64,000 nucleotides of DNA from Flavobacterium sp. 5 (lineage in GTDB: Bacteria; Bacteroidota; Bacteroidia; Flavobacteriales; Flavobacteriaceae): contig NZ_PHUE01000001.1 in assembly GCF_002813295.1 (NCBI RefSeq), positions 1,240,001-1,304,000 of the forward strand, in the 5' to 3' direction. A model generated the notes under the pieces. That model did no database searches, was not told the DNA's origin, and saw only the letters and a list, made by a program, of their open reading frames with translations. Below are positions 1-64,000 of this stretch, piece after piece. Each line of letters begins with the position of its first letter. The stretch's first letter is position 1. The position numbers were made by a program, and so were the translations under genes.

Positions 1-355
1 TAAATGGAATTGAATCTTTCTTAAGATTCAGTTTTTCTATAGTTTTAGTAACTACACGATGTCCTGCTCCCATAGGAGTACCGTCCCAATTAGAATATCT
101 CATGCCTCCCAATTCCAGATAAGAATTGTCTTTATTGTCTTTATAATGCCATGTACAAACACGTGCGCCTGGTTCTCTCGTGCCTGGATTTTTCTTAGAG
201 AAATCATATTTCCCCCAGTCGTAGAGTTCCAATACATCCCCTTTAACAAGCATTTTTTCATTTTTTTCGTGTTTGGATTTTCCTTCCAGTAATCTCCAGG
301 CAGTATAGAGTCCTGCTGCACCTGCTCCAAAAATAGAGTATGTTTTTTTACTCAT
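1..355 (-). CDS. FAD-dependent amine-oxidase-like oxidoreductase (3' part missing)
   Basis: The gene starts at the ATG in 353-355 and runs off the left edge, so only about 118 N-terminal residues are visible. They begin MSKKTYSIFGAGAAGLYTAW, a Rossmann dinucleotide-binding motif (GAGAAG), followed after ~75 residues by LELGGMRYSN and GHRVV. An acidic-GGMRY motif is the FAD-contact pattern of flavin amine oxidases and L-amino acid oxidases. It lies 45 bases downstream of the decarboxylase gene on the same strand, so the two are probably cotranscribed. An amino acid oxidase feeding 2-oxoacids to the decarboxylase would make sense, but the substrate is inference. The catalytic C-terminus is outside the window. 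Confidence 0.75.
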   Translation of the reverse strand, partial: MSKKTYSIFGAGAAGLYTAWRLLEGKSKHEKNEKMLVKGDVLELYDWGKYDFSKKNPGTREPGARVCTWHYKDNKDNSYLELGGMRYSNWDGTPMGAGHRVVTKTIEKLNLKKDSIPF

Positions 356-400
356 GATCGTATGTTTTTAAGTTTTTTATCGTTTGATTTGTTATTGCTT

Positions 401-2119
401 TTATTCATTCCCCAGCCTTGCCATTTGCTGTGCCAGATCTTTTTGAGGAATTACAATTTCTACCAGAGTAGGGAGATTTGTTTTTTTCTTGAGCTTAAGA
501 AGTGTTTCGTTTAATTCTGTAACGGTTTCGGCTCGGTAGCTGTTTGCCCCAAATGCCTTGGCAAGTGCTTGATAGTCCCATTTTGGAAGAATATCAAATT
601 CATCAAACTTATGAGATGGTCCAGCCTTAAATGAGTCCATATCTACATAAACCTGTTCTATAGCATATACCCCGTTACTCATCACAAATATTACAGAGTT
701 TATATTGTATTTTACCAGAGTCGAAAGTGATTGTGCAATCATCATAAAACCACCATCACCTGCTACAGTCCATGCCTGTTTACCGCTTCCAAGTTGAGCA
801 CCAGAAGCAGCACCGGTTTCAAAACCAATGCACTGCCACGCTGCCGAAGAAATATAGGCATTCTTAGATAATCCGTAAATATTAGTAGCCACGTACATAG
901 ATGAGCTTACGCCAAAAGTCATAACAATATCATCCAGCATTTTGTTCTTTTCTAAAAAAGATACCGTATTTTCAAAAAAACGGTTGAACGTTATTACTTC
1001 GGGTGTTTGATCATATTTTGGATCCGAGTTGGATCTCCAAGGCTCTGGAAATTTTGGCTGGGCTGGCGCCTTAGTTTTTAACGGATATACTTTTGATATT
1101 TTAAAACGCTCTATCAATGCTTTAATAAAATCTTTTAGGCTTACATTATTATACGTAAAATAACCAACCCGCATTTCTTGGGTCGTTGCCTGAATCATAT
1201 CCGAAAATTTATTTTCTACCAACCATAAATAATCATCTGTAATAATAGTTCCTAAAGATAAAATACAATCAGAAGCTTCAACCAGTTTGATAACTTCGGG
1301 GATAGATGCCTGATCCGAATACGTTCCAATAAATTTATCACCTTCTTCATCCAGTACCGTTTTCCCCAGTGAAGTTGTAGTGTACAACATCCCACTCACT
1401 TTGATAAGTTCCTCTAATTGACTAGATAAATTGTGTCTCAAGATTTCTACACCTGCAAGAATCAGAGGGGATTTTGCCTGACTAATCTGGGTCCAAGCCT
1501 GAGAAACAGCATTTTCAAGTGCTGCTGTTTCACTCTTTATTATTTGAGGTTTTAGTTTTTTATCAGAAGGTTTTGTACAAGGTTCCCCCCACACCTCTTT
1601 ATAGCATGCAATGTACACAGGGCGTTGGTGTGTAAGCGCTGCAATAATTAAATTATCAATTTTTTCTGGGGCATCGACAGAACTACTTAAGGTTTCGGCA
1701 GCAACTGTTACTCTTTCGTAAACTTCCTGATCTGCGTTGAGATTACCAGTAGAATGATGATACAATACATTGTACATACTCCCTATTTGTCGGGCATCTG
1801 CTCCAGGAGTAGCACTAATTACAACAACTGGACTGCGCTCTACATAAGCTCCCGCAATAGCATTCAATGCGCTAAAAGTACTTACCCCATATTGTAAAGA
1901 TACAGCCCCTAATCCTCGAGTACGTGCATAAGCATCTGCAGCATAAGAAGCGTCCAATTCGTTGGAAGTTCCAATAGTTTTAATTCCATCAAAATTTTCT
2001 AAGGCCTGTGTAAAATGCTTTACATAATCACCCGGAATTTGAAAAATTTCGGTGACATTTAATTGCTTGAGTCGAGTAAGCAGATAATCTGCAACTGTAA
2101 ATTCTTTTGTAGATTTCAT
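401..2119 (-). CDS. Thiamine-diphosphate-dependent 2-oxoacid decarboxylase (pyruvate/indolepyruvate decarboxylase family)
   Basis: At 572 residues it has the normal length and three-domain layout of the PDC/IPDC family. Visible signatures are the cofactor-activating Glu54 in SNELDASYAADAYART, the paired histidines His121-His122 in VLYHHSTG that mark non-oxidative decarboxylases, and the C-terminal ThDP motif beginning GDGGFMMIAQ and ending in MSN. The family converts 2-oxoacids such as indolepyruvate, phenylpyruvate or pyruvate to aldehydes and CO2 in the cytoplasm. The substrate cannot be read from sequence. Upstream is the nitrobindin/LecA-like gene, downstream an FAD amine oxidase. Together they suggest an Ehrlich-type amino acid to aldehyde route, which is inference. 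Confidence 0.88.
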   Translation of the reverse strand: MKSTKEFTVADYLLTRLKQLNVTEIFQIPGDYVKHFTQALENFDGIKTIGTSNELDASYAADAYARTRGLGAVSLQYGVSTFSALNAIAGAYVERSPVVVISATPGADARQIGSMYNVLYHHSTGNLNADQEVYERVTVAAETLSSSVDAPEKIDNLIIAALTHQRPVYIACYKEVWGEPCTKPSDKKLKPQIIKSETAALENAVSQAWTQISQAKSPLILAGVEILRHNLSSQLEELIKVSGMLYTTTSLGKTVLDEEGDKFIGTYSDQASIPEVIKLVEASDCILSLGTIITDDYLWLVENKFSDMIQATTQEMRVGYFTYNNVSLKDFIKALIERFKISKVYPLKTKAPAQPKFPEPWRSNSDPKYDQTPEVITFNRFFENTVSFLEKNKMLDDIVMTFGVSSSMYVATNIYGLSKNAYISSAAWQCIGFETGAASGAQLGSGKQAWTVAGDGGFMMIAQSLSTLVKYNINSVIFVMSNGVYAIEQVYVDMDSFKAGPSHKFDEFDILPKWDYQALAKAFGANSYRAETVTELNETLLKLKKKTNLPTLVEIVIPQKDLAQQMARLGNE

Positions 2120-2203
2120 TTTTTTGATATTCTAAATTAGGAGTTATATTTGTCTTTCTATTATAGACTCCTTGGTTCTTACTCTTTTGAAGATATCTAA
2201 ATT

Positions 2204-3559
2204 TTAAATTTTTATACGTACCTGTAGACTACCAATGTTATCGGCTAATCCAACTCCGTATTCCCCATTTAAATCATCGTTGATACATAATTTTAATACC
2301 CCACTTTGTCCTGTAGGAGTTGCAACAGGTCCGTTTCCAATTAAGAATGGAGCATTAGTTCCAACTTGTCCTATAAGCGCACCCATATTTACATTTTGAA
2401 TAGGATAACCAGATTGCGTTACAATAATACCAGTACATCCATTTGCTCCATACAGATTACCATTATTTGTATCTGGGTCTGCAGTCCACTGCCCTGAATT
2501 GTAACTTACTGTTATTGATTTTCCAGGTTGTACAGTAATCCCTGTGTCTTGCCAAGGTTGATTTGCATTAACCTGAGCAAACGTTTCAACCAGTTGCAAG
2601 GTGTTGGCATCAATATGTAAAAACTGAGTTGGCATACCATTAATCAAAAACTGTAAAACAATATTTTGAATGTATTGTAACTGAACAGTACCATTACTCA
2701 AAGTTTCAACATACCAAGTTGTGTTCATTGATAGTACTTTCCCGAAAGAATTTTCAAAATTTATGTTACTTACAGCTCCACCCTCATTAGTAGTACTAAC
2801 CGTAATACTTGAATAACTCTCGACAGTAATCCCTTTACTATTCAAAGCATCCAATTGCTGAGTCAAAACTGTTGATGGGTCAATAATAGTAGGATCTGTA
2901 AACGGTAATTTAGTTCTATCAGCAGTTGGGAAAACTGGATTTCCTGTTCCAGTAGCAACTGGTCCTCCAGTCATCAAAACTGAAACACCATGGGGCACTG
3001 AAATTTGTTTGTTGTACTGAGTCATCGGATTTTGTACAGGAATTGGATTTGTGACTGGCACAGTACCCGGGCCATAAGGACCTTCCACTTGATTTTGTAT
3101 AACATGATAAAGCCAAGTACCATTTTCGGCATGAATCAAGGTGTTTTGAATGGGCTGTGCTCCGCTAGGATCGGCATTGTCTGCTATGTAAACTCTTTGT
3201 TCATAAAATAATACTGAGCTTGCCTGTGTAAATTTCCCTTCTCTATTTGGTGCTCCACCAGCTATAGCCGAAAATGAAATTTCTTCGAAATAAGGAAAAT
3301 TTTTAGTAATATAACCATTTGTAGCATCTGCCTGAGGCAAAGGCATAACATTGTAACCTGAAGCATCTGCACCCGTAGGACTGTTCCATGTACCAATAAA
3401 ATTATTTAAAAGTCCGAGATTAGAAGTACCAATAACTGGTGGCTGATTTGTTGCTGATACAAGTGGCGTTGTAATGTCTGGAATTACTGCAGCTGTTGTT
3501 GCTGCTTGTTGTGCTAGATAAGGACATGTAGGTTGGTCTAAGTTGATTGGATTTGCCAT
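2204..3559 (-). CDS. Two-domain protein: FABP/nitrobindin-like barrel plus LecA (PA-IL)-like C-terminal domain
   Basis: This 451-residue protein has no signal peptide. Residues ~50-160 contain GTWNSPTGADASGYNVMPLP, FPYFEEISFS and FYEQRVYIADNADPSGAQ, which I recognise as the heme-binding, FABP/nitrobindin-like family found in many bacteria. The last ~110 residues (GKSITVSYNSGQW, then ALIGQVG, FLIGNGPVA, LKLCINDDLNGEYGVGLADN, VRIKI) have the spacing of the Pseudomonas LecA/PA-IL galactophilic lectin fold. Both matches are pattern recognition, not a search. It is the first gene of the set containing the decarboxylase and amine oxidase. Function is not known; a heme-dependent or aldehyde-related role is speculative. 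Confidence 0.55.
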   Translation of the reverse strand: MANPINLDQPTCPYLAQQAATTAAVIPDITTPLVSATNQPPVIGTSNLGLLNNFIGTWNSPTGADASGYNVMPLPQADATNGYITKNFPYFEEISFSAIAGGAPNREGKFTQASSVLFYEQRVYIADNADPSGAQPIQNTLIHAENGTWLYHVIQNQVEGPYGPGTVPVTNPIPVQNPMTQYNKQISVPHGVSVLMTGGPVATGTGNPVFPTADRTKLPFTDPTIIDPSTVLTQQLDALNSKGITVESYSSITVSTTNEGGAVSNINFENSFGKVLSMNTTWYVETLSNGTVQLQYIQNIVLQFLINGMPTQFLHIDANTLQLVETFAQVNANQPWQDTGITVQPGKSITVSYNSGQWTADPDTNNGNLYGANGCTGIIVTQSGYPIQNVNMGALIGQVGTNAPFLIGNGPVATPTGQSGVLKLCINDDLNGEYGVGLADNIGSLQVRIKI

Positions 3560-4339
3560 TTTTTTTTATATTTTATTATTTACTATTCGTAAGATTCTTG
3601 AGGTTACACTCTCATTTATAAAAGTGGTTTTTGAATTCCACTTTTACTTTATGCTTCTTATTACTATAGTATAACACGTAAAATTTTATAGCTACTATAA
3701 AACAATTAGCTTGGTCTTTCGAATTATTAATTAAAAACATATTTTAAAAATAAATCTAGTTCGAATTTTATTTCTATATAAACTTACGATGACACTACAA
3801 TTTAAATTAAAAAAAAGGTATCAATAGCAAATTTTCATCTATAAGAAACCGAAATAACTGTACAAGATCATTTTTACATTTTAGAACATATCCTTTTATA
3901 TAAACACTTAAATTCTTTTTAGAATCTACTTTAAACAGCAATCCATTTATTGTTTATCAAGCATTTTTAAAATCATCAAATAGCAACGAAATGGCATACA
4001 TTAGAATAGTATAATTACTCTACTCCTTTGAAATATACTTATCGCGCATAATTCATTATTAAAAAATTTAAATGCAAGATTAGAATAGGCTATCAATGAA
4101 AAGTAAAATAGTTTTGAAGTTTTAAATACTAAAAGTAGATCTCAAGTCTAACCGAAATTATAGTTCTATAGACTCACAGGGAATTTTAAATATTTTGAAT
4201 TAACTCTTACTCACATCCAATACAAGTGTCTTATTATCAGTAAATCATGTAATTAATACAGATAAAGATATAACACACTATTTTAGATTAATTCGAATAT
4301 TTGTAATAGATATAATTAACTGATTTAATAGAATACAAT
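3560..4339. other. 780-base AT-rich gap without a recognisable gene
   Basis: No plausible coding frame is seen. It separates the minus-strand decarboxylase set from the plus-strand small membrane protein, so it should hold the promoters of both. A hairpin (arms 3619-3627 and 3638-3646, AAAAGTGG/CCACTTTT core) lies in the presumed leader of the minus-strand set. A TCTATAGA palindrome occurs at 4174-4181 but without a -7 box beside it. AATATTTG at 4296-4303 is a near match to TAnnTTTG and may serve the plus-strand gene at 4340. Confidence 0.5.
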
Positions 4340-4657
4340 ATGAAAAAACTAAGCTTTTATTTAATGATGATGGTGTTATCATTAAGTATTTTTCCATCCA
4401 CAATTATTGCATCGGAGAAAAACACAATTGAAGTTACTGTTAAAAGCAATGAAATGCCAGCAGAAGTAAAAAGTATGCTTAATCGTCTGGAGGAAATAAA
4501 AGAAATGGATAAATCTAATATGAGCCGCTCAGAAAAAAAAGAGTTACGCAAAGAAGTTAAAACTATTAAAGCAAATCTAAAAGCTACAAGTAACGGTGTA
4601 TATCTCTCTGTTGGAGCTATCATTATTATTATATTATTGTTGATTCTTCTTTTGTGA
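4340..4657 (+). CDS. Small exported protein with coiled coil and C-terminal membrane helix
   Basis: A 105-residue protein. Residues 1-24 form a signal peptide (MKKLSFYLMMMVLSLSIFPS). Residues ~35-80 are charged and helical (MLNRLEEIKEMDKSNMSRSE and KKELRKEVKTIKANLK), a likely coiled coil. The last ~20 residues (VYLSVGAIIIIILLLILLL) form a membrane helix ending at the C-terminus. I recall similar short proteins being common in Flavobacterium, but no function is known to me. It stands alone and is followed by a strong terminator hairpin. Confidence 0.7.
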   Translation: MKKLSFYLMMMVLSLSIFPSTIIASEKNTIEVTVKSNEMPAEVKSMLNRLEEIKEMDKSNMSRSEKKELRKEVKTIKANLKATSNGVYLSVGAIIIIILLLILLL

Positions 4658-4733
4658 TTATAACAGATAAATTCATCAAATCATAAAATCAGCTATTTCA
4701 TAATAATCACAAAACATAAACTCATTAAACATG

Positions 4734-4785
4734 AAAATGACTAGTTCTAAATAATCTATACAAATTATTTAGAACTAGTCATTTT
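4734..4785. terminator. Bidirectional intrinsic terminator
   Basis: A perfect 22-base inverted repeat (4734-4755 and 4764-4785) with an 8-base loop, A-rich on the left and T-rich on the right. It separates the convergent genes at 4340 (+) and 4821 (-) and can serve both. Confidence 0.9.
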
Positions 4786-4820
4786 TATTCTATTATTCCA
4801 GTTAAACAATTTTACGCCAA

Positions 4821-5582
4821 CTAAATCACTCCCTGCATAATACAGTCTTTAACTAGTTGAGCCGTATTTTTACAGGCTGATTTACTTAAAATATTTTTAC
4901 GGTGTTTTTTTACAGTTAAATCACTAATAAAAAGTTTTTCGGCAATTTCTATACTACTCAAACCATCGGCAATATTCTTAATAATATCTATTTCTCGTTT
5001 GGAAAATTCAACGCAATTTTTAATATCACTATCAACATTTAAGTTCATATAAGACGGCTCACCATCTAAACCAATAAGCGAAAATTGATACGTATTATGT
5101 TTGGCCAAATGATCAATACGGGTGTGAATGTTAAGTGATTTTCCGTAGCCTCCATTCTCATCCATAGTAAGCATTAAAGCTTGATGATTGCATAAAATAT
5201 ATTCTCCATTTTTAAGTCTTCCCCTTAAATTATAACTTATCTTATATTTCAGAAGTTTTTCGCGATCAATATTATTACAAAAAAAATTAGCAACTGCCCC
5301 TTCTGCTTTCGTTACAAACTCGATATCATCGGGATGTATAGTTCCTAGAATATCATTAAAAGAAACATTTTCGGGACCAAACTCATGAAAATCTGTAATA
5401 GAGGAACTAACATGAGAAACAGACATATCAAAAAAATCTATTACATAATAATAAAATGGTCCTGTACTGATGATTGAATTGGTAAGATCATCAAAAGTTA
5501 TTTTAGGCAAAACCGTATTCTGATTTGATTTATTTTGAGAATCTAACCAAATATCGTGAAGTTTTTGTATTTCTACTTTCAT
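4821..5582 (-). CDS. PAS-like sensor with LuxR-type HTH output
   Basis: A 253-residue soluble regulator. Residues ~40-170 look like a PAS domain (FYYYVIDFFDMSVSHVSSS, then IHPDDIEF, a typical PAS HPDD element). Residues ~190-253 form a LuxR/NarL helix-turn-helix: FSKREIDIIKNIADGLSSIE, then EIAEKLFISDLTVKKHRKNI. Flavobacteria carry several such stand-alone PAS-LuxR proteins. The ligand and targets are not evident, and its neighbours do not point to a pathway. A CAAAAATA (TATTTTTG on the minus strand) at 5662-5669 could be its -7 box. Confidence 0.8.
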   Translation of the reverse strand: MKVEIQKLHDIWLDSQNKSNQNTVLPKITFDDLTNSIISTGPFYYYVIDFFDMSVSHVSSSITDFHEFGPENVSFNDILGTIHPDDIEFVTKAEGAVANFFCNNIDREKLLKYKISYNLRGRLKNGEYILCNHQALMLTMDENGGYGKSLNIHTRIDHLAKHNTYQFSLIGLDGEPSYMNLNVDSDIKNCVEFSKREIDIIKNIADGLSSIEIAEKLFISDLTVKKHRKNILSKSACKNTAQLVKDCIMQGVI

Positions 5583-5823
5583 AAATTATTAAAATTGGTT
5601 GATACATAAATAACCTGAAAAATAGTGAATTTAAAACGATTTATTTCTTATTTATACTTTTCAAAAATACATTATTTTAACAAAAAAATAACAAAAATGA
5701 TCCGCAATTATCTTTACTGTAGATTAAATTATCAATTTAGATTTTACTTTAAAATGAATTTTATTAAAACGATCATAGTTATCTTAAAACGATTTAATCC
5801 AACAAAAAAATCCTTAAACAAAA

Positions 5824-5849
5824 AAAGACTGTTCTATCAAACAGTCTTT
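5824..5849 (-). terminator. Intrinsic terminator of the 101-aa gene
   Basis: Stem AAAGACTGTT/AACAGTCTTT (5824-5833 and 5840-5849) with a 6-base loop. On the minus strand it is followed by a run of seven T, just downstream of the gene ending at 5873. Confidence 0.8.
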
Positions 5850-5872
5850 ACATAATATATTAGTCAAATAAT

Positions 5873-6178
5873 TTAAACCATGAATAAAGTAAACTTGTTA
5901 TGGTTGTATAAAACCAAATCATAAGGAACTAATTTTGGAGCTATCTTTTCTGAAGAAACATTAAACTTAATATTGTTGTGTTTTCTGAATAAGTAAATCT
6001 CCTTTAAACAATTCGACAAACTTTGATGAATTAAACTTGTAAAAATGGGCAAGGGCTTATCACCAACCAATAAATCAATTTGGTAATTCGAACTACTTTT
6101 CGATAGATTATTTCCAATAATTCGTATAGTAAATTTTGTTGGAATTCCGTTTTGCTCTCCTTGATACTGTACTACCAT
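5873..6178 (-). CDS. Hypothetical 101-residue protein
   Basis: I do not recognise this protein. It has no signal peptide or membrane segment and looks like a small soluble alpha/beta protein (KFTIRIIGNN, YQIDLLVGDKPLPIF, LYNHNKFTLFMV). Its own terminator lies directly downstream and no gene overlaps it, which supports it being real. It has no operon partner. Confidence 0.5.
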   Translation of the reverse strand: MVVQYQGEQNGIPTKFTIRIIGNNLSKSSSNYQIDLLVGDKPLPIFTSLIHQSLSNCLKEIYLFRKHNNIKFNVSSEKIAPKLVPYDLVLYNHNKFTLFMV

Positions 6179-6391
6179 AACTATATAATATTAAAATGAG
6201 GTTAAATTAAATTTTCTTCTCTCAACTTTCACAATCAGTTGAATTCTTATTAAAATTAGAAAAAAAAAAGAAACTAGTATAATAATAGTCTATAAATTAT
6301 CAAATTTATAACATAAGCTATTAATCCAATTTATTCGCTTTACATTAAAATACTAAAACGTTCTTTATCAACAAATAATAAAAAACGAAAA

Positions 6392-6418
6392 ACCCTGTAA
6401 TGTATGAATTTACAGGGT
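6392..6418 (-). terminator. Intrinsic terminator after the first LRR gene
   Basis: Stem ACCCTGTAA/TTACAGGGT (6392-6400 and 6410-6418), followed on the minus strand by T-rich sequence, about 60 bases past the end of the LRR gene. Confidence 0.75.
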
Positions 6419-6481
6419 ATTCTAACTAAATGTATTAAAACAAACAACGTTCTTAATCTCTCTACTCTTTCAGAATATCAT

Positions 6482-7312
6482 TTATCCTTTAATCACTGGT
6501 AAAGAAACTACATTTCCTATTTCATTTCTCATGGTCATATTCAACTTATCTAATAAAGATAATTTATTTGAAACCAAACCAGAAAACAAATTATAAGATA
6601 TATTCAATTTTTTTAAATGGGCTAATTTTTCCAACTCTAATGGCACTTGACCTTTAAAATCATTATCAAAAAGATTTAAGTTTTCTAGCAAAATTAGATT
6701 TCCAACAGAAGGACTCAACTTTCCTGTAAACCTATTACTGTATAACGAAAGGGTTTTTAATGATTTTAACTCGTAGATAGAAAGAGGTAATGATCCTTGA
6801 AAAGAGTTCTCATATAACGACAGACTCTCAAGCATAGACAGTTTCCCTATTTGCAAAGGCAACTCACCTGATAAAATATTACGATCAAGCACTAACACTT
6901 GTAAATTAGGAAGTGTACAAATCGAAACAGGAATAAAACCTGTTAATTTATTAAACGAAAGATCTAAAATTTGCAAAGCTTTCAAGTTCCCTATATTAAG
7001 AGGAATTTCTCCATTCAATAAATTGGTACCTAAATTTAATTCTTGCAAATTCAGTAAAGTAGTAATTTCAACAGGTATACGTCCTGTCAAATTATTATTT
7101 TTTAAATTTATAGAAACTACTTTATCATCCACCACTTTTACTCCATACCATTTATTCATTGGCAAAGAAAGATCCCATTTATTAATCCATTTATCCCCAT
7201 TAGTGGTTTGGTTTAATTTTATCAAGACTTCCTTTTCTGCCTTTGAGATAGTAGCAAAACTGGATAACGAAAAGAATACAGTAAAAATTAGTAGCGTAAT
7301 TTTATTACTCAT
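6482..7312 (-). CDS. Secreted plant-type leucine-rich-repeat protein
   Basis: A 276-residue protein with a signal peptide (MSNKITLLIFTVFFSLSSFA), an N-terminal cap (AEKEVLIKLNQTTNGDKWIN) and about eight 24-residue repeats of the plant-specific pattern LxxLxxLxLxxNxLxGxIPxxI, from ~residue 65 to 255. No type IX C-terminal sorting domain is visible, so a periplasmic or surface location is uncertain. It is a paralog of the LRR protein at 30656-31510: same cap, same repeats, same TMRNE motif near the C-terminus. The two flank the sulfur cluster. LRR proteins bind proteins or glycans; the target is unknown. Confidence 0.85.
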   Translation of the reverse strand: MSNKITLLIFTVFFSLSSFATISKAEKEVLIKLNQTTNGDKWINKWDLSLPMNKWYGVKVVDDKVVSINLKNNNLTGRIPVEITTLLNLQELNLGTNLLNGEIPLNIGNLKALQILDLSFNKLTGFIPVSICTLPNLQVLVLDRNILSGELPLQIGKLSMLESLSLYENSFQGSLPLSIYELKSLKTLSLYSNRFTGKLSPSVGNLILLENLNLFDNDFKGQVPLELEKLAHLKKLNISYNLFSGLVSNKLSLLDKLNMTMRNEIGNVVSLPVIKG

Positions 7313-7426
7313 TTGCTTTGTTTAAAATTCTTCGTTTCAAAAATAATTAAAAACTTCGCTAACAAACAAAAAAAATCGATTAATTAACTAAAAAAAAATA
7401 TTAATAGTAATATATCTTACAAAAAA

Positions 7427-7459
7427 AAGTGCAACTCTTCAAAATGAATTGTTGCACTT
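7427..7459 (-). terminator. Terminator at the end of the sulfur cluster
   Basis: Stem AAGTGCAAC/GTTGCACTT (7427-7435 and 7451-7459) with a 15-base loop and, on the minus strand, eight T after the stem. It lies ~125 bases past the stop of the cysteine desulfurase and marks the 3' end of the minus-strand sulfur cluster. Confidence 0.85.
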
Positions 7460-7582
7460 ACAAAAAAAAATCAAGTAAAATAAACCTATGAACTAACCAT
7501 TTTATTATAACAAACCAATTGGTTTTTAACTTAATACATTGAAACCAATTCATTCTATGAACAATTTCATGAACGCAATATT

Positions 7583-9622
7583 TTATTTTTTTCCTGCCTT
7601 TAATCGCCAAAGCGTTTCTATAAAAACATCCACGTCCTGAGTGGTATTATAAAATGCTAGAGACGGTCGAACCGAGGTCTCCACTCCCATTCTTCTCAAA
7701 ATAGGCTGTGCACAATGATGCCCAGTTCTCACAGCAATTCCTTCTTTATTTAATGCTTGACCAACCTCATCATTGGTAAAACCCTGTAAATTAAAAGAAA
7801 GAACACTTGCTTTATTAGCAGCCGTCCCGATTAATCGAACTCCAGGAATTTGTTTCAATAAGTTGGTAGCATATTCTAATAAATAATGCTCGTATTGCCC
7901 GATGGCTTCTATTCCGATTTTAGAAACATAATCAATCGCTGCGCCAAGGCCAATGGCATCAGCAATATTACCTGTACCTGCTTCAAAACGATTGGGTGCT
8001 TTGTGGTATTTTATCTCCTCAAAAGTCACATCCTGAATCATATTCCCTCCAGATTGGTAAGGCTCCATTTCATTTAACAAATCTTCTTTACCGTATACAA
8101 CGCCAATTCCTGTAGGTCCAAATAATTTATGACCTGAAAAAACCAACCAATCAGCATTTAGATAACTAACGTCTACTTTCATGTGCGAAACAGATTGTGC
8201 CCCGTCCAAAAGTACTTTGGCTCCAACAGCATGAGCCATTTCAACCATTTGCTTTGCTGGAGTCACTGTTCCTAAAGCATTCGAAACTTGCGTGAAAGCA
8301 ACCAATTTTGTTTTTGAATTTAATAATTTAGCATATTCATCTAACAAAATTTGTCCATCATCATCCACAGGAATTACTCTTAACTTCAAGCCTTTTTTAT
8401 CAGCTAGACGTTTCCAAGGAACAATATTGGCATGATGTTCTAAATTGCTCACTATAATTTCATCACCAGCTGTCAAATTTTGATCTCCCCAGCTTTGAGC
8501 AACCAAATTTATTCCTTCAGTTGCACCGCGAACAAAAATAATTTCGTTTACAGATCGAGCGTTCAAAAATACTTTTACTTTTTCGCGGGCTGCTTCATAC
8601 GCATCAGAAGCTCTTGCTGCCAATTCATGTGCTGCACGATGAATATTCGAATTTTCGTGTTCGTAGAAATAACTAACTCTATCAATTACAGATTGCGGCT
8701 TTTGAGTGGTAGCTGCATTATCAAACCAAATCAATGGTTTGCCGTTTACAGTTTCACTCAAAATTGGAAAATCTTTCTTGATCAAATGAGCGTTGAAATC
8801 CGTTCCTCCAAACCCATTAAATTCGTTATGACTTACTGGAGTAACATCAGCTTTTTTAGAATCAAACCTAAAAGGATTTTCATTCAAAAAATAATACGAA
8901 TTCGGTGTATCAATTATGCCTGGAGTTGTTACCAAAGGTGGAATTCCAAAACTAGAATTAACAGCCTCTAAAGCCGTTTTCAATTCCGCTTCAAAAGAAG
9001 AATGTTCTACTTCAAAAGGTAAATAATTTTGATTTAATGTTGATGATGAATTATCTCCACTGTTCTTTAGATTAACATCATTAAAACCAGTTTGAGGATT
9101 ATCAATATTAACATTGTTTCCGTTTTGAATCCCAGAAGGTGAAGTACCATTTCCTGAAACAGGAGCCGAAGTAAATCCTTCATTCACATCCAAATTAAAA
9201 TCATTTAATTGTGAAATATTTTCAATAATTGGATCCGAAAAAGCATTAGAATATCCTGCAAAACCTGGCGACTTTCCATATTGCCCTACCGAAGATGAAG
9301 CACCGAAACCACCAAATGAGGGCGGAGTTTGCACTGAACCTATCGGACTAGCCGCCACAGCTGGAGTTGCTAATGGTGCAAAACCAGATTGTCCCAACAA
9401 AGTATCATGATTACTAACAGGAAATACCGCATCGACACCACCCAAATTACCCGCAGCAAGCAGCGTTTCGGCAATTTTGGTAGCACGAGGATGTTCACTC
9501 GCATTCGGGCTCAAAGAGATTTCTTTTGGAAATTCGTTGGGCAGCGCACTGAACAGCTCATTGGCTAACTTTTCCAAGTCATCAATGTTAGGTAATCCCG
9601 TATTATTAATATTTGTACTCAT
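7583..9622 (-). CDS. Encapsulated cysteine desulfurase (SufS-like) with long disordered cargo-loading N-terminus
   Basis: 679 residues, against ~410 for an ordinary SufS. Residues 1-~278 are a low-complexity N/S/G/P-rich extension, with a helical start (LPNIDDLEKLANELFSALPN, residues 10-29) and short conserved-looking islands. Residues ~280-679 are a complete group II cysteine desulfurase: PLP lysine Lys499 in FSGHKLFGPTG and persulfide cysteine Cys637 in RTGHHCAQP. The enzyme takes sulfur from cysteine, leaving alanine. In published family 2A encapsulin systems this kind of extension targets the desulfurase into the shell. Its start overlaps the end of the shell gene by 17 bases, so the two are translationally coupled. 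No SufB/C/D/E genes are nearby, which argues against a house-keeping Fe-S role. Confidence 0.93.
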   Translation of the reverse strand: MSTNINNTGLPNIDDLEKLANELFSALPNEFPKEISLSPNASEHPRATKIAETLLAAGNLGGVDAVFPVSNHDTLLGQSGFAPLATPAVAASPIGSVQTPPSFGGFGASSSVGQYGKSPGFAGYSNAFSDPIIENISQLNDFNLDVNEGFTSAPVSGNGTSPSGIQNGNNVNIDNPQTGFNDVNLKNSGDNSSSTLNQNYLPFEVEHSSFEAELKTALEAVNSSFGIPPLVTTPGIIDTPNSYYFLNENPFRFDSKKADVTPVSHNEFNGFGGTDFNAHLIKKDFPILSETVNGKPLIWFDNAATTQKPQSVIDRVSYFYEHENSNIHRAAHELAARASDAYEAAREKVKVFLNARSVNEIIFVRGATEGINLVAQSWGDQNLTAGDEIIVSNLEHHANIVPWKRLADKKGLKLRVIPVDDDGQILLDEYAKLLNSKTKLVAFTQVSNALGTVTPAKQMVEMAHAVGAKVLLDGAQSVSHMKVDVSYLNADWLVFSGHKLFGPTGIGVVYGKEDLLNEMEPYQSGGNMIQDVTFEEIKYHKAPNRFEAGTGNIADAIGLGAAIDYVSKIGIEAIGQYEHYLLEYATNLLKQIPGVRLIGTAANKASVLSFNLQGFTNDEVGQALNKEGIAVRTGHHCAQPILRRMGVETSVRPSLAFYNTTQDVDVFIETLWRLKAGKK

Positions 9623-10523
9623 GATACTTGCCTATTTCTACGTCTTCTAATACCGCAATAGCATCATCTACAGTTACTGCCAATGAGCAATAAAGTGATA
9701 CCAAATAAGAAGCAATGGCTTTTTCATTTATTCCCATAAAACGTACTGATAATCCTGGAGACTGTTCTCCTTGTAAACCTGGCTGAATTAAACCAATTAC
9801 ACCTTGACGGCTTTCTCCTGTACGCAATAAAATGATTTTAGATTTACCATCTTTAATAGGCAGTTTATCAGATGGAATAAGTGGAATTCCTCTCCAAGTC
9901 AAAAATTGAGATCCGAACAAAGAAGTTGTTGGAGGCGGTACACCACGACGAGTACACTCACGGCCAAAAGCTGCGATTGCCAATGGGTGCAGCAAGAAAA
10001 AACCAGGTTCTTTCCAAACTTTTGTCAATAATTCATCCAAATCATCTGGAGTTGGAGCACCTGATCTAGTTTTTATAATTTGCGAAGACGCAACACTATT
10101 TAACAAACCATATTCTTTGTTGTTGATTAATTCGCTTTCCTGGCGCTCTTTAATCGTTTCGATTGCCAAACGCAATTGCTCTGAAATTTGATTGTAAGGT
10201 TTGCTATATAAATCAGAAACACGAGTATGTACATCAACAATCGTTTGAACTGCTGCTAAATTATATTCACGAGGATTATCGATATAATCCACAAATGTAT
10301 TAGGCAAAGTTCGCTCATCTCTTGCTGAACAATCAACTTCGATGTGATTTGCATCTTTTACTTTATTCAAACGATACACCCCAGATTCTACAGGAACCCA
10401 ATGTAAAAGATGGGTAAGCCATCTTGGACTTGTTGCCATTGTAGGTACCGAACGTGTAGCGATTGCTAATTGCCTTGCAGCTACGTCTCCTAACGCAGTT
10501 TGCTGTTTTTTTAATTCTGCCAT
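9606..10523 (-). CDS. Family 2A encapsulin shell protein (SrpI-like, HK97 fold)
   Basis: A 305-residue protein matching family 2A shell proteins in length (~300-310) and in stretches I recognise: an N-arm (LGDVAARQLAIATRS, TMATSPRWLTHLLHWVPVES), LPNTFVDYIDNPREYNL, WKEPGFFLLHPLAIAAFGRE, CTRRGVPPPTTSLFGSQFLT and the C-terminal GLSVRFMGINEKAIASYLVS. These shells self-assemble from HK97-type subunits and load cysteine desulfurase. The cargo gene follows at once with a 17-base overlap, and CysK and CysE precede it. It was probably first annotated as a sulfur-regulated membrane or 'SrpI' protein in related genomes. No cNMP-binding insert, as in family 2B, is present. Confidence 0.94.
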   Translation of the reverse strand: MAELKKQQTALGDVAARQLAIATRSVPTMATSPRWLTHLLHWVPVESGVYRLNKVKDANHIEVDCSARDERTLPNTFVDYIDNPREYNLAAVQTIVDVHTRVSDLYSKPYNQISEQLRLAIETIKERQESELINNKEYGLLNSVASSQIIKTRSGAPTPDDLDELLTKVWKEPGFFLLHPLAIAAFGRECTRRGVPPPTTSLFGSQFLTWRGIPLIPSDKLPIKDGKSKIILLRTGESRQGVIGLIQPGLQGEQSPGLSVRFMGINEKAIASYLVSLYCSLAVTVDDAIAVLEDVEIGKYHEYKY

Positions 10524-10654
10524 TTTTTGTTTTATTTATATTTATACTTGATTTTTAATTCAACAAAATACTGTTACGCTAATTTAATGTATTACAGATA
10601 ATTAACCACAATATCAATTCTTTATTTAATCTTTAAAAAATTCAAACCAAACGA

Positions 10655-11575
10655 TTACAAAGCAGTATCAAATAATTCGTCTACGGATAAATATCTTTCT
10701 CCAGTATCATAATTAAAAGTCAGAATTACTGCATCTTTAGGTATTTCATTTAGCTTTTTTGAAACAGCAGCTAAGGCCGCTCCAGTTGAAATTCCAACGA
10801 ATACTCCCTCTTCTTTGGTTATTCTTTTTGAGAAAGCAAAAGCATCCGTTTTTTCAACGGTAATAATTTCATCAATATATTCTCTATTGAAAACTGCTGG
10901 AACAAATCCAGCACCAATCCCTTGAATTGGATGTGGCGCAGGTAAACCACCACTTAAAACAGGTGACAAAGAAGGTTCTACAGCAAACGTTTTTAGTTTA
11001 GGAAAATGCTGTTTCAAAATTTTTGAAACTCCTGTGATATGCCCGCCAGTTCCAACGCCAGTTATCAAGTAATCAATACCCTCCGGAAAATCATTCAAAA
11101 TTTCCTGAGCAGTTGTTCTTTCGTGCACGGCAACATTCGCAGGATTATCAAATTGCAATGGCACGAATGAGTTTGGAGTCGAAGCAGCTAATTCATGTGC
11201 CTTTTCTACGGCACCTGCTGTTCCTTTTTCTCTTGGAGTCAAAACAAATTCTGCTCCATAGGCATTCATAATTTTTCTTCTTTCAATACTCATTGATTCT
11301 GGCATTACCAAAATCACTTTATATCCTTTTACAGCTGCTACTAAAGCCAGTCCAATTCCTGTGTTTCCAGAAGTTGGTTCTATAATAACCGAATCAGGAT
11401 TTAAAAGCCCTTTTACCTCAGCATCTTCAATCATAGCAAGAGCAATTCGGTCTTTGATACTTGATCCTGGGTTTGCTCTTTCCAATTTAATCCAAACCTC
11501 ATGTGTTTTAAACAGCTTATTAAGTCTTACATGAGGTGTATTCCCTATTGTTCCTAAAATACTTTGATATTTCAT
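10655..11575 (-). CDS. cysK: Cysteine synthase (O-acetylserine sulfhydrylase)
   Basis: 306 residues with all hallmarks of the fold-type II PLP family: the PLP lysine in [15 protein letters not shown], the substrate loop [11 protein letters not shown], the phosphate-binding GTGGHITG and GISTGAAL. It makes cysteine from O-acetylserine and sulfide. It follows cysE by 12 bases, giving a two-step cysteine module, and lies upstream of the encapsulin pair, so it would supply the desulfurase substrate. The length fits CysK rather than the CysM or cystathionine synthase types, but a CysM-like preference cannot be excluded. Confidence 0.93.
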
Positions 11576-11587
11576 AATTATTATTTT

Positions 11588-12412
11588 CTAAATGGAGTAA
11601 AAAATAGGTTCAGGAAAAGGATTATTATCCTTTATCTTTATTTCATTTTTGTGATACACCACTGAATTAGAAGGAATAGTGTAAGTAAGCCAAACATTTC
11701 CTCCTATAATAGAATCCCTACCTACTGTTGTTTGTCCGCCAAGAATAGTACTATTGGCATAAATAATTACGTTATTCTCAATTGTTGGATGTCTTTTTAT
11801 AAAAGCTTCGTCTTTTTTTACACTCAAAGCACCGAGGGTAACTCCTTGATAAATTTGAACATTATTTCCAATGATTGCGGTTTCACCAATTACAATTCCT
11901 GTTCCATGGTCTATCGCAAAATCATCCCCTATTTGTGCTCCGGGATGAATTTCTATACTCGTTTTACTATGTGCATATTCAGAAATAGTTCGTGCCAAAA
12001 GTTTCAAATCTTGTTTCCAAATTTGATGTGAAAAACGATAAATTGCTATAGCAAAAAAACCAGGATATGAATACAAAACCTCTTCTAAAGATTTTGCAGC
12101 AGGATCTTTTGCCAAAATAGTTTTCGCATCATTTAATGCCTTTTGATATAAACTAGGTAATTCCTCAAAAAATGTTTGGGTTTGCTGTTGACTTCTACCA
12201 TTTATAGGCGCAAAATCCAATACTAATTCATTAAATTGTACTTCCAATTCCATGAATTTATTCTGAATAATGGCCACATCCCCAAAAGATTTTGATGTAT
12301 TTGAAAACAAAACAGAAAACAATTCATCTATAAATTGATGAATTAATTTCTTTTTTGGCAGAATCAATAAATCCTGATGTTGTTTCGCTATTTCCTGATA
12401 AAAAGATTTCAT
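11588..12412 (-). CDS. cysE: Serine O-acetyltransferase (EpsC-type CysE)
   Basis: 274 residues. The N-terminal half is helical; the C-terminal half (~155-255) is a left-handed beta helix of hexapeptide repeats (EIHPGAQIGDDFAIDHGTG, VIGETAIIGNNVQIYQGVTL). The Asp-His pair in FAIDHG and the His in IKRHPTIENN fit the catalytic residues of serine acetyltransferases. The longer N-terminal region is that of the EpsC-like group. It makes O-acetylserine for CysK, encoded 12 bases downstream. Confidence 0.92.
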   Translation of the reverse strand: MKSFYQEIAKQHQDLLILPKKKLIHQFIDELFSVLFSNTSKSFGDVAIIQNKFMELEVQFNELVLDFAPINGRSQQQTQTFFEELPSLYQKALNDAKTILAKDPAAKSLEEVLYSYPGFFAIAIYRFSHQIWKQDLKLLARTISEYAHSKTSIEIHPGAQIGDDFAIDHGTGIVIGETAIIGNNVQIYQGVTLGALSVKKDEAFIKRHPTIENNVIIYANSTILGGQTTVGRDSIIGGNVWLTYTIPSNSVVYHKNEIKIKDNNPFPEPIFYSI

Positions 12413-12448
12413 ATTGGCTATTATTATATTTATAAAATCAACAAATAA

Positions 12449-13711
12449 TTACTTATCAAATAATAAAAAAGCAATTATTAGCGTAATGATGATATTGAAT
12501 AATTGTGCTATTAAAAAAGCATACAATGGCTTTTTACTGTTATTACTGAACAAGTCTTTAAAGTTGGTTTCCAACCCAATACTAGTAAAAGCCAAGGCAA
12601 ACCAAATTCCCTGCAGATTCTTCAAACTGTCTTTAACAACATCTCTTGTTTCAGTTGAAATTAAGAAAGAAAAAACCAAAGAAGCAGCAATGAAACCAAT
12701 TACAAACTTTGGAAAACGTTCCCAAATCACTCTTAAAGTTGGTTTGGCAGCAACAACATCAGAAGATTTATTTTGAGCATACGTCCAATAAACCGATATA
12801 GCAAATGCAGCTAATCCTAATAATACATTTTGTGAAAATTTCACAATTGTACTAATTTTTAAAGCAGTTTCTCCAACCAATGTCCCTGAAGCCACAACTG
12901 CTCCCGAAGTATCAATACTTCCACCCAACCAAGCTCCTGTTACTTCTTCTGGAAAGCCGAAGTGTTTGGCGATAATTGGCATAAAAATCATCATCGGAAC
13001 TGCTGTTACCAATACCATCGAAATTACATATGAAAGTTTCTTCGAATCACCTTTTATAGCTCCAGATGTTGCAATTGCAGCCGAAACTCCGCAAATAGAA
13101 ACAGCGCTTGAAATCATCAAGGCTAATTCCTCATCAACTTTTAGTTTTTTACACACCCAAAAAGCAAAATACCAAACCGATAAAACAACCACTAAAGCCT
13201 GAATTAATCCTAAAGAGCCAGCCTTTAGTATATCTGAAAATATAATGCTACTTCCCAATAAAACCAATCCAATTTTTACAAAAATTTCTGTAGAAAGTGC
13301 TAAACGAAACCATTCTGGGAGTTTGAAAAAATTACCAATAGACAAACCTATGATTAGACTAAAAATAACCGCCTCCAAATTAAACCCTTTGATTGTTGTA
13401 TTTCCAGCAATAATTAATGCTATAACAGTTAATACATACACAACTGGAAAACCTAATAAAAAATTCTTAACCGATTTCCCTACCAAAAAAATGCCTATAA
13501 CTCCAATACCAATAAGGTAAATGAATTGTAAAAAAAGGTCTTTTATATTTTGAATATTGAATACATTATTTATTAAATCCGAACCATTAGACCACTTGAA
13601 GACAGGAACCGAAGGCAAATAGAGAAAAAGAGAAATTCCAATTATAAGAAATCCTAAGAGAACTACTGTCCAATCTTCGTGAATGGTAAATTGCTTTGTT
13701 TTTGATGACAT
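12449..13711 (-). CDS. YeiH-family putative sulfate/anion exporter
   Basis: A 420-residue inner-membrane protein with about ten or eleven hydrophobic segments. Recognisable family motifs are AVIFSLIIGLSIGN, MISSAVSICGVSAAIATSGA and GSIDTSGAVVASGTLVGE. The family (UPF0324, 'putative sulfate exporter') is named from weak evidence; homologs occur beside sulfur genes, including taurine-degradation loci. Position between FGE and cysE supports a role with sulfate, sulfite or another sulfur compound. Direction of transport and substrate are not known. Confidence 0.85.
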   Translation of the reverse strand: MSSKTKQFTIHEDWTVVLLGFLIIGISLFLYLPSVPVFKWSNGSDLINNVFNIQNIKDLFLQFIYLIGIGVIGIFLVGKSVKNFLLGFPVVYVLTVIALIIAGNTTIKGFNLEAVIFSLIIGLSIGNFFKLPEWFRLALSTEIFVKIGLVLLGSSIIFSDILKAGSLGLIQALVVVLSVWYFAFWVCKKLKVDEELALMISSAVSICGVSAAIATSGAIKGDSKKLSYVISMVLVTAVPMMIFMPIIAKHFGFPEEVTGAWLGGSIDTSGAVVASGTLVGETALKISTIVKFSQNVLLGLAAFAISVYWTYAQNKSSDVVAAKPTLRVIWERFPKFVIGFIAASLVFSFLISTETRDVVKDSLKNLQGIWFALAFTSIGLETNFKDLFSNNSKKPLYAFLIAQLFNIIITLIIAFLLFDK

Positions 13712-13741
13712 TTTAAATTTTTATTTTCAGTATTATTTCAA

Positions 13742-14821
13742 TTATTTATCCTTCACACAACGAAATCCCAAGTGATTACAAGCACTTGTAGTTTCTCCTT
13801 TGCCTCGGCTTCCAGCCACATATCGAATACAATATTGATCACTGCATAAATAAGAACCCCCTCTTTGAACGTGTTTTTCTACTCCTGGTTCTTCAGGATC
13901 GTTACTCGTTGAAGGTCCTTGCGGATTATTTTTAGCACTGCTTTTATAATAATCATCTCTGTATAAATCGTTACACCATTCCCAAACATTTCCTTCTAAA
14001 TCATAAATTCCAAATGGATTTTTTGGGAAAGATTTTACTGGAGCTACACCTGCAAAACCATCTTCGGCAGTATTTTGATTTGGAAAAGTACCTTGAAAAA
14101 TATTAGCTACCCATTTCCCTTTTGGTTTTAATTCGGTACCCCAATAATATTTGGTTGATGGCCTTTGCGCTCTGGCTGCGAATTCCCATTCAGCCTCTGT
14201 TGGAAGTCGCTTTCCAGCCCATTCTGCATATGCTTTTGCATCTAGATAACTAATTTGAACTACAGGATTGTTTTCGAGTCCAACAATACTACTTTTTGGC
14301 CCAGCAGGATGTTTCCAATTGGCACCTGGAACATATTGCCACCATTGTTGCATGTTTTCCAAAGACACTTTACCTGTTGGTGGCACAAAAACTGCCGAAC
14401 CTGGCACTAATTTATCTACAGGAACACCAGGATAATCATCTGGATTTAGAGGTCTTTCGGCAATTGTTACATATTTAGTAGCTTTTACAAAAGCAGCAAA
14501 TTGAGCATTGGTCACCTCGTGTTCATCAATCCAATACCCTTTCACACTTACTTTATGAATGGGTTTTGCATCTGGATAATTATTGGTACCCATATTAAAT
14601 TCCCCTCCTGTAATCCAAACCATTTCATTGGTTAAACCCGTAGTATTCTCTTTAGAACTTGTATTGAGAGATTGCATTAACAATGCTTTTTTAGATGTAT
14701 TTGCTTTGCACATAGCTTGGCAGTTAGTTGCTACTACTATAGCATTACCACCCTGGGCATAAATTGAAAACGAACCTGTAAAGCCAATTACAACAATTAA
14801 ATTGTATATATATTTTTTCAT
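13742..14821 (-). CDS. Formylglycine-generating enzyme (sulfatase activator)
   Basis: Start chosen at the ATG in 14819-14821 (MKKYIYNLIVVIGFTGSFSI), which gives a clean signal peptide; an in-frame ATG five codons upstream is possible. The rest is a SUMF1/FGE-sulfatase domain: MVWITGGEFNMGTNN, GYWIDEHEVTNAQFAAFV, RLPTEAEWEFAARA, GNVWEWCNDLY and RGGSYLCSDQYCIRY. The two cysteines four residues apart (C-S-D-Q-Y-C) match the catalytic copper-binding Cys pair of human FGE, so this is an active enzyme rather than a GldK-like relative. FGE oxidises the CxPxR cysteine of sulfatases to formylglycine. All three sulfatases of the cluster are of the Cys type. It has its own promoter and leader. Confidence 0.92.
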   Translation of the reverse strand: MKKYIYNLIVVIGFTGSFSIYAQGGNAIVVATNCQAMCKANTSKKALLMQSLNTSSKENTTGLTNEMVWITGGEFNMGTNNYPDAKPIHKVSVKGYWIDEHEVTNAQFAAFVKATKYVTIAERPLNPDDYPGVPVDKLVPGSAVFVPPTGKVSLENMQQWWQYVPGANWKHPAGPKSSIVGLENNPVVQISYLDAKAYAEWAGKRLPTEAEWEFAARAQRPSTKYYWGTELKPKGKWVANIFQGTFPNQNTAEDGFAGVAPVKSFPKNPFGIYDLEGNVWEWCNDLYRDDYYKSSAKNNPQGPSTSNDPEEPGVEKHVQRGGSYLCSDQYCIRYVAGSRGKGETTSACNHLGFRCVKDK

Positions 14822-14891
14822 GATGTGTAAACTCAAAATAATCTGGATTTTATTCTATTAAAATTTTAGTAAGTAAAAAATCAAGAACAAC

Positions 14892-14954
14892 AATACATCA
14901 GGCAAGGAATACCAAATGCCAACAAACCTTGCCTTTTCTCTGAAGAGATGTATT
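14892..14954 (-). ncRNA. Candidate structured leader RNA upstream of FGE
   Basis: In the ~185-base leader between the promoter and the FGE start the transcript can fold into a three-way junction. P1 pairs AATACAT (14954-14948) with ATGTATT (14898-14892). A small hairpin CTC-UUCA-GAG covers 14947-14938. P3 pairs AGGCAAGG (14934-14927) with CCTTGCCT (14907-14900) around a 19-base loop. I could not match it to TPP, SAM-I/II, cobalamin, fluoride or c-di-GMP riboswitch consensuses. It may be a metabolite sensor, a protein site or a stability element. Confidence 0.4.
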
Positions 14955-15002
14955 GAATTGCTAATCATTTATTTTATTTTTTGTAAATATAAATTCTACT
15001 TA

Positions 15003-15043
15003 TTCTATAGAACAAAGATATATTAAAAATACAAACTTCCAAA
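15003..15043 (-). promoter_or_regulatory. Promoter of the FGE-cysE-cysK-encapsulin segment with palindromic start-site box
   Basis: On the minus strand TTTG (15043-15040), 19 bases, TATCTTTG (15020-15013): an exact fit to the Bacteroidota promoter TTTG-N19-TAnnTTTG. Directly after it is the perfect palindrome TTCTATAGAA (15012-15003), then TAAGTAGAATTT. The same arrangement and nearly the same bases follow the SusC promoter. Confidence 0.7.
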
Positions 15044-15054
15044 TTTTAATTTAT

Positions 15055-15070
15055 TTTTCTTGCAAGAAAA
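15055..15070. promoter_or_regulatory. 16-bp perfect palindrome upstream of the FGE promoter
   Basis: TTTTCTTGCAAGAAAA, a perfect dyad ending 12 bases above the -33 TTTG and lying just past the stop of the sulfatase gene. It could be an operator. It has no loop, so it is a poor terminator. Confidence 0.35.
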
Positions 15071-15076
15071 TTAAAA

Positions 15077-16696
15077 TCATAAATCAACAAAATATTTTTG
15101 TGCTCCAAAATCAAATTCATAATAGGTCAAATTAGGCCATAAAGGTTTAATCAATCCTTTTTCCCAATTGTGTAAAGCTGTTTGTAATTCTTTTACTTTT
15201 TCAGGATTCTTTTGAGCCAAATCAGTTGTTTCTGATTTATCATTTGCCAAATTGTAAAGCCATTGTTCGTGTGTTTTCCCACTAATGATTAATTTCCAAT
15301 CGCCACTTCGAATCGCTTTGGCATCACCAGAACGCCAATATAAATTTTGATGTGCCACTTGCTTATTATTAACTACACTAACTAAATCAACACCATCGTA
15401 AACTCTGTCTATTGGTATTTTTGAATGAATAGCAGCCGCAATCGTACTGAAAATATCCAAAGAAATAACTGGTTTTTCATAAACTGTATGTGGTTTAATC
15501 TTTCCTTTCCAAGACAGAGCGAACGGCACATTAATTCCACCTTCAAAATGCGAAAACTTTCCTCCTTTTAAAGGCGCATTGGTCGTAGCGAATGTGTAAT
15601 CAGCTCCACCATTATCACTTGCAAAAACGATTAGTGTATTTTCTTCTAGACCTTCTTTTCTTACCTTAGCAACAATTCGGCCAACAGCATCATCCAGAGC
15701 ACTAATCATTGCAAAATAGACCCGTTTGTTTTCGTCTTTTACATTTGGAAAACGGTCATAATATTTTTTGCGAACTTGAAAAGGCGTGTGTGGCGCATTA
15801 AACGGAACATAAAGCAAAAACGGTTTTGTTCTGTTTTTATCGATAAAAACTTCTGCTTCTTCAGCAAACTTCTCCGTCAAATAAGCTTTCTCTTCTATAA
15901 TGGTATTGTCACGACGAATCTTACCAATTCCTACACGTCCATTTCCCCAAATCGTTTTATCGGTAAAATCTTTATGATGGTGATTGATAATATCTGGATT
16001 ATCATCTTCGGGTGTGTAAAGTGAAAATGCCTGATAAAATCCATAATGATAATCGAAACCTCTATCCAAAGGAAAAAAACCTTTGTTATGTCCCAAATGC
16101 CATTTTCCAATGATAGCTGTACTGTAGCCTTGCTTTTTGGCTAAATCAGCAAAAGTAATCTCCGATTTTGGCAAACCTTGAGTAGCAATTGAAGCCTCAT
16201 TTGGATACTCAATTTTTGGGTTTAATTTCCAATTATTGGTATTAATCAAATATTTGAAAGCATAATATTCTAAATTGTTTTTTGGATAGCGATCACCAGG
16301 TTGAAATTCATGACCAAATCGTTCTTGATAACGGCCAGTCAGCAGACCAGCTCTGGATGGCGAACAAATAGAAGCAGAAACATAACCATTGGTAAATGTC
16401 ACTCCCGAAGCAGCTAAGGAATCGATTTGAGGCGTTGGTGTCGATTTTCCGCCATATAAAGAAATGTCATATTTCCCTAAATCATCAGCCAATAGAATAA
16501 TAATATTGGTTTTCTTCCCTGCAACAGATCCCGAGTCTTTGGATGCTAAAAATTCCTTTTTGCCTTCGACTAATTTTTTATCCGTTTCTACTAATTTACC
16601 ATCAGTATTGATAGGCCAGAATAAAAACAAACCAATTAGCACTAGCACGATAAGTATCGAAAAAACAAATTTTCTATTTATTTTGAATGATGCCAT
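15077..16696 (-). CDS. Membrane-anchored or exported Cys-type sulfatase
   Basis: 539 residues. Residues 10-29 (VFSILIVLVLIGLFLFWPIN) form an N-terminal membrane anchor or uncleaved signal. The sulfatase domain starts at NIIILLADDLGKYDISLYGG; the formylglycine signature is CSPSRAGLLTG with Cys111, so FGE processing is required. Other family landmarks are GKWHLGHNKGFFPLDRGFDY and FASDNGGAD. It hydrolyses sulfate esters, probably in the periplasm. It differs from the two arylsulfatases at 19813 and 23295 and so may have a different substrate. It lies between the rhodanese-thioredoxin gene (12 bases upstream) and the FGE promoter. Confidence 0.92.
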   Translation of the reverse strand: MASFKINRKFVFSILIVLVLIGLFLFWPINTDGKLVETDKKLVEGKKEFLASKDSGSVAGKKTNIIILLADDLGKYDISLYGGKSTPTPQIDSLAASGVTFTNGYVSASICSPSRAGLLTGRYQERFGHEFQPGDRYPKNNLEYYAFKYLINTNNWKLNPKIEYPNEASIATQGLPKSEITFADLAKKQGYSTAIIGKWHLGHNKGFFPLDRGFDYHYGFYQAFSLYTPEDDNPDIINHHHKDFTDKTIWGNGRVGIGKIRRDNTIIEEKAYLTEKFAEEAEVFIDKNRTKPFLLYVPFNAPHTPFQVRKKYYDRFPNVKDENKRVYFAMISALDDAVGRIVAKVRKEGLEENTLIVFASDNGGADYTFATTNAPLKGGKFSHFEGGINVPFALSWKGKIKPHTVYEKPVISLDIFSTIAAAIHSKIPIDRVYDGVDLVSVVNNKQVAHQNLYWRSGDAKAIRSGDWKLIISGKTHEQWLYNLANDKSETTDLAQKNPEKVKELQTALHNWEKGLIKPLWPNLTYYEFDFGAQKYFVDL

Positions 16697-16708
16697 AATT
16701 TTATTTTT

Positions 16709-17416
16709 TTAATGAGCCAAAGCCACATCGACGTCTTTTTTCAAATCACCCAAACCATCTTTTTTAAAAATGAATTTACCATTTTGATATAAAATCAAAG
16801 TTGGAAAAACCTTTACCGTTTTTAAATCTGCTATGACTTGTGGATTATCTTCTAAATCAATTTCTACGATTTTCAAATTGGTTCCATATTGACCTTTGAT
16901 TGTTTCCAAAACTGGTTTCACTTTTTTGCAAGCTCCACAATATTGAGATCCAATATCTACCAAAACAACTTTATTATCAGCAATGATTTTATTGTATTCT
17001 GCAAGCGATAATTTGCTTTTTGAATTGGAATAAAAGGGCTTTCCTCCTCCTATCCAAGCTGCAATTCCACCTTCCAAAACATGTGCTTCAGAAAAACCAT
17101 TTTTAACTAATTCATCTCCTAATAAACTACTTCTGTATGCTGCAATTGAATAAATAAACACAGGTTTTGATTTATCTAACCGAGCTACATTTTCGGCATA
17201 ATTTTTTGATTCCAAATTAAAATTAACTGCACCTTCGACATGATTTATAGCAAATTCTTCAGGACTTCGAGCATCAATTATCTGCGGCTTTTGTTGTTCC
17301 TTAACCTTTGCATAAAAGGGCTCGATTTTTAAGGTATTTTGATTTTGGGAAAAACCAGCAATTGTAAATAAAAATACAATTGCTGTGATACTATTTTTAA
17401 GATTGAACTGGCTCAT
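16709..17416 (-). CDS. Exported rhodanese-like (Cys to Ser) / thioredoxin fusion
   Basis: Start set at the ATG in 17414-17416 (MSQFNLKNSITAIVFLFTIA) because this gives a signal peptide; it overlaps the upstream desaturase pseudogene by 20 bases. 235 residues. Residues ~28-130 are a rhodanese domain (IIDARSPEEFAINHVEGAVN, then VLEGGIAAW), but the active-site loop reads YSIAAYRSS, with Ser90 where active rhodaneses have Cys. Residues ~135-235 are a thioredoxin domain with an intact CGAC motif (Cys160-Cys163). The product is probably a periplasmic thiol or redox protein rather than a sulfurtransferase. Its place among sulfatases is consistent with a sulfur role. Confidence 0.85.
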   Translation of the reverse strand: MSQFNLKNSITAIVFLFTIAGFSQNQNTLKIEPFYAKVKEQQKPQIIDARSPEEFAINHVEGAVNFNLESKNYAENVARLDKSKPVFIYSIAAYRSSLLGDELVKNGFSEAHVLEGGIAAWIGGGKPFYSNSKSKLSLAEYNKIIADNKVVLVDIGSQYCGACKKVKPVLETIKGQYGTNLKIVEIDLEDNPQVIADLKTVKVFPTLILYQNGKFIFKKDGLGDLKKDVDVALAH

Positions 17417-18465
17417 ATATATTTGTATTTGTTGATGAAACTTCTTGTTTTTGTGAAATTGGTATAGCACGAACACCTTCTGCTAAAGCACTTCCTTCTT
17501 TTTTGGATTTGAATATTGGCCAAAGAAATTGTGCGTACCATTCTTCTTGTTTATATGATCTTATACCGTATGATTTTGGAAATTTCCGAGTGATTAAAGC
17601 TGTTCCAAAAAACACATCCCAAAGAAAAAACATGTTCCCAAAATTGCCTTTAAAATGACCTATTCCATCCCCGCTAGTATCGGCATGATGCGCGTGATGT
17701 GTTGCTGGAGTAGAGATAACGCGCTCTAATACCCATGCAATTGGTTGTAATAATCTGTATTTGTAAAATAGTTTGTCCCAAGCTACACTTGAATGTGCTC
17801 CTATAATGATTATACTTTTTAGAACTGCTACAAACAAAGCGGGTAATCCTAAACCTAGATACACCAAAGTAGCTGTTAAATAAATTTGAGAGAAGAATAT
17901 CGTGTAAATAAAATTTTGCCTATTCAACATCGCTACTCCCATATATGGAGCAGAATGATGTGTTCTGTGAAAACGCCACAAAAATGGCACTTGATGGTGC
18001 AATCGATGGTACCAATATTGAGTCAAATCATCGGCAACTGCAATCAAGAAAAAACCTCCCCAAAAAGGAACCCAAGAAAGTGTATTAGCCAAATTTGGAA
18101 TTAAATATGGTAAAATTTTTAAACTAAAAAAAGCAAATACAGGTGGCAAAAGCAATTTTGGAGCTAAAAAACAAACAATATCTAATTTGCGTTCTTCACC
18201 TGTCCATTCGTCATCGTATAAACCTGCAACAAATTCAATAAATCCTAAAACCAACATATAAAACAACTAACCCCCAAGTTTGTAAGTTGGCAAAAACAGG
18301 TTTTGCAAATTCTAAAAAGGATGGTAATGTAAGATGTGATTCTGTTACAATACCATTATTCAATTTAAAATAAAGGTAAATTGCCAAGACTGGTAGACTG
18401 TATATCAGCAAACTGATGCTTATGTCTCTTTTTATTTTTTTTTGTGTACTTTTTGCTAATGCCAT
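17397..18465 (-). pseudogene. Frameshifted sterol desaturase/fatty acid hydroxylase-like gene
   Basis: The start lies at 18465 (MALAKSTQKKIKRDISIS) and the frame runs into a stop at 18235. The rest of the protein continues in another frame from ~18266 down to 17397. Aligned with the intact neighbour at 18538-19614, the break is one extra base near 18259, in the segment corresponding to TWGLIAFMLVLG. Downstream all three histidine boxes are preserved (WYHRLHH, RFHRTHHSAPYMG, THHAHH) and the C-terminus YEPVQS is the same as in the neighbour. It is therefore a recent mutation, a sequencing error, or less likely a programmed frameshift. Confidence 0.85.
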
Positions 18466-18537
18466 GATGTATTACTTTAAAAAACAGAATTATCAAATTC
18501 AAACATTTAATAACTCTGAATGGATTTTATTTACTTT

Positions 18538-19614
18538 TTACGATTGAACTGGCTCGTAAATATTTTGATTTGTTGGAATTGTTTGATTTGTTGAAACAGT
18601 CTCTCTCTTTTGAGAAATTGGTGTAGATAGAACTCCATCTGCTAATGGACTTCCTTCAATTTTAGATTTGAATATTGGCCAAAGGAATTGTGCATACCAC
18701 TCTTCACTTTTGTATGTTTTAGTTCCGTATGATTCAGGGAATTTTCGAGTAATTAAACCCGTTCCGAAAGTCATATCCCACAAGAAAAACATATTTCCAA
18801 AATTACCTTTGAAATGTCCAACACCATCTCCACTGGTATCAGCATGATGCGCGTGATGCGTCGCTGGAGTAGAAATTAAACGTTCCAAAACCCAAGCAAT
18901 TGGATGCAAAACTTTGTATTTGTAAAATGGTTTGTCCCAAGCAAGACTTGAATGTGCACCTAAAGTGATGATACTTTTTACAACCAAAACAAATAATGCG
19001 GGTAATCCTAAACCTAAATAAGTCAATGTAGCTGTCAAATAAATTTGAGAGAAAAACACCGTATACAAGAAGTTCTGTCTTGAAGCCATTGCCATTCCCA
19101 TGTATGGAGCCGAGTGATGTGTTCTATGAAAACGCCATAAAAACGGTACTTGATGGTGCAAACGATGGTACCAGTATTGTGTTAAATCATCGGCTACAGC
19201 AATCAGGAAAAAACCTCCCCAAAAAGGAACCCATGAAAGTGTATTAGCCAAATTTGGAATTACATAGGGTAAAACTGTTAAGCTAAAAAAAGTAATTACA
19301 GGAGGTAACAACAATTTTGGAGCTAGAAAACAGATGATATCTATTTTGCGTTCACGTCCTGTCCATTTTTCATCATATAAACCTGCAGTAAATTCAACTA
19401 CTCCTAAAACGAGCATAAAAGCAATTAACCCCCAGGTCCTAATATTTTCGAATGCAGGTTTTGCAAACTCCAAAAATGATGGTAACACAATATGTGATTC
19501 AGTAACAATACCATTATTTAGCTTAAAATAAAGGTAAATCGCCAATACTGGCAAGCTGTAAATTAAAAGACTGATACTTAAGTCTCTTTTTAGTTTTGTT
19601 GTATCTAATGCCAT
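18538..19614 (-). CDS. Sterol desaturase/fatty acid hydroxylase superfamily membrane protein
   Basis: A 358-residue integral membrane protein with several hydrophobic segments (SLLIYSLPVLAIYLYFKL, PKLLLPPVITFFSLTVLP, FWGGFFLIAVADDL). It carries the di-iron histidine boxes of the superfamily: WYHRLHH, FHRTHHSAPYMG and THHAHHADTSG. Members hydroxylate or desaturate lipids, or cleave ether lipids. The substrate here is unknown. It is a tandem paralog of the frameshifted gene downstream and follows a 39-residue membrane protein by 6 bases. An oxygenase acting on the organic part of sulfated lipids is conceivable but is inference. Confidence 0.85.
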   Translation of the reverse strand: MALDTTKLKRDLSISLLIYSLPVLAIYLYFKLNNGIVTESHIVLPSFLEFAKPAFENIRTWGLIAFMLVLGVVEFTAGLYDEKWTGRERKIDIICFLAPKLLLPPVITFFSLTVLPYVIPNLANTLSWVPFWGGFFLIAVADDLTQYWYHRLHHQVPFLWRFHRTHHSAPYMGMAMASRQNFLYTVFFSQIYLTATLTYLGLGLPALFVLVVKSIITLGAHSSLAWDKPFYKYKVLHPIAWVLERLISTPATHHAHHADTSGDGVGHFKGNFGNMFFLWDMTFGTGLITRKFPESYGTKTYKSEEWYAQFLWPIFKSKIEGSPLADGVLSTPISQKRETVSTNQTIPTNQNIYEPVQS

Positions 19615-19620
19615 GATTAC

Positions 19621-19740
19621 TTATTTTAAAAGTTGATTTACTAATGCTAAACCTCCTGCCAAAATGACTAGTGGAACAAAAAATACAATTGCCCCAACGA
19701 GGATTTTTTTTCCTATTATTTGAAAATCTATCAGTTTCAT
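19621..19740 (-). CDS. 39-residue single-span membrane protein
   Basis: ATG at 19738-19740, TAA at 19621-19623. The product starts MKLIDFQIIGKKILVGAIVF and ends in GGLALVNQLLK; residues ~13-34 form one membrane helix. It sits 6 bases before the desaturase start, on the same strand. I do not recognise the family. A second tiny membrane protein lies in the same position relative to the other sulfatase (21931-22032), which supports both being real. Confidence 0.55.
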   Translation of the reverse strand: MKLIDFQIIGKKILVGAIVFFVPLVILAGGLALVNQLLK

Positions 19741-19763
19741 ATGTTTATATTTTATTAAAAAAA

Positions 19764-19796
19764 TCAGGCCTTTTTGCTCACTAATAAAAGACCTGA
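19764..19796 (-). terminator. Terminator or attenuator inside the sulfur cluster
   Basis: Stem TCAGGYCTTTT/AAAAG-CCTGA (19764-19774 and 19786-19796, one mismatch) followed on the minus strand by seven T. It lies just after the arylsulfatase stop and 24 bases before the next start, so it should reduce downstream expression rather than fully separate units. Confidence 0.7.
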
Positions 19797-19812
19797 ATTT
19801 TGATTGTGGAAA

Positions 19813-21732
19813 TTAATGAGAATTTCCAGCTCCTTTTGTTGCTTGTTTAATCAATTCTTGAAGGTTTTGGTTTTTATCTCCACTAGGATTATGAATTCTT
19901 CTAGCTAATACATCTTGCCAATCGATTAATGGATACACATTATTCTCTTTGGCTTGCTCATCAAACAATTTTTTAAGTTCGGCTAATTTTTCAGGATACT
20001 TAGCTGCCAAGTTATTACGCTCATTAAAGTCTTCATTCAAGTTGTACAATTCCCAAACATCATTATCAAAATTACTTGGTGTTGGAGCTTGGTTTTTACC
20101 TGCAGCTTTTAGCAACGTAAATGGATCTGGATGTGCAGCACCTGCTTTCCAACCATCTTTGTAAATAGCTCTATTTCCGAAAATGTAATAGTATTGTATT
20201 TTGTGTAATGATTCAGCTTTAGCATTGTTTAAAGAAGTATATAAAGACGAACCTTGAATAATATCCTGTTTAATTCCTTTAATGTTTTCAGGAGCTTTGA
20301 TACCCGCAATTTCAAGAGTCGTTGGAAGAATATCCGTTACGTGGCTATATTGATTTCTGATTCCACCTTTTTCTTTAATACCTTTTGGATAAAAAATGAT
20401 CAAAGGATTACGAGTTCCTCCTTCTGATTGTGCATCTTGCTTCCAATTTTTAAATGGTGAATTAGTAGCTTGCGCCCATCCTAAAGGATAATTTGTATTT
20501 AAACCTTTAGCTGTTCCAATTTCTCCGATATTCGCCAAATTTGACTCAAGATTTTTTTCATCAGATGTTCCTTGAGCAAAAATATTTTGGCTAATTGTTC
20601 CTTGTGTGGTACCTTCTTTACTTGCTCCATTATCACCAATTGCAACAAAAATCAAAGTGTTATCCAATTGATTGCTTTCTTTTAAATAATTAACAACTCT
20701 TCCAATTTCGTGATCCGTATACGTAAGATATCCAGCATACACTTCCATGAATCTTGCATAGACTTTCTTTTGATCCGGAGTTAGCTTTTTCCATTCCGTG
20801 ATAATCGGATTACGTTCAGGTAATACCGCATTAGCAGGAATTACACCCAATTTCTTTTGACTTGCCAATACTTTTTCGCGGTATACATCCCAACCTTCAT
20901 CAAATTTTCCTTTATAAGCATCACTCCAAGACGCTTCTACTTGGTGCGGTGCATGAGCGGCTCCTGGTGCATAGTATAAAAAGAATGGTTTACCCGGAGC
21001 TGATTTTTGTTGTCTTTGAATGTAACTAATAGCTTTATCAGTAATCAATTCATTTAGATGGCGCCCGTCAGGTTTTATATGCGCCTGATCTTCTACCAAA
21101 TCAGGATTGTACTGATCGGTTTGTGATCCTAAGAAACCATAAAAATGATCAAATCCTTTACCTGTTGGCCATCTGTCAAACGGTCCTGCATCAGTAGCAT
21201 CTTCATCAGGAGTTACACCATATTTACCTACTGCAAAAGTATTGTATCCATTATCTCTTAAGATCTCAGCAATCGTTCCTTTATCCGATGGAATTCTTCC
21301 ATCCCAACCCGGGAAACCTGCCGAAAGAATAGTATGTGAAAATCCACTAACATGCACTCTTCCTGAATTTCGGCCTGTCAATAATGCTGCACGAGTTGGT
21401 GCGCAAATTGCTGTAGTATGGAAATTAGTGTAGCGTAAACCGTTATTTGCTAAAGCATCAAAAGTGGGTGTTTCTATTAAACCTCCAAAAGCACTAGATG
21501 CTCCAAATCCTACGTCATCAAGTAGAATCCATACCACGTTAGGTGCTCCTGTTGGAGCTTTTACTGGCTCAGGCCAATATTCTTTAGAATCAGCTAGCGT
21601 TTTACCAATAACTCCTTTGAAATCGGCATCTGGTTTGTTTTGGGCGATACCAAATTGAGCAACAAGTAAAGCTGTAAGCAAAAGTCCCCTTTGAGGAGTT
21701 TTGAGTTTTGAGTTGAATTTAAAATTTTTCAT
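19813..21732 (-). CDS. Exported arylsulfatase (Cys type)
   Basis: 639 residues. An N-terminal signal peptide covers ~11-31 (KTPQRGLLLTALLVAQFGIA, then Q). Sulfatase landmarks are NVVWILLDDVGFGASSAFGG and the formylglycine motif AICAPTRAALLTG with Cys110, GKYGVTPDEDATDAGPFDRW, HAPHQVEASW and IGDNGASKEGT. The long form with this pattern resembles the Pseudomonas/Mycobacterium arylsulfatase group. It needs FGE, encoded at 13742. It is a close paralog of the sulfatase at 23295. A promoter-like region with two TCTATAGA palindromes precedes it and a terminator follows. Confidence 0.93.
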   Translation of the reverse strand: MKNFKFNSKLKTPQRGLLLTALLVAQFGIAQNKPDADFKGVIGKTLADSKEYWPEPVKAPTGAPNVVWILLDDVGFGASSAFGGLIETPTFDALANNGLRYTNFHTTAICAPTRAALLTGRNSGRVHVSGFSHTILSAGFPGWDGRIPSDKGTIAEILRDNGYNTFAVGKYGVTPDEDATDAGPFDRWPTGKGFDHFYGFLGSQTDQYNPDLVEDQAHIKPDGRHLNELITDKAISYIQRQQKSAPGKPFFLYYAPGAAHAPHQVEASWSDAYKGKFDEGWDVYREKVLASQKKLGVIPANAVLPERNPIITEWKKLTPDQKKVYARFMEVYAGYLTYTDHEIGRVVNYLKESNQLDNTLIFVAIGDNGASKEGTTQGTISQNIFAQGTSDEKNLESNLANIGEIGTAKGLNTNYPLGWAQATNSPFKNWKQDAQSEGGTRNPLIIFYPKGIKEKGGIRNQYSHVTDILPTTLEIAGIKAPENIKGIKQDIIQGSSLYTSLNNAKAESLHKIQYYYIFGNRAIYKDGWKAGAAHPDPFTLLKAAGKNQAPTPSNFDNDVWELYNLNEDFNERNNLAAKYPEKLAELKKLFDEQAKENNVYPLIDWQDVLARRIHNPSGDKNQNLQELIKQATKGAGNSH

Positions 21733-21811
21733 TGTTTTATTTTTTTTGCTTTTATTAATTATTATCTAAGGTTTTCCTAACCTTCTATTTAGATCACTAT
21801 TTTGTTAATTT

Positions 21812-21852
21812 TCTATAGATTCAAAATATTTAAAATAAATAAATTCTATAGA
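21812..21852 (-). promoter_or_regulatory. Candidate promoter of the 19813 arylsulfatase with two TCTATAGA palindromes
   Basis: On the minus strand ATATTTTG (21829-21822), a one-off match to TAnnTTTG, is followed after two bases by TCTATAGA (21819-21812). A second TCTATAGA (21852-21845) covers the place of the missing -33 TTTG. The predicted start leaves an ~75-base leader. Confidence 0.45.
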
Positions 21853-21930
21853 TTTAGTATAATTTAAAAATATAATTAATCTCTAATTTTATAACTCTGA
21901 AATTATGAGTAACTGCTATTAATTTATCTT

Positions 21931-22032
21931 TTATTTGTTATTTACAAGTCTTTTTATAAAACGAACAACAAAAAAAACTCCCATCAAAATGGACAAGGGG
22001 AACAAATAAATAACTTCTCTGACTAATCTCAT
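21931..22032 (-). CDS. 33-residue single-span membrane protein
   Basis: ATG at 22030-22032, TAA at 21931-21933. The product begins MRLVREVIYLFPLSILMGVF and ends RFIKRLVNNK, one membrane helix with positive flanks. It lies 34 bases after the DUF1214 gene. No family is recognised. It resembles the 39-residue protein at 19621 only in size and topology. Confidence 0.5.
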   Translation of the reverse strand: MRLVREVIYLFPLSILMGVFFVVRFIKRLVNNK

Positions 22033-22066
22033 TTTTTTATGATATCAAAATTTATTCGCTTCTTAA

Positions 22067-22660
22067 CTATTTTATTTTTTTAATAAACGGAAGACTTTCT
22101 ACCTTCAAATTGTTTCTGAGGTTATCTGATGGCTGATACAATCGTATTACCAAAGACACTTTTTGAGTTCCAGTTATTGGGAGCCAATTTTTCTCTTTTT
22201 TAGAACTTGATAAGTTAATTTTATAAGAAGTACTGTCTTTTTCATACTTTACATCTTCAAAATTATAGCTATACTTTTCAATTGGATTTTTTATCAAAAA
22301 ACCATCCTGATCATAAGCTGTAATACTCCAATATCTAGCATCTAATTTTTTTCCGTTTATAACGTAATCCGATTTTGAATCAATGGGGTTACCATCACTA
22401 TCGGTATTTGTATTGAGATAAATCACTTCCTTTTTTGTCAAAGGATAAGTAGCATAAACTGCTATTTGTGCAATTGACAATAAATCGTCATTGTTTACAT
22501 CTTTATCTTTGCCTATAGTTTTCCAGTTCCCTATACTTTCCTGTGAACTATTTTTCCAAGTACTAATACTGTAAAAAGCTGTTCCAATCCCCCCTAATAT
22601 CGCTACAATTACTAATAGAGACAAGATGATACGGTGTTGTATTTTTTTATTTAAAGCCAT
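22067..22660 (-). CDS. DUF1214-type exported protein
   Basis: 197 residues with an N-terminal membrane anchor or signal (IILSLLVIVAILGGIGTAFY). The C-terminal region carries the DUF1214 pattern: DARYWSITAYDQDGFLIKNP, YSYN, KNWLPI and SLVIRLYQPS. Proteins with DUF1254 and DUF1214 are widespread and often next to hydrolases or transporters, but their activity is unknown. Here the two domains are separate, adjacent genes. Confidence 0.75.
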   Translation of the reverse strand: MALNKKIQHRIILSLLVIVAILGGIGTAFYSISTWKNSSQESIGNWKTIGKDKDVNNDDLLSIAQIAVYATYPLTKKEVIYLNTNTDSDGNPIDSKSDYVINGKKLDARYWSITAYDQDGFLIKNPIEKYSYNFEDVKYEKDSTSYKINLSSSKKEKNWLPITGTQKVSLVIRLYQPSDNLRNNLKVESLPFIKKIK

Positions 22661-22683
22661 TTTGAATGTTTTTAAGGTGAATT

Positions 22684-23235
22684 TTATTCAGCTAGTTTTT
22701 CTACTTTAACACTGTGTTGTAAATCAACAAGAGTTTTAAAGGAATATGATTTTGATACTAAATAGCGAAACAATACTAGTCCAGTTTTAGTAGGACTATA
22801 AATTATTTTCTCTTTTGGAATATCTTTCAATAAAGCAGAATTAGTTCCCTCATTAGCCAAATAATATTCAAAATTACCATCGACCTGATCATCATTTGCA
22901 ACAAAAAAATTAGTCGTATTGGCTTGATAAGTGGCAATAGACCAATATGTAGAATCAGGAACTTTTCCAGAAATTTTTAAGACACTATCTTTAATATCGT
23001 AATTGATAGAAGAATATAAAAAATCTGGATTAGGCAAAGGAACAACCCTATTATTTTCAGGAGTTGGTTTTTCTGCAAATCGTAAAGTATTAACGCTCGC
23101 ACTTACTTTTGAAGCAACTTTGTTTTGTACATAATAAGGCGTAAACCAAATCGTAAGATAGTAAAAAACTACAGCTAACAGGATAGCTCCTACCCCGTAG
23201 GCACCTATTCTAATTTTATTTTTTGTTGTTGACAT
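22684..23235 (-). CDS. DUF1254-type exported protein
   Basis: 183 residues with a membrane anchor at ~12-33 (AYGVGAILLAVVFYYLTIWF). The pattern PNPDFLYSSINYDIKDS, then DSTYWSIATYQANTTNFFVA, fits DUF1254. It is short compared with the ~450-residue fused DUF1254-DUF1214 proteins and is followed 24 bases later by the DUF1214 gene, so the pair is a split version. Function unknown. Confidence 0.7.
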   Translation of the reverse strand: MSTTKNKIRIGAYGVGAILLAVVFYYLTIWFTPYYVQNKVASKVSASVNTLRFAEKPTPENNRVVPLPNPDFLYSSINYDIKDSVLKISGKVPDSTYWSIATYQANTTNFFVANDDQVDGNFEYYLANEGTNSALLKDIPKEKIIYSPTKTGLVLFRYLVSKSYSFKTLVDLQHSVKVEKLAE

Positions 23236-23294
23236 AACTTATTTTTTTATTATCAGAGCTACCAAATTTAAATTCAATAGCTCCGAAATAGTTA

Positions 23295-25202
23295 TTACTT
23301 GTTTGCTTTAGTCAATAATTCCTGAGTAGACTTCCCTTCCGTAGCTGGTGTTTTATGTATTTTTCTTTGGTAAACATCTGACCAGTCTATTAATGGATAC
23401 AGGTTATTTTTCTTGGCTTGCTCGTCAAATAGTTTTTTAAGTTCAGCTAGTTTTTCAGGATATTTCTTAGCCAAATCTTTTCTCTCATTGAAATCTTCAT
23501 TGATATTATATAACTCCCAAACATCTTTATCAAAATCACCATTTAAAACACCTGCTTTTGTTTTATCATTCAAAGCCTCTTTAACTTCAATTGAGTTTGG
23601 ATGATGCTCAGCTTCAGCTTTCCAACCATCATTGTAAATAGATCTGGATCCAAAAATGTAGTAATGCTGAATTTTATGTGACGATACTACTTTGGCATCA
23701 TTTAAAGAATTATAAAACGAATATCCTTGAATGCTATCTTGCTTAATTTCTCTGATAGATTCCGGAGCTTTTACTCCAAGAATATCTAGAGTCGTAGGTA
23801 AAATATCAATTACATGACTGTATTGAGTTCTAATCCCGCCTTTCTCTTTAATTCCTTTTGGATAATAAACAATCAAAGGATTGTGTGTACCTCCTTCTGC
23901 GTTAGCATCTTGTTTCCATTGTTTGAATGGAGTATTTGTTGCTTGTGCCCAACCCAAAGGATAATTGGCATACGTTTGAGGGGTTCCAATTTCACCAATT
24001 CGGTTCAAATTATTTTGGAATACCAGTTCTTCTGTTACTCCTGTTACGTATGTTTGTCTGTCTACATCTCCTTGTGTTGTTCCTTCTTTACTAGCCCCAT
24101 TATCACCTATTAAAACAAAAACAACTGTATTATCCAATTGATTTGATTCTTTTAAATAATTAACCAATCTTCCTATTTCATGATCGGTATAGGTCAAATA
24201 TCCTGCATAGACTTCCATAAATTTTGAATAGACTTTCTTTTGATCAGGAGTTAATTTTTTCCAATCTCCAATAAGCGGATTACGTTCAGGCAATACAGCA
24301 TTGGCTGGAACTACACCCAATTTTTTTTGATTAGCGAGTGTTTTTTCGCGATAAGCATCCCAGCCATCGTCAAATTTTCCTTTATAAGCATCGCTCCAAG
24401 AAGCAGCAACCTGATGAGGTGCATGAACAGCTGCTGGAGAATAGTATAAAAAGAATGGTTTTTCTGGTGCCACCTTATGTTGTCTGGTAATATAACTAAT
24501 AGCTTTATCCGTAATTTGTTCACTAAGATGTCTTCCGTCTGGAGTTACATGTGCCTGATCTTCTATCAAATCTGGTTTATACTGATCAGTCGCTGACCCC
24601 AGGAATCCGAAGAAATGCTCAAATCCTTTACCTGTTGGCCATCTGTCAAAAGGTCCAGCATCTGTCGCGTCTTCATCGGGAGTCACACCATATTTACCTA
24701 CGCCAAAAGTATTGTATCCTTTGTCACGTAAAATCTCAGCAATCGTACCATTTTTTGAAGGTAATCTTCCATCCCAACCTGGAAACCCTGCAGACATTAT
24801 CGTATGTGAGAATCCACCAACATGGACCTTATGAGAGTTACTTCCTGTCAATAAAGCCGAACGTGTAGGAGCACAAATCGCCGTAGTATGAAAATTAGTA
24901 TATCTCAATCCATTGTTGGCCAGACTCTCTAATACTGGTGTTTCGATTAAGCCTCCAAAAGCACTTGAAGCTCCATACCCTACATCATCTAAAATAATCC
25001 AAACCACGTTTGGAGCACCTTTGGGAGCAGTAACTGGTTCTGGCCAATATTCTTTTGATTCAGCCAATGTTTTACCAATAACGCCTTTAAAATCAGCATC
25101 CGGTTTATTTTGGGCAAAGCCAAATTGTGCAACAAGTAAGGCTGTAATCAAAAGCCCTTTTTGTGGGCTTTTGATGATACTATTATATTTTATATCTTCC
25201 AT
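23295..25202 (-). CDS. Exported arylsulfatase (Cys type), paralog of 19813-21732
   Basis: 635 residues with a signal peptide (KSPQKGLLITALLVAQFGFA), NVVWIILDDVGYGASSAFGG and formylglycine motif AICAPTRSALLTG (Cys110). GKYGVTPDEDATDAGPFDRW, HAPHQVAASW and IGDNGASKEGTTQG are shared with the 19813 paralog; differences cluster in the region after ~380 and near the C-terminus, possibly reflecting substrate choice. It directly follows susD (27 bases) and so belongs to the SusCD transcript. Confidence 0.93.
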   Translation of the reverse strand: MEDIKYNSIIKSPQKGLLITALLVAQFGFAQNKPDADFKGVIGKTLAESKEYWPEPVTAPKGAPNVVWIILDDVGYGASSAFGGLIETPVLESLANNGLRYTNFHTTAICAPTRSALLTGSNSHKVHVGGFSHTIMSAGFPGWDGRLPSKNGTIAEILRDKGYNTFGVGKYGVTPDEDATDAGPFDRWPTGKGFEHFFGFLGSATDQYKPDLIEDQAHVTPDGRHLSEQITDKAISYITRQHKVAPEKPFFLYYSPAAVHAPHQVAASWSDAYKGKFDDGWDAYREKTLANQKKLGVVPANAVLPERNPLIGDWKKLTPDQKKVYSKFMEVYAGYLTYTDHEIGRLVNYLKESNQLDNTVVFVLIGDNGASKEGTTQGDVDRQTYVTGVTEELVFQNNLNRIGEIGTPQTYANYPLGWAQATNTPFKQWKQDANAEGGTHNPLIVYYPKGIKEKGGIRTQYSHVIDILPTTLDILGVKAPESIREIKQDSIQGYSFYNSLNDAKVVSSHKIQHYYIFGSRSIYNDGWKAEAEHHPNSIEVKEALNDKTKAGVLNGDFDKDVWELYNINEDFNERKDLAKKYPEKLAELKKLFDEQAKKNNLYPLIDWSDVYQRKIHKTPATEGKSTQELLTKANK

Positions 25203-25229
25203 TTTATCTTAATTTTATATGGTTAATTA

Positions 25230-26705
25230 TTAATAACCTGGATTTTGTGGTAGTCCGACTGGATTAATACTTCGTTCACTTTGCGGAATTGGATACAAAT
25301 TGTTACGTTCTGAAACAGAATTTTTCGCAGTAACTTTTTTAACTTCAGTAACCAAAGTTCCCCAACGAACAAGATCAAACCATCTTTGTCCCTCTTGAAC
25401 AAATTCTTTTTTTCTTTCTTCGCGAATAGCTTCTCTAAGTTGGTCAGTTGTTAACCCAACTAAATCTACTGTTACATCTGGCGTAGTGATTGCTTTTCCA
25501 AAAGCTCTTCTTCTTACTTGATTTACATATTCAAGAGCTTCAGTAGTTGGCCCGGCACTTTCATTAGTTGCTTCTGCAAAAGACAACAAGATATCTGCAT
25601 AGCGAATTAGTGGAAAATTAATAGCAACATTACTTGGTGTAGCTAAATTTGTAAGATCTAAATATTTACTAAAAATTGGTTTTGGAAAAGTGTAAAGCGT
25701 TCCTGTAGCAGGATTCAATAACTGTTTCGTATAACTCACATCTCTTCTTTTGTCTCCAGCTTCATAAATATCATAAAACAAGGCTACATCCGAAATAATA
25801 TCCGCTGGTTCTGTGGCTGTAAATCCAGTAAAAGAAGTTGCTTGCCAAGTATTTCCACTTGAACCATTACCTGCCTGATTCTTTTCGAATTGTACAGAAA
25901 AAATATGCTCTTTTCCATTCTTTTTTGCTTTATTGAATATATCTCCAAAATTTTCAAAAAGGGCATAACCGTAACCTCCATTTATAACTTCATTAGCTTT
26001 AAGAATAGCATTTGGCCAATCTTTTCTAGTCAAATAGACTTTCGTTAATATAGCTTTTGCAGCTCCCGAAGTAGCACGACCAGCCTCATTGGCAGCATAA
26101 GTAAGCGGTAAACTCTCTGCTGCTGTCAAATCTGAAATAATTTGAGCATACACTTCATCTACTGTCGCTCTTTTCGTTTTCAAACCCTCTACATTAATTG
26201 AAGTTGGTTCATGTAAAACTATTGGAACTCCTCCCCAAAGACGAACCGCCTGAAAATACAATAACCCACGAATGAATTTTGCCTCATTAATCAATCTAGT
26301 TTTTACAACATCCGAACCTGAAACTTTTGGAATATTGTCAATTGACACATTAGCTCTATTGATACCGTTATAAATTTGACGCCAAGCCACTTGAACACGA
26401 TCTGAAGTCGCATCATGAGTTAAACTACTCAATGCTCTTACCTGAGGATTCGTCGCCGAAACCCCAGCTGCAGCATAATCAGAAGCCATATCGGTCAAGA
26501 AATAAAGATTTCTTCCAAATAAACTTTGTTCTCCTGGATCAAGACTTAAAGATGCATAAACTGCAGTTACACTGGCTATGGCATCATCCTGAGTTATAAA
26601 AAATTTATCTTCGGTAGTAAAAGAGGTTGGTGTGACCTCTAAGTCGGTGCATGATACAAACAGACCAGCACTTAATATGAATGTTATTATTATCTTTTTC
26701 ATCAT
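25230..26705 (-). CDS. SusD/RagB-family outer-membrane nutrient-binding lipoprotein
   Basis: 491 residues. MMKKIIITFILSAGLFVSC is a lipoprotein signal with the acylated Cys at the end. The SusD fold shows in the N-terminal LEVTPTSFTTEDKFF, the TPR-like RLINEAKFIRGLLYFQAVRL and the C-terminal AIREERKKEFVQEGQRWFDL, then VRWG. It caps the SusC channel at the cell surface. Together with three sulfatases it suggests import of a sulfated organic compound. Confidence 0.93.
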   Translation of the reverse strand: MMKKIIITFILSAGLFVSCTDLEVTPTSFTTEDKFFITQDDAIASVTAVYASLSLDPGEQSLFGRNLYFLTDMASDYAAAGVSATNPQVRALSSLTHDATSDRVQVAWRQIYNGINRANVSIDNIPKVSGSDVVKTRLINEAKFIRGLLYFQAVRLWGGVPIVLHEPTSINVEGLKTKRATVDEVYAQIISDLTAAESLPLTYAANEAGRATSGAAKAILTKVYLTRKDWPNAILKANEVINGGYGYALFENFGDIFNKAKKNGKEHIFSVQFEKNQAGNGSSGNTWQATSFTGFTATEPADIISDVALFYDIYEAGDKRRDVSYTKQLLNPATGTLYTFPKPIFSKYLDLTNLATPSNVAINFPLIRYADILLSFAEATNESAGPTTEALEYVNQVRRRAFGKAITTPDVTVDLVGLTTDQLREAIREERKKEFVQEGQRWFDLVRWGTLVTEVKKVTAKNSVSERNNLYPIPQSERSINPVGLPQNPGY

Positions 26706-26722
26706 TTTATTTTTTATTTTAC

Positions 26723-29700
26723 TTAAAAAGTTACGTTCAATCCTGAGATGAATGTTTTAGAATTTGGATAGGCTCCAAAATCAATTCCAGGATATAAATT
26801 GTTTTGCTCATAAGAACTTACCTCAGGATCATAACCTGTGTATTTAGTCCATGTAATTAGGTTTTCAGCCGATACATATAATTTCAAACTTTGAACACCA
26901 ATTTTTGAAGTAAGACTTTTTGGAAATGTATATCCGAAAGTGATTAATTTCAATCTTAAAAAAGAAGCATCTTCTACATAGCGTTCAGAAACTATTCCTA
27001 ATGGTGAACTGGATGCTCTAGGAATTTCATTGCTTGAATTAGTTGGTGTCCAACGGTCTAATAAAGTCTCTGCAGAGTTAGTTCCTAATGTAGAAATTTC
27101 TAATTGCTGGTTTAAGGCATTAAATATCTTTCCTCCATAAGCTCCCTGAAAAGAAAACAGTAAGTCAAAGTTTTGATAAGCAATTGTATTACTAAAGCTT
27201 CCAACAAATTTTGGCTGTGATGTTCCAAGATCTCCTTTATCTGCAGCTGTAATTATACCATCGCCATTAGTATCTACGTATTTTCTATCTCCAATTTTTG
27301 TATTGGCAAGACTATTAATTTTTGGCTGTGTATTGATTTCTTCCTGAGTTTGAAAAATCCCATTAGTATGGTATCCCCAGAAAGTTCCCAAAGGCAATCC
27401 TACTTTTACTGTTACTGGCTGTTGTTGTAACAAAGATCCATTTGGAACAACTGGAAAAAATTGATTAACTCCATTTCCAATTTCAACTACTTTGTTTCTA
27501 TTAGCAGAAAATACGAAATTAGAATTCCATGAAAATTTTTCTGTTTTTATATTTTCGGTTATCAAACCAATCTCGATTCCTTTATTCTCAACACCACCAA
27601 TATTTTGAAGAACAGTGGCATAACCGGATGTTAATGGAACAGGCACATTGATTAATAAATCGTTTGTTTTTTTATAATAGGCATCAAAAACAAAATTTAT
27701 TTTTCTGTCATACAATGATAAGTCTAAACCAATATTATATTGATCTGTTTTTTCCCATCTCAAATCTGGGTTTGCCAATCGTGTTGGTGCCAATCCTGTT
27801 TGAATTGTTCCTCCAAGACCATAATTAACCGAGCCTATTGAAGCTAGAGAAAGATAATTTCCAATCTCTTGATTTCCTGTTGTTCCTGCACTCAATCTAA
27901 GCTTTGCATCAGTTACAACACCTTTGATACTTTTAGCAAAATCTTCATCGGTAATGTTCCAAGAAAAACCTGCTGATGGGAAATACCCCCAAAGTGATTC
28001 TGAACCAAATCTTGAAGAACCATCTGCACGTGCTGATACTGTTAAATTATATTTCCCTTTATAAGAATAATTTACTCTGGCCAGCCACGATTTTAAGATA
28101 CTTTCGAATGCGTCACTATATGGTTTTACAGCTACACCGTCTTGCAAAGCGTTGTAAGTATTATTATCATTAACAAAGGTGTTTGCTCCTGCATTTACCA
28201 CTTCTCCTTGAGTGTATTGAAGTGTATATCCTGCCAAAGCAGAAAATTTATGATCCTCACCAAAGCGAGTATTGTAATTGATTGTGTTTTCGTTCAATAC
28301 TGTGCTCACTAATCTGTCACCAACCGAGGCTAGTCCTTTGGTTCCTGCTCCTGTTGTTGTTGTAGAAGGAGCATAGTAATTTTGTTTGGTATTAATTACG
28401 TCTCCACTAACAGCTACTTTAGCCGTGATTTCTTTGTTTATTTTATATTCACCAAACAAACTGGCCAAAATTCTATCAATTTTAGTTTCGTTAATAGTGT
28501 TTTCCAAATCATTAATTGGATTACCTATAACTCCATTAACTGCTGTCGAATAAGGATTATTAGTCAAATTGTATGATCCATCATCATTTCTGATAGGAAC
28601 TACAGGTGGTGTGTATAAGGCAACAACTAATGGGTTAGGTTGTCTGCCAGCTGTAGATCCTCCATTTGTTCCAATACCATTTGAAAGTGAATTTGTGTAA
28701 TTAGTATTCACACCAAATTTGAAATTTTGAGAATAATTCCTTTCATAATTCGCACGAAGTGAAATTCGTCTAAAATCAGAACCGATTACAACTCCATCCT
28801 GATCAAAAAAACCAGCTGAAACAGCATATCTTGAACGATCATCACCACCAGAAAAGGTCAATTGGTGATTTTGAATTGGTGCTGTTCTAAAAACTGCCGA
28901 TTGCCAATCATAATCCCCTGAAGTTTTAAGAGCTTCAATTTGGTCTGGAGAAAAAGATGGAGCTTGACCTATGCTCGCCTGAACATCATTACGTAAACTT
29001 GCCCATTCGCTGGCGTTTAATAAATCAAGTTTTTTGGAAACCCTTTGAAATCCAATATACCCTTGATATGAAATATGATCTTGTCCTTTTGTCCCTTTTT
29101 TGGTAGTAATAATAACAACTCCATTGGCACCACGTGAACCATAAATAGCTGTTGCCGAAGCATCTTTTAATACTTCAATAGACTCAATATCACCTGGACT
29201 AATCGTTGATAATACATTGACTCCTGCTCCTGCATTAGCCACTCCAGCAGTTCCATTATTATTGTCATTATAAATCAATATTCCATCTACAACATAAAGC
29301 GGTTCATTACCTGCTGTGATCGAATTTCCTCCTCTAATACGAACACTGGAAGTAGCACCTGGTCGTCCTGAACTTTGAGTAACAACCACCCCTGGAACTG
29401 CACCTCTCAATAAATTATCTGCGGAAGAAGAAACCTGATTTAAATTTGCTTTTGGAACTGAAGACACCGCGCCTGTTATGTCCTTTCTTTTTTGAGTTCC
29501 ATATCCTACGACGACTAACTCATTCAATTCCTGAACATCTGGTTTTAAATTAATAATAACAGGACTTCCATCAACTATAACTTCTGTTTTTTTATATCCA
29601 ATATAATTTACAACTAGAGTATAAGGAAATATTTGTCCCGTTTGAAAATAAAATTTTCCTTCTGAATCTGTTACAACCCCGTGCGTTGTTCCTTTAATAT

Positions 29701-29854
29701 TTATTGAAACTCCTGATAGAGGTTGATTTGTTATTGCATCTTTTACTGTTCCGTCTAATTTAGAATTAATTAATGGCGTAGTCTTTTGCGCATAAATTCC
29801 AAATGAAATTAGAAAAATGCCTAGCCACGAAAGATTATATAATATTTTTTTCAT
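26723..29854 (-). CDS. SusC/RagA-family TonB-dependent outer-membrane transporter
   Basis: 1043 residues. Signal peptide MKKILYNLSWLGIFLISFGIYAQ, then a carboxypeptidase-regulatory-like domain (KLDGTVKDAITNQPLSGVSI), the linker ELVVVGYGTQKRKDITGAVS, a plug domain with GNEPLYVVDG and IEVLKDASATAIYGSRGANG, and a ~750-residue beta barrel ending in an aromatic (NVTF). It is first in the operon, 17 bases before susD. The substrate is not readable, but neighbours point to sulfated compounds. Confidence 0.95.
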   Translation of the reverse strand: MKKILYNLSWLGIFLISFGIYAQKTTPLINSKLDGTVKDAITNQPLSGVSINIKGTTHGVVTDSEGKFYFQTGQIFPYTLVVNYIGYKKTEVIVDGSPVIINLKPDVQELNELVVVGYGTQKRKDITGAVSSVPKANLNQVSSSADNLLRGAVPGVVVTQSSGRPGATSSVRIRGGNSITAGNEPLYVVDGILIYNDNNNGTAGVANAGAGVNVLSTISPGDIESIEVLKDASATAIYGSRGANGVVIITTKKGTKGQDHISYQGYIGFQRVSKKLDLLNASEWASLRNDVQASIGQAPSFSPDQIEALKTSGDYDWQSAVFRTAPIQNHQLTFSGGDDRSRYAVSAGFFDQDGVVIGSDFRRISLRANYERNYSQNFKFGVNTNYTNSLSNGIGTNGGSTAGRQPNPLVVALYTPPVVPIRNDDGSYNLTNNPYSTAVNGVIGNPINDLENTINETKIDRILASLFGEYKINKEITAKVAVSGDVINTKQNYYAPSTTTTGAGTKGLASVGDRLVSTVLNENTINYNTRFGEDHKFSALAGYTLQYTQGEVVNAGANTFVNDNNTYNALQDGVAVKPYSDAFESILKSWLARVNYSYKGKYNLTVSARADGSSRFGSESLWGYFPSAGFSWNITDEDFAKSIKGVVTDAKLRLSAGTTGNQEIGNYLSLASIGSVNYGLGGTIQTGLAPTRLANPDLRWEKTDQYNIGLDLSLYDRKINFVFDAYYKKTNDLLINVPVPLTSGYATVLQNIGGVENKGIEIGLITENIKTEKFSWNSNFVFSANRNKVVEIGNGVNQFFPVVPNGSLLQQQPVTVKVGLPLGTFWGYHTNGIFQTQEEINTQPKINSLANTKIGDRKYVDTNGDGIITAADKGDLGTSQPKFVGSFSNTIAYQNFDLLFSFQGAYGGKIFNALNQQLEISTLGTNSAETLLDRWTPTNSSNEIPRASSSPLGIVSERYVEDASFLRLKLITFGYTFPKSLTSKIGVQSLKLYVSAENLITWTKYTGYDPEVSSYEQNNLYPGIDFGAYPNSKTFISGLNVTF

Positions 29855-30282
29855 TACTTTGTTTTTGGTTTAATAAATAAGGATTCCTGAAGGTTGATTA
29901 ATCAACTTTCTATCCTTTTTGAGATGAACATTTCTTTTTAAGCCTCGCCATTTCTGTTGCCGCAGAAATGGCTTTTTTTTTATCTACAACACATTATTTT
30001 TTTCATTTTATTGTTTTTAATTATTAGTATTTAATTTGTTTTTTAGGCACATCACAAACAATCAAAATAATTTATATGGATTATAATAAATTATTTTAAA
30101 AAAGAGTTTTCGAAAATGTAAATGGATATAAATTGAAAAGTTCTAACAGCAACAACACATTCGACTAAGAGTGTCGAATGAAAAAGATCCTTGCGTGATC
30201 AAAAAAGAGGTGTTTTTGATTGTTTTCAAAATATTAGTATTAATGATTAATATCGTTTTTTAAACTCTACTATTTCTATAGA
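29855..30282 (-). promoter_or_regulatory. Unusually long (~420-base) SusC leader
   Basis: From the predicted transcription start near 30276 to the SusC ATG no coding frame is apparent. It contains a perfect inverted repeat CATTCGAC/GTCGAATG (30158-30180), a GATC-flanked CTTGCGT segment (~30186-30200), and a strong hairpin at 29947-29972. I matched none of it to a known riboswitch. Confidence 0.45.
29947..29981 (+). terminator. Plus-strand intrinsic terminator inside the SusC leader
   Basis: GCCATTTCTG/CAGAAATGGC (29947-29956 and 29963-29972) with a 6-base loop, followed on the plus strand by nine T. Its orientation is opposite to SusC. No plus-strand gene precedes it, so it would stop antisense transcripts; on the minus strand it is just a stable hairpin. 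Confidence 0.55.
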
Positions 30283-30313
30283 CAAAATTAAGTTAAAATT
30301 TGAAACTACCAAA
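30275..30313 (-). promoter_or_regulatory. Promoter of the SusC-SusD-sulfatase transcript with start-site box
   Basis: On the minus strand TTTG (30313-30310), 19 bases, TAATTTTG (30290-30283), an exact Bacteroidota promoter. TCTATAGA (30282-30275) follows without a gap, then AATAGTAGAGTTT. The block matches the one after the FGE promoter in about 18 of 21 positions. Confidence 0.7.
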
Positions 30314-30580
30314 AAATATTATAACTTTTTACTAATAAAATGTTAACTCGTGTAGAGTAGTAATTAAAAAATATAGTAAATCACTAAAAAACAGTAAATT
30401 ACAGTCGTTTCGGTTTTTATAAAAATATATTTACAGAAGAAATTTAAGACCAAATTTGCGTCTGAAAATTATTTTATCTCATAAATATCAAAACCTTAGC
30501 TTACCAATTTTCCATTTTAAGTCTAATTCTGATTATAATACTAGGTTTGAGTTTTACACCACTCTTCAATAAATTAAAAA

Positions 30581-30614
30581 AAGCGTAATAATTTTTAAAA
30601 AAATTATTACGCTT
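30581..30614. terminator. Terminator after the second LRR gene
   Basis: A 16-base perfect stem (30581-30596 and 30599-30614, AAGCGTAATAA core) with A/T runs on both sides, about 40 bases past the stop of the LRR gene on the minus strand. The bases between it and the SusC promoter (30314-30580) hold nothing else I can identify. Confidence 0.85.
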
Positions 30615-30655
30615 AAAAAAAAAAATCGAATTTTATTAACTATACATTAATTGTA

Positions 30656-31510
30656 TTATTCATCTGCTGCAAGAACTCCTCTACTCGTATTTACAACTTC
30701 AAGTTTAAAAGCAATACCTGATTCATTTCTCATAGTAAGATTAAAACCGTCTTTTTGAGCCAAAGTATTAGGCACAAAACCTGAAAATGAATTATAAGCT
30801 AAATTTACTTTTTCTAAATTATCTAACTTAACAATATTAAAAGGTATTTGTCCATTCATTTTATTATCAAATAAACTTAATTTTTCTAGTGAAACTAAAT
30901 TCTCAACATTTTTACTAATTTGTCCAGAAAAGTTATTACTACTTAAAGCCAATTCTTGCAAATGCTGTAAGTCATATAAAGACGTTGGAAGCTCTCCAGA
31001 TAATTGATTATTAAATAAACAAACCACTTCTAGTTCTTTTAAATTTCCAATTTTACTCGGCAATTGTCCAGAAAGATTATTCATAAAAATCATTAGTCCT
31101 TTTAAATGTTCAATCTCGCAAATAGAATTTGGTATAGAACCGCTTAATTTATTAAACGATAAATTTAATTGTTGCAATTTTTTCAATTTACCAATGTCTT
31201 TAGGTATTGTACCAGAAATTTGATTTTTGAATAAATCTAATTCTACTAAATTTTTTAAATCAGTAATTTCTGCTGGTAAGGTTCCAACTAAATTATTGTT
31301 AGAAAGATTAATTCCAACAACTTTATCATTTACGATTTTAACTCCATACCAAGTTGAAACTGAAGCATTCAAGTCCCATTTTACAATCCATTGGCTACCA
31401 TTTGTATTTTGATATAATTTAATCAAAATATTTTTTTCACTATTTGACACATTAGCAAATAAGGAAATCGAAAACGAAACAGTTAAAAATAATGCAACTA
31501 CATTTTTCAT
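30656..31510 (-). CDS. Secreted plant-type leucine-rich-repeat protein (paralog)
   Basis: Start set at the ATG in 31508-31510, preceded by AAGGA and giving a signal peptide (MKNVVALFLTVSFSISLFAN). 284 residues: a cap (SEKNILIKLYQNTNGSQWIV) and about eight 24-residue repeats of the LxxNxLxGxIPxxIxxLxxL type. The C-terminus has the TMRNESG motif found in the 6482-7312 protein. No sorting domain for type IX secretion is visible. It lies just upstream of the SusC promoter in the same orientation, with its own terminator. Confidence 0.85.
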   Translation of the reverse strand: MKNVVALFLTVSFSISLFANVSNSEKNILIKLYQNTNGSQWIVKWDLNASVSTWYGVKIVNDKVVGINLSNNNLVGTLPAEITDLKNLVELDLFKNQISGTIPKDIGKLKKLQQLNLSFNKLSGSIPNSICEIEHLKGLMIFMNNLSGQLPSKIGNLKELEVVCLFNNQLSGELPTSLYDLQHLQELALSSNNFSGQISKNVENLVSLEKLSLFDNKMNGQIPFNIVKLDNLEKVNLAYNSFSGFVPNTLAQKDGFNLTMRNESGIAFKLEVVNTSRGVLAADE

Positions 31511-31691
31511 GATCCTTCTTTTTAGATTTAACACTACAAAGTAACTCTTAAACTCATTAAAACACAAATTTTATCGATAAACTACATTTTTTATTTAAAA
31601 TTATAATCTAAAGATTACAATTATTTATAAACATAAATACATATCAAAAAATTAATTACATTTGAGCTTATAACCTTAAAACCACATAATT

Positions 31692-32183
31692 ATGGAAATG
31701 AATTGGATTGCAATTTTAATAAGTGCATTGGCAACATTAGTTGTTGGATTTGTTTGGTATCATCCGAAAGTATTTGGAACTATCTGGATGAAAGAAACAG
31801 GACTTACTCAAGAGGAGCTTGCTAAAGGAAATATGTTAAAAATCTTTGGACTAACTTATATTTTCTCTCTTTTTATCGTTATAATCGAATCGGCTCTAAC
31901 TATTCATCAAGGTGGAGCAGTTAGCATGATTGGTGGACCTATGAAAATTAGCGAAGCACTACCCTCATATCATGCTTTTATGAACGATTATGGTACAGCT
32001 TATAGAACATTTAAACATGGCGCTTTACATGGATTCATATCAGGACTGTTTTTTGCATTTCCAATTATTGCAATAAACGGATTGTTCGAAAGAAAATCAT
32101 GGAAATATATTTTTATTCATGCAGGATTTTGGATACTAACCTTAACCATAATTGGATCACTAATTTGTGGTTGGGTTAAATAA
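31692..32183 (+). CDS. DUF1761-family membrane protein
   Basis: 163 residues with four hydrophobic segments (WIAILISALATLVVGFVWY, IFGLTYIFSLFIVIIESAL, FISGLFFAFPIIAINGLF, FWILTLTIIGSLICGW). The motif GFVWYHPKVFGTIWMKETGL is typical of DUF1761. Function unknown. It stands alone and ends at a bidirectional terminator shared with the convergent pterin dehydratase gene. Confidence 0.8.
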   Translation: MEMNWIAILISALATLVVGFVWYHPKVFGTIWMKETGLTQEELAKGNMLKIFGLTYIFSLFIVIIESALTIHQGGAVSMIGGPMKISEALPSYHAFMNDYGTAYRTFKHGALHGFISGLFFAFPIIAINGLFERKSWKYIFIHAGFWILTLTIIGSLICGWVK

Positions 32184-32189
32184 AAAACA

Positions 32190-32225
32190 AAAAGCCTTAT
32201 TTCCAACTATTGAAATAAGGCTTTT
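32190..32225. terminator. Bidirectional intrinsic terminator
   Basis: AAAAGCCTTATTTC/GAAATAAGGCTTTT (32190-32203 and 32212-32225) between the convergent genes ending at 32183 and 32229. Confidence 0.9.
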
Positions 32226-32228
32226 AGA

Positions 32229-32507
32229 TTATAATAAGTTTTCAATTTGCTGGGCTAGTTCTATATCCTTTGTTGTGACCCCACCAGAATCATGAGTATT
32301 CAACCGTATATTAACTTTATTATATACATTGAAAAGTTCTGGATGATGATTCATTCTTTCTGCCAACACTCCTACTTGGACAATAAAACCAAGTGCCTGT
32401 GTAAAATTTTTAAATTTAAAATCTTTTACAATTGCATTTTCTTTAAAATGCCAGTCATTTAATGTCTCCAAAAAAGGACTTACTGATTCTTCTGTAAATG
32501 TATTCAT
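32229..32507 (-). CDS. 4a-hydroxytetrahydrobiopterin dehydratase
   Basis: 92 residues, the standard length for pterin-4a-carbinolamine dehydratase (PhhB/PCD). The active-site pattern [20 protein letters not shown] followed by [17 protein letters not shown] is diagnostic. It recycles the pterin cofactor of aromatic amino acid hydroxylases. No hydroxylase gene lies in the window. Confidence 0.93.
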
Positions 32508-32642
32508 CTCTTTCTATTTACTGTTTTCTGCCAAACTATCGAACTTAACTCACTAAACATTATTGGTATTAATCATTAACTGTTTATTTATCATAAAAAT
32601 AGTTAAATTATAACAATCCAATATTAACTTAATATTATTGGT

Positions 32643-32650
32643 TAATTTTG
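32643..32650 (+). promoter_or_regulatory. -7 box of the GNAT-like gene
   Basis: TAATTTTG, an exact TAnnTTTG, ending 20 bases before the TTG start at 32670. The same distance separates box and start at miaB and topA, which supports the TTG start. Confidence 0.5.
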
Positions 32651-32669
32651 AATAATATACTTCACTAAT

Positions 32670-33824
32670 TTGAAAACTGCTATTTCTTATCAAATTTACG
32701 AAACTAATGAACAACTTCCCGAAAACTGGGATGATCTAGCTTGTAAAAATATTTTTTTATCCAAAGAATATTTTAAAATTCTGGACAAATCAGCTCCAAA
32801 GAACATGACGTGTCATTATATAGGCATTTTTAAAGACGAAAAACTTGTAGGTATTGCAATATCGCAGTTTTTAGATTTAAACAAATTAGAATCTTTTGGA
32901 GATAGAGATCGATGTCTTAAAACCTCTGCCAGAAAATTTATTTTGAAAAATTTTGCTTCTCATGTTTTAGTAATAGGCAATAATATGCTTACAGGTCAAA
33001 ATTCATTTGTTTTCTCAGATAGTATATCAAAATCTGAAGGCATCAAAACTTTAAAAAAAGCTGCAAATGATTTAAAACTAAAATTCAAATCAATTGGCAA
33101 AAAAATACACATAACCACTTTTAAAGATTATGATGAACAGGATATTGAAAATTTTATAACAGATTCAGATTCCTTTAAAAATAATTACAAATATTGTGTT
33201 CAACCTAATATGATCTTTACCATTCCATTCGAATGGAAATCTGAACAAGATTATATAGATTCCTTGATCAAAAAGTATCGCGATCAATATAAAAGAGCTA
33301 GAAAAAAAGCAGAAGGAATTGAGAAACGAAAGTTACATTTAGAAGATATTATAGCTCATGAAGAAACCATTTATGACTTATATCATCACGTAGCTCAAAA
33401 TGCACCTTTTAATACTTTTTTTCTAACCAAAAATCATTTTAGAATTTTTAAAGACACTTTAAAAGATGATTTTTTATTCTACGGCTATTTCAACGATGGT
33501 AAACTAATTGGCTTTAATACATTAATAAAAAATGGTGATACGATAGATACTTATTTTCTAGGCTATGACGAAAGTATTCAAAGAGAAAAAATGTTGTATC
33601 TAAACATGCTCTACGATATGATTGCATATTCTATAAACAAAGGGTTCAAAGAAATTATTTTTTCGAGAACGGCTTTGGAAATTAAAAGTTCGGTTGGAGC
33701 AAAGCCACTACAAATGTTTGGCTATATGCAACATAGCAATTCTCAAATAAACAAACAAGTCCCAAAAATTTTTCCAAGATTAGAACCTGAAATTATTTGG
33801 CAGGAACGAAACCCTTTTAAATAA
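32670..33824 (+). CDS. GNAT/FemAB-like acyltransferase, TTG start
   Basis: 384 residues. No in-frame ATG occurs between the upstream stop and residue ~46, so the TTG at 32670 is the probable start. The C-terminal half (YIDSLIKKYRDQYKRARKKA, YGYFNDGKLIGFNTLIKNG, and FSRTALEIKSSVGAKPLQ) resembles GNAT-fold proteins of the FemAB-like type that carry two related acyltransferase domains. The substrate is unknown. It ends 7 bases from the convergent lipid kinase gene. Confidence 0.65.
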   Translation: MKTAISYQIYETNEQLPENWDDLACKNIFLSKEYFKILDKSAPKNMTCHYIGIFKDEKLVGIAISQFLDLNKLESFGDRDRCLKTSARKFILKNFASHVLVIGNNMLTGQNSFVFSDSISKSEGIKTLKKAANDLKLKFKSIGKKIHITTFKDYDEQDIENFITDSDSFKNNYKYCVQPNMIFTIPFEWKSEQDYIDSLIKKYRDQYKRARKKAEGIEKRKLHLEDIIAHEETIYDLYHHVAQNAPFNTFFLTKNHFRIFKDTLKDDFLFYGYFNDGKLIGFNTLIKNGDTIDTYFLGYDESIQREKMLYLNMLYDMIAYSINKGFKEIIFSRTALEIKSSVGAKPLQMFGYMQHSNSQINKQVPKIFPRLEPEIIWQERNPFK

Positions 33825-33831
33825 TACAATT

Positions 33832-34701
33832 CTAAGGAACTGCAATTTTCATTTGTTCCCGTAAGATGTGAATTTCTAATTCATTTTGAGTACCACAATA
33901 TTCTCCATCAATTTGAAAATTAACTGATCGGTCTGTTTTTACCAATGCTTTTTCTGTTGAGATTATTATAATATCATCAGAATCGATTGGCATATTACCA
34001 GTAATGATTTTTCCAATCAAGACTAAATCAAGACTTTTTAAAATAATCAATTCAAATTTACCATCGTTCATACTTCCATTTGGATTAATGGTAACTCCTG
34101 TTCCGTATTTTTGAGAATTGGCAATTACAATCATTCTTGCAGTATGTTCTATGGTCTCATTATTAGCAGTTACAGAAGCTAGAAATGGTTCTTCTGAATC
34201 TTTTAGAGTAGTATAAGCTTGCATCGCATAACCCCAAAAGCCACGTGTATCACTTTCTTCATAATTCTTAACCAAATCAGCATTGATCCCAATATCACTT
34301 AAATGAATACATTTTATACCATTGATGCAAATCATATCCATTTCAATGTAATGATGTAGAAAAGCCACTTCTAAATTTTCTTCAAGAGTTGTTGGTAAAT
34401 TCAAATCTACAGCTAATCCATTAGCAGAACCCGCTGGCAAAATCCCAATAACAACATCGTGTTTTTCCATGGCTTCTGCTACCATTTTTATAGTTCCGTC
34501 ACCTCCTGCTACAACAATCCGCTCTGGATTATATTCATCATAAAGTGATTGTAATACTGAAACATCTTTTTCTCCAACAGTTTCATAAACCACTAAATCA
34601 AAATTATTTATAATTGAAAATTTTTTTACAGTATTCAATAAATCTGATTTATCTATATCTCCAGAAATAGGATTTACAACGAAAATGATATTCTTTTTCA
34701 A
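33832..34701 (-). CDS. Diacylglycerol/lipid kinase family protein (YegS/DgkB-like)
   Basis: 289 residues with the DAGK catalytic domain: NPISGDIDKSDLL, the nucleotide-binding VVAGGDGTIKMVAEAM, and ILPAGSANGLAVDLNL. It phosphorylates diacylglycerol or another lipid at the inner membrane. It is divergent from an App1-type phosphatase with 62 bases between the starts; the two could have opposing roles on phosphatidate. Confidence 0.9.
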   Translation of the reverse strand: MKKNIIFVVNPISGDIDKSDLLNTVKKFSIINNFDLVVYETVGEKDVSVLQSLYDEYNPERIVVAGGDGTIKMVAEAMEKHDVVIGILPAGSANGLAVDLNLPTTLEENLEVAFLHHYIEMDMICINGIKCIHLSDIGINADLVKNYEESDTRGFWGYAMQAYTTLKDSEEPFLASVTANNETIEHTARMIVIANSQKYGTGVTINPNGSMNDGKFELIILKSLDLVLIGKIITGNMPIDSDDIIIISTEKALVKTDRSVNFQIDGEYCGTQNELEIHILREQMKIAVP

Positions 34702-34763
34702 AATTTCCTCTTTAAAATCGATTAAAATAATTAATTTACAGCTATTATAAAAGTACTAAATTA

Positions 34764-35726
34764 ATGAAACCTATTTTACAATTATATCGCGGTTATGCCA
34801 ACGAACAAGAATTAATTGTAATGGGGCATGTATTTAAAACGGGATATGAATACGATTTTCAAAAAAAAAGTTTTAAAAATGCCTCTTCTATAGTAAATCT
34901 ATTTCAGGTCAAAACGATTAAAAATTTTGACGTATATCTCAAATATGGAGATTCAACAGTTCACACCAAAACCTTGGATGATGGTTATTTTAAATTTTGC
35001 ATTCCACTTGAAAAAGAATTTAATTTTGGGTGGATGGCATATGAAGTGAGTATTAAACATGAAAATCAAACTATAATATCAACAGGTAGTTTTATTAGAC
35101 CTCACAAAGGAAATCTTGGAATTATATCAGATATTGATGACACTTTTTTAGTCTCACACACAAATAATTTCTTAAAAAAAATATACATTTTATTATTTAA
35201 AAATGTTAACCATCGTGAAGTCTTTAAAGATGTTGTTCCTCATTATCAAGCTTTGAGTTCAGCAGGAAGAAACAATAAAGACGAACAAAATGCTTTTTTT
35301 TACATTTCGAGCAGTGAATGGAATTTATATCGTTTTATTGTAAAGTTTACAAAGATCCATCAAATGCCTAGAGCAGTAATTTTATTGAAAGATATAAAAA
35401 CAGGCCTGGCTGATTTTTTTATGAGCGGAAGAGGAAATCATAATCACAAATTCGAAAAAATAAAACATGTTTTAGAATTTTACCCTCACTTGAAATATGT
35501 GTTATTAGGTGATGACTCGCAAGATGACCCAATTTTATATGAACAAATTTGTAAAATATTCCCTGTTACTGTAAAAGCTGTTTACATCAGACAAACAAGT
35601 AAAAACAAAAAAGAAACCACAAAATCAATTCTAAAAAACTTAGAAAATCTTGAGGTTTCAGTTTGTTATTTTAAAGATAGTAGCGAAGCTATTGCTCACT
35701 CTAAATCAATTGGACTAGTTTTATAA
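34764..35726 (+). CDS. App1-family phosphatase (DUF2183)
   Basis: 320 residues. The C-terminal half carries the HAD-like motif SDIDDTFLVS, then FFYISSSEWNLYRFIVKF and VLLGDDSQDDPILYEQI, diagnostic of DUF2183/App1 phosphatidate phosphatases. The N-terminal half is a beta-rich domain. No signal peptide is seen. The gene end overlaps the ABC-F gene end by 6 bases (convergent). Confidence 0.88.
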   Translation: MKPILQLYRGYANEQELIVMGHVFKTGYEYDFQKKSFKNASSIVNLFQVKTIKNFDVYLKYGDSTVHTKTLDDGYFKFCIPLEKEFNFGWMAYEVSIKHENQTIISTGSFIRPHKGNLGIISDIDDTFLVSHTNNFLKKIYILLFKNVNHREVFKDVVPHYQALSSAGRNNKDEQNAFFYISSSEWNLYRFIVKFTKIHQMPRAVILLKDIKTGLADFFMSGRGNHNHKFEKIKHVLEFYPHLKYVLLGDDSQDDPILYEQICKIFPVTVKAVYIRQTSKNKKETTKSILKNLENLEVSVCYFKDSSEAIAHSKSIGLVL

Positions 35727-37634
35727 AGCTGCCTTCTCAATCTCTTCTTGGACAATTTCCCAATCTAAAAGTAATTGATCTAAATCTGCTTTTTTCTTGT
35801 TATAGGCTTTAAAAAAAGAGGCATCTTCTATGTGTTTATCATAATTGGAAGTCAACATTTTATCATCGTGCTGAATGTCTTTTTCCAATTGTTTGATTTG
35901 ACTTTCCACTTTGCTCAATTTATTTTGTAATGCTTTCCCTTTTTTCTGGTCTTCATAGGAAGCTTTATTACTTTCTTTTCCAATAGTAGCTTTCAAAATA
36001 TCTTTTTTCTCAACTTCACGCATATTTTCCAAATTGCGTTGCTCCAAGAAATAATTAATATCTCCTAAATATTGCTTGATTTTTTGGTCTTTGAATTCGT
36101 AAACGATATTAGACATTCCTTGCAAGAAATCTCTATCATGAGAAACCAATAGCAAAGTTCCTCCGAACTTCTGTAAAGCTGCTTTCAAAACATTTTTAGA
36201 TTTAATATCCAAGTGATTCGTAGGCTCATCCATCAACAATACATTAATAGGCTGTAATAACAATTTACATAATGCCAAACGGTTTCTTTCGCCTCCAGAA
36301 AGTACTTTAACCTTCTTTTCAACATCATCACCTCGAAACAAAAAAGAACCTAGCATATCACGCACTTTCATACGATTCGTATCCATTGCAGCATCTTCCA
36401 TAGTTTGCAATAAAGTAATCTCACCATCAAGATATTCTGCTTGATTTTGTGCAAAATATCCTAATTGTACATTATGTCCTAATTTAATGGTTCCGTCATA
36501 TTCAAACTCATTAACAATAGCTTTAATAAAAGTAGATTTTCCTTGTCCATTTTGTCCGACAAAAGCAATTTTACTTCCTCTTTCAACTAATAAATCAATT
36601 TCTTTTATAATAACATTATCACCATAAGCTTTAGTCACATTTTCGACTTCAACAACTACTTTTCCAGGTTCTTTCGAAACAGGAAAAGAAATATTCATCA
36701 CTGAATTATCATCTTCATCTACTTCAATTCGTTCAACTTTATCTAGTTTCTTAATTAAAGATTGTGCCATCGAAGCTTTAGAAGCTTTGGCTCTAAATTT
36801 CTCTATTAACTTTTCAGTTTCTTCAATTTTCTTGGCTTGATTTTTTTGAGTTGCCAATTGTTTTTCACGAATTTCATGGCGTAATTCCAAATATTGTGAA
36901 TACGGTTTATTAAAATCGTATGCTTTCCCTAATGAAATTTCGATAGTTCTATTGGTAACATTATCCAAAAACATTTTATCGTGCGAAACAATAACCACAA
37001 CACCAGGATAATTACGCAAGAAACTTTCTAACCAAATGATACTTTCAATATCCAAGTGATTCGTTGGCTCATCCAGTAACAACACATCGTTGTTTTGCAG
37101 AAGTAACTTTGCTAACTCAATACGCATTCTCCAACCTCCAGAAAAAGTTTCTGTTTGATTATTAAATACATCTCTTTTAAATCCTAAACCTAAAAGAATT
37201 TTTTCGGTATCACCCACATAATTATAACCACCCAATAAATCAAAACGATGTGTATAATCAGACAAATCCTCAATAATTTGACCGTACTCTTCACTTTCAT
37301 AATCGGTACGAGTAACTAATAGATGATTTATCTCTTCTAATTTCTTCTCTACAATCTTTATTTCAACAAACGCTTCATATGCTTCTTCCAAAACAGTACG
37401 ACCACGTTCAAAATCAATATCCTGACGTAAGAATCCCATTCGAATATCTTTCTCTTGAGAAATAACTCCAGAATCAGGTGCAAAGTCTCTTGCCAGCATT
37501 TTGAGCATAGTTGATTTCCCAGCACCATTCTTTCCAACAAGACCAACCCGGTCTCCGGCTCCTAAACGAAAAGTAACTTCCTCAAACAAATAAGAACCAC
37601 CAAACGAAACCGATAAATTGTGTATATTAAGCAT
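35721..37634 (-). CDS. ABC-F family ATPase (translation factor type)
   Basis: 637 residues without membrane segments: two ABC domains, with Walker A GLVGKNGAGKSTMLKML and AFVGQNGQGKSTFIKAI, signatures FSGGWRMRIELAKLLL and LSGGERNRLALCKLLL, and two DEPTNHLD Walker B segments. A charged linker and a C-terminal coiled coil (~550-637) follow. The domain order is that of the Uup/YheS/EttA group, which act on ribosomes; resistance function cannot be inferred. Confidence 0.92.
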   Translation of the reverse strand: MLNIHNLSVSFGGSYLFEEVTFRLGAGDRVGLVGKNGAGKSTMLKMLARDFAPDSGVISQEKDIRMGFLRQDIDFERGRTVLEEAYEAFVEIKIVEKKLEEINHLLVTRTDYESEEYGQIIEDLSDYTHRFDLLGGYNYVGDTEKILLGLGFKRDVFNNQTETFSGGWRMRIELAKLLLQNNDVLLLDEPTNHLDIESIIWLESFLRNYPGVVVIVSHDKMFLDNVTNRTIEISLGKAYDFNKPYSQYLELRHEIREKQLATQKNQAKKIEETEKLIEKFRAKASKASMAQSLIKKLDKVERIEVDEDDNSVMNISFPVSKEPGKVVVEVENVTKAYGDNVIIKEIDLLVERGSKIAFVGQNGQGKSTFIKAIVNEFEYDGTIKLGHNVQLGYFAQNQAEYLDGEITLLQTMEDAAMDTNRMKVRDMLGSFLFRGDDVEKKVKVLSGGERNRLALCKLLLQPINVLLMDEPTNHLDIKSKNVLKAALQKFGGTLLLVSHDRDFLQGMSNIVYEFKDQKIKQYLGDINYFLEQRNLENMREVEKKDILKATIGKESNKASYEDQKKGKALQNKLSKVESQIKQLEKDIQHDDKMLTSNYDKHIEDASFFKAYNKKKADLDQLLLDWEIVQEEIEKAAL

Positions 37635-37709
37635 GTATTAATTATTTTATTCCTTTATGTATTAGTAAATTTGTCTCTCAATAGATACAACAAATCATAT
37701 ATTTTGCAA

Positions 37710-38093
37710 ATGTTAAAAAAAGGATCCAAATTATATAGCATTTTAACAGGAACTTGCCCAAAATGCATGAATGAGAGCATGTATGTAGATAAAAACCTAT
37801 TACATATTGGGTCAATTCTCAAAATGCATGAAAAATGCAGTCATTGCGGGCTTAAATATCAAATAGAACCTTCTTTCTTTTATGGTGCAATGTATGTTAG
37901 TTATGGATTGAATGTTGCTGTAGGCATTGGTACATTTATTATAACTTATCTACTTTTTGGAGCAGACATCCAAACTTCATTTATATCGATTATTATTTCT
38001 TTAATTCTGCTTTTTCCAATTGTTTTAAGGTGGTCAAGAAACATTTATATTAATATGTTTGTTTCGTACGACCCAAACACAAAAGACAATTAA
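37710..38093 (+). CDS. DUF983-family zinc-ribbon membrane protein
   Basis: Start at the ATG in 37710-37712 (MLKKGSKLYSILTGTCPKCM); the frame is open further upstream but without similarity. 127 residues. Two CxxC knuckles (CPKC and CSHC) form a zinc ribbon, followed by two membrane helices (VSYGLNVAVGIGTFIITYLL and FISIIISLILLFPIVL). Function unknown. Its start region lies ~75 bases from the divergent ABC-F start; it converges on the FAD oxidoreductase with 2 bases between. Confidence 0.85.
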   Translation: MLKKGSKLYSILTGTCPKCMNESMYVDKNLLHIGSILKMHEKCSHCGLKYQIEPSFFYGAMYVSYGLNVAVGIGTFIITYLLFGADIQTSFISIIISLILLFPIVLRWSRNIYINMFVSYDPNTKDN

Positions 38094-38095
38094 AA

Positions 38096-39148
38096 TTACT
38101 TCTTTCGTTTATTAGTAAATCTTTTAATATCGATTTCCTTATCAAGCAAAATATCGTTTTCAATATTATCAAATAGTGCTTTAGCCATTGCGGGACCAAG
38201 CATAACTCCACGAGTCCCCAAACCATTTAGCACATGAGCATTTTTATAATTTTCATGCGTTCCCACTAATGGCCTTCTATCCCTAACAGTTGGACGAACT
38301 CCAGCATAATGTTCTACTATGTCAAACTCACAAGAAATTATCTCACAGATTCTATCTATTAATTCCTTTTTTCCTTCCTCTGTAGGTAAATCAGTTTTGT
38401 CTTTCCAATTATAGGTTGCTCCCACTTTGAATAATCCATTTCCTAATGGTAAAATAAAAACACTAGTATTCACTATAACATCTAACTTCAATTCTGGAGC
38501 CTTAATAATGAACAACTCTCCTTTCGTCCCATCTAGAGGAAGTTCATTGAAAAAAGGATTAGCATGGAGTCCAAAACCTTCTGCAAAAACAATATGCTTA
38601 GCTTCAATATCTTTATATGATATGCTCTCTTCCTTAAAAGTTAAGGCATCATAATCAAAAGTCTCCAATCTTAAAAGATTTAAAGTAGAAAGATAATCTT
38701 GATACTTAGATAGTAACAAAGCTGTATCAACATATCCTGTTTGTAATACTTCACCATAATCAAAAGGGGAATCTATACCTTCATATTTTTTAAAACATAA
38801 AGAAGTTGATAGAAAGGGTGCTAAAGCTTTTTTATCAGAAGCAGCAAACCAATTATTTTGTTCTTCAATTGAGAAAAATTTTCTAAGGATAGGGATTTTA
38901 AAATCAAACTTATCCTCTATTCTATTTCTCAAATTAGAATAAAAATCAGTCATTAATTCTAATTGCTCTTGGGCTTGCCATACTTCGCTAAAACGCTTTA
39001 AAATAACAGGATTATACAAACCTCCAGCTATTTTCGATGAATTTTGAGAATCATTATTAAAAACAATTATACTTTTTCCATGCAATAAAGCTACTTCAGA
39101 GAATGAAATTCCTGCTAAACCAGAACCAACAATTATATAATCAATCAT
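38096..39148 (-). CDS. FAD-dependent oxidoreductase (DAO family)
   Basis: Start set at MIDYIIVGSGLAGISFSEVA (ATG 39146-39148). 350 residues with an N-terminal Rossmann GSGLAG motif and a C-terminal RPTVRDRRPLVGTHENY and LNGLGTRGVMLGPAMAKAL, typical of the DAO/glycine oxidase fold. I recall a homologous gene following gldN in other flavobacteria. It is separated from gldN by a terminator, so it is probably a separate unit. Substrate unknown. Confidence 0.85.
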   Translation of the reverse strand: MIDYIIVGSGLAGISFSEVALLHGKSIIVFNNDSQNSSKIAGGLYNPVILKRFSEVWQAQEQLELMTDFYSNLRNRIEDKFDFKIPILRKFFSIEEQNNWFAASDKKALAPFLSTSLCFKKYEGIDSPFDYGEVLQTGYVDTALLLSKYQDYLSTLNLLRLETFDYDALTFKEESISYKDIEAKHIVFAEGFGLHANPFFNELPLDGTKGELFIIKAPELKLDVIVNTSVFILPLGNGLFKVGATYNWKDKTDLPTEEGKKELIDRICEIISCEFDIVEHYAGVRPTVRDRRPLVGTHENYKNAHVLNGLGTRGVMLGPAMAKALFDNIENDILLDKEIDIKRFTNKRKK

Positions 39149-39177
39149 GAACAATAAAATAAACATTCAAAATAAAA

Positions 39178-39206
39178 AAACTCTTACTTAAATAAAGTAA
39201 GAGTTT
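39178..39206 (-). terminator. Terminator of the gldKLMN operon
   Basis: AAACTCTTACTT/AAGTAAGAGTTT (39178-39189 and 39195-39206), 5-base loop, with seven T after it on the minus strand, 23 bases past the gldN stop. Confidence 0.85.
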
Positions 39207-39228
39207 CTTTTAATATAACACTATGAAA

Positions 39229-40206
39229 TTAGTAATTCCACATATCGTGTTCAAAATCACGAATTTTATCTTTAATTCTATCCGATTCTATTAACTGGTT
39301 TAGTGCATTTTCATTTACATATTCAGTTATTAAACGGTCACCATAAACATTTTCTTCTTTGTAGATTACACCACCAAATTGACGTGAATCTAAAATTCTA
39401 TCAAAAGAAATTGGCATTGCTGAATTTTTTTCATTAAATGCTAAATACTGATGCAGGTAATCACGAATTGATGGATAAAAAATCCAGAATAAATCAATGT
39501 AATCAGGGTTTTCACTTCCAACTTCTCTAGCTTCTGGAGCAATTGGGCATATCCCTAATAAACGATATTTTAATTCACTTTGACGCTTATCAAAATACCA
39601 ATATCCTTTCAATTTGTATCCAGTAATATCTTGTGCAGTAAGTTCTCTTTTATCAATAAATTGAGGATCTAAAACTTTACCAGGACCTGGAGGCCCAACC
39701 ACTTTAACTCTTTTACCTTTTACTTTTTGATAAGTTACAGATTGTTTTGGATAATACAAATCTCTGTTCGCATTTACTTCTTCTCTACCAGCATTTGTGG
39801 TATCTATATAAGTAAAAGAACTACTCATGTCTTTGAATGTCTTTTTAGTATTAAAATAATCATCAGCGTACACTTCAGTTATTTTATTAGTTTTGATACC
39901 TTTAATCAAAACATCAAATAAAGATCTTCTGTCTTTTCCAATATTAGTAGAATCTATTGGAAAATAAAGTGGAAAATTAAATCTTTCACTCAAATCTACT
40001 ATTTCCCAAGTAGTTTTTCCCATTAATATATCTCTGTCATCCACATAACCATAAGCTAAAGGCTTATCATTATCAAGAGATACTTGAGATTTAGTTTTTA
40101 CACCAATTTGCTCAGGTGTTTTAGCATTCAGCAAATTAGACTGTGCAAATGAAGAAAAACTCCCTGCAACTAATGCAATAACTACTACTAAATTTTTAGT
40201 CTTCAT
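39229..40206 (-). CDS. gldN: Gliding motility / type IX secretion protein GldN
   Basis: 325 residues with a signal peptide (MKTKNLVVVIALVAGSFSSF). Family stretches: DDRDILMGKTTWEIVDLSER, YKLKGYWYFDKRQSELKYRL, LGICPIAPEA and DLFWIFYPSIRDYL. GldN (PorN) forms the periplasmic ring of the type IX secretion system with GldK. Last gene of gldK-L-M-N. Confidence 0.96.
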   Translation of the reverse strand: MKTKNLVVVIALVAGSFSSFAQSNLLNAKTPEQIGVKTKSQVSLDNDKPLAYGYVDDRDILMGKTTWEIVDLSERFNFPLYFPIDSTNIGKDRRSLFDVLIKGIKTNKITEVYADDYFNTKKTFKDMSSSFTYIDTTNAGREEVNANRDLYYPKQSVTYQKVKGKRVKVVGPPGPGKVLDPQFIDKRELTAQDITGYKLKGYWYFDKRQSELKYRLLGICPIAPEAREVGSENPDYIDLFWIFYPSIRDYLHQYLAFNEKNSAMPISFDRILDSRQFGGVIYKEENVYGDRLITEYVNENALNQLIESDRIKDKIRDFEHDMWNY

Positions 40207-40257
40207 CTTATCAATTATTATTAAGTTATCTAAGTAGGTTAAAATTCAACTTAAATA

Positions 40258-41817
40258 TTATTGTATTTCGTAAATTACTGGTGCCGTTCTTGAAAGCATA
40301 ATATCAGAACCAACTAATTTAGTTTTTATATCAGAAATCGTAACTTGATCACCTCTTGTTGCTCTTGCTAATGCAGTTTTACATTGTGCATTAACTCTAT
40401 CTCCAGAAACAATTACAGCAGCCTGACCAGCAACTTTTAAAGTAAATCCAACAACATTTAAATTAACATTAAAGTCAAAATCTGGTAATTTAGCAGAAAC
40501 TTGAGATACTTCTAAACGAGACTTAGCTCCTTTAACAATTCCCATTTCACCACCAATTGCACCAACTGGAGCAGGAATACCTTTAATTCTGAAAGATTTT
40601 TTATCAGATACTTTTGATCCATCAGGTAAAGTTCCTGTTACATTAATAACTACTTCAGATCCTTGACCTGGGTTCATGTTATAAGAACCTGCTTTTCCAG
40701 CACGACTCAAACCTGCAGCAGAAGCACTAACTTTATCATCAGAAACACCTGCAAATGAAATAGTCATCGGGTTAATAACACCTCTATAAACTACATTCAT
40801 TTTATCTGCGGAAATAGTAGCTGAATTTGGTTTTGGAACAACCACATAGTTTCCTACAATAGGAATCGCAACTGGTTTACCATCTTCCATAAAAGTAAAG
40901 TTTCCGTTGATATCGTGTTCACCAACATTTCCAGCACCGAAACTAAAATCAACTTGACCATCATGTAAAGCTGTAGCTAAATTTAAATTCCCACCATTTA
41001 CAACAACTTTAGTTGGAACTGTAGATTTATCAAAACGTCCTAAAACGATTTTACCTTTTACAGCTTCACCAGCAAAGAAAGCTGATTTTTCAGGAATAAC
41101 AATAGCAGTATAGTTTTTCATAGATGCAGCAGCAACCGCTGTAGATCCAGTTAATGTTCCCAAAATTTGATTTTCAATAGTATTAACATCATTTTGAATT
41201 GCTGTTAATTTTGCCACTGAAGCAATTAATGGAAAATGCTTAAAATTATAATCTAAATTATTTTTAGTTACACCTTCTTTATCTTTAATATCACCTGTAT
41301 TGAATTTAGTATTAAATTCTTTCAATATGTCATTAAATTTTGGATCAGTTCCCAAAGCAGATTTAATAGCTGCCTTATAAGTATCAACAGCAGCAGCTAC
41401 TTCTTTACCTTTTGCTGATAAACCATCACCGCTAAACCAAGATTCATCCAACTTTGATGAGTTATCCATACTTTCATATGGTAATTTTCCATTTTCTTCT
41501 CTCTTTACATCTTTAGTTAAATCTGCTTTAAGAGATCCAACATATTTATAAAAAGTAGTTGTAGCACTTGCTACTTTTTTTCCAATTTCATTAGGAACTT
41601 TATATTGCTCTGGTTTATCTTGAGCTTTAAGATCTAAATCAGCTAAAATAGCTTCATTTGAAGTTAATGCCAATCCATTTGCAGTTTCAAATCTTTCGTT
41701 TATTAATCCAAAAGCAGATAAAACTTCTTTGGACATATTTAATGCTAACATCGCGATGAAAACCAAATACATAAGGTTAATCATCTTCTGTCTAGGGGTT
41801 AATTTTCCTCCTGCCAT
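40258..41817 (-). CDS. gldM: Type IX secretion motor protein GldM
   Basis: 519 residues. One N-terminal membrane helix (MINLMYLVFIAMLALNMSKE) after GGKLTPRQKM; the rest is periplasmic with a helical D1 domain and Ig-like D2-D4 domains (AFFAGEAVKGKIVLGRFDKS, NPGQGSEVVINVTGTLPDGS). With GldL it forms the proton-driven motor of gliding and secretion. 50 bases after gldL. Confidence 0.97.
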   Translation of the reverse strand: MAGGKLTPRQKMINLMYLVFIAMLALNMSKEVLSAFGLINERFETANGLALTSNEAILADLDLKAQDKPEQYKVPNEIGKKVASATTTFYKYVGSLKADLTKDVKREENGKLPYESMDNSSKLDESWFSGDGLSAKGKEVAAAVDTYKAAIKSALGTDPKFNDILKEFNTKFNTGDIKDKEGVTKNNLDYNFKHFPLIASVAKLTAIQNDVNTIENQILGTLTGSTAVAAASMKNYTAIVIPEKSAFFAGEAVKGKIVLGRFDKSTVPTKVVVNGGNLNLATALHDGQVDFSFGAGNVGEHDINGNFTFMEDGKPVAIPIVGNYVVVPKPNSATISADKMNVVYRGVINPMTISFAGVSDDKVSASAAGLSRAGKAGSYNMNPGQGSEVVINVTGTLPDGSKVSDKKSFRIKGIPAPVGAIGGEMGIVKGAKSRLEVSQVSAKLPDFDFNVNLNVVGFTLKVAGQAAVIVSGDRVNAQCKTALARATRGDQVTISDIKTKLVGSDIMLSRTAPVIYEIQ

Positions 41818-41866
41818 TTTTTCTAATTAGTTTATTATTAAAAATTAAATATAGTTAAAAAACTAA

Positions 41867-42499
41867 TTATCCTTTATTACTCATTGCAGAAAGCATTCCA
41901 CCATAAACATTATTTAAAGAAGCAATATTTGCAGTCATTGATTGCATTTGCTCTTTTAATTTGCTTGCGTTTTCAGCTATTTCTTTATTTGCTTCAGCAT
42001 TTCTTGAAGCACTTTCTAATTGTACTTTATATAAACTATTTAAAGATTCCATTTGAGCCGCAGCCATAGACAATTCTTCACTGTATTTTTTTGTAGCAGC
42101 AATTGAATCAACTGTAGGTGAAATATTTCTAGATGCTGATTCAAAATTACGAATACTACTTCCAAGACTATTCATTAATTCTCCATCAATTTTCGCTTCT
42201 TTCAATAAAGCATCTAATTTTGAAGACAACATTCCATCAGCCTCATCTTTTACAACAGCTTTTTTCTCAGATTTTTCAGCACCTGGTGCTAATTCAGGAT
42301 ACACTAAAGACCAATCCAATTCATGATCAACAGGTTCAAACGCAGAAAGAGCAAAAATGAAAGCTTCAGTACAAAGACCAATTATTAATAACGCACTTGC
42401 TCCAGGATAATGTTGTATTTTAAAAAGTGCTCCAATAATTACTACTGCTGCTCCCATACCATAGGTAAAATTCATTGCTTTTTTGCTCAATATAGCCAT
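41867..42499 (-). CDS. gldL: Type IX secretion motor protein GldL
   Basis: 210 residues. Two N-terminal membrane helices (MNFTYGMGAAVVIIGALFKI and ASALLIIGLCTEAFIFALSA), including the conserved glutamate in CTEAFIF that is important for proton flow in GldL, then a cytoplasmic helical region from ~70 on. Partner of GldM. Third from last gene of the operon. Confidence 0.97.
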   Translation of the reverse strand: MAILSKKAMNFTYGMGAAVVIIGALFKIQHYPGASALLIIGLCTEAFIFALSAFEPVDHELDWSLVYPELAPGAEKSEKKAVVKDEADGMLSSKLDALLKEAKIDGELMNSLGSSIRNFESASRNISPTVDSIAATKKYSEELSMAAAQMESLNSLYKVQLESASRNAEANKEIAENASKLKEQMQSMTANIASLNNVYGGMLSAMSNKG

Positions 42500-42564
42500 C
42501 GTTTAAAAATTTTAAAGTTAATTTATAGGTTATTTTTATTTAATTGATTTGGATTATTCTCTTA

Positions 42565-43971
42565 TTATTTTTTACTGTTTGCAGTAGTTTGCGTTCCCAT
42601 ATAGTCTTGTACAGTCCTGAAACCTATATAGCTTCTTGCAGAATCTGAATATTCAAATGCACGAGTACTTACTTGCAAGAAATACGACACATCTTTCCAA
42701 GACCCTCCTCTTACTACTTTACGTTTATTAGAATTATCTATAACTGCAGGATTCATTGTAGACATGAATTCATATGAATTTGCATCATAAGCTGAATCCG
42801 TCCATTCTGAAACATTCCCAGCCATATTATACAGACTGTAACCATTAGGCTCATAAGACTTAGCCTCTACAGTATACAAAGCTTGATCTGCTGCATAATC
42901 ACCTCTATTAGGCTTAAAATTAGCTAAGAAACAACCTCTATCACTTTTGGTATAAGGACCACCCCAAGGAAAAGTAGCAGATTCTAAACCTCCTCTTGCA
43001 GCATACTCCCATTCAGCTTCCGTAGGTAATCTAAAAGAGTTAACATTATCAAAATGATTTTTCTTAGATTTTATGTAAATATTTTTATTTAAAGTTCTCC
43101 ATTCACAAAAAGCTTTTGCTTGTTTCCATGTAACCCCTACAACAGGATACTCACCATAGGCTTTATGCCAAAAGTAGTCATTATGCATTGGTTCATTGTA
43201 TGAATAACTATAATCTTTAATCCATACTGTTGTATCTGGATACACTTTTACTTCTTCAGTTCTTAAGAAATCTTGTCTTTTTCCAACTTTAGCTTTAGCC
43301 GCAGCTTGAATATCCATCCAAGTATAACGGAATTTAAGCTTATTCACATCCATAGTTCTCAAACCATTATATGAGGCTTCTAAAGGTAAATATAAAGAAT
43401 CCATTACTTCTACATAATATTCATCTGGATATTTCTTAACATCCTTAACTAGCTTAGCTTTTCTATTTAATCTTTTATAAGCATTTGGATCCTTATCAGT
43501 TCCAATACTATAATAGTTATCATACATATACTTATCGTATGCTGTCATTTTTTCTGGATCAGAGTCATTGAAAGCATAATCCGCTATACTACCTGTGTTT
43601 TTTCCTTTCCCTTTTGCATCAGTAGTAGTAGCTCCTTGCCCACTTTCTTCTGCCAAAATAGCTAGACGTAAACGTATAGTAGAATCTTTTACCCATTCTA
43701 CAAACTGACGATACTCGCTATTTGTAATTTCTGTTTCGTCCATATAAAAAGATCGAACAGTAACTGTTTTTGTCGGCGCATCACCAACATTCGCAATATC
43801 ATCATCAGACTTACCCATGATATACGATCCGCCAGGTACTAGTGTCATTCCATAAGGTTTTTCAGGATGCCACTTTGCTCCTTTTACACCAACCAACTCA
43901 CCTTTGTCGCTTGATCTACCACAGCTAATCAACACTGTTAAAATTGCCGTAAATGCAATGAAATTCTTCAT
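42565..43971 (-). CDS. gldK: Gliding motility lipoprotein GldK
   Basis: 468 residues. Lipoprotein signal with LTVLISC as the lipobox. The body is an FGE-like fold (MTLVPGGSYIMGKSDDD, FYMDETEITNSEYRQFVEWV, RLPTEAEWEYAARGG, GNVSEWTDSAY, RGGSWKDVSYFLQVSTRAFE). The cysteine pair needed for formylglycine synthesis is absent, in contrast to the true FGE at 13742. It is the outer-membrane part of the GldKN ring. First gene of the operon. Confidence 0.97.
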   Translation of the reverse strand: MKNFIAFTAILTVLISCGRSSDKGELVGVKGAKWHPEKPYGMTLVPGGSYIMGKSDDDIANVGDAPTKTVTVRSFYMDETEITNSEYRQFVEWVKDSTIRLRLAILAEESGQGATTTDAKGKGKNTGSIADYAFNDSDPEKMTAYDKYMYDNYYSIGTDKDPNAYKRLNRKAKLVKDVKKYPDEYYVEVMDSLYLPLEASYNGLRTMDVNKLKFRYTWMDIQAAAKAKVGKRQDFLRTEEVKVYPDTTVWIKDYSYSYNEPMHNDYFWHKAYGEYPVVGVTWKQAKAFCEWRTLNKNIYIKSKKNHFDNVNSFRLPTEAEWEYAARGGLESATFPWGGPYTKSDRGCFLANFKPNRGDYAADQALYTVEAKSYEPNGYSLYNMAGNVSEWTDSAYDANSYEFMSTMNPAVIDNSNKRKVVRGGSWKDVSYFLQVSTRAFEYSDSARSYIGFRTVQDYMGTQTTANSKK

Positions 43972-44067
43972 AAAAATTGGGGTTATCTATTCATTATTAT
44001 TCAGACTGTAAACCTATTTATTTTTTATTAAAAAAACAATTCTTTTTATAGTCATAAATTATTTGGT

Positions 44068-44075
44068 CAAATGTA
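44068..44075 (-). promoter_or_regulatory. Candidate -7 box upstream of gldK
   Basis: TACATTTG on the minus strand (44075-44068), an exact TAnnTTTG in the gap between the arginase-like gene and gldK. It would give a leader of ~90 bases. A -33 TTTG at the usual distance is not present. Confidence 0.4.
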
Positions 44076-44239
44076 TGTTAAAAATTCTTAAAAAAAAATA
44101 TTTTATCGCTTATGTGTTGCAAAAAAGCGATAAAAAACACTCTTTTAAAAAATTTGTAAGTATTAGATAAATATTTTAAATATTCACACAAAATTAACAT
44201 TTTTACTATATATTCTATAAGCTCACAAAAACTAAAATC

Positions 44240-45391
44240 TTACACTATATTCTTTCGCTGTGCTTTCCACCATCTTTCTGGCATTTCTTGATTACAAGCT
44301 GCCAAATACTCCTCATAAGAACAGGGTAATAACGTATTTTTTTTCAGTTTATTGCTTGAACTTAAAACAAATGGAATCTCAATCCACCACCTATCTGTTT
44401 TATCACTTTTATAAAAAACTAAATCCTCTTCTTCAAGTGGAACAATATACTTTAAATAATTCTCTCTGCTTCCAAAAGGGTACTCATTTGATCGATAATG
44501 ATACCCTTCGATAAAATACCAACAAATTTGTGCAACTATCACCGCTTCTTGTTTGGAATTATTATGATTAAAAACTCCAAATGAGCTTACCTTATCACTT
44601 ATCCCTGCATATCTAGACAAAGAACATATTTCCTTACCATTAAAACCATTCGGATTAAAATCTATAAAATTACCTGAATCAGATGATTTTATTGCATTTA
44701 AATCTATACTTACTAAATCAGCATCTCTGAAAACAGGCTCTGAAATCGAAATATTATTTGAAACTTCTCCTAAGCGATAGGCATCAAAAAACAACTTCTC
44801 AATCAAGTCAATCTCCTCTTGAGAATTATAATAGGTCTGGTAGCCAATATTACAAAAATTAAATAAATTATTAGGCTCATCTATAATTATTTTTGTTAAA
44901 AATGAATTAGAACTTATTGCTTCATTTTCTTTTCCAAAATCAAACTTGCTATCTATAGAAACCAAGTTTACCATTTGCTCTAAATCATCGTAAGCCCTAT
45001 AAAGTGAGTAAGTTATATCTTGTGACCCACCTATAACTATTGGGATAATTTTTCTTTTTATTAAACCTGATGTTATTTTTTTTACAGCAAAATAAGTATC
45101 CTCTTTCGAATTTCCTGCAAGGACATCTCCTAAATCAGCAATACTTGCTTTCCAATTACCAGGAAACATACCATACAATTCTTTTCGAATCGCATTTAAA
45201 TCAACATCAACTATTGCTTTTTTATCACCACTATTATCAAGAACACCAATTATCGCAATATTAATCTTGTCTAAATCTGGAACCGAGTCGTTAGTATGTA
45301 GTACAATTTTACTGCCCAAATGTTGAGCAGACAAATCCTGTATATACTTTAGAATATCACTATCTAATGGTACTAAAAAATCAAACTCCAT
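44240..45391 (-). CDS. Arginase/formimidoylglutamase-fold protein with degenerate metal site
   Basis: 383 residues in the ureohydrolase fold (IPIVIGGSQDITYSLYRAYD, NLVSIDSKFDF, DADLVSIDLNAIKSSDSG). Of the six manganese ligands three are changed: GGxH reads GGSQ (Gln124), DAHxD reads DSKFD (Lys149), and the SxDxD element reads SIDLN (Asn233). Asp147, Asp151 and Asp231 remain. The protein is therefore probably inactive as an arginase. I recall a gene annotated as formimidoylglutamase between topA and gldK in other flavobacteria, so it may be a conserved pseudoenzyme. Confidence 0.8.
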   Translation of the reverse strand: MEFDFLVPLDSDILKYIQDLSAQHLGSKIVLHTNDSVPDLDKINIAIIGVLDNSGDKKAIVDVDLNAIRKELYGMFPGNWKASIADLGDVLAGNSKEDTYFAVKKITSGLIKRKIIPIVIGGSQDITYSLYRAYDDLEQMVNLVSIDSKFDFGKENEAISSNSFLTKIIIDEPNNLFNFCNIGYQTYYNSQEEIDLIEKLFFDAYRLGEVSNNISISEPVFRDADLVSIDLNAIKSSDSGNFIDFNPNGFNGKEICSLSRYAGISDKVSSFGVFNHNNSKQEAVIVAQICWYFIEGYHYRSNEYPFGSRENYLKYIVPLEEEDLVFYKSDKTDRWWIEIPFVLSSSNKLKKNTLLPCSYEEYLAACNQEMPERWWKAQRKNIV

Positions 45392-45448
45392 TTTATATTT
45401 ATTTCTATATTCCCTCAGAATAATCTAAGATTAATTGAATCTAATTCT

Positions 45449-47968
45449 TTATTTCTTTTTAACCGCTGGTTTCTTAGCAGCAGGCTTCTTGGCTGCTGTT
45501 GTTTTTTTAGCAGCAACTTTTTTAGCTGGCGTTTTTTTGGCAATCATTTCCTGAACCTCAACTAATGTCAACTTTGTTGCATCAACATCTTTACTAAGCT
45601 CAATTTTTATTTTGCCTTTTGTTATTACAGAACGCCCCCAACGAGCTTTTTCTACTAATATACCTTCGTCTTCCCAGTTATGAAGTACTTTATCAATATT
45701 CTTCTGTAATTTATCTTCTATTAAAGCTTCAATATCAGATTGTGAAAGATTATCAAAATCATACTTCTTGCTTACATTTATAAAGATTCCATTCCATTTA
45801 ATAAAAGGACCAAAACGACCCGTACCTTTTTGCACACCTTCTCCTTTATAAATAGCAATTGGCGCATCAGCAATAGCTTTTTCATCAATTAATTCCTGAG
45901 CTCTTACCATTGAAACATCCAATGGATCTTCTCCTCTTGGCAAGGAAATAAAAACGCTTCCATGTCGTACATAAGGACCAAAACGACCATTACTTACTTC
46001 TACTTCTTCTTCTTTATAAAGACCCAAATTTTTCGGAAGCAAAAACAAATTCAAAGCTTCTTCTAAAGTAATATTACCAATGTTTTGCTCATGTCTTAGA
46101 CTAGCAAACTTTTTATCTTCATCTTCGGCATCTCCAATTTGAGACATTGGTCCAAATTTCCCTAAACGAACCGAAACTGGTTTACCAGATTCTGGATCAA
46201 CTCCTAGTATACGTTCTCCGCTTTCTCTATCAGCATTAGCTTCAACATCTTTCACCGTTGGATGAAATTCATTGTAAAACTCTTGCATCATTTTAGTCCA
46301 TTCGATGTTACCTTCGGCGATTTCGTCAAAATCATGTTCTACTTTCGCAGTAAAATTATAATCCAAAATATTACCAAAATTCTTAACCAAGAAATCAGTA
46401 ACAATCGTACCAATATCTGTAGGTACTAATTTTCCTTTATCCGAACCTGTATTTTCTTTAAGTAACTTCTCAGCCAATTTATCAGACTGTAAAGTCAATT
46501 GCGTATAATTACGTTCCTGACCTTCTAAATTCCCTTTTTCAACATAATTTCTGTTGATAATCGTAGAAATAGTTGGTGCATAAGTAGATGGACGCCCAAT
46601 TCCAAGCTCTTCTAATTTTTTCACCAAAGAAGCCTCTGTATATCGTGCAGCTGCTCTCGAATATCTTTCGGTTGCAGTAATATAATTGTTTTGCAATTTT
46701 TCGTTAACCTTCATAGCAGGCAACATTCCTTCTTGCTCTTCTTCGTCATCATCATTTCCTTCAAGATACACTTTCAAGAAACCTTCAAAAAGCAAAACCT
46801 CACCCGAAGCTGTAAAAACTTCATCATGATTATTCGCTTCAATTTTAACATTGGTACGTTCTAGCTTTGCTTCACTCATTTGTGAGGCTAAAGTTCTTTT
46901 CCAAATCAAATCATACAAACGCGCTTGGTCTCTATCAATGTTCACCGTGTGACGTGACATGTCAGTAGGACGAATCGCTTCGTGAGCTTCCTGTGCACCT
47001 TTGCTTTTGTTTACGAAAGTACGTGGAAACGAAAATTCTTTTCCGTAAGACTTGATGATTTCAGCCTGGGCCGCATCCATAGCATCTTTCGATAAATTCA
47101 CACTATCCGTTCTCATATAGGTTATAAGTCCAGCTTCGTATAAACGTTGCGCCAACTGCATAGTGATTCCAACTGGCAAATATAATTTCCTAGCAGCCTC
47201 TTGTTGCAAAGTTGAAGTTGTAAAAGGAGCTGTTGGTGATTTTTTGGTAGGTTTAGTTTCTAAATCTGCTACCTTATATATAGAACCGATATTCTTTTTC
47301 AAGAAATCTTCGGCCTCTTTTTTAGTATTGAAGTTTTTTGGAAGTTTAGCTTTGAAAGATTTTCCAGCTTCGTTAGTAAATTCAGCCACTACCGAATACG
47401 TTGCTACAGCTTTAAAATTCTGAATTTCACGTTCTCTTTCAACAATCAAACGAACTGAAACCGACTGAACACGACCAGCAGACAAACCACCTTTTACTTT
47501 TCTCCAAAGTACTGGAGACAATTCATAACCTACTAAACGATCCAAGACTCTACGAGCTTGTTGTGCATTAACTAAATTATAGTCAATTTCACGAGGATTA
47601 TCAATCGCTTTAAGAATAGCAGTTTTGGTAATCTCATGAAAAACAATACGTTTGGTTTTCTCTTTTTTAAGTTTCAATTCTTCCGCCAAATGCCAAGAAA
47701 TAGCCTCACCCTCGCGGTCCTCATCACTTGCTAACCAAACCATATCGGCATTTTTAGCTAAGGTTTTTAATTTGGACACTAACGCTTTCTTATCTGCAGA
47801 AACTTCGTATTTGGGTTTAAATCCATTTTCGACATCAACCCCAATTTCTTTAGAAGGTAAATCGGCGATATGTCCATAACTTGACTCAACCTGATAATCA
47901 CTTCCTAGAAATTTTTCGATTGTTTTCGCCTTTGCAGGGGACTCAACTATCACTAAATTCTTTGCCAT
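45449..47968 (-). CDS. topA: DNA topoisomerase I
   Basis: Start at MAKNLVIVESPAKAKTIEKF (ATG 47966-47968). 839 residues: TOPRIM domain (DEDREGEAISWHLAEELK), active-site tyrosine in GLITYMRTDSVNLS, and topo I repeats in the C-terminal third (SGKPVSVRLGKFGPMSQIG, GTGRFGPFIKW). No zinc fingers remain; the tail is a Lys/Ala/Pro-rich, histone H1-like segment (ending KKPAAKKPAVKKK). It relaxes negative supercoils. A TACTTTTG at 47995-47988 is a likely -7 box. Confidence 0.96.
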   Translation of the reverse strand: MAKNLVIVESPAKAKTIEKFLGSDYQVESSYGHIADLPSKEIGVDVENGFKPKYEVSADKKALVSKLKTLAKNADMVWLASDEDREGEAISWHLAEELKLKKEKTKRIVFHEITKTAILKAIDNPREIDYNLVNAQQARRVLDRLVGYELSPVLWRKVKGGLSAGRVQSVSVRLIVEREREIQNFKAVATYSVVAEFTNEAGKSFKAKLPKNFNTKKEAEDFLKKNIGSIYKVADLETKPTKKSPTAPFTTSTLQQEAARKLYLPVGITMQLAQRLYEAGLITYMRTDSVNLSKDAMDAAQAEIIKSYGKEFSFPRTFVNKSKGAQEAHEAIRPTDMSRHTVNIDRDQARLYDLIWKRTLASQMSEAKLERTNVKIEANNHDEVFTASGEVLLFEGFLKVYLEGNDDDEEEQEGMLPAMKVNEKLQNNYITATERYSRAAARYTEASLVKKLEELGIGRPSTYAPTISTIINRNYVEKGNLEGQERNYTQLTLQSDKLAEKLLKENTGSDKGKLVPTDIGTIVTDFLVKNFGNILDYNFTAKVEHDFDEIAEGNIEWTKMMQEFYNEFHPTVKDVEANADRESGERILGVDPESGKPVSVRLGKFGPMSQIGDAEDEDKKFASLRHEQNIGNITLEEALNLFLLPKNLGLYKEEEVEVSNGRFGPYVRHGSVFISLPRGEDPLDVSMVRAQELIDEKAIADAPIAIYKGEGVQKGTGRFGPFIKWNGIFINVSKKYDFDNLSQSDIEALIEDKLQKNIDKVLHNWEDEGILVEKARWGRSVITKGKIKIELSKDVDATKLTLVEVQEMIAKKTPAKKVAAKKTTAAKKPAAKKPAVKKK

Positions 47969-47987
47969 ATTGCTTTTGTTTGAATCG

Positions 47988-47995
47988 CAAAAGTA
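47988..47995 (-). promoter_or_regulatory. -7 box of topA
   Basis: TACTTTTG on the minus strand, ending 20 bases before the topA ATG, matching TAnnTTTG and the spacing seen at miaB. Confidence 0.45.
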
Positions 47996-48204
47996 ATTTT
48001 TTTTTTTAAATATCACCCTTTCATTGATTTTAAAAACGATTTAAATCCGATAAACAATCATTCTTACCGTTCAAAACAAACCAAATTGACCTATTTCACA
48101 ACTCTAAACACATTAATTGTAAGTTCCAAATAAGCAAAAGAAGAAATCAGAAACCTTACTAATAAACTAATTTTTTTAAGGAGCAGAAGCAATAGGCATT
48201 TTAA

Positions 48205-48286
48205 GAAGCATGGTACCCGCTATTCGTTTCAATCTTGTCGCCCGAACCCCGGGCAACAAGGATTTTCACTACTATCGGGGCTAAAG
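48205..48286 (-). repeat. Interspersed flavobacterial element, copy 1
   Basis: On the minus strand it begins TTAGCCCCGATAGTAGTGAA, continues through a hairpin (CTTGTcGCCC/GGGCaACAAG, 48234-48243 and 48251-48260) and ends in GAAACGAATAGCGGG. It shares the order 'TAG-CCCGAT-AG-GAAAA ... hairpin ... AACGAA-AGC-GG' with the element at 50664-50816. I recall many such elements after genes in Flavobacterium genomes; origin and function unknown. Confidence 0.55.
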
Positions 48287-48350
48287 AGAGATATTTTGGT
48301 ATTTTGAAAACATTAAGCATTTTGAAAATCAATACCATTTACTGCCAATA

Positions 48351-48582
48351 ATCCCATTTTTGACGTTCTGAACCCCAAGTTTGGCGTCCAAGACTCCATG
48401 AATGGCGTTATACAACCCCAAATTTCACGTCGCGAACGCCAAATTTCACGTTCCTAACGTCAAATTTGGCGTCAAGAACCTAAAGTTTGGGGTTATAGGA
48501 CGCCAAACTTTACGTCTCCAACGCCATCGATGGGGTTCGGAACGCCAAACTTGGAGTCCGAAACCCCAAACTTGGGGTTTTT
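48351..48582. repeat. 21-bp palindromic tandem array, 11 units
   Basis: Eleven units of 21 bp (one of 22) start at 48351, 48372, 48393, 48414, 48435, 48456, 48477, 48498, 48520, 48541 and 48562. Consensus: AACSCCAAAYTTGGSGTY plus three variable bases. Most units are imperfect dyads, e.g. AACCCCAAACTTGGGGTT. Unit 1 and the first (48351) are diverged. The surrounding gap (48017-48767) between topA and glpD otherwise holds only element copy 1 and promoters. An apparent ORF through the array is an artefact of the periodicity. Confidence 0.85.
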
Positions 48583-48767
48583 AGCATAATCAACAACACC
48601 TCACTTATCATCCATACAATCCCTAATTAGCAATTCACAATTAAAAACTAACTTATACCTATATATTATACCTCAATCGATAATTAATATATTCAAAAAC
48701 AAAATATATAAGTTAATTACTTAAATTTAACTACGAACAACCCAATCTAAACTTAGACAACCGCCCG

Positions 48768-50351
48768 ATGAATAGAATAGAGCAACTAAAAAAACTCGAA
48801 GAAAAACAAATTTGGGACATCATCATCATTGGCGGAGGCGCTAATGGATTAGGAACTGCGGTCGATTCGGCTAGCAGAGGTTACAAAACACTACTTTTAG
48901 AAGCGGTCGATTTTGCGAAAGGTACTTCAAGCCGAAGTACCAAATTAATTCACGGAGGTGTTCGCTACTTAGAGCAAGGCAATTTTGCATTAGTTATAGA
49001 AGCCTTAAAAGAAAGAGGGTTAATGATGAGAAATGCAAAACACCTCACAAAAAACGAATCCTTCATTATTCCTAATTACAACTGGTGGGGAGGGATTTTC
49101 TATACTTTAGGATTAAAATTTTACGATCATTTAGCAGATAAATTAAGCCTTGGAACTTCAAAGTATTTATCCAAAGAAAAAACACTTTCATTACTTCCAT
49201 CCATAAAAGAAAAAGGACTAAGAAGCGGAGTACTCTACCACGATGGACAATTTGACGACTCTCGATTGGCTATAAATTTGGCACAAACTGCAATAGAAAA
49301 AGGAGCTTGTGTACTCAATCATTGTAAGGTCACTCAACTCTTAAAAAATGATAATAACAAAATCATCGGAATCGTAACTATTGACGAGGAAACCCAAAAA
49401 CAATACACTATAAAAGGCAAAGCGGTGATTAATGCAACTGGTGTTTTCACCAATGCGATTATGAAACTAAACGATACTGATTATAAAAAATATATTGTGC
49501 CAAGCCAAGGAATCCATTTAGTTTTTGATAAATCATTTTTACCGGGAGACCATGCTTTGATGATTCCAAAAACGAGTGATGGAAGAGTTCTTTTTGCAGT
49601 GCCTTGGCATGATAAAATTGTAGTGGGAACTACAGATACTTTAGTAAAGAAATCGGAATTGGAACCAATAGCACTGGAAGAAGAAATCGATTTTGTATTA
49701 GAAACAGCACAAAGATACTTAACTAAAACTCCAACGCGAGCTGACGTACTTTCGGTTTTTGCAGGATTGCGACCTCTTGTTGCGCCCGAAAATAAAGGAC
49801 AAAGCACTAAAGAAGTTTCGAGAAGCCACAAAATAATTGTTTCTGAAACTGGATTAATCACCATCACGGGTGGAAAATGGACAACCTACCGCAAAATCGC
49901 AGAAGATATTGTAGACAAAACCATTGAAGTCCACCAATTACGCAAGCGCAAATGCAAAACCAAAACCTTATCTATTCACGGAAATAGAAAGAATAGTATT
50001 AAAGATTTTGAAAATCACTTGTTTGTTTACGGAACAGATAAAATAAGTATTCTACAACTTCAAAAAAGTGAACCCGAACTAAAAGAGAAACTTCATCCTA
50101 ATTATGATTACACTTTAGCGGAGGTGGTTTGGGCAATTCGAAATGAAATGGCTACAACTGTTGAAGATGTTTTGGCGAGACGTGTTAGGTTGTTGTTTTT
50201 GGATGCAAGAGCTTCAATTGAATGTTCTAATAAAGTTGCTCACTTACTGGCTGATGAATTGGGACATGATGAAATTTGGATTCAAAATCAACTGGCAAAT
50301 TTTAAGAATGTTGCCAATGGGTTTCTTTTGAAAGAATTTCGGGTTTCATAA
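48768..50351 (+). CDS. glpD: Aerobic glycerol-3-phosphate dehydrogenase
   Basis: 527 residues. FAD-binding IIIIGGGANGLGTAVDSASR, GTSSRSTKLIHGGVRYLEQG, SDGRVLFAVPWHDKIVVGTT, GLRPLVAPENKG and TITGGKWTTYRKIAEDIVDK define the GlpD/GlpA family. It oxidises glycerol-3-phosphate to dihydroxyacetone phosphate at the inner membrane, passing electrons to quinone. No glpF or glpK is beside it. It lies between two repeat-rich gaps. Confidence 0.95.
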   Translation: MNRIEQLKKLEEKQIWDIIIIGGGANGLGTAVDSASRGYKTLLLEAVDFAKGTSSRSTKLIHGGVRYLEQGNFALVIEALKERGLMMRNAKHLTKNESFIIPNYNWWGGIFYTLGLKFYDHLADKLSLGTSKYLSKEKTLSLLPSIKEKGLRSGVLYHDGQFDDSRLAINLAQTAIEKGACVLNHCKVTQLLKNDNNKIIGIVTIDEETQKQYTIKGKAVINATGVFTNAIMKLNDTDYKKYIVPSQGIHLVFDKSFLPGDHALMIPKTSDGRVLFAVPWHDKIVVGTTDTLVKKSELEPIALEEEIDFVLETAQRYLTKTPTRADVLSVFAGLRPLVAPENKGQSTKEVSRSHKIIVSETGLITITGGKWTTYRKIAEDIVDKTIEVHQLRKRKCKTKTLSIHGNRKNSIKDFENHLFVYGTDKISILQLQKSEPELKEKLHPNYDYTLAEVVWAIRNEMATTVEDVLARRVRLLFLDARASIECSNKVAHLLADELGHDEIWIQNQLANFKNVANGFLLKEFRVS

Positions 50352-50404
50352 AAACAATTGAATCTATCAAAACCTGAACTCGATTATAATTACCTTAATA
50401 ATTC

Positions 50405-50607
50405 CGCTCCGATGGAGCTCCAGATAGACTGCCAATTTTTGATTTTCTATAAATATTTCGCCACGCTGTGGCTTCATTTAAAAAAACTAGATGTGCAATA
50501 TTTATAAACCATAGCATTTCACCATTGTTTAGCTTGATTAAAAAACTCCATAGGAGTGCAATATTTATAGACCGTAAATGCATTTTAACCCGAGCTCCAT
50601 CGGAGCG
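50405..50607. repeat. REP-like module with 16-bp terminal inverted repeats
   Basis: The ends CGCTCCGATGGAGCTC (50405-50420) and its complement (50592-50607) are inverted repeats, each also a dyad (GCTCC...GGAGC). Inside are another dyad (GCCACGCTGTGGC, 50460-50472) and two direct copies of GTGCAATATTTATARACC (50493-50510 and 50556-50573). A 76-residue frame on the minus strand here is not considered a gene. Similar GCTCCATCGGAGC sequences are, from memory, common in Bacteroidota gaps. Confidence 0.65.
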
Positions 50608-50663
50608 ACATATATCGACAATCAAATACTGGATTTAAAACCAAATCTATTTTGAAACCAAAT

Positions 50664-50816
50664 GCCCTAGTCCCGATTGAAGTGAAAAGCCCGGAGCAAA
50701 AAAAGCAAAAGTTTCCTGTGAAAGAAAAGCGACCAACGGAAGCTCTTTCTAGCACTTTGGAAACTTTACTTTTTTTGTGAGGACTTGTAACGAAAAGCTG
50801 GAATTAACTCCTAAAA
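50664..50816 (+). repeat. Interspersed flavobacterial element, copy 2
   Basis: Begins CCCTAGTCCCGATTGAAGTG at 50665, continues into a long hairpin (AAAAAAGCAAAAGTTTCC at ~50699-50716 pairing with GGAAACTTTACTTTTTTT at ~50759-50776), and ends in GTAACGAAAAGCTGGAA and CTCCTAAAAACC. It matches copy 1 at 48205-48286 in both ends while the middle differs. It fills the space before the miaB promoter. Confidence 0.55.
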
Positions 50817-50868
50817 ACCCTACCCGTTATAAACTATATAAAAAGTTGTTAATTCTTCGGCTGACATC

Positions 50869-50900
50869 TTGTCATAATCACCGCAATTGCCGTATATTTG
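50869..50900 (+). promoter_or_regulatory. Promoter of miaB
   Basis: TTG at 50869-50871, 21 bases, TATATTTG at 50893-50900: a good fit to TTTG-N19-23-TAnnTTTG. The -7 box ends 19 bases before the miaB ATG at 50919. Confidence 0.65.
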
Positions 50901-50918
50901 CGCTTTGAAAATACCCTA

Positions 50919-52364
50919 ATGGAAAAGATAATTGAAGAAAGCAAACAAGGGGATAGCCTTGTACTAGAACATAAACCAGAGAATACTAAAAAACTTTTTA
51001 TAGAGAGTTACGGCTGTGCGATGAATTTTTCGGATAGCGAAATTGTCGCTTCTATATTGTCTGATGGAGGATATAATACTACTTCGGTTTTGGAAGAAGC
51101 CGATTTGGTTTTGGTTAATACGTGTTCAATTCGCGATAAAGCTGAACAAACAATTCGCAAGCGTTTAGAGAAATATAATGCAGTGAAACGTATAAATCCG
51201 AAGATGAAAGTTGGAGTTTTGGGTTGTATGGCGGAACGTTTGAAAGAAAAATTTCTTGATGAAGAGAAAATCGTTGACCTTGTTGTTGGTCCTGATGCCT
51301 ATAAAGATTTACCGAATTTATTAAGTGAAGTTGAAGATGGTCGCGATGCGATAAATGTTGTTTTGTCAAAAGAAGAAACTTACGGAGACATCTCCCCTGT
51401 TCGATTGATGAGCAACGGGATTACAGCTTTGGTTTCGATTACAAGAGGTTGCGATAATATGTGTACATTTTGTGTGGTTCCTTTTACCCGCGGTCGTGAA
51501 CGCAGTCGTGAGCCACAAAGTATCATGAATGAAATTCAAGATTTATGGAGTAAAGGATTTAAGGAAATTACACTTTTAGGACAAAATGTTGATAGTTACT
51601 TGTGGTATGGCGGAGGATTAAAGAAAGACTTTGTTAATGCTACTGAAATGCAACAAGCAACAGCTGTAGATTTTGATCAATTACTTGAAATGGTAGCGGT
51701 TGGTTTCCCAAAAATGCGTATTCGTTTTTCGACTTCGAATCCGCAAGATATGCACGAAAGCATTTTGCATGTTATTGCAAAATATCCAAATATTTGCAAA
51801 CATATTCACCTACCTGTTCAATCGGGAAGTAACAGAATCCTGAAAGAAATGAATCGTTTGCACAGCAGAGAAGAATACATGGCTTTGATTGATAAAATTC
51901 GCTCTATTATTCCTGATGGTGCTATTTCGCAAGATATGATTTCGGGATTCCCTACAGAGACTGAGGAAGATCATCAAGACACTTTGAGTTTGATGGAGTA
52001 TGTAAAATATAACTTTGGTTATATGTACAGCTATTCGGAACGTCCAGGAACTTTGGCGGGAAGAAAAATGAAAGATGATGTTCCAGAAGAAACTAAAGCA
52101 CGAAGATTGCAGGAAATTGTCGATTTGCAACAAAAACACGCTTGGTTTCGCTCTGAGGAATTTATTGGAAAGACCGTAGAAGTTTTGGTTGAGAAAGTTT
52201 CTAAAAAATCTAAAGAAGAGTTTTCAGGAAGAAATTCACAAAGTATTACAGTTGTTTTTCCAAAAGAGGATTATAAAATTGGAGATTTTGTTAATGTAAA
52301 AATTACAAGCTGCACCAGTGGAACTTTGAAAGGTGAAGCTGTTGGATATTCTGAAATGAATTAA
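50919..52364 (+). CDS. miaB: tRNA-2-methylthio-N6-dimethylallyladenosine synthase MiaB
   Basis: ATG at 50919 chosen over an upstream TTG because it follows the promoter. 481 residues: UPF0004 domain (FIESYGCAMNFSDSEIV, GVLGCMAERLKEKFL), radical-SAM motif RGCDNMCTFCVVPFTRG (CxxxCxxC) and a C-terminal TRAM domain (~415-481). It methylthiolates i6A37 in tRNAs using two Fe-S clusters. Confidence 0.96.
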   Translation: MEKIIEESKQGDSLVLEHKPENTKKLFIESYGCAMNFSDSEIVASILSDGGYNTTSVLEEADLVLVNTCSIRDKAEQTIRKRLEKYNAVKRINPKMKVGVLGCMAERLKEKFLDEEKIVDLVVGPDAYKDLPNLLSEVEDGRDAINVVLSKEETYGDISPVRLMSNGITALVSITRGCDNMCTFCVVPFTRGRERSREPQSIMNEIQDLWSKGFKEITLLGQNVDSYLWYGGGLKKDFVNATEMQQATAVDFDQLLEMVAVGFPKMRIRFSTSNPQDMHESILHVIAKYPNICKHIHLPVQSGSNRILKEMNRLHSREEYMALIDKIRSIIPDGAISQDMISGFPTETEEDHQDTLSLMEYVKYNFGYMYSYSERPGTLAGRKMKDDVPEETKARRLQEIVDLQQKHAWFRSEEFIGKTVEVLVEKVSKKSKEEFSGRNSQSITVVFPKEDYKIGDFVNVKITSCTSGTLKGEAVGYSEMN

Positions 52365-52373
52365 TTTTTTTTG

Positions 52374-52849
52374 ACCACAAATTACACAAATTTTCACAAA
52401 TTCATTTTTTTAAATAAGTTCAATATGACTGACTCTACTGAGTATTATTACAAGAAGGATGAAAATTATAAAATTGTAGGTCTATGTATGGAAGTTCATC
52501 GATTATTAGGCCCAGGTTTACTTGAAATCATTTACAAAGATGCCTTAGAGATAGAATTCAAAAGTCATAACATTCCATACGAAAGGGAAAAAGAATACAG
52601 TGTAGAATACAAAGGAATTATTTTACCACATAAATTTTATGCAGATTTTGTAGTCTATAATGATATTATTCTCGAAGTAAAATCAGTAAAAGAAATCAGT
52701 AATGAGCATCTTGCTCAAACATTGAATTATATGAAATTAGCAGATACTCCAATTGGAATAATTGCAAATTTTCAAAACAAATCATTAGTTCACAAAAGAT
52801 TGATAAATACTTAAAATAAGAATTTGCGAAAATTTGTGTAATTTGTGGT
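52374..52849. repeat. 30-bp inverted repeats framing the GxxExxY gene
   Basis: Left arm 52374-52403 (ACCACAAATTACACAAATTT...) and right arm 52820-52849 are inverted copies with one mismatch in 30. They enclose the GxxExxY gene almost exactly: 22 bases from arm to ATG, 6 bases from stop to arm. The left arm starts 10 bases past the miaB stop. Confidence 0.85.
52425..52814 (+). CDS. GxxExxY protein (PD-(D/E)XK nuclease-like)
   Basis: Start at the ATG in 52425-52427; an open frame upstream covers the inverted repeat and is unlikely. 129 residues with the family pattern GPGLLEIIYKDALEIEF (GxxExxY), PYEREKEYSVEYKG, FYADFVVYNDIILEVKSVKE (the D...ExK core of PD-(D/E)XK nucleases) and LNYMKLADTPIGIIANF. 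The family is widespread in Bacteroidota with unknown function. It sits in a cassette with 30-bp inverted ends and interrupts an otherwise ordinary order of housekeeping genes. Confidence 0.85.
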   Translation: MTDSTEYYYKKDENYKIVGLCMEVHRLLGPGLLEIIYKDALEIEFKSHNIPYEREKEYSVEYKGIILPHKFYADFVVYNDIILEVKSVKEISNEHLAQTLNYMKLADTPIGIIANFQNKSLVHKRLINT

Positions 52850-52887
52850 TAAATAAAAATAATGAAATTGCTTCATAGCTAAAAATT

Positions 52888-54150
52888 ATGGAAAGTATTC
52901 AAAATATAAAACAACGATTTGAGATTATTGGGAATGACCCAAAGCTTAATCGTGCGATAGAAAAAGCCATTCAGGTTGCTCCTACTGATATTTCGGTTTT
53001 GGTAGCTGGAGAAAGTGGTGTAGGAAAAGAGAGTATTCCAAAGATTATTCACTCCTTGTCACACCGAAAACATGGAAAATATATCGCAGTAAACTGCGGA
53101 GCTATTCCAGAAGGAACTATTGACAGTGAACTTTTTGGTCATGAGAAAGGAGCTTTTACAGGTGCAACCAGCACTCGTGAAGGTTATTTTGAAGTTGCCA
53201 ACGGCGGAACTATTTTCCTTGATGAAGTTGGAGAATTACCACTAACTACTCAAGTTCGTTTGTTACGTGTTTTAGAAAATGGGGAATTCCTAAAAGTTGG
53301 ATCTTCACTAGTTCAAAAAACAAATGTCAGAATCGTAGCTGCTACCAATGTCAATTTATTTAAAGCTATTGAAAAAGGAAAATTCCGTGAGGATTTATAC
53401 TATCGTTTAAGTACTGTAGATATTGTACTGCCTCCTTTAAGAGAACGAAAAGAAGACATTCATTTATTGTTCCGAAAATTTGTTTCCGACTTTGCTAATA
53501 AATACAAAATGCCTCCTCTGAGACTAGAAGAAAGTGCTATTTTGCTTTTGCAAAAATTTCGTTGGAGCGGTAACATCCGACAATTACGAAATGTTGCTGA
53601 GCAAATATCAGTATTAGAAACCAACAGAGATATTAATTCTGTTACTCTACAATCGTATTTACCTTCTGAAGATAATAATACTTTGCCTTCTGTGATAAAA
53701 GATAAAAAAGGCGATAGCGATTTTAATACCGAAAGAGAGATTTTATATAAAGTCCTTTTTGATATGAAAAGTGATTTACATGATTTGAAAAAATTAACTT
53801 TGGAATTGATGCAAAATGGCAGCACCAAAGTCCAAGAAACCAACAAATCTCTCATTACCAAAATATATGGTAACAAAGAAGAAGACAGTGAAATAGATTT
53901 TGAAGAAGAACCAAGAACTCAATTTTTATCCAATTCTAATAGAGAAGAGGAATACGAAGAACAAGATTCTAACAATTATCTTCTAGCAGAAACTATTGAA
54001 GAGGAAGAAATATTAAGGCTTGAACAAAAAGAAATCGAAATGATTAAAAAATCATTAGAAAAAAACAAAGGAAAACGAAAAGCAGCTGCAGATGAATTAG
54101 GAATTTCGGAACGTACTTTATATCGAAAAATCAAGCAATTTGATTTGTAA
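52888..54150 (+). CDS. Sigma-54-dependent transcriptional activator without receiver domain
   Basis: 420 residues. AAA+ domain at ~10-250: Walker A GESGVGKES, GAFTGA sigma-54 contact (FGHEKGAFTGATS), Walker B GTIFLDEVGELPL, ATNVNLFKAIEKGKFREDLY. A C-terminal Fis-type helix-turn-helix (KRKAAADELGISERTLYRKI) follows a Glu-rich linker. No N-terminal sensory domain, so activity is probably controlled by level or by partners. I recall the same gene upstream of lptE in other flavobacteria. Confidence 0.93.
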   Translation: MESIQNIKQRFEIIGNDPKLNRAIEKAIQVAPTDISVLVAGESGVGKESIPKIIHSLSHRKHGKYIAVNCGAIPEGTIDSELFGHEKGAFTGATSTREGYFEVANGGTIFLDEVGELPLTTQVRLLRVLENGEFLKVGSSLVQKTNVRIVAATNVNLFKAIEKGKFREDLYYRLSTVDIVLPPLRERKEDIHLLFRKFVSDFANKYKMPPLRLEESAILLLQKFRWSGNIRQLRNVAEQISVLETNRDINSVTLQSYLPSEDNNTLPSVIKDKKGDSDFNTEREILYKVLFDMKSDLHDLKKLTLELMQNGSTKVQETNKSLITKIYGNKEEDSEIDFEEEPRTQFLSNSNREEEYEEQDSNNYLLAETIEEEEILRLEQKEIEMIKKSLEKNKGKRKAAADELGISERTLYRKIKQFDL

Positions 54151-54252
54151 AAACAAATAAAAAACAAAACTCAATATCAAAAAAAGGTTACTTTTGAAAA
54201 AATATTTGCTTTTCCAGTATTCATTTAAGAATAAGCATTTTACTAACACAAT

Positions 54253-54756
54253 ATGAAAAAAATACACTTACTAATACTACTTGTTATTCTGATCACTACA
54301 AATAGCTGTTCTGTTTATAACTTTACTGGAACTGGTAAAATTGATGCTAATACATACCAAGTGAATTTTTTCCCTAACAATTCCGATCTTATTGAACCTG
54401 GTCTTGACAGGAATTTTACGCTTACTTTACAAGACTTAATTCAGAATCAAACTAATTTACACTTGGTAAAAAACGGAGCTGATTTAACATATGAAGGTGA
54501 AATTACAGATTACAGAATTAGTCCAATGACTGCAACTGCCGATCAAAAAGCCGCTCAAAACCGATTAAAAATCAGAGTAAATGTTAGATTTACTAATAAA
54601 AACAAAGAGAAAGATGATTTCGAAAAACCTTTTGAGTTTTATTACGATTATCCAGCAAGCACACAATTAACAGGAGCTACCAAAGATGCTGCTATTAAAG
54701 AAATTTTTGAAAGAATTACGCAAGACATTTTCAATGAATCATTAGCTAAATGGTAA
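54253..54756 (+). CDS. lptE: LPS-assembly lipoprotein LptE
   Basis: 167 residues with a lipoprotein signal (LILLVILITTNSC, Cys19 acylated). VYNFTGTGKIDANTYQVNFF and the C-terminal FERITQDIFNESLAKW match Bacteroidota LptE. It works with LptD in the outer membrane. Lies 102 bases after the activator gene and before a TPR-like gene and secG. Confidence 0.85.
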   Translation: MKKIHLLILLVILITTNSCSVYNFTGTGKIDANTYQVNFFPNNSDLIEPGLDRNFTLTLQDLIQNQTNLHLVKNGADLTYEGEITDYRISPMTATADQKAAQNRLKIRVNVRFTNKNKEKDDFEKPFEFYYDYPASTQLTGATKDAAIKEIFERITQDIFNESLAKW

Positions 54757-54822
54757 AATAGTGTTCCATTAAGAACATTATAAATAAAATCATAAACACC
54801 CAAAATACTGAATACTTAAAAA

Positions 54823-55782
54823 ATGAACGTTAGTAGTTATAATTATTTATTAAATCAACCTGAGGAAATCGACGAAACTCAAACGGTTGCTTTGGAAAAA
54901 GTATTGGATGAATTTCCATTTTTTCAAAGCGCAAGAGCGTTGCGTCTAAAGGGACTTTACAATCAAAATAGCTACAAATACAATTTTGCTTTAAAAATAG
55001 CCGCAGCTCATACAACGGACCGAAGTGTTCTATTTGATTTTATAACTTCTGAGTCATTTACAGCAATTCAAAAAAAGACCTACGAGAAAAAAATAGAAGA
55101 GTTACTCAATATAACTGTGGTTGGTAGTCAAATAATAGAGAAAGAAGAAATTCCGGCAGTCAAAACAACTCCTTTGGAACATTCTATTTTAACATCCATA
55201 AAAGAAGCCAATACAAATCCAATTCCAAATAATTCTCTCTTTATTGATAAAATAGAAATTGATAAAAATATTGAACAATCAATTCTTGATACTATTAAAG
55301 AAGCTACACCAACAAAAATTGAGGAAGTACCAACTGAAGCTGAAAAAAAATTAGAAATTGGAAAACCAATAGATTTTTCAAAATTCGAAACGCATTCATT
55401 CCATCAATGGCTTCAAATATCAAGGATAGAACCTATAATAAGAGAAAATCCAAAAGAAGACCCTAGTATGGCAATAGAACCAGATCCTATTATTGAGGAA
55501 AACAAAAAGAAAAAAGCAGAATTAATCAATAAGTTCATAGAAACCAGTCCAAAAATTCCACCAATAAAACCCGGAGTAGTCTTTACTCCGAGTCTGGATC
55601 TTAACAAAGAAGATAATTCTTATTTAATGACCGAGACTTTAGCTAAAGTTTATTTGGAGCAAAAAAAATATCAAAAAGCGATACAAGCTTATGAAATATT
55701 AATTTTGAAATATCCAGAAAAAAGTAGTTTCTTTGCAGACCGTATAAAGGATATTAAAATAGTACAACAAAATAACAATTAA
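54823..55782 (+). CDS. Conserved hypothetical protein with C-terminal TPR-like repeat
   Basis: 319 residues, no signal peptide. The N-terminal ~110 residues are helical (FPFFQSARALRLKGLYNQNS); the middle is low-complexity, Glu/Pro/Lys-rich; the C-terminus (LAKVYLEQKKYQKAIQAYEI, LILKYPEKSSFFADRIKDIK) is a TPR-type repeat. Function unknown. It is 11 bases before secG, and the same order is recalled in related genomes, so a link to the envelope or Sec is possible. Confidence 0.75.
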   Translation: MNVSSYNYLLNQPEEIDETQTVALEKVLDEFPFFQSARALRLKGLYNQNSYKYNFALKIAAAHTTDRSVLFDFITSESFTAIQKKTYEKKIEELLNITVVGSQIIEKEEIPAVKTTPLEHSILTSIKEANTNPIPNNSLFIDKIEIDKNIEQSILDTIKEATPTKIEEVPTEAEKKLEIGKPIDFSKFETHSFHQWLQISRIEPIIRENPKEDPSMAIEPDPIIEENKKKKAELINKFIETSPKIPPIKPGVVFTPSLDLNKEDNSYLMTETLAKVYLEQKKYQKAIQAYEILILKYPEKSSFFADRIKDIKIVQQNNN

Positions 55783-55793
55783 TAATAAATAGT

Positions 55794-56138
55794 ATGTTTT
55801 CAATTTTTTTAGTTTTAATTACAATAGTATGTTTTCTATTGATCGTAGTAATCATGGTTCAAAATCCTAAAGGTGGTGGACTTTCTTCTACAATAAGTGG
55901 TTCTCAAATGTTAGGTGGTGTACAAAAAACTACTGATTTCTTAGACAAAAGTACTTGGACATTGGCAACTATATTAATTGCATTAATCTTACTTTCTGGT
56001 TTGAGTTTCACAGGAACTTTAAGCGATTCAGATTCAAAAATTATTGACAATACTGAAACTACAGCTCCAAAAACAAATGCTCCAGCTCAAAACGCACCTG
56101 CACAAAACACACCTGCACCTGCAACTCCAGCAAAATAA
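55794..56138 (+). CDS. secG: Protein translocase subunit SecG
   Basis: 114 residues: two membrane helices (FLVLITIVCFLLIVVIMVQN and LATILIALILLSGLSF) with the SecG motif QNPKGGGLSSTISGS between them, and a Pro/Ala-rich tail. Part of SecYEG. Followed by a terminator. Confidence 0.94.
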   Translation: MFSIFLVLITIVCFLLIVVIMVQNPKGGGLSSTISGSQMLGGVQKTTDFLDKSTWTLATILIALILLSGLSFTGTLSDSDSKIIDNTETTAPKTNAPAQNAPAQNTPAPATPAK

Positions 56139-56158
56139 TTTGTTTACATAAATACATA

Positions 56159-56186
56159 AAATGCCAGCCTGTCAAAGCTGGCATTT
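56159..56186 (+). terminator. Terminator after secG
   Basis: AAATGCCAGC/GCTGGCATTT (56159-56168 and 56177-56186) with an 8-base loop and a T run on the plus strand. Confidence 0.9.
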
Positions 56187-56200
56187 TTTATAAGAAAAAA

Positions 56201-56235
56201 TGTCAGTTTATCCGCTATGGCATAATTTCTGAAAA
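56201..56235 (+). promoter_or_regulatory. Candidate heat-shock control region of groES-groEL
   Basis: TGTCAGTTTATCCGCTATGG continues into CATAATTTCTGA. There is no CIRCE element. The GTCAG...TGGCATAAT arrangement resembles sequences I recall before other Bacteroidota heat-shock genes, and TGGCA with a distal GA is a weak sigma-54-like pattern. Neither is certain. Confidence 0.3.
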
Positions 56236-56271
56236 GACAAACACAGTAAATATAACATAAATATAAAAATC

Positions 56272-56547
56272 ATGACTTTAAACATTAAACCACTTTCAGA
56301 TAGAGTTCTTATCGAACCAGTTGCTGCTGAAACGAAAACAGCGTCAGGAATTTTTATTCCAGATACAGCCAAAGAGAAACCGCAAAAAGGAACAGTAGTA
56401 GCTGTAGGAAATGGGACAAAAGACCATACTATGACTGTAAAAATTGGCGATACCGTACTTTATGGAAAATATGCTGGAACTGAATTAAAACTTGAAGGAA
56501 AAGATTATTTGATTATGCGTGAAGACGACATTTTAGCAATCATCTAA
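56272..56547 (+). CDS. groES: Co-chaperonin GroES
   Basis: 91 residues: [20 protein letters not shown], the mobile loop [20 protein letters not shown] and [20 protein letters not shown]. Standard length. Forms the lid of the GroEL cage, encoded 42 bases downstream. Confidence 0.97.
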
Positions 56548-56565
56548 AATCAAATACACAAATAA

Positions 56566-58218
<1,653 letters not shown>

Positions 58219-58255
58219 AAAAGAGCATTGGATTTTAAAAAGAGTCCATTACAAT

Positions 58256-58286
58256 AAATCCGTCTTGATTTTTTCTTGACGGATTT
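58256..58286 (+). terminator. Terminator of groES-groEL
   Basis: AAATCCGTC/GACGGATTT (58256-58264 and 58278-58286) with a T run after it on the plus strand. Confidence 0.85.
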
Positions 58287-58358
58287 TTTTATTTTATATT
58301 TCTAAGATTCTAAAATCAATTAATAAAGAAGTATGAATTTTACAAATAATCCTCATAA

Positions 58359-58398
58359 AAAAAACCGTCTTGTTTATAAATCAACAAGACGGTTTTTT
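58359..58398. terminator. Bidirectional terminator before the DedA gene end
   Basis: AAAAAACCGTCTTGTT/AACAAGACGGTTTTTT (58359-58374 and 58383-58398), 8-base loop. It serves the minus-strand DedA gene ending at 58425. Confidence 0.9.
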
Positions 58399-58424
58399 CT
58401 TTTTCTAAAGAAATCTATTTTTAA

Positions 58425-59105
58425 TTATTTGGCAACAACTTTTTTCTTTATCAATTTTAGAAAAACTGGCAACGTTGATATTAGAATTATTCCTATCACA
58501 ATTTTTTCAATATGCTCTTTTAAGTCAATTCCCCACTGATCTATACAAAAACCATATAAATAATGACCCGAAAATATCAATATAAACGACCACAAAATTG
58601 AACTTAATATATTGAAAAACATGAATTTTTTCTTATCCATACTACCAATACCAGCAACTATCGGAGCAAAAGTTCTTACAATGGGCAAAAACCTAGCGTA
58701 AATGATTGCTCTGCCTCCATGTTTCTCAAAAAACTCTTTAGACTGAATTAAATACTTCTTCTTAAACAAAAAAGTATCTTCTCTATTGTATAAATAATAC
58801 CCGCTTTTGGCTCCAAACCAATACCCAACCATATTTCCTAAAACACCCGCTAATGCTACTAACGATGAAAGCAAAACAAGATTTATAAAATCGCTTTCTA
58901 TAAAAAGAAAATTCTGAATCAAATCACGGCTATAAATTCCCGAAAGAAAAAGTAAACTATCGCCAGGCAGAAAAAAACCGGCAAAAAGACCAGTTTCAGC
59001 AAAAACGATAAATAAAACTATATACAAACCTAGTTGAACGCCACCAATTGTAAAAGTTATATAAAATTCAGGATTTACTAATTGGGTCCAATCAAAGTTA
59101 TTCAT
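58425..59105 (-). CDS. DedA-family membrane protein
   Basis: 226 residues with about five hydrophobic segments. Family motifs: FAETGLFAGFFLPGDSLLFL, GNMVGYWFGAKSGYY, FFEKHGGRAIIYARFLPIVR and TFAPIVAGIGSMDKKKF. DedA proteins are envelope proteins, some of which recycle undecaprenyl phosphate or flip phospholipids. Monocistronic with its own terminator. Confidence 0.93.
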   Translation of the reverse strand: MNNFDWTQLVNPEFYITFTIGGVQLGLYIVLFIVFAETGLFAGFFLPGDSLLFLSGIYSRDLIQNFLFIESDFINLVLLSSLVALAGVLGNMVGYWFGAKSGYYLYNREDTFLFKKKYLIQSKEFFEKHGGRAIIYARFLPIVRTFAPIVAGIGSMDKKKFMFFNILSSILWSFILIFSGHYLYGFCIDQWGIDLKEHIEKIVIGIILISTLPVFLKLIKKKVVAK

Positions 59106-59202
59106 AAATTCTTGTGTTTTATTTAGGGTGTGAAATTAAGTATAATTTAGGTGAACCACAATACAATACTCTATTTTAAAATTTTATTAACGATTACAAA
59201 AC

Positions 59203-59247
59203 AAATAAAAGCACCGAAATTGACCTATTCTTTTGATGCTTTTATTT
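59203..59247 (-). terminator. Terminator of the metal-uptake set
   Basis: AAATAAAAGCA/TGCTTTTATTT (59203-59213 and 59237-59247), U-rich after the stem on the minus strand, ~70 bases past the HMA gene. Confidence 0.6.
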
Positions 59248-59315
59248 TCAGTTCACGAAAGTGCATAAAATTAATTTACACAAATCATTGCTCATTATAA
59301 TCTCTTAAAAATAGG

Positions 59316-59657
59316 CTATAATCTATCATATTGACAACATGAATGAAGTTTATCATAATCTTCTTTAGTTGCTTTCATCCCATCTGTATCATGCCCTACT
59401 TTTGCAATCGCTTTTTTCACATCAGCCATAGAACATTTCTCTTCGTTTATAATGACACTCAACTGATGGGTTTCAATATTCCAAGTAGCCGATTTCACTC
59501 CAGGAACCGAATAAGCTGCTTTTTGAATTCTCTTTTGGCATTGTTCGCAATTCCCATTTACTTCGGTAGTATATTTTGCATTTTTATTTTTATTTTCTTG
59601 AGCTGAAACTGATAAACCTACGAAAGTCAACCAAATTACTATTACTATATTTTTCAT
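59316..59657 (-). CDS. Exported heavy-metal-associated (HMA) domain protein
   Basis: 113 residues with a signal peptide (MKNIVIVIWLTFVGLSVSAQ). The HMA domain (~28-95) has the metal-binding GNCEQCQKRI (CxxC) and ends in VKKAIAKVGHDTDGMKA. A second cysteine pair is near the C-terminus (HSCCQYDRL). Likely a periplasmic copper or similar metal binder, 48 bases after the TonB receptor gene. Confidence 0.88.
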   Translation of the reverse strand: MKNIVIVIWLTFVGLSVSAQENKNKNAKYTTEVNGNCEQCQKRIQKAAYSVPGVKSATWNIETHQLSVIINEEKCSMADVKKAIAKVGHDTDGMKATKEDYDKLHSCCQYDRL

Positions 59658-59705
59658 TATTTTATGTTTTAAATTATTATTTCTTTATTGAAACTATTTT
59701 TTTGT

Positions 59706-61718
59706 TTATTTTATTTTAAATCTTAAGCCCGCATAATACATCTGTCCAAATACTGGAGCATACAAAATAGTGGCATCAAAATTTGGACCAAAAGGATTTT
59801 GCGAATCTACGATAGCAGGGCTTTGAGTATAATTCCCAATATTCTCACCACCCACATATACCTCAAAAGTACTAGAAAATACTCTTGTAATTTGAGCATT
59901 CATCAAAGAATAAGCTGGAGAATGCTCCGGTAGTTGATAGTCAACAGGATTTGAAGCTGTATAAGGCAATTGTTGCTCTCCTATCCAATTGTAAGTGAAA
60001 TCAAATTTCCACTGCTGTCCTTTGTCCAGAATATGAGTTTCATACCCTAAATTCCCAAAGAAACGATGTGCTGCCTGCAATGGTCTTTGATATTTTCCTG
60101 ATAAATAATCTGTTTTGATATCATAGTATTTATAAGCAGTTCTCAACTCTAAATGTTTAGCCAATTCATAATTAAACTCCAATTGAAAGCTATTAGCAAA
60201 TGAAGCACCATCCAAATTATGAAAAATCACTGATTGCGGACTCTCCATAATATCTACCACAATTTGGTTCTGAAAATTAGTTCTGTAAAAATCGACTGTA
60301 ACATCTGCATTTCTATTAAATAATTGGAATCCTTGCATAAAACTAATACCATAATTCCAGGCAATTTCCGGATCCAATCCATACAATTTACCTCCTGAAT
60401 TTATAATATCAAATGTTCTGGAACTTGCAAATAACGCTTGATTTTCGGCAAAAATATTAGCTGGACGCTTACCTCTACCCACTGAAGCTCTAAGAACTCC
60501 TTTCTCCCATGGATTATATTTTAAATGCAGTCTTGGTGTTGCAAAAACTCCTAAACGGTTACCATAATCGATTCTTCCTCCAAGAATTAAACTAAAATCA
60601 TCATGATTATCATAAGTGTATTCGAAAAAAGCTCCCATTGTGTTATCTATTCTACTATAATCTGTTGTATTAACAAACTCCGAATAATCATCATAGGTAA
60701 AATTCAACCCTGTAGCAAACTTATTTTTATCATTATCAATAATAGAATTAAAAATCAAATTCGAATAAAAACTATTTTGCTTGATATTATAGCCATTCAA
60801 ACCAAAATAAGAATCTTGATTATAACTTGAAAATGCGTTCTGAAAACCGATACTTTGATATGGTTTATCCTTAAAAACATAACCTATTTTCGTAGAAACA
60901 TCAATCTTTTTGGTATCAATTTCGGATCCCCAAGAATTAGTTGTTCCCTTATCAGTATCTGGATTAAAATCAAATTGCCCCATTTGCTTAGTATCATCCA
61001 TAAATTGAAAATTGATAAAACTAACCCATCCAGTTTCAGCATTATAATACTGATAACGATTGAGGACATTGATTTGTTTTTGCAAAGGATTATCTAAGAA
61101 ACCATCCTCATTTTTATCCATTTTAGAATCTCGAATATTACCGTGCAATAATAAACTAGTAGCCCATTTATCAGACAATTTTGCATTAAGGTTTGCATTT
61201 AATTCAAAACGAGAATCTGTAGAACCATAGACGTTTAACAAAATTGGAACATCAGTTAATGGCTTTACTAATTCCGTATTTATTTGACCTGAAATACTCT
61301 CAAAACCATTTACTACGCTCCCAGCGCCTTTGGTAATTTGAATACTTTCGATCCAAGGACCGGGTGTAAAAGAGAGTCCATAAGCCTGTGAAGCTCCTCG
61401 AACAGAAGGTACATTTTCCTGAGTCATCATTAAGTAAGGACTAGTTAATCCTAGCATTTTGATTTGTTTCGTCCCTGTTAAAGCATCCGAGAAATTGACA
61501 TCTATTGTAGGATTTGTTTCAAAACTTTCGGCCAAGTTACAACAGGCAGCTTTTAGCAATTCTTTTTTAGTAACTAAGGTCGTATTTCCTGTAAGAGTAT
61601 AAGATTTTTGCAATCCCTTTTTCTTGGATTGCACTTTTATTTCTCGTAAGGTATCTTGTGAATAAACTCCAAAAGAAACCAACAACAGCAATAAAAGTAA
61701 TATTGTTCGTGTTTTCAT
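59706..61718 (-). CDS. TonB-dependent receptor, probably for a metal
   Basis: Start at MKTRTILLLLLLLVSFGVYS (ATG 61716-61718). 670 residues: plug domain (KAACCNLAESFETNPTIDVN, IESIQITKGAGSVVNGFESI) and beta barrel ending KIK. No carboxypeptidase-like domain is present. The CCNL cysteine pair and the neighbours (HYC_CC_PP upstream, HMA downstream) suggest copper or another soft metal; this is inference. Confidence 0.88.
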   Translation of the reverse strand: MKTRTILLLLLLLVSFGVYSQDTLREIKVQSKKKGLQKSYTLTGNTTLVTKKELLKAACCNLAESFETNPTIDVNFSDALTGTKQIKMLGLTSPYLMMTQENVPSVRGASQAYGLSFTPGPWIESIQITKGAGSVVNGFESISGQINTELVKPLTDVPILLNVYGSTDSRFELNANLNAKLSDKWATSLLLHGNIRDSKMDKNEDGFLDNPLQKQINVLNRYQYYNAETGWVSFINFQFMDDTKQMGQFDFNPDTDKGTTNSWGSEIDTKKIDVSTKIGYVFKDKPYQSIGFQNAFSSYNQDSYFGLNGYNIKQNSFYSNLIFNSIIDNDKNKFATGLNFTYDDYSEFVNTTDYSRIDNTMGAFFEYTYDNHDDFSLILGGRIDYGNRLGVFATPRLHLKYNPWEKGVLRASVGRGKRPANIFAENQALFASSRTFDIINSGGKLYGLDPEIAWNYGISFMQGFQLFNRNADVTVDFYRTNFQNQIVVDIMESPQSVIFHNLDGASFANSFQLEFNYELAKHLELRTAYKYYDIKTDYLSGKYQRPLQAAHRFFGNLGYETHILDKGQQWKFDFTYNWIGEQQLPYTASNPVDYQLPEHSPAYSLMNAQITRVFSSTFEVYVGGENIGNYTQSPAIVDSQNPFGPNFDATILYAPVFGQMYYAGLRFKIK

Positions 61719-61781
61719 GATGTATATTATAATGATTAAAATCTGCAAAACCACACAAAATGGTTTCACTCAAATTAAACA

Positions 61782-62195
61782 TTATAATCTATCGTAAAGG
61801 AGATATTGGCTATACAGCTTGTAAAGAGGCGGTGCATTCGCATCACAATAGTACGAAAGTGATACATTGTTTTTAAAACTAGGAACAGCATTAAAAAAAG
61901 TAGATTGGTATTCTGGAACCAAAAAAGTATAATCAAATTGAAAAGAAAAAGATTTAATAATTCTATCATCTGCTTTTTCCTTAAGAACGATTTTTTTGTC
62001 TTTACAACAGCTATCTTTTTTGAGAGCTTTCTTCTGACAACATCCCTCTTCTTTTTGTTCTACTGATGGTTTAGTCGAAGTCAAAGAAATAGAAGCAATT
62101 TTATTTCCGCAATAATGCACATTAAAAGCAAACCCAACATTGGAACCCAATATTAGAAATGCTAAAAGTATGCTTATCTGCTTCTTAATTTTCAT
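61782..62195 (-). CDS. HYC_CC_PP-type cysteine-rich exported protein
   Basis: 137 residues. Signal peptide (QISILLAFLILGSNVGFAF), then the namesake motifs: HYCGNKIASI, EGCCQKKALKKDSCCKDKK and ANAPPLYKLY. The family is small, Bacteroidota-specific and commonly encoded with TonB receptors of this kind. Cysteine and histidine pairs suggest metal binding. Confidence 0.88.
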   Translation of the reverse strand: MKIKKQISILLAFLILGSNVGFAFNVHYCGNKIASISLTSTKPSVEQKEEGCCQKKALKKDSCCKDKKIVLKEKADDRIIKSFSFQFDYTFLVPEYQSTFFNAVPSFKNNVSLSYYCDANAPPLYKLYSQYLLYDRL

Positions 62196-62266
62196 AGTAC
62201 AAAAATACCATTATTATTTTCTAAAAAAATCAAACTCTTGTTAAACTTTTTAAAAGAAAATTAAAC

Positions 62267-63622
62267 CTACAATTCAAACACCTGTCCCATTAAAGGCACG
62301 ATACAATCAAAACCATATTGATTATGAATTTTTTCTCTAAGAGCATCAGCAGGTTCATTTTCACCGTGCATCAAAAAAACTTTTTTAGGTTTTTCCTTCA
62401 AATCTGAAAGCCAATTAAGCAAATCCTTTTGATCTCCATGCGCCGACAACCCTTCAATTTCAATGATTTTGGCCTTTACTTCAAAATATCTTCCATGTAT
62501 TTTTATGTCCGTTGCACCTTCTAATAATTTTCTTCCGCGTGTACCTTCACCTTGATAGCCAATAATAATTACTGTCGTTTCAGGAAAACCAATATATCGT
62601 TCCAAATAACTCAAAACTCGACCACCAGTAACCATACCACTAGCTGCAATTACAACCTTTGGTTGTCTATCATATATTGTATCTATTGAGTCTTTATAAT
62701 CCGAAATCATGGTAAACATTTTGCACATGGCCGTAAACTCATCTACATTCAATCGATGCCACTTTCTATTATTCACAAATAGTTCCAACATACTAATTCC
62801 CATTGGAGTATCAATAATAAACGGAATATTTGGAATCCTATCTTCTTCTTTCAACTGCCAAAGCAAATACATCACACTCTGAGTACGTTCTACAGCAAAA
62901 CTCGGAATGATAATAGTCCCATTATTTTGTATTGTATTATTGATATACATTTGCAATTCATCTTTTGGATCGGTCTCAGGATGAAGACGATTTCCATAAG
63001 TGCTTTCAAGAAAAATATAATCTGCTTTTTTGGGTTTTGTAGGAGGAAACATTAGTACATCATTGTCTCGACCAATATCTCCAGAAAAAATAACCACTTT
63101 TTTTTCTAGTTGAAGTTCAATTGTACATGCTCCTAGAATGTGCCCTGCATTAGTAAAAACTGCTTCAATTTCGGCATCCAAAGCGATATTTTCATTAGGC
63201 ATAATAATCTTAAAATGAGAGAAAACTTTTTCAGCTTGAGCCACTGTATATAATGGTTCAGCTATTTCATGTTTAGAAAACTTTCCTTCATTTGCCATCT
63301 TAGCATCTTCCTCCTGAATTTTAGCGCTATCCAAAAGAATCAATTTAGCAACTTCAGCAGTGGGGCTTGTACAATATATTTTACCATTAAATCCTTGATT
63401 CACTAGTCGTGGCAACCATCCACAATGATCCAAATGCCCATGAGTTAACAAAACAAAATCTATAGTGGAAGGCAAAATTGGTAAAGGCTCCCAATTAAGC
63501 TCTCGTAAAGATTTTAGCCCTTGGAATTGCCCACAGTCAATCAAAATTCTAACACCATTACTTTCAACCAAGGTTTTAGAACCCGTAACCGTTCCTGCTC
63601 CACCGATACATGTGATTTTCAT
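62267..63622 (-). CDS. MBL-fold/beta-CASP hydrolase (RNA-processing type)
   Basis: Start at MKITCIGGAGTVTGSKTLVE (ATG 63620-63622). 451 residues: metallo-beta-lactamase motif LLTHGHLDHCGWLPRL, then a beta-CASP domain (FLESTYGNRLHPE, IPSFAVERTQSVMYLLWQLK, AASGMVTGGRVLSYLERYIG) and SAHGDQKDLLNWL. Similar proteins are zinc nucleases or exonucleases acting on RNA (CPSF-like); activity is not proven here. Confidence 0.9.
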   Translation of the reverse strand: MKITCIGGAGTVTGSKTLVESNGVRILIDCGQFQGLKSLRELNWEPLPILPSTIDFVLLTHGHLDHCGWLPRLVNQGFNGKIYCTSPTAEVAKLILLDSAKIQEEDAKMANEGKFSKHEIAEPLYTVAQAEKVFSHFKIIMPNENIALDAEIEAVFTNAGHILGACTIELQLEKKVVIFSGDIGRDNDVLMFPPTKPKKADYIFLESTYGNRLHPETDPKDELQMYINNTIQNNGTIIIPSFAVERTQSVMYLLWQLKEEDRIPNIPFIIDTPMGISMLELFVNNRKWHRLNVDEFTAMCKMFTMISDYKDSIDTIYDRQPKVVIAASGMVTGGRVLSYLERYIGFPETTVIIIGYQGEGTRGRKLLEGATDIKIHGRYFEVKAKIIEIEGLSAHGDQKDLLNWLSDLKEKPKKVFLMHGENEPADALREKIHNQYGFDCIVPLMGQVFEL

Positions 63623-63658
63623 TTTAATCCAATTTAGAAATAATCCCAACCGCTACAA

Positions 63659-64000
63659 TTATATACTTCTACACAGCTGTAAAGCTTCAGCCAACACGTT
63701 CTTTATTCTTCTAGAATTTAGACCTATTTTTTCTAAATCCAAACTGTCATCAATAATATCTTCTACTAATATCACACCTAGAATCAATAATTGTTCTTTT
63801 TCTGAAAGTGTCAAGGTGGTTAAACAAGTTATAGGATACAATCTATTTTTATCAATTTTATCTTTTAAGTTATTCGTTTCAGGATAATCCCAACTCAATA
63901 ATTCTAATCCAACACATTTAGCAAAAACAACAGCGTCTGATGTAAAACGATTATTGGTAACAATACAACATCTGGAAATCCTATCATTATTAGAAAATAT
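63659..64000 (-). CDS. C-terminal fragment of an Mrr-like/ATP-cone restriction-endonuclease-type protein (5' part missing)
   Basis: The frame enters from the right edge and ends at TAA 63659-63661. Visible residues include ISRCCIVTNNRFTSDAVVFA, GLELLSWDYPETNNLKDKID, RLYPITCLTTLTLSEKEQLL and RIKNVLAEALQLC. NNRFTSDAxxFAKCxGLELLSWDYP followed by YPITCLT is what I recall as the end of Mrr-type or ATP-cone-plus-nuclease proteins in Bacteroidota. The catalytic part lies outside the window. Confidence 0.5.
   Translation of the reverse strand: MFSNNDRISRCCIVTNNRFTSDAVVFAKCVGLELLSWDYPETNNLKDKIDKNRLYPITCLTTLTLSEKEQLLILGVILVEDIIDDSLDLEKIGLNSRRIKNVLAEALQLCRSI

Follow-up and report, generated by a model that had tools for sequence, protein, structure and literature searches.

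A family 2A encapsulin and its cysteine desulfurase cargo at the end of a sulfatase and SusC/SusD gene cluster in Flavobacterium sp. 5

We analyzed a window (the whole stretch of DNA, 64,000 nucleotides) of Flavobacterium sp. 5 and identified, by homology, a family 2A encapsulin shell protein followed by its cysteine desulfurase cargo (CyD). The assignment is supported alike by curated models, by solved homologues, and by the conserved order of the genes (Table 1). Such a shell and cargo are of an already known type. Less expected is their place at the end of a 22-kb co-directional cluster, which looks built for scavenging sulfur from sulfate esters.

Table 1. Features of the encapsulin locus and its gene cluster (positions in the window)
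Feature	Positions	Strand	Evidence
Encapsulin cargo cysteine desulfurase (CyD), 679 aa	7583..9622	-	NF041166, SufS-type domain
Cys637 codon	7712..7714	-	cargo alignment
Lys499 codon	8126..8128	-	cargo alignment
N-terminal extension, residues 1-275, putative cargo-loading region	8798..9622	-	composition, pLDDT, homologues
Motif around SYYFL (residues 239-248; SYYFL 242-246), counterpart of published AASPYYFLDG	8879..8908	-	cargo alignment
Repeat motif copy 2, PVSGNGTSPS, residues 154-163	9134..9163	-	motif scan
Repeat motif copy 1, PPSFGGFGASSS, residues 100-111	9290..9325	-	motif scan
Motif LEKLANELFS, residues 16-25, counterpart of published LARLANEFFS	9548..9577	-	cargo alignment
Family 2A encapsulin shell protein (SrpI-like, HK97 fold by homology), 305 aa	9606..10523	-	profile matches, PDB matches, key residues
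Cysteine synthase A (CysK)	10655..11575	-	TIGR01139, 399.7 bits (cut-off 350.95)
Serine O-acetyltransferase (SAT; EpsC/CysE type)	11588..12412	-	NF041874, 152.3 bits (cut-off 150)
YeiH-type putative sulfate exporter family protein	12449..13711	-	PF03601
FGE-like (sulfatase-modifying-factor domain) protein	13742..14836	-	PF03781, 1.4e-76; signal-like N-terminus by eye
Sulfatase with CSPSR motif	15077..16696	-	PF00884, 1.8e-59
Rhodanese and thioredoxin protein	16709..17476	-	Pfam; signal-like N-terminus from inner ATG by eye
Two fatty-acid-hydroxylase family ORFs (17397-18266 and 18538-19614)	17397..19614	-	Pfam
Sulfatase with CAPTR motif	19813..21732	-	PF00884, 8.1e-63
DUF1214 (22067-22660) and DUF1254 (22684-23235) proteins	22067..23235	-	Pfam
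Sulfatase with CAPTR motif	23295..25202	-	PF00884, 1.8e-61
SusD-like protein	25230..26705	-	Pfam
SusC-like TonB-dependent receptor	26723..29854	-	Pfam

The 305-residue protein is, from its profile and PDB matches, a family 2A shell, as the sequence-only reading had proposed in calling it SrpI-type. It scored 518.6 bits against the NCBIfam model encap_f2a (NF041162, cut-off 380) and 1.1e-105 against PF19307 of Pfam, and its residues 11-303 correspond without interruption to model positions 1-295. The best match in a PDB sequence search was 8t6r (499 bits); SrpI (6x8m) was also found, and both matches were near full-length. The protein also exceeds the cut-off of the 2B model (418 vs 400), but a family 2B identity was ruled out since the cNMP-binding domain is absent: Pfam gave no match to PF00027, which leaves a full-length 2A protein without the insertion. 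The pore residues R192, G194, and P196 are present, as are the cargo-site residues F262 and Y273; passages of Nichols et al. place G194 and P196 at the pore and F262 and Y273 beside cargo density.

Structure prediction had been put forward as a check of the HK97 fold, but it was a weak test for this protein. Foldseek, whose scoring includes sequence as well as structure, gave seven hits with E <= 0.001, all of them family 2 encapsulins (best TM about 0.44), with weaker phage capsids next, but the AlphaFold model searched was poor (mean pLDDT 50.4, from 30 similar sequences). The fold assignment therefore rests on homology, which secures it: solved shells are 61% and 57% identical in the Foldseek alignments, and the 2A proteins of Synechococcus and A. 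baumannii 72.6-72.9%.

The next gene encodes a 679-residue protein which, on its model matches and gene linkage, is the dedicated cysteine desulfurase cargo of this shell, in agreement with the earlier claim. It reached 894.4 bits against f2_encap_cargo1 (NF041166, cut-off 800) over residues 6-674, extension included. A desulfurase ORF lies 3' of the shell gene in 79 of 80 relative loci, and in the 80th the contig stops 545 bases past the shell. The two window ORFs, both on the minus strand, have the sizes and 17-base overlap (9606-9622) first described. This overlap measures 17 bp in 41 of the 45 Flavobacterium loci, 20 bp in three, and 14 bp in one, and is positive in 75 of 78 measured loci (one more, with a cut cargo, was excluded). 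The SufS-type desulfurase domain begins at about residue 276-281. Lys499 and Cys637, which from SufS we take to be the PLP lysine and the persulfide cysteine, had been reported as intact and prove invariant in all other aligned cargos (45/45 Flavobacterium, 38/38 others). A further SufS is encoded at a different locus of the genome, together with SufB/C/D-type genes; hence, CyD is an extra desulfurase.

The N-terminal extension of CyD is 50% P/S/G/N/Q/T and has homologues in the cargos of relatives. Its length of about 275 residues is close to the 278 first given, but is not exceptional: lengths range from 99 to 357 over 84 aligned cargos, and in Flavobacterium they are 226-243 in 41 of 46 and 266-279 in five, the window's among them. 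The region is probably disordered. In the cargo model, its pLDDT is under 50 except at residues 11-26 and 216, which is weak proof of disorder because the surely folded shell, with a shallow alignment, also scored low. The charge-hydropathy analysis speaks against disorder: with H at 0.464 and the boundary at 0.438, the extension falls narrowly among folded sequences. When the extension alone was searched against PDB sequences, two BurrH repeat-protein sequences (E of 7.6e-08 and 2.2e-07), for which no single stretch passed, and one more match at E 1.5 were rejected as spurious.

Both published N-domain motifs, from Synechococcus and relatives, have counterparts in the window cargo. The G/S/N/P-rich repeated islands of the sequence-only reading are real and consist of copies of the motif G.G.S[PS]S. 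Its suggestion that targeting may differ is only partly right: both Synechococcus-type motifs are kept, and the islands form an extra motif common to other Bacteroidota cargos. This motif occurs in 30 of 33 cargo N-regions from other Bacteroidota loci and in none of the 117 N-domains (of 120) that could be delimited in Variovorax-like cargos. The strict pattern is missing in 31 of 84 N-domains (23/45 Flavobacterium, 3/33 other Bacteroidota, and 5/5 non-Bacteroidota plasmid loci), and in 31 of 120 N-domains picked by likeness to the window's, a set biased towards the motif. The motif also resembles GPTGLGT(SAAR), which belongs to family 2B terpene cyclase cargos. The likeness, seen in one such protein (L102, taken for a terpene cyclase from its position and an N[DE]xxSxxxE pattern rather than from an HMM), may reflect a relationship, and if so would hint at a single docking principle across family 2. 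The repeated motif is a concrete target for mapping 2A cargo-shell binding, of which no atomic model was possible according to passages of Nichols et al.

The sulfatase and SusC/SusD context, like the presence or absence of the block discussed below, was absent from the sequence-only reading. Within the cluster, the SAT scored 171.2 bits against TIGR01172, under the cut-off of 210.65, and the YeiH-type protein 85.8 bits against TIGR00698, under 232.6. The latter, annotated as a sulfate exporter, is an odd partner and counts against a role in sulfur acquisition. SGSH_C, a sugar-sulfamidase C-terminal domain, is matched above its cut-off by two of the sulfatases; the substrates may therefore be sulfated sugars, with a gain of carbon rather than sulfur. 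The cluster lacks the glycoside hydrolases or lyases expected beside SusC/SusD in a polysaccharide utilisation locus: in the Pfam scan, none of its 16 genes (7583 to 29854) matched such a family. PF00884 is found at 12 places in the whole genome, three of them within the cluster. Scanning for a Bacteroidetes-type promoter pattern, with at most one mismatch, gave 72 matches vs 58 expected, a number reached in 7 of 100 shuffles. The sigma-70 scan found 18 sites, fewer than the 32 in shuffles, and an Rfam search of positions 1-35000 gave no match.

We consider it likely that the 2A shell and its CyD act at the end of a sulfur-acquisition locus, where sulfur from sulfate esters would pass into cysteine and then into a store within the shell. 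The analysis shows the gene content and order, homology, conserved residues and motifs, and the PAPS-reductase-family (PAPS_reduct) and sulfite-reductase-family (NIR_SIR) genes present in the genome; the substrate, the way in which sulfur flows, and the assembly, loading, and storage function of the shell we infer as follows. The SusC/SusD pair would bring sulfate esters across the outer membrane, and exported sulfatases, matured by the FGE-like protein, would release sulfate. The cell's own reductive pathway would turn it into sulfide, which the SAT and CysK would fix as cysteine. Cysteine may then enter the shell by the fivefold pore, and the encapsulated desulfurase, retained via its N-terminal region, would remove the sulfur, the shell holding persulfide or elemental sulfur for lean times. 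The neighbor genes suggest that the compartment may matter during growth on sulfate esters under sulfur limitation.

The natural role of family 2A is still poorly grounded. Speaking against storage, published passages on Synechococcus report no growth defect of shell and cargo knockouts, with or without sulfur starvation. The same compartment might instead protect cysteine from being drained, by confining the desulfurase, or channel sulfur to a particular acceptor; both ideas appear in passages in print for family 2A, and rhodaneses, enriched in such operons according to PMC8346489, are represented in this cluster. We find such a role rather improbable, as the cluster's rhodanese-thioredoxin protein has a signal-like N-terminus, looks exported, and is therefore unlikely to be a cytosolic sulfur acceptor. 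Moreover, a later paper ties, by citation, encapsulin cysteine desulfurases to sulfur storage, and another, also by citation, lists sulfur storage as an encapsulin role.

Two further readings would dissolve the pair. The SufS-type catalytic domain (TIGR01979, 555.9 bits, cut-off 475.1) is what one would find if CyD were an ordinary SufS for Fe-S clusters, lying beside a capsid-like gene by chance, but the separate SufS, the conserved extension matching the cargo model, and the linkage to the shell in all loci but the one cut by a contig end make this very improbable. The shell weakly resembles phage capsids (about 28% identity across 66% of its length), which could suggest a prophage remnant. 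This is scarcely credible given 72.6-72.9% identity to the 2A shells of Synechococcus and A. baumannii, and the Pfam scan of 40 of the 44 window ORFs of at least 150 aa revealed no further structural gene of a phage.

In 34 of 45 Flavobacterium loci, vs 3 of 35 from other Bacteroidota, the shell has sulfatase-like ORFs within about 8 kb, so this association is for the most part particular to Flavobacterium. In the fetched flanks, the SAT is found in 29/45 and 11/35 of these loci, and cysK in 27/45 and 3/35. Missing from many flanks, neither is obligatory. Related flavobacteria have the cluster with or without the whole or part of the SAT-CysK-shell-cargo block, and since some keep the sulfatase locus without the encapsulin, the two are separable. 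Block presence requires 9 changes on the locus tree (after shuffling, a mean of 8.1 and a minimum of 4), and the locus and cargo trees have 2 of 7 splits in common; parts of the trees are poorly supported, which makes gain and loss of the block indistinguishable. We advance only tentatively, and as a doubtful proposal, that SAT-CysK-shell-CyD could be a swappable sulfur-storage cassette, acquired and lost by flavobacteria where a dedicated sulfate-ester scavenging locus ends, and that the Bacteroidota motif [S/P][V/F]xGxGxSPS, in several copies about 40 residues apart, could dock the cargo. Two close relatives, one with and one without the four-gene block, offer a ready comparison.

Among known systems, the SrpI-CyD pair of Synechococcus elongatus PCC 7942 (eLife 2021, PMC8049743; PDB 6x8m) has a shell that matches 98% of the query at 72.6% identity. 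There too, cysK, SAT, shell, and CyD are grouped, on the plasmid where the system was characterized, and both published cargo motifs have window counterparts. In contrast, SAT and cysK are in reversed order, the shell and cargo genes are separated rather than overlapping, the PCC 7942 N-domain lacks G.G.S[PS]S, and the 10.9 kb of plasmid viewed hold no sulfatase or SusC/SusD genes. The best PDB match of the window shell is the cargo-loaded 2A shell of Acinetobacter baumannii (8t6r); in a related Acinetobacter record (L105), the N-domain of the cargo carries two YYFL-type motifs but, by eye, no G.G.S[PS]S, and the neighbors are named glpE and cysE. Family 2B desulfurase encapsulins can be similarly arranged: one Bacteroidota locus scanned (L116) groups cysK, SAT, 2B shell, and desulfurase, its shell having the cNMP-binding domain that the window's lacks. 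Of the same kind are the Bacteroidetes 2A desulfurase operons of Andreas and Giessen (PMC8346489), in whose consulted passages sulfatases, SusC/SusD, and block presence and absence are not mentioned. These passages catalogue 111 such operons, with serine O-acetyltransferases and rhodaneses as the most enriched accessories, and the same type of shell and cargo as in the window. Hence, the window system is of a known kind.

The sequence-only reading had proposed a family 2A encapsulin shell followed by a cysteine desulfurase cargo, and its two ORFs were recovered on the minus strand with the 17-base overlap that it described. The family 2A assignment was borne out by matches of the shell to PF19307 (1.1e-105) and NF041162 (518.6 bits, cut-off 380), and the PDB entries that it matches best are 8t6r (from Acinetobacter) and 6x8m (SrpI of Synechococcus). 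The shell scores above the cut-off of the 2B model as well (418, cut-off 400), and Pfam and NCBIfam scans found in it no cNMP-binding domain, which in the published passages drawn upon divides 2B from 2A. The 679-residue protein scores 894.4 on the curated model of 2A cargo desulfurases (cut-off 800) over residues 6-674, and the N-terminal extension (residues 1-275) is therefore covered by the family model. The SufS-type part is C-terminal, starting around residue 276. Lys499 and Cys637, rightly described as intact, are identical in all 83 other aligned cargos; we presume that their roles carry over from SufS.

Features of the window and of two other loci
Feature	Location	Strand	Content
Shell	9606..10523	-	305 residues
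Cargo	7583..9622	-	G.G.S[PS]S copies at residues 100-111 and 154-163
Gene run, first eight	from 29854	-	SusC, SusD, sulfatase, DUF1254, DUF1214, sulfatase, two fatty-acid hydroxylases
Gene run, continued	to 7583	-	rhodanese-thioredoxin, sulfatase, FGE-like (sulfatase-modifying-factor domain), YeiH-like, serine O-acetyltransferase (SAT), cysteine synthase A (CysK), shell, cargo
Intergenic promoter-pattern matches	15013-15042 and 30283-30312	-	upstream of the FGE gene and of SusC
Gliding/type IX secretion genes	39229-43971		gldN, gldM, gldL and an FGE-domain gene, by position presumably GldK; ordinary in flavobacteria
451-residue protein	2204-3559	same strand	downstream of a LuxR-type regulator gene; no Pfam match
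Mucilaginibacter MAG contig	L086:1-5674		distant sulfatase (27% identity), rhodanese-thioredoxin (36%) and FGE-like (46%) genes immediately before the shell
2B locus	L116:4237-10101		cysK-SAT-2B shell (cNMP domain)-desulfurase; cargo N-domain ~340-350 residues

Among the relative loci kept (L013-L092, the best 80 of 523, from named genomes), a desulfurase follows the shell in 79 of 80, the remaining one being cut by a contig end. The 17-base overlap is repeated in 41 of the 45 Flavobacterium loci, and an overlap of some length occurs in 75 of the 78 loci measured, one locus with a cut cargo being left out. The shell is carried by 12 of the 101 genomes of the genus. In a sample of the phylum, the shell model matched in 62 of 395 genomes: seven have a single stretch over model positions 1-295 (2A type), and the other 55 fall in one other family (f18), most of them showing the split match that a 2B shell would give. 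One of these 55 was scanned with Pfam and NCBIfam, and has a cNMP-bearing 2B shell adjoining CysK, SAT, and a desulfurase (L116 in the table). The Acinetobacter 2A shell (L105, H2-H4, H41, H42) occurs in records filed as phage (328 and 378 kb) or multi-megabase plasmids, which look like mislabelled pieces of bacterial chromosome.

The pair ends a run of 16 co-directional genes, in which 10 of the 15 junctions are overlaps or gaps shorter than 60 bp and the other five measure 131-334 bp. All three sulfatases have CAPTR or CSPSR motifs and two pass SGSH_C, a sugar-sulfamidase domain. PF00884 occurs at 12 places in the 4.97-Mb genome, three of them in this cluster. None of the Pfam matches of the cluster genes is to a glycoside hydrolase or lyase. 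Of the 101 genus genomes, 22 encode a close SusD orthologue (identity of 74% or more), among them 11 of the 12 that carry a shell (Fisher p 4.7e-8, kinship ignored); it lies less than 20 kb from the shell in 9 of these 11, at 31 kb in one, and on another contig in one. Within the 20 kb upstream, 12 encapsulin-bearing Flavobacterium genomes compared have a close SusC-SusD pair in 10 cases and the YeiH gene in all 12; G189, the sole genome of another family compared, has a distant cysK only. With some flanks ending at contig ends, a sulfatase-like ORF was found within ~8 kb in 34/45 Flavobacterium against 3/35 other Bacteroidota loci, SAT in 29/45 against 11/35, and cysK in 27/45 against 3/35. 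The Mucilaginibacter contig has the same kind of shell neighbours outside Flavobacterium. The Bacteroidetes-type promoter pattern has four exact matches in the window, two of them intergenic; these are weak and may be due to chance.

The presence of the block varies between related genomes. G083 and G042 share the genes on both sides (DNA identities of 88% and 84%), between which SAT-cysK-shell-cargo is present in G083 and absent in G042, with ~5.4 kb in place of ~160 bp. G304 and G091 differ in cysK-shell-cargo together with a single small neighbour (f28), and the stretch missing from G075 relative to G052 is longer than the block. In G030, the FGE gene adjoins an LRR gene; in the window, these two are separated by YeiH-SAT-cysK-shell-cargo. 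Only cysK is kept in G054. A locus tree of 23 genomes, 12 with the shell, gives nine presence changes against a mean of 8.1 with shuffled labels, i.e. no better clustering, and the cargo tree (10 genomes) has 2 of 7 splits in common with it. This pattern fits repeated loss or transfer, the two being not separable here.

Most such cargos have two motifs, LARLANEFFS and AASPYYFLDG, according to the part of Nichols et al. (PMC8049743) consulted. Their counterparts in the window cargo are LEKLANELFS and NSYYFLNE. The low-complexity islands noted earlier in the extension do include two copies of G.G.S[PS]S. In 84 N-domains from loci picked by shell, not by extension (the window, 45 Flavobacterium, 33 other Bacteroidota, and 5 plasmid loci of other phyla), this motif has 78 occurrences, against a mean of 0.31 and a maximum of 3 after shuffling. 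They are spread over 53 proteins, namely that of the window, 22/45 Flavobacterium, 30/33 other Bacteroidota, and 0/5 plasmid loci. Motif-bearing N-domains have one to four copies, at least two in 18 proteins, mostly spaced by 39-52 residues (19 and 92 are also found). In sets selected by likeness to the query, it was found in 89 of the 120 best hits of the window N-domain, and in none of 117 N-domains delimited from the top 120 hits of an N-domain from Variovorax, a set in which the members with names are beta- or unspecified proteobacteria; 104 of these 117 have two or more YYF-type motifs. Given this spread, the putative cargo-loading region seems to combine a shared framework (helix motif and YYFL) with inserts that differ between lineages. 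In L102, a putative terpene cyclase adjoining a 2B-type shell match contains GGPTGLGTSAAR, the motif listed for terpene cyclase cargo by Andreas and Giessen (PMC8346489); its resemblance to the Bacteroidota motif is no more than suggestive.

The system most likely works as a chain from uptake to storage. Sulfate esters would be taken up and sulfate freed outside the cytoplasm, since the N-termini of the sulfatase, FGE-like, and rhodanese-thioredoxin proteins appear, by eye, signal- or anchor-like. The sulfate would then be reduced by products of genes elsewhere in the genome, where PAPS_reduct and NIR_SIR family genes are present, and SAT and CysK would make cysteine. This may enter through the fivefold pore, and the desulfurase would deposit sulfur inside the shell. 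The shell has G194 and P196, positions given a pore role in PMC8049743. Published work on Synechococcus describes induction of the shell under sulfate starvation and a desulfurase turnover about sevenfold higher when encapsulated. PMC12407261 and PMC12140327 both mention sulfur storage by citing other work.

Searches of open-licence PMC papers found no encapsulin-sulfatase link (the matches were unrelated by title), nothing combining encapsulin, Flavobacterium, and desulfurase, and only the 2021 survey for encapsulin, Bacteroidetes, cysteine, and sulfate. Since coverage was of open-licence PMC papers, both the link to sulfatases and the repeat motif may already have been published elsewhere. 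The window pair itself belongs to an already known kind of system, because 111 2A desulfurase operons were counted in Bacteroidetes in 2021 (PMC8346489, in the part consulted) and the name family 2A encapsulin cargo is already attached to many such proteins in databases.
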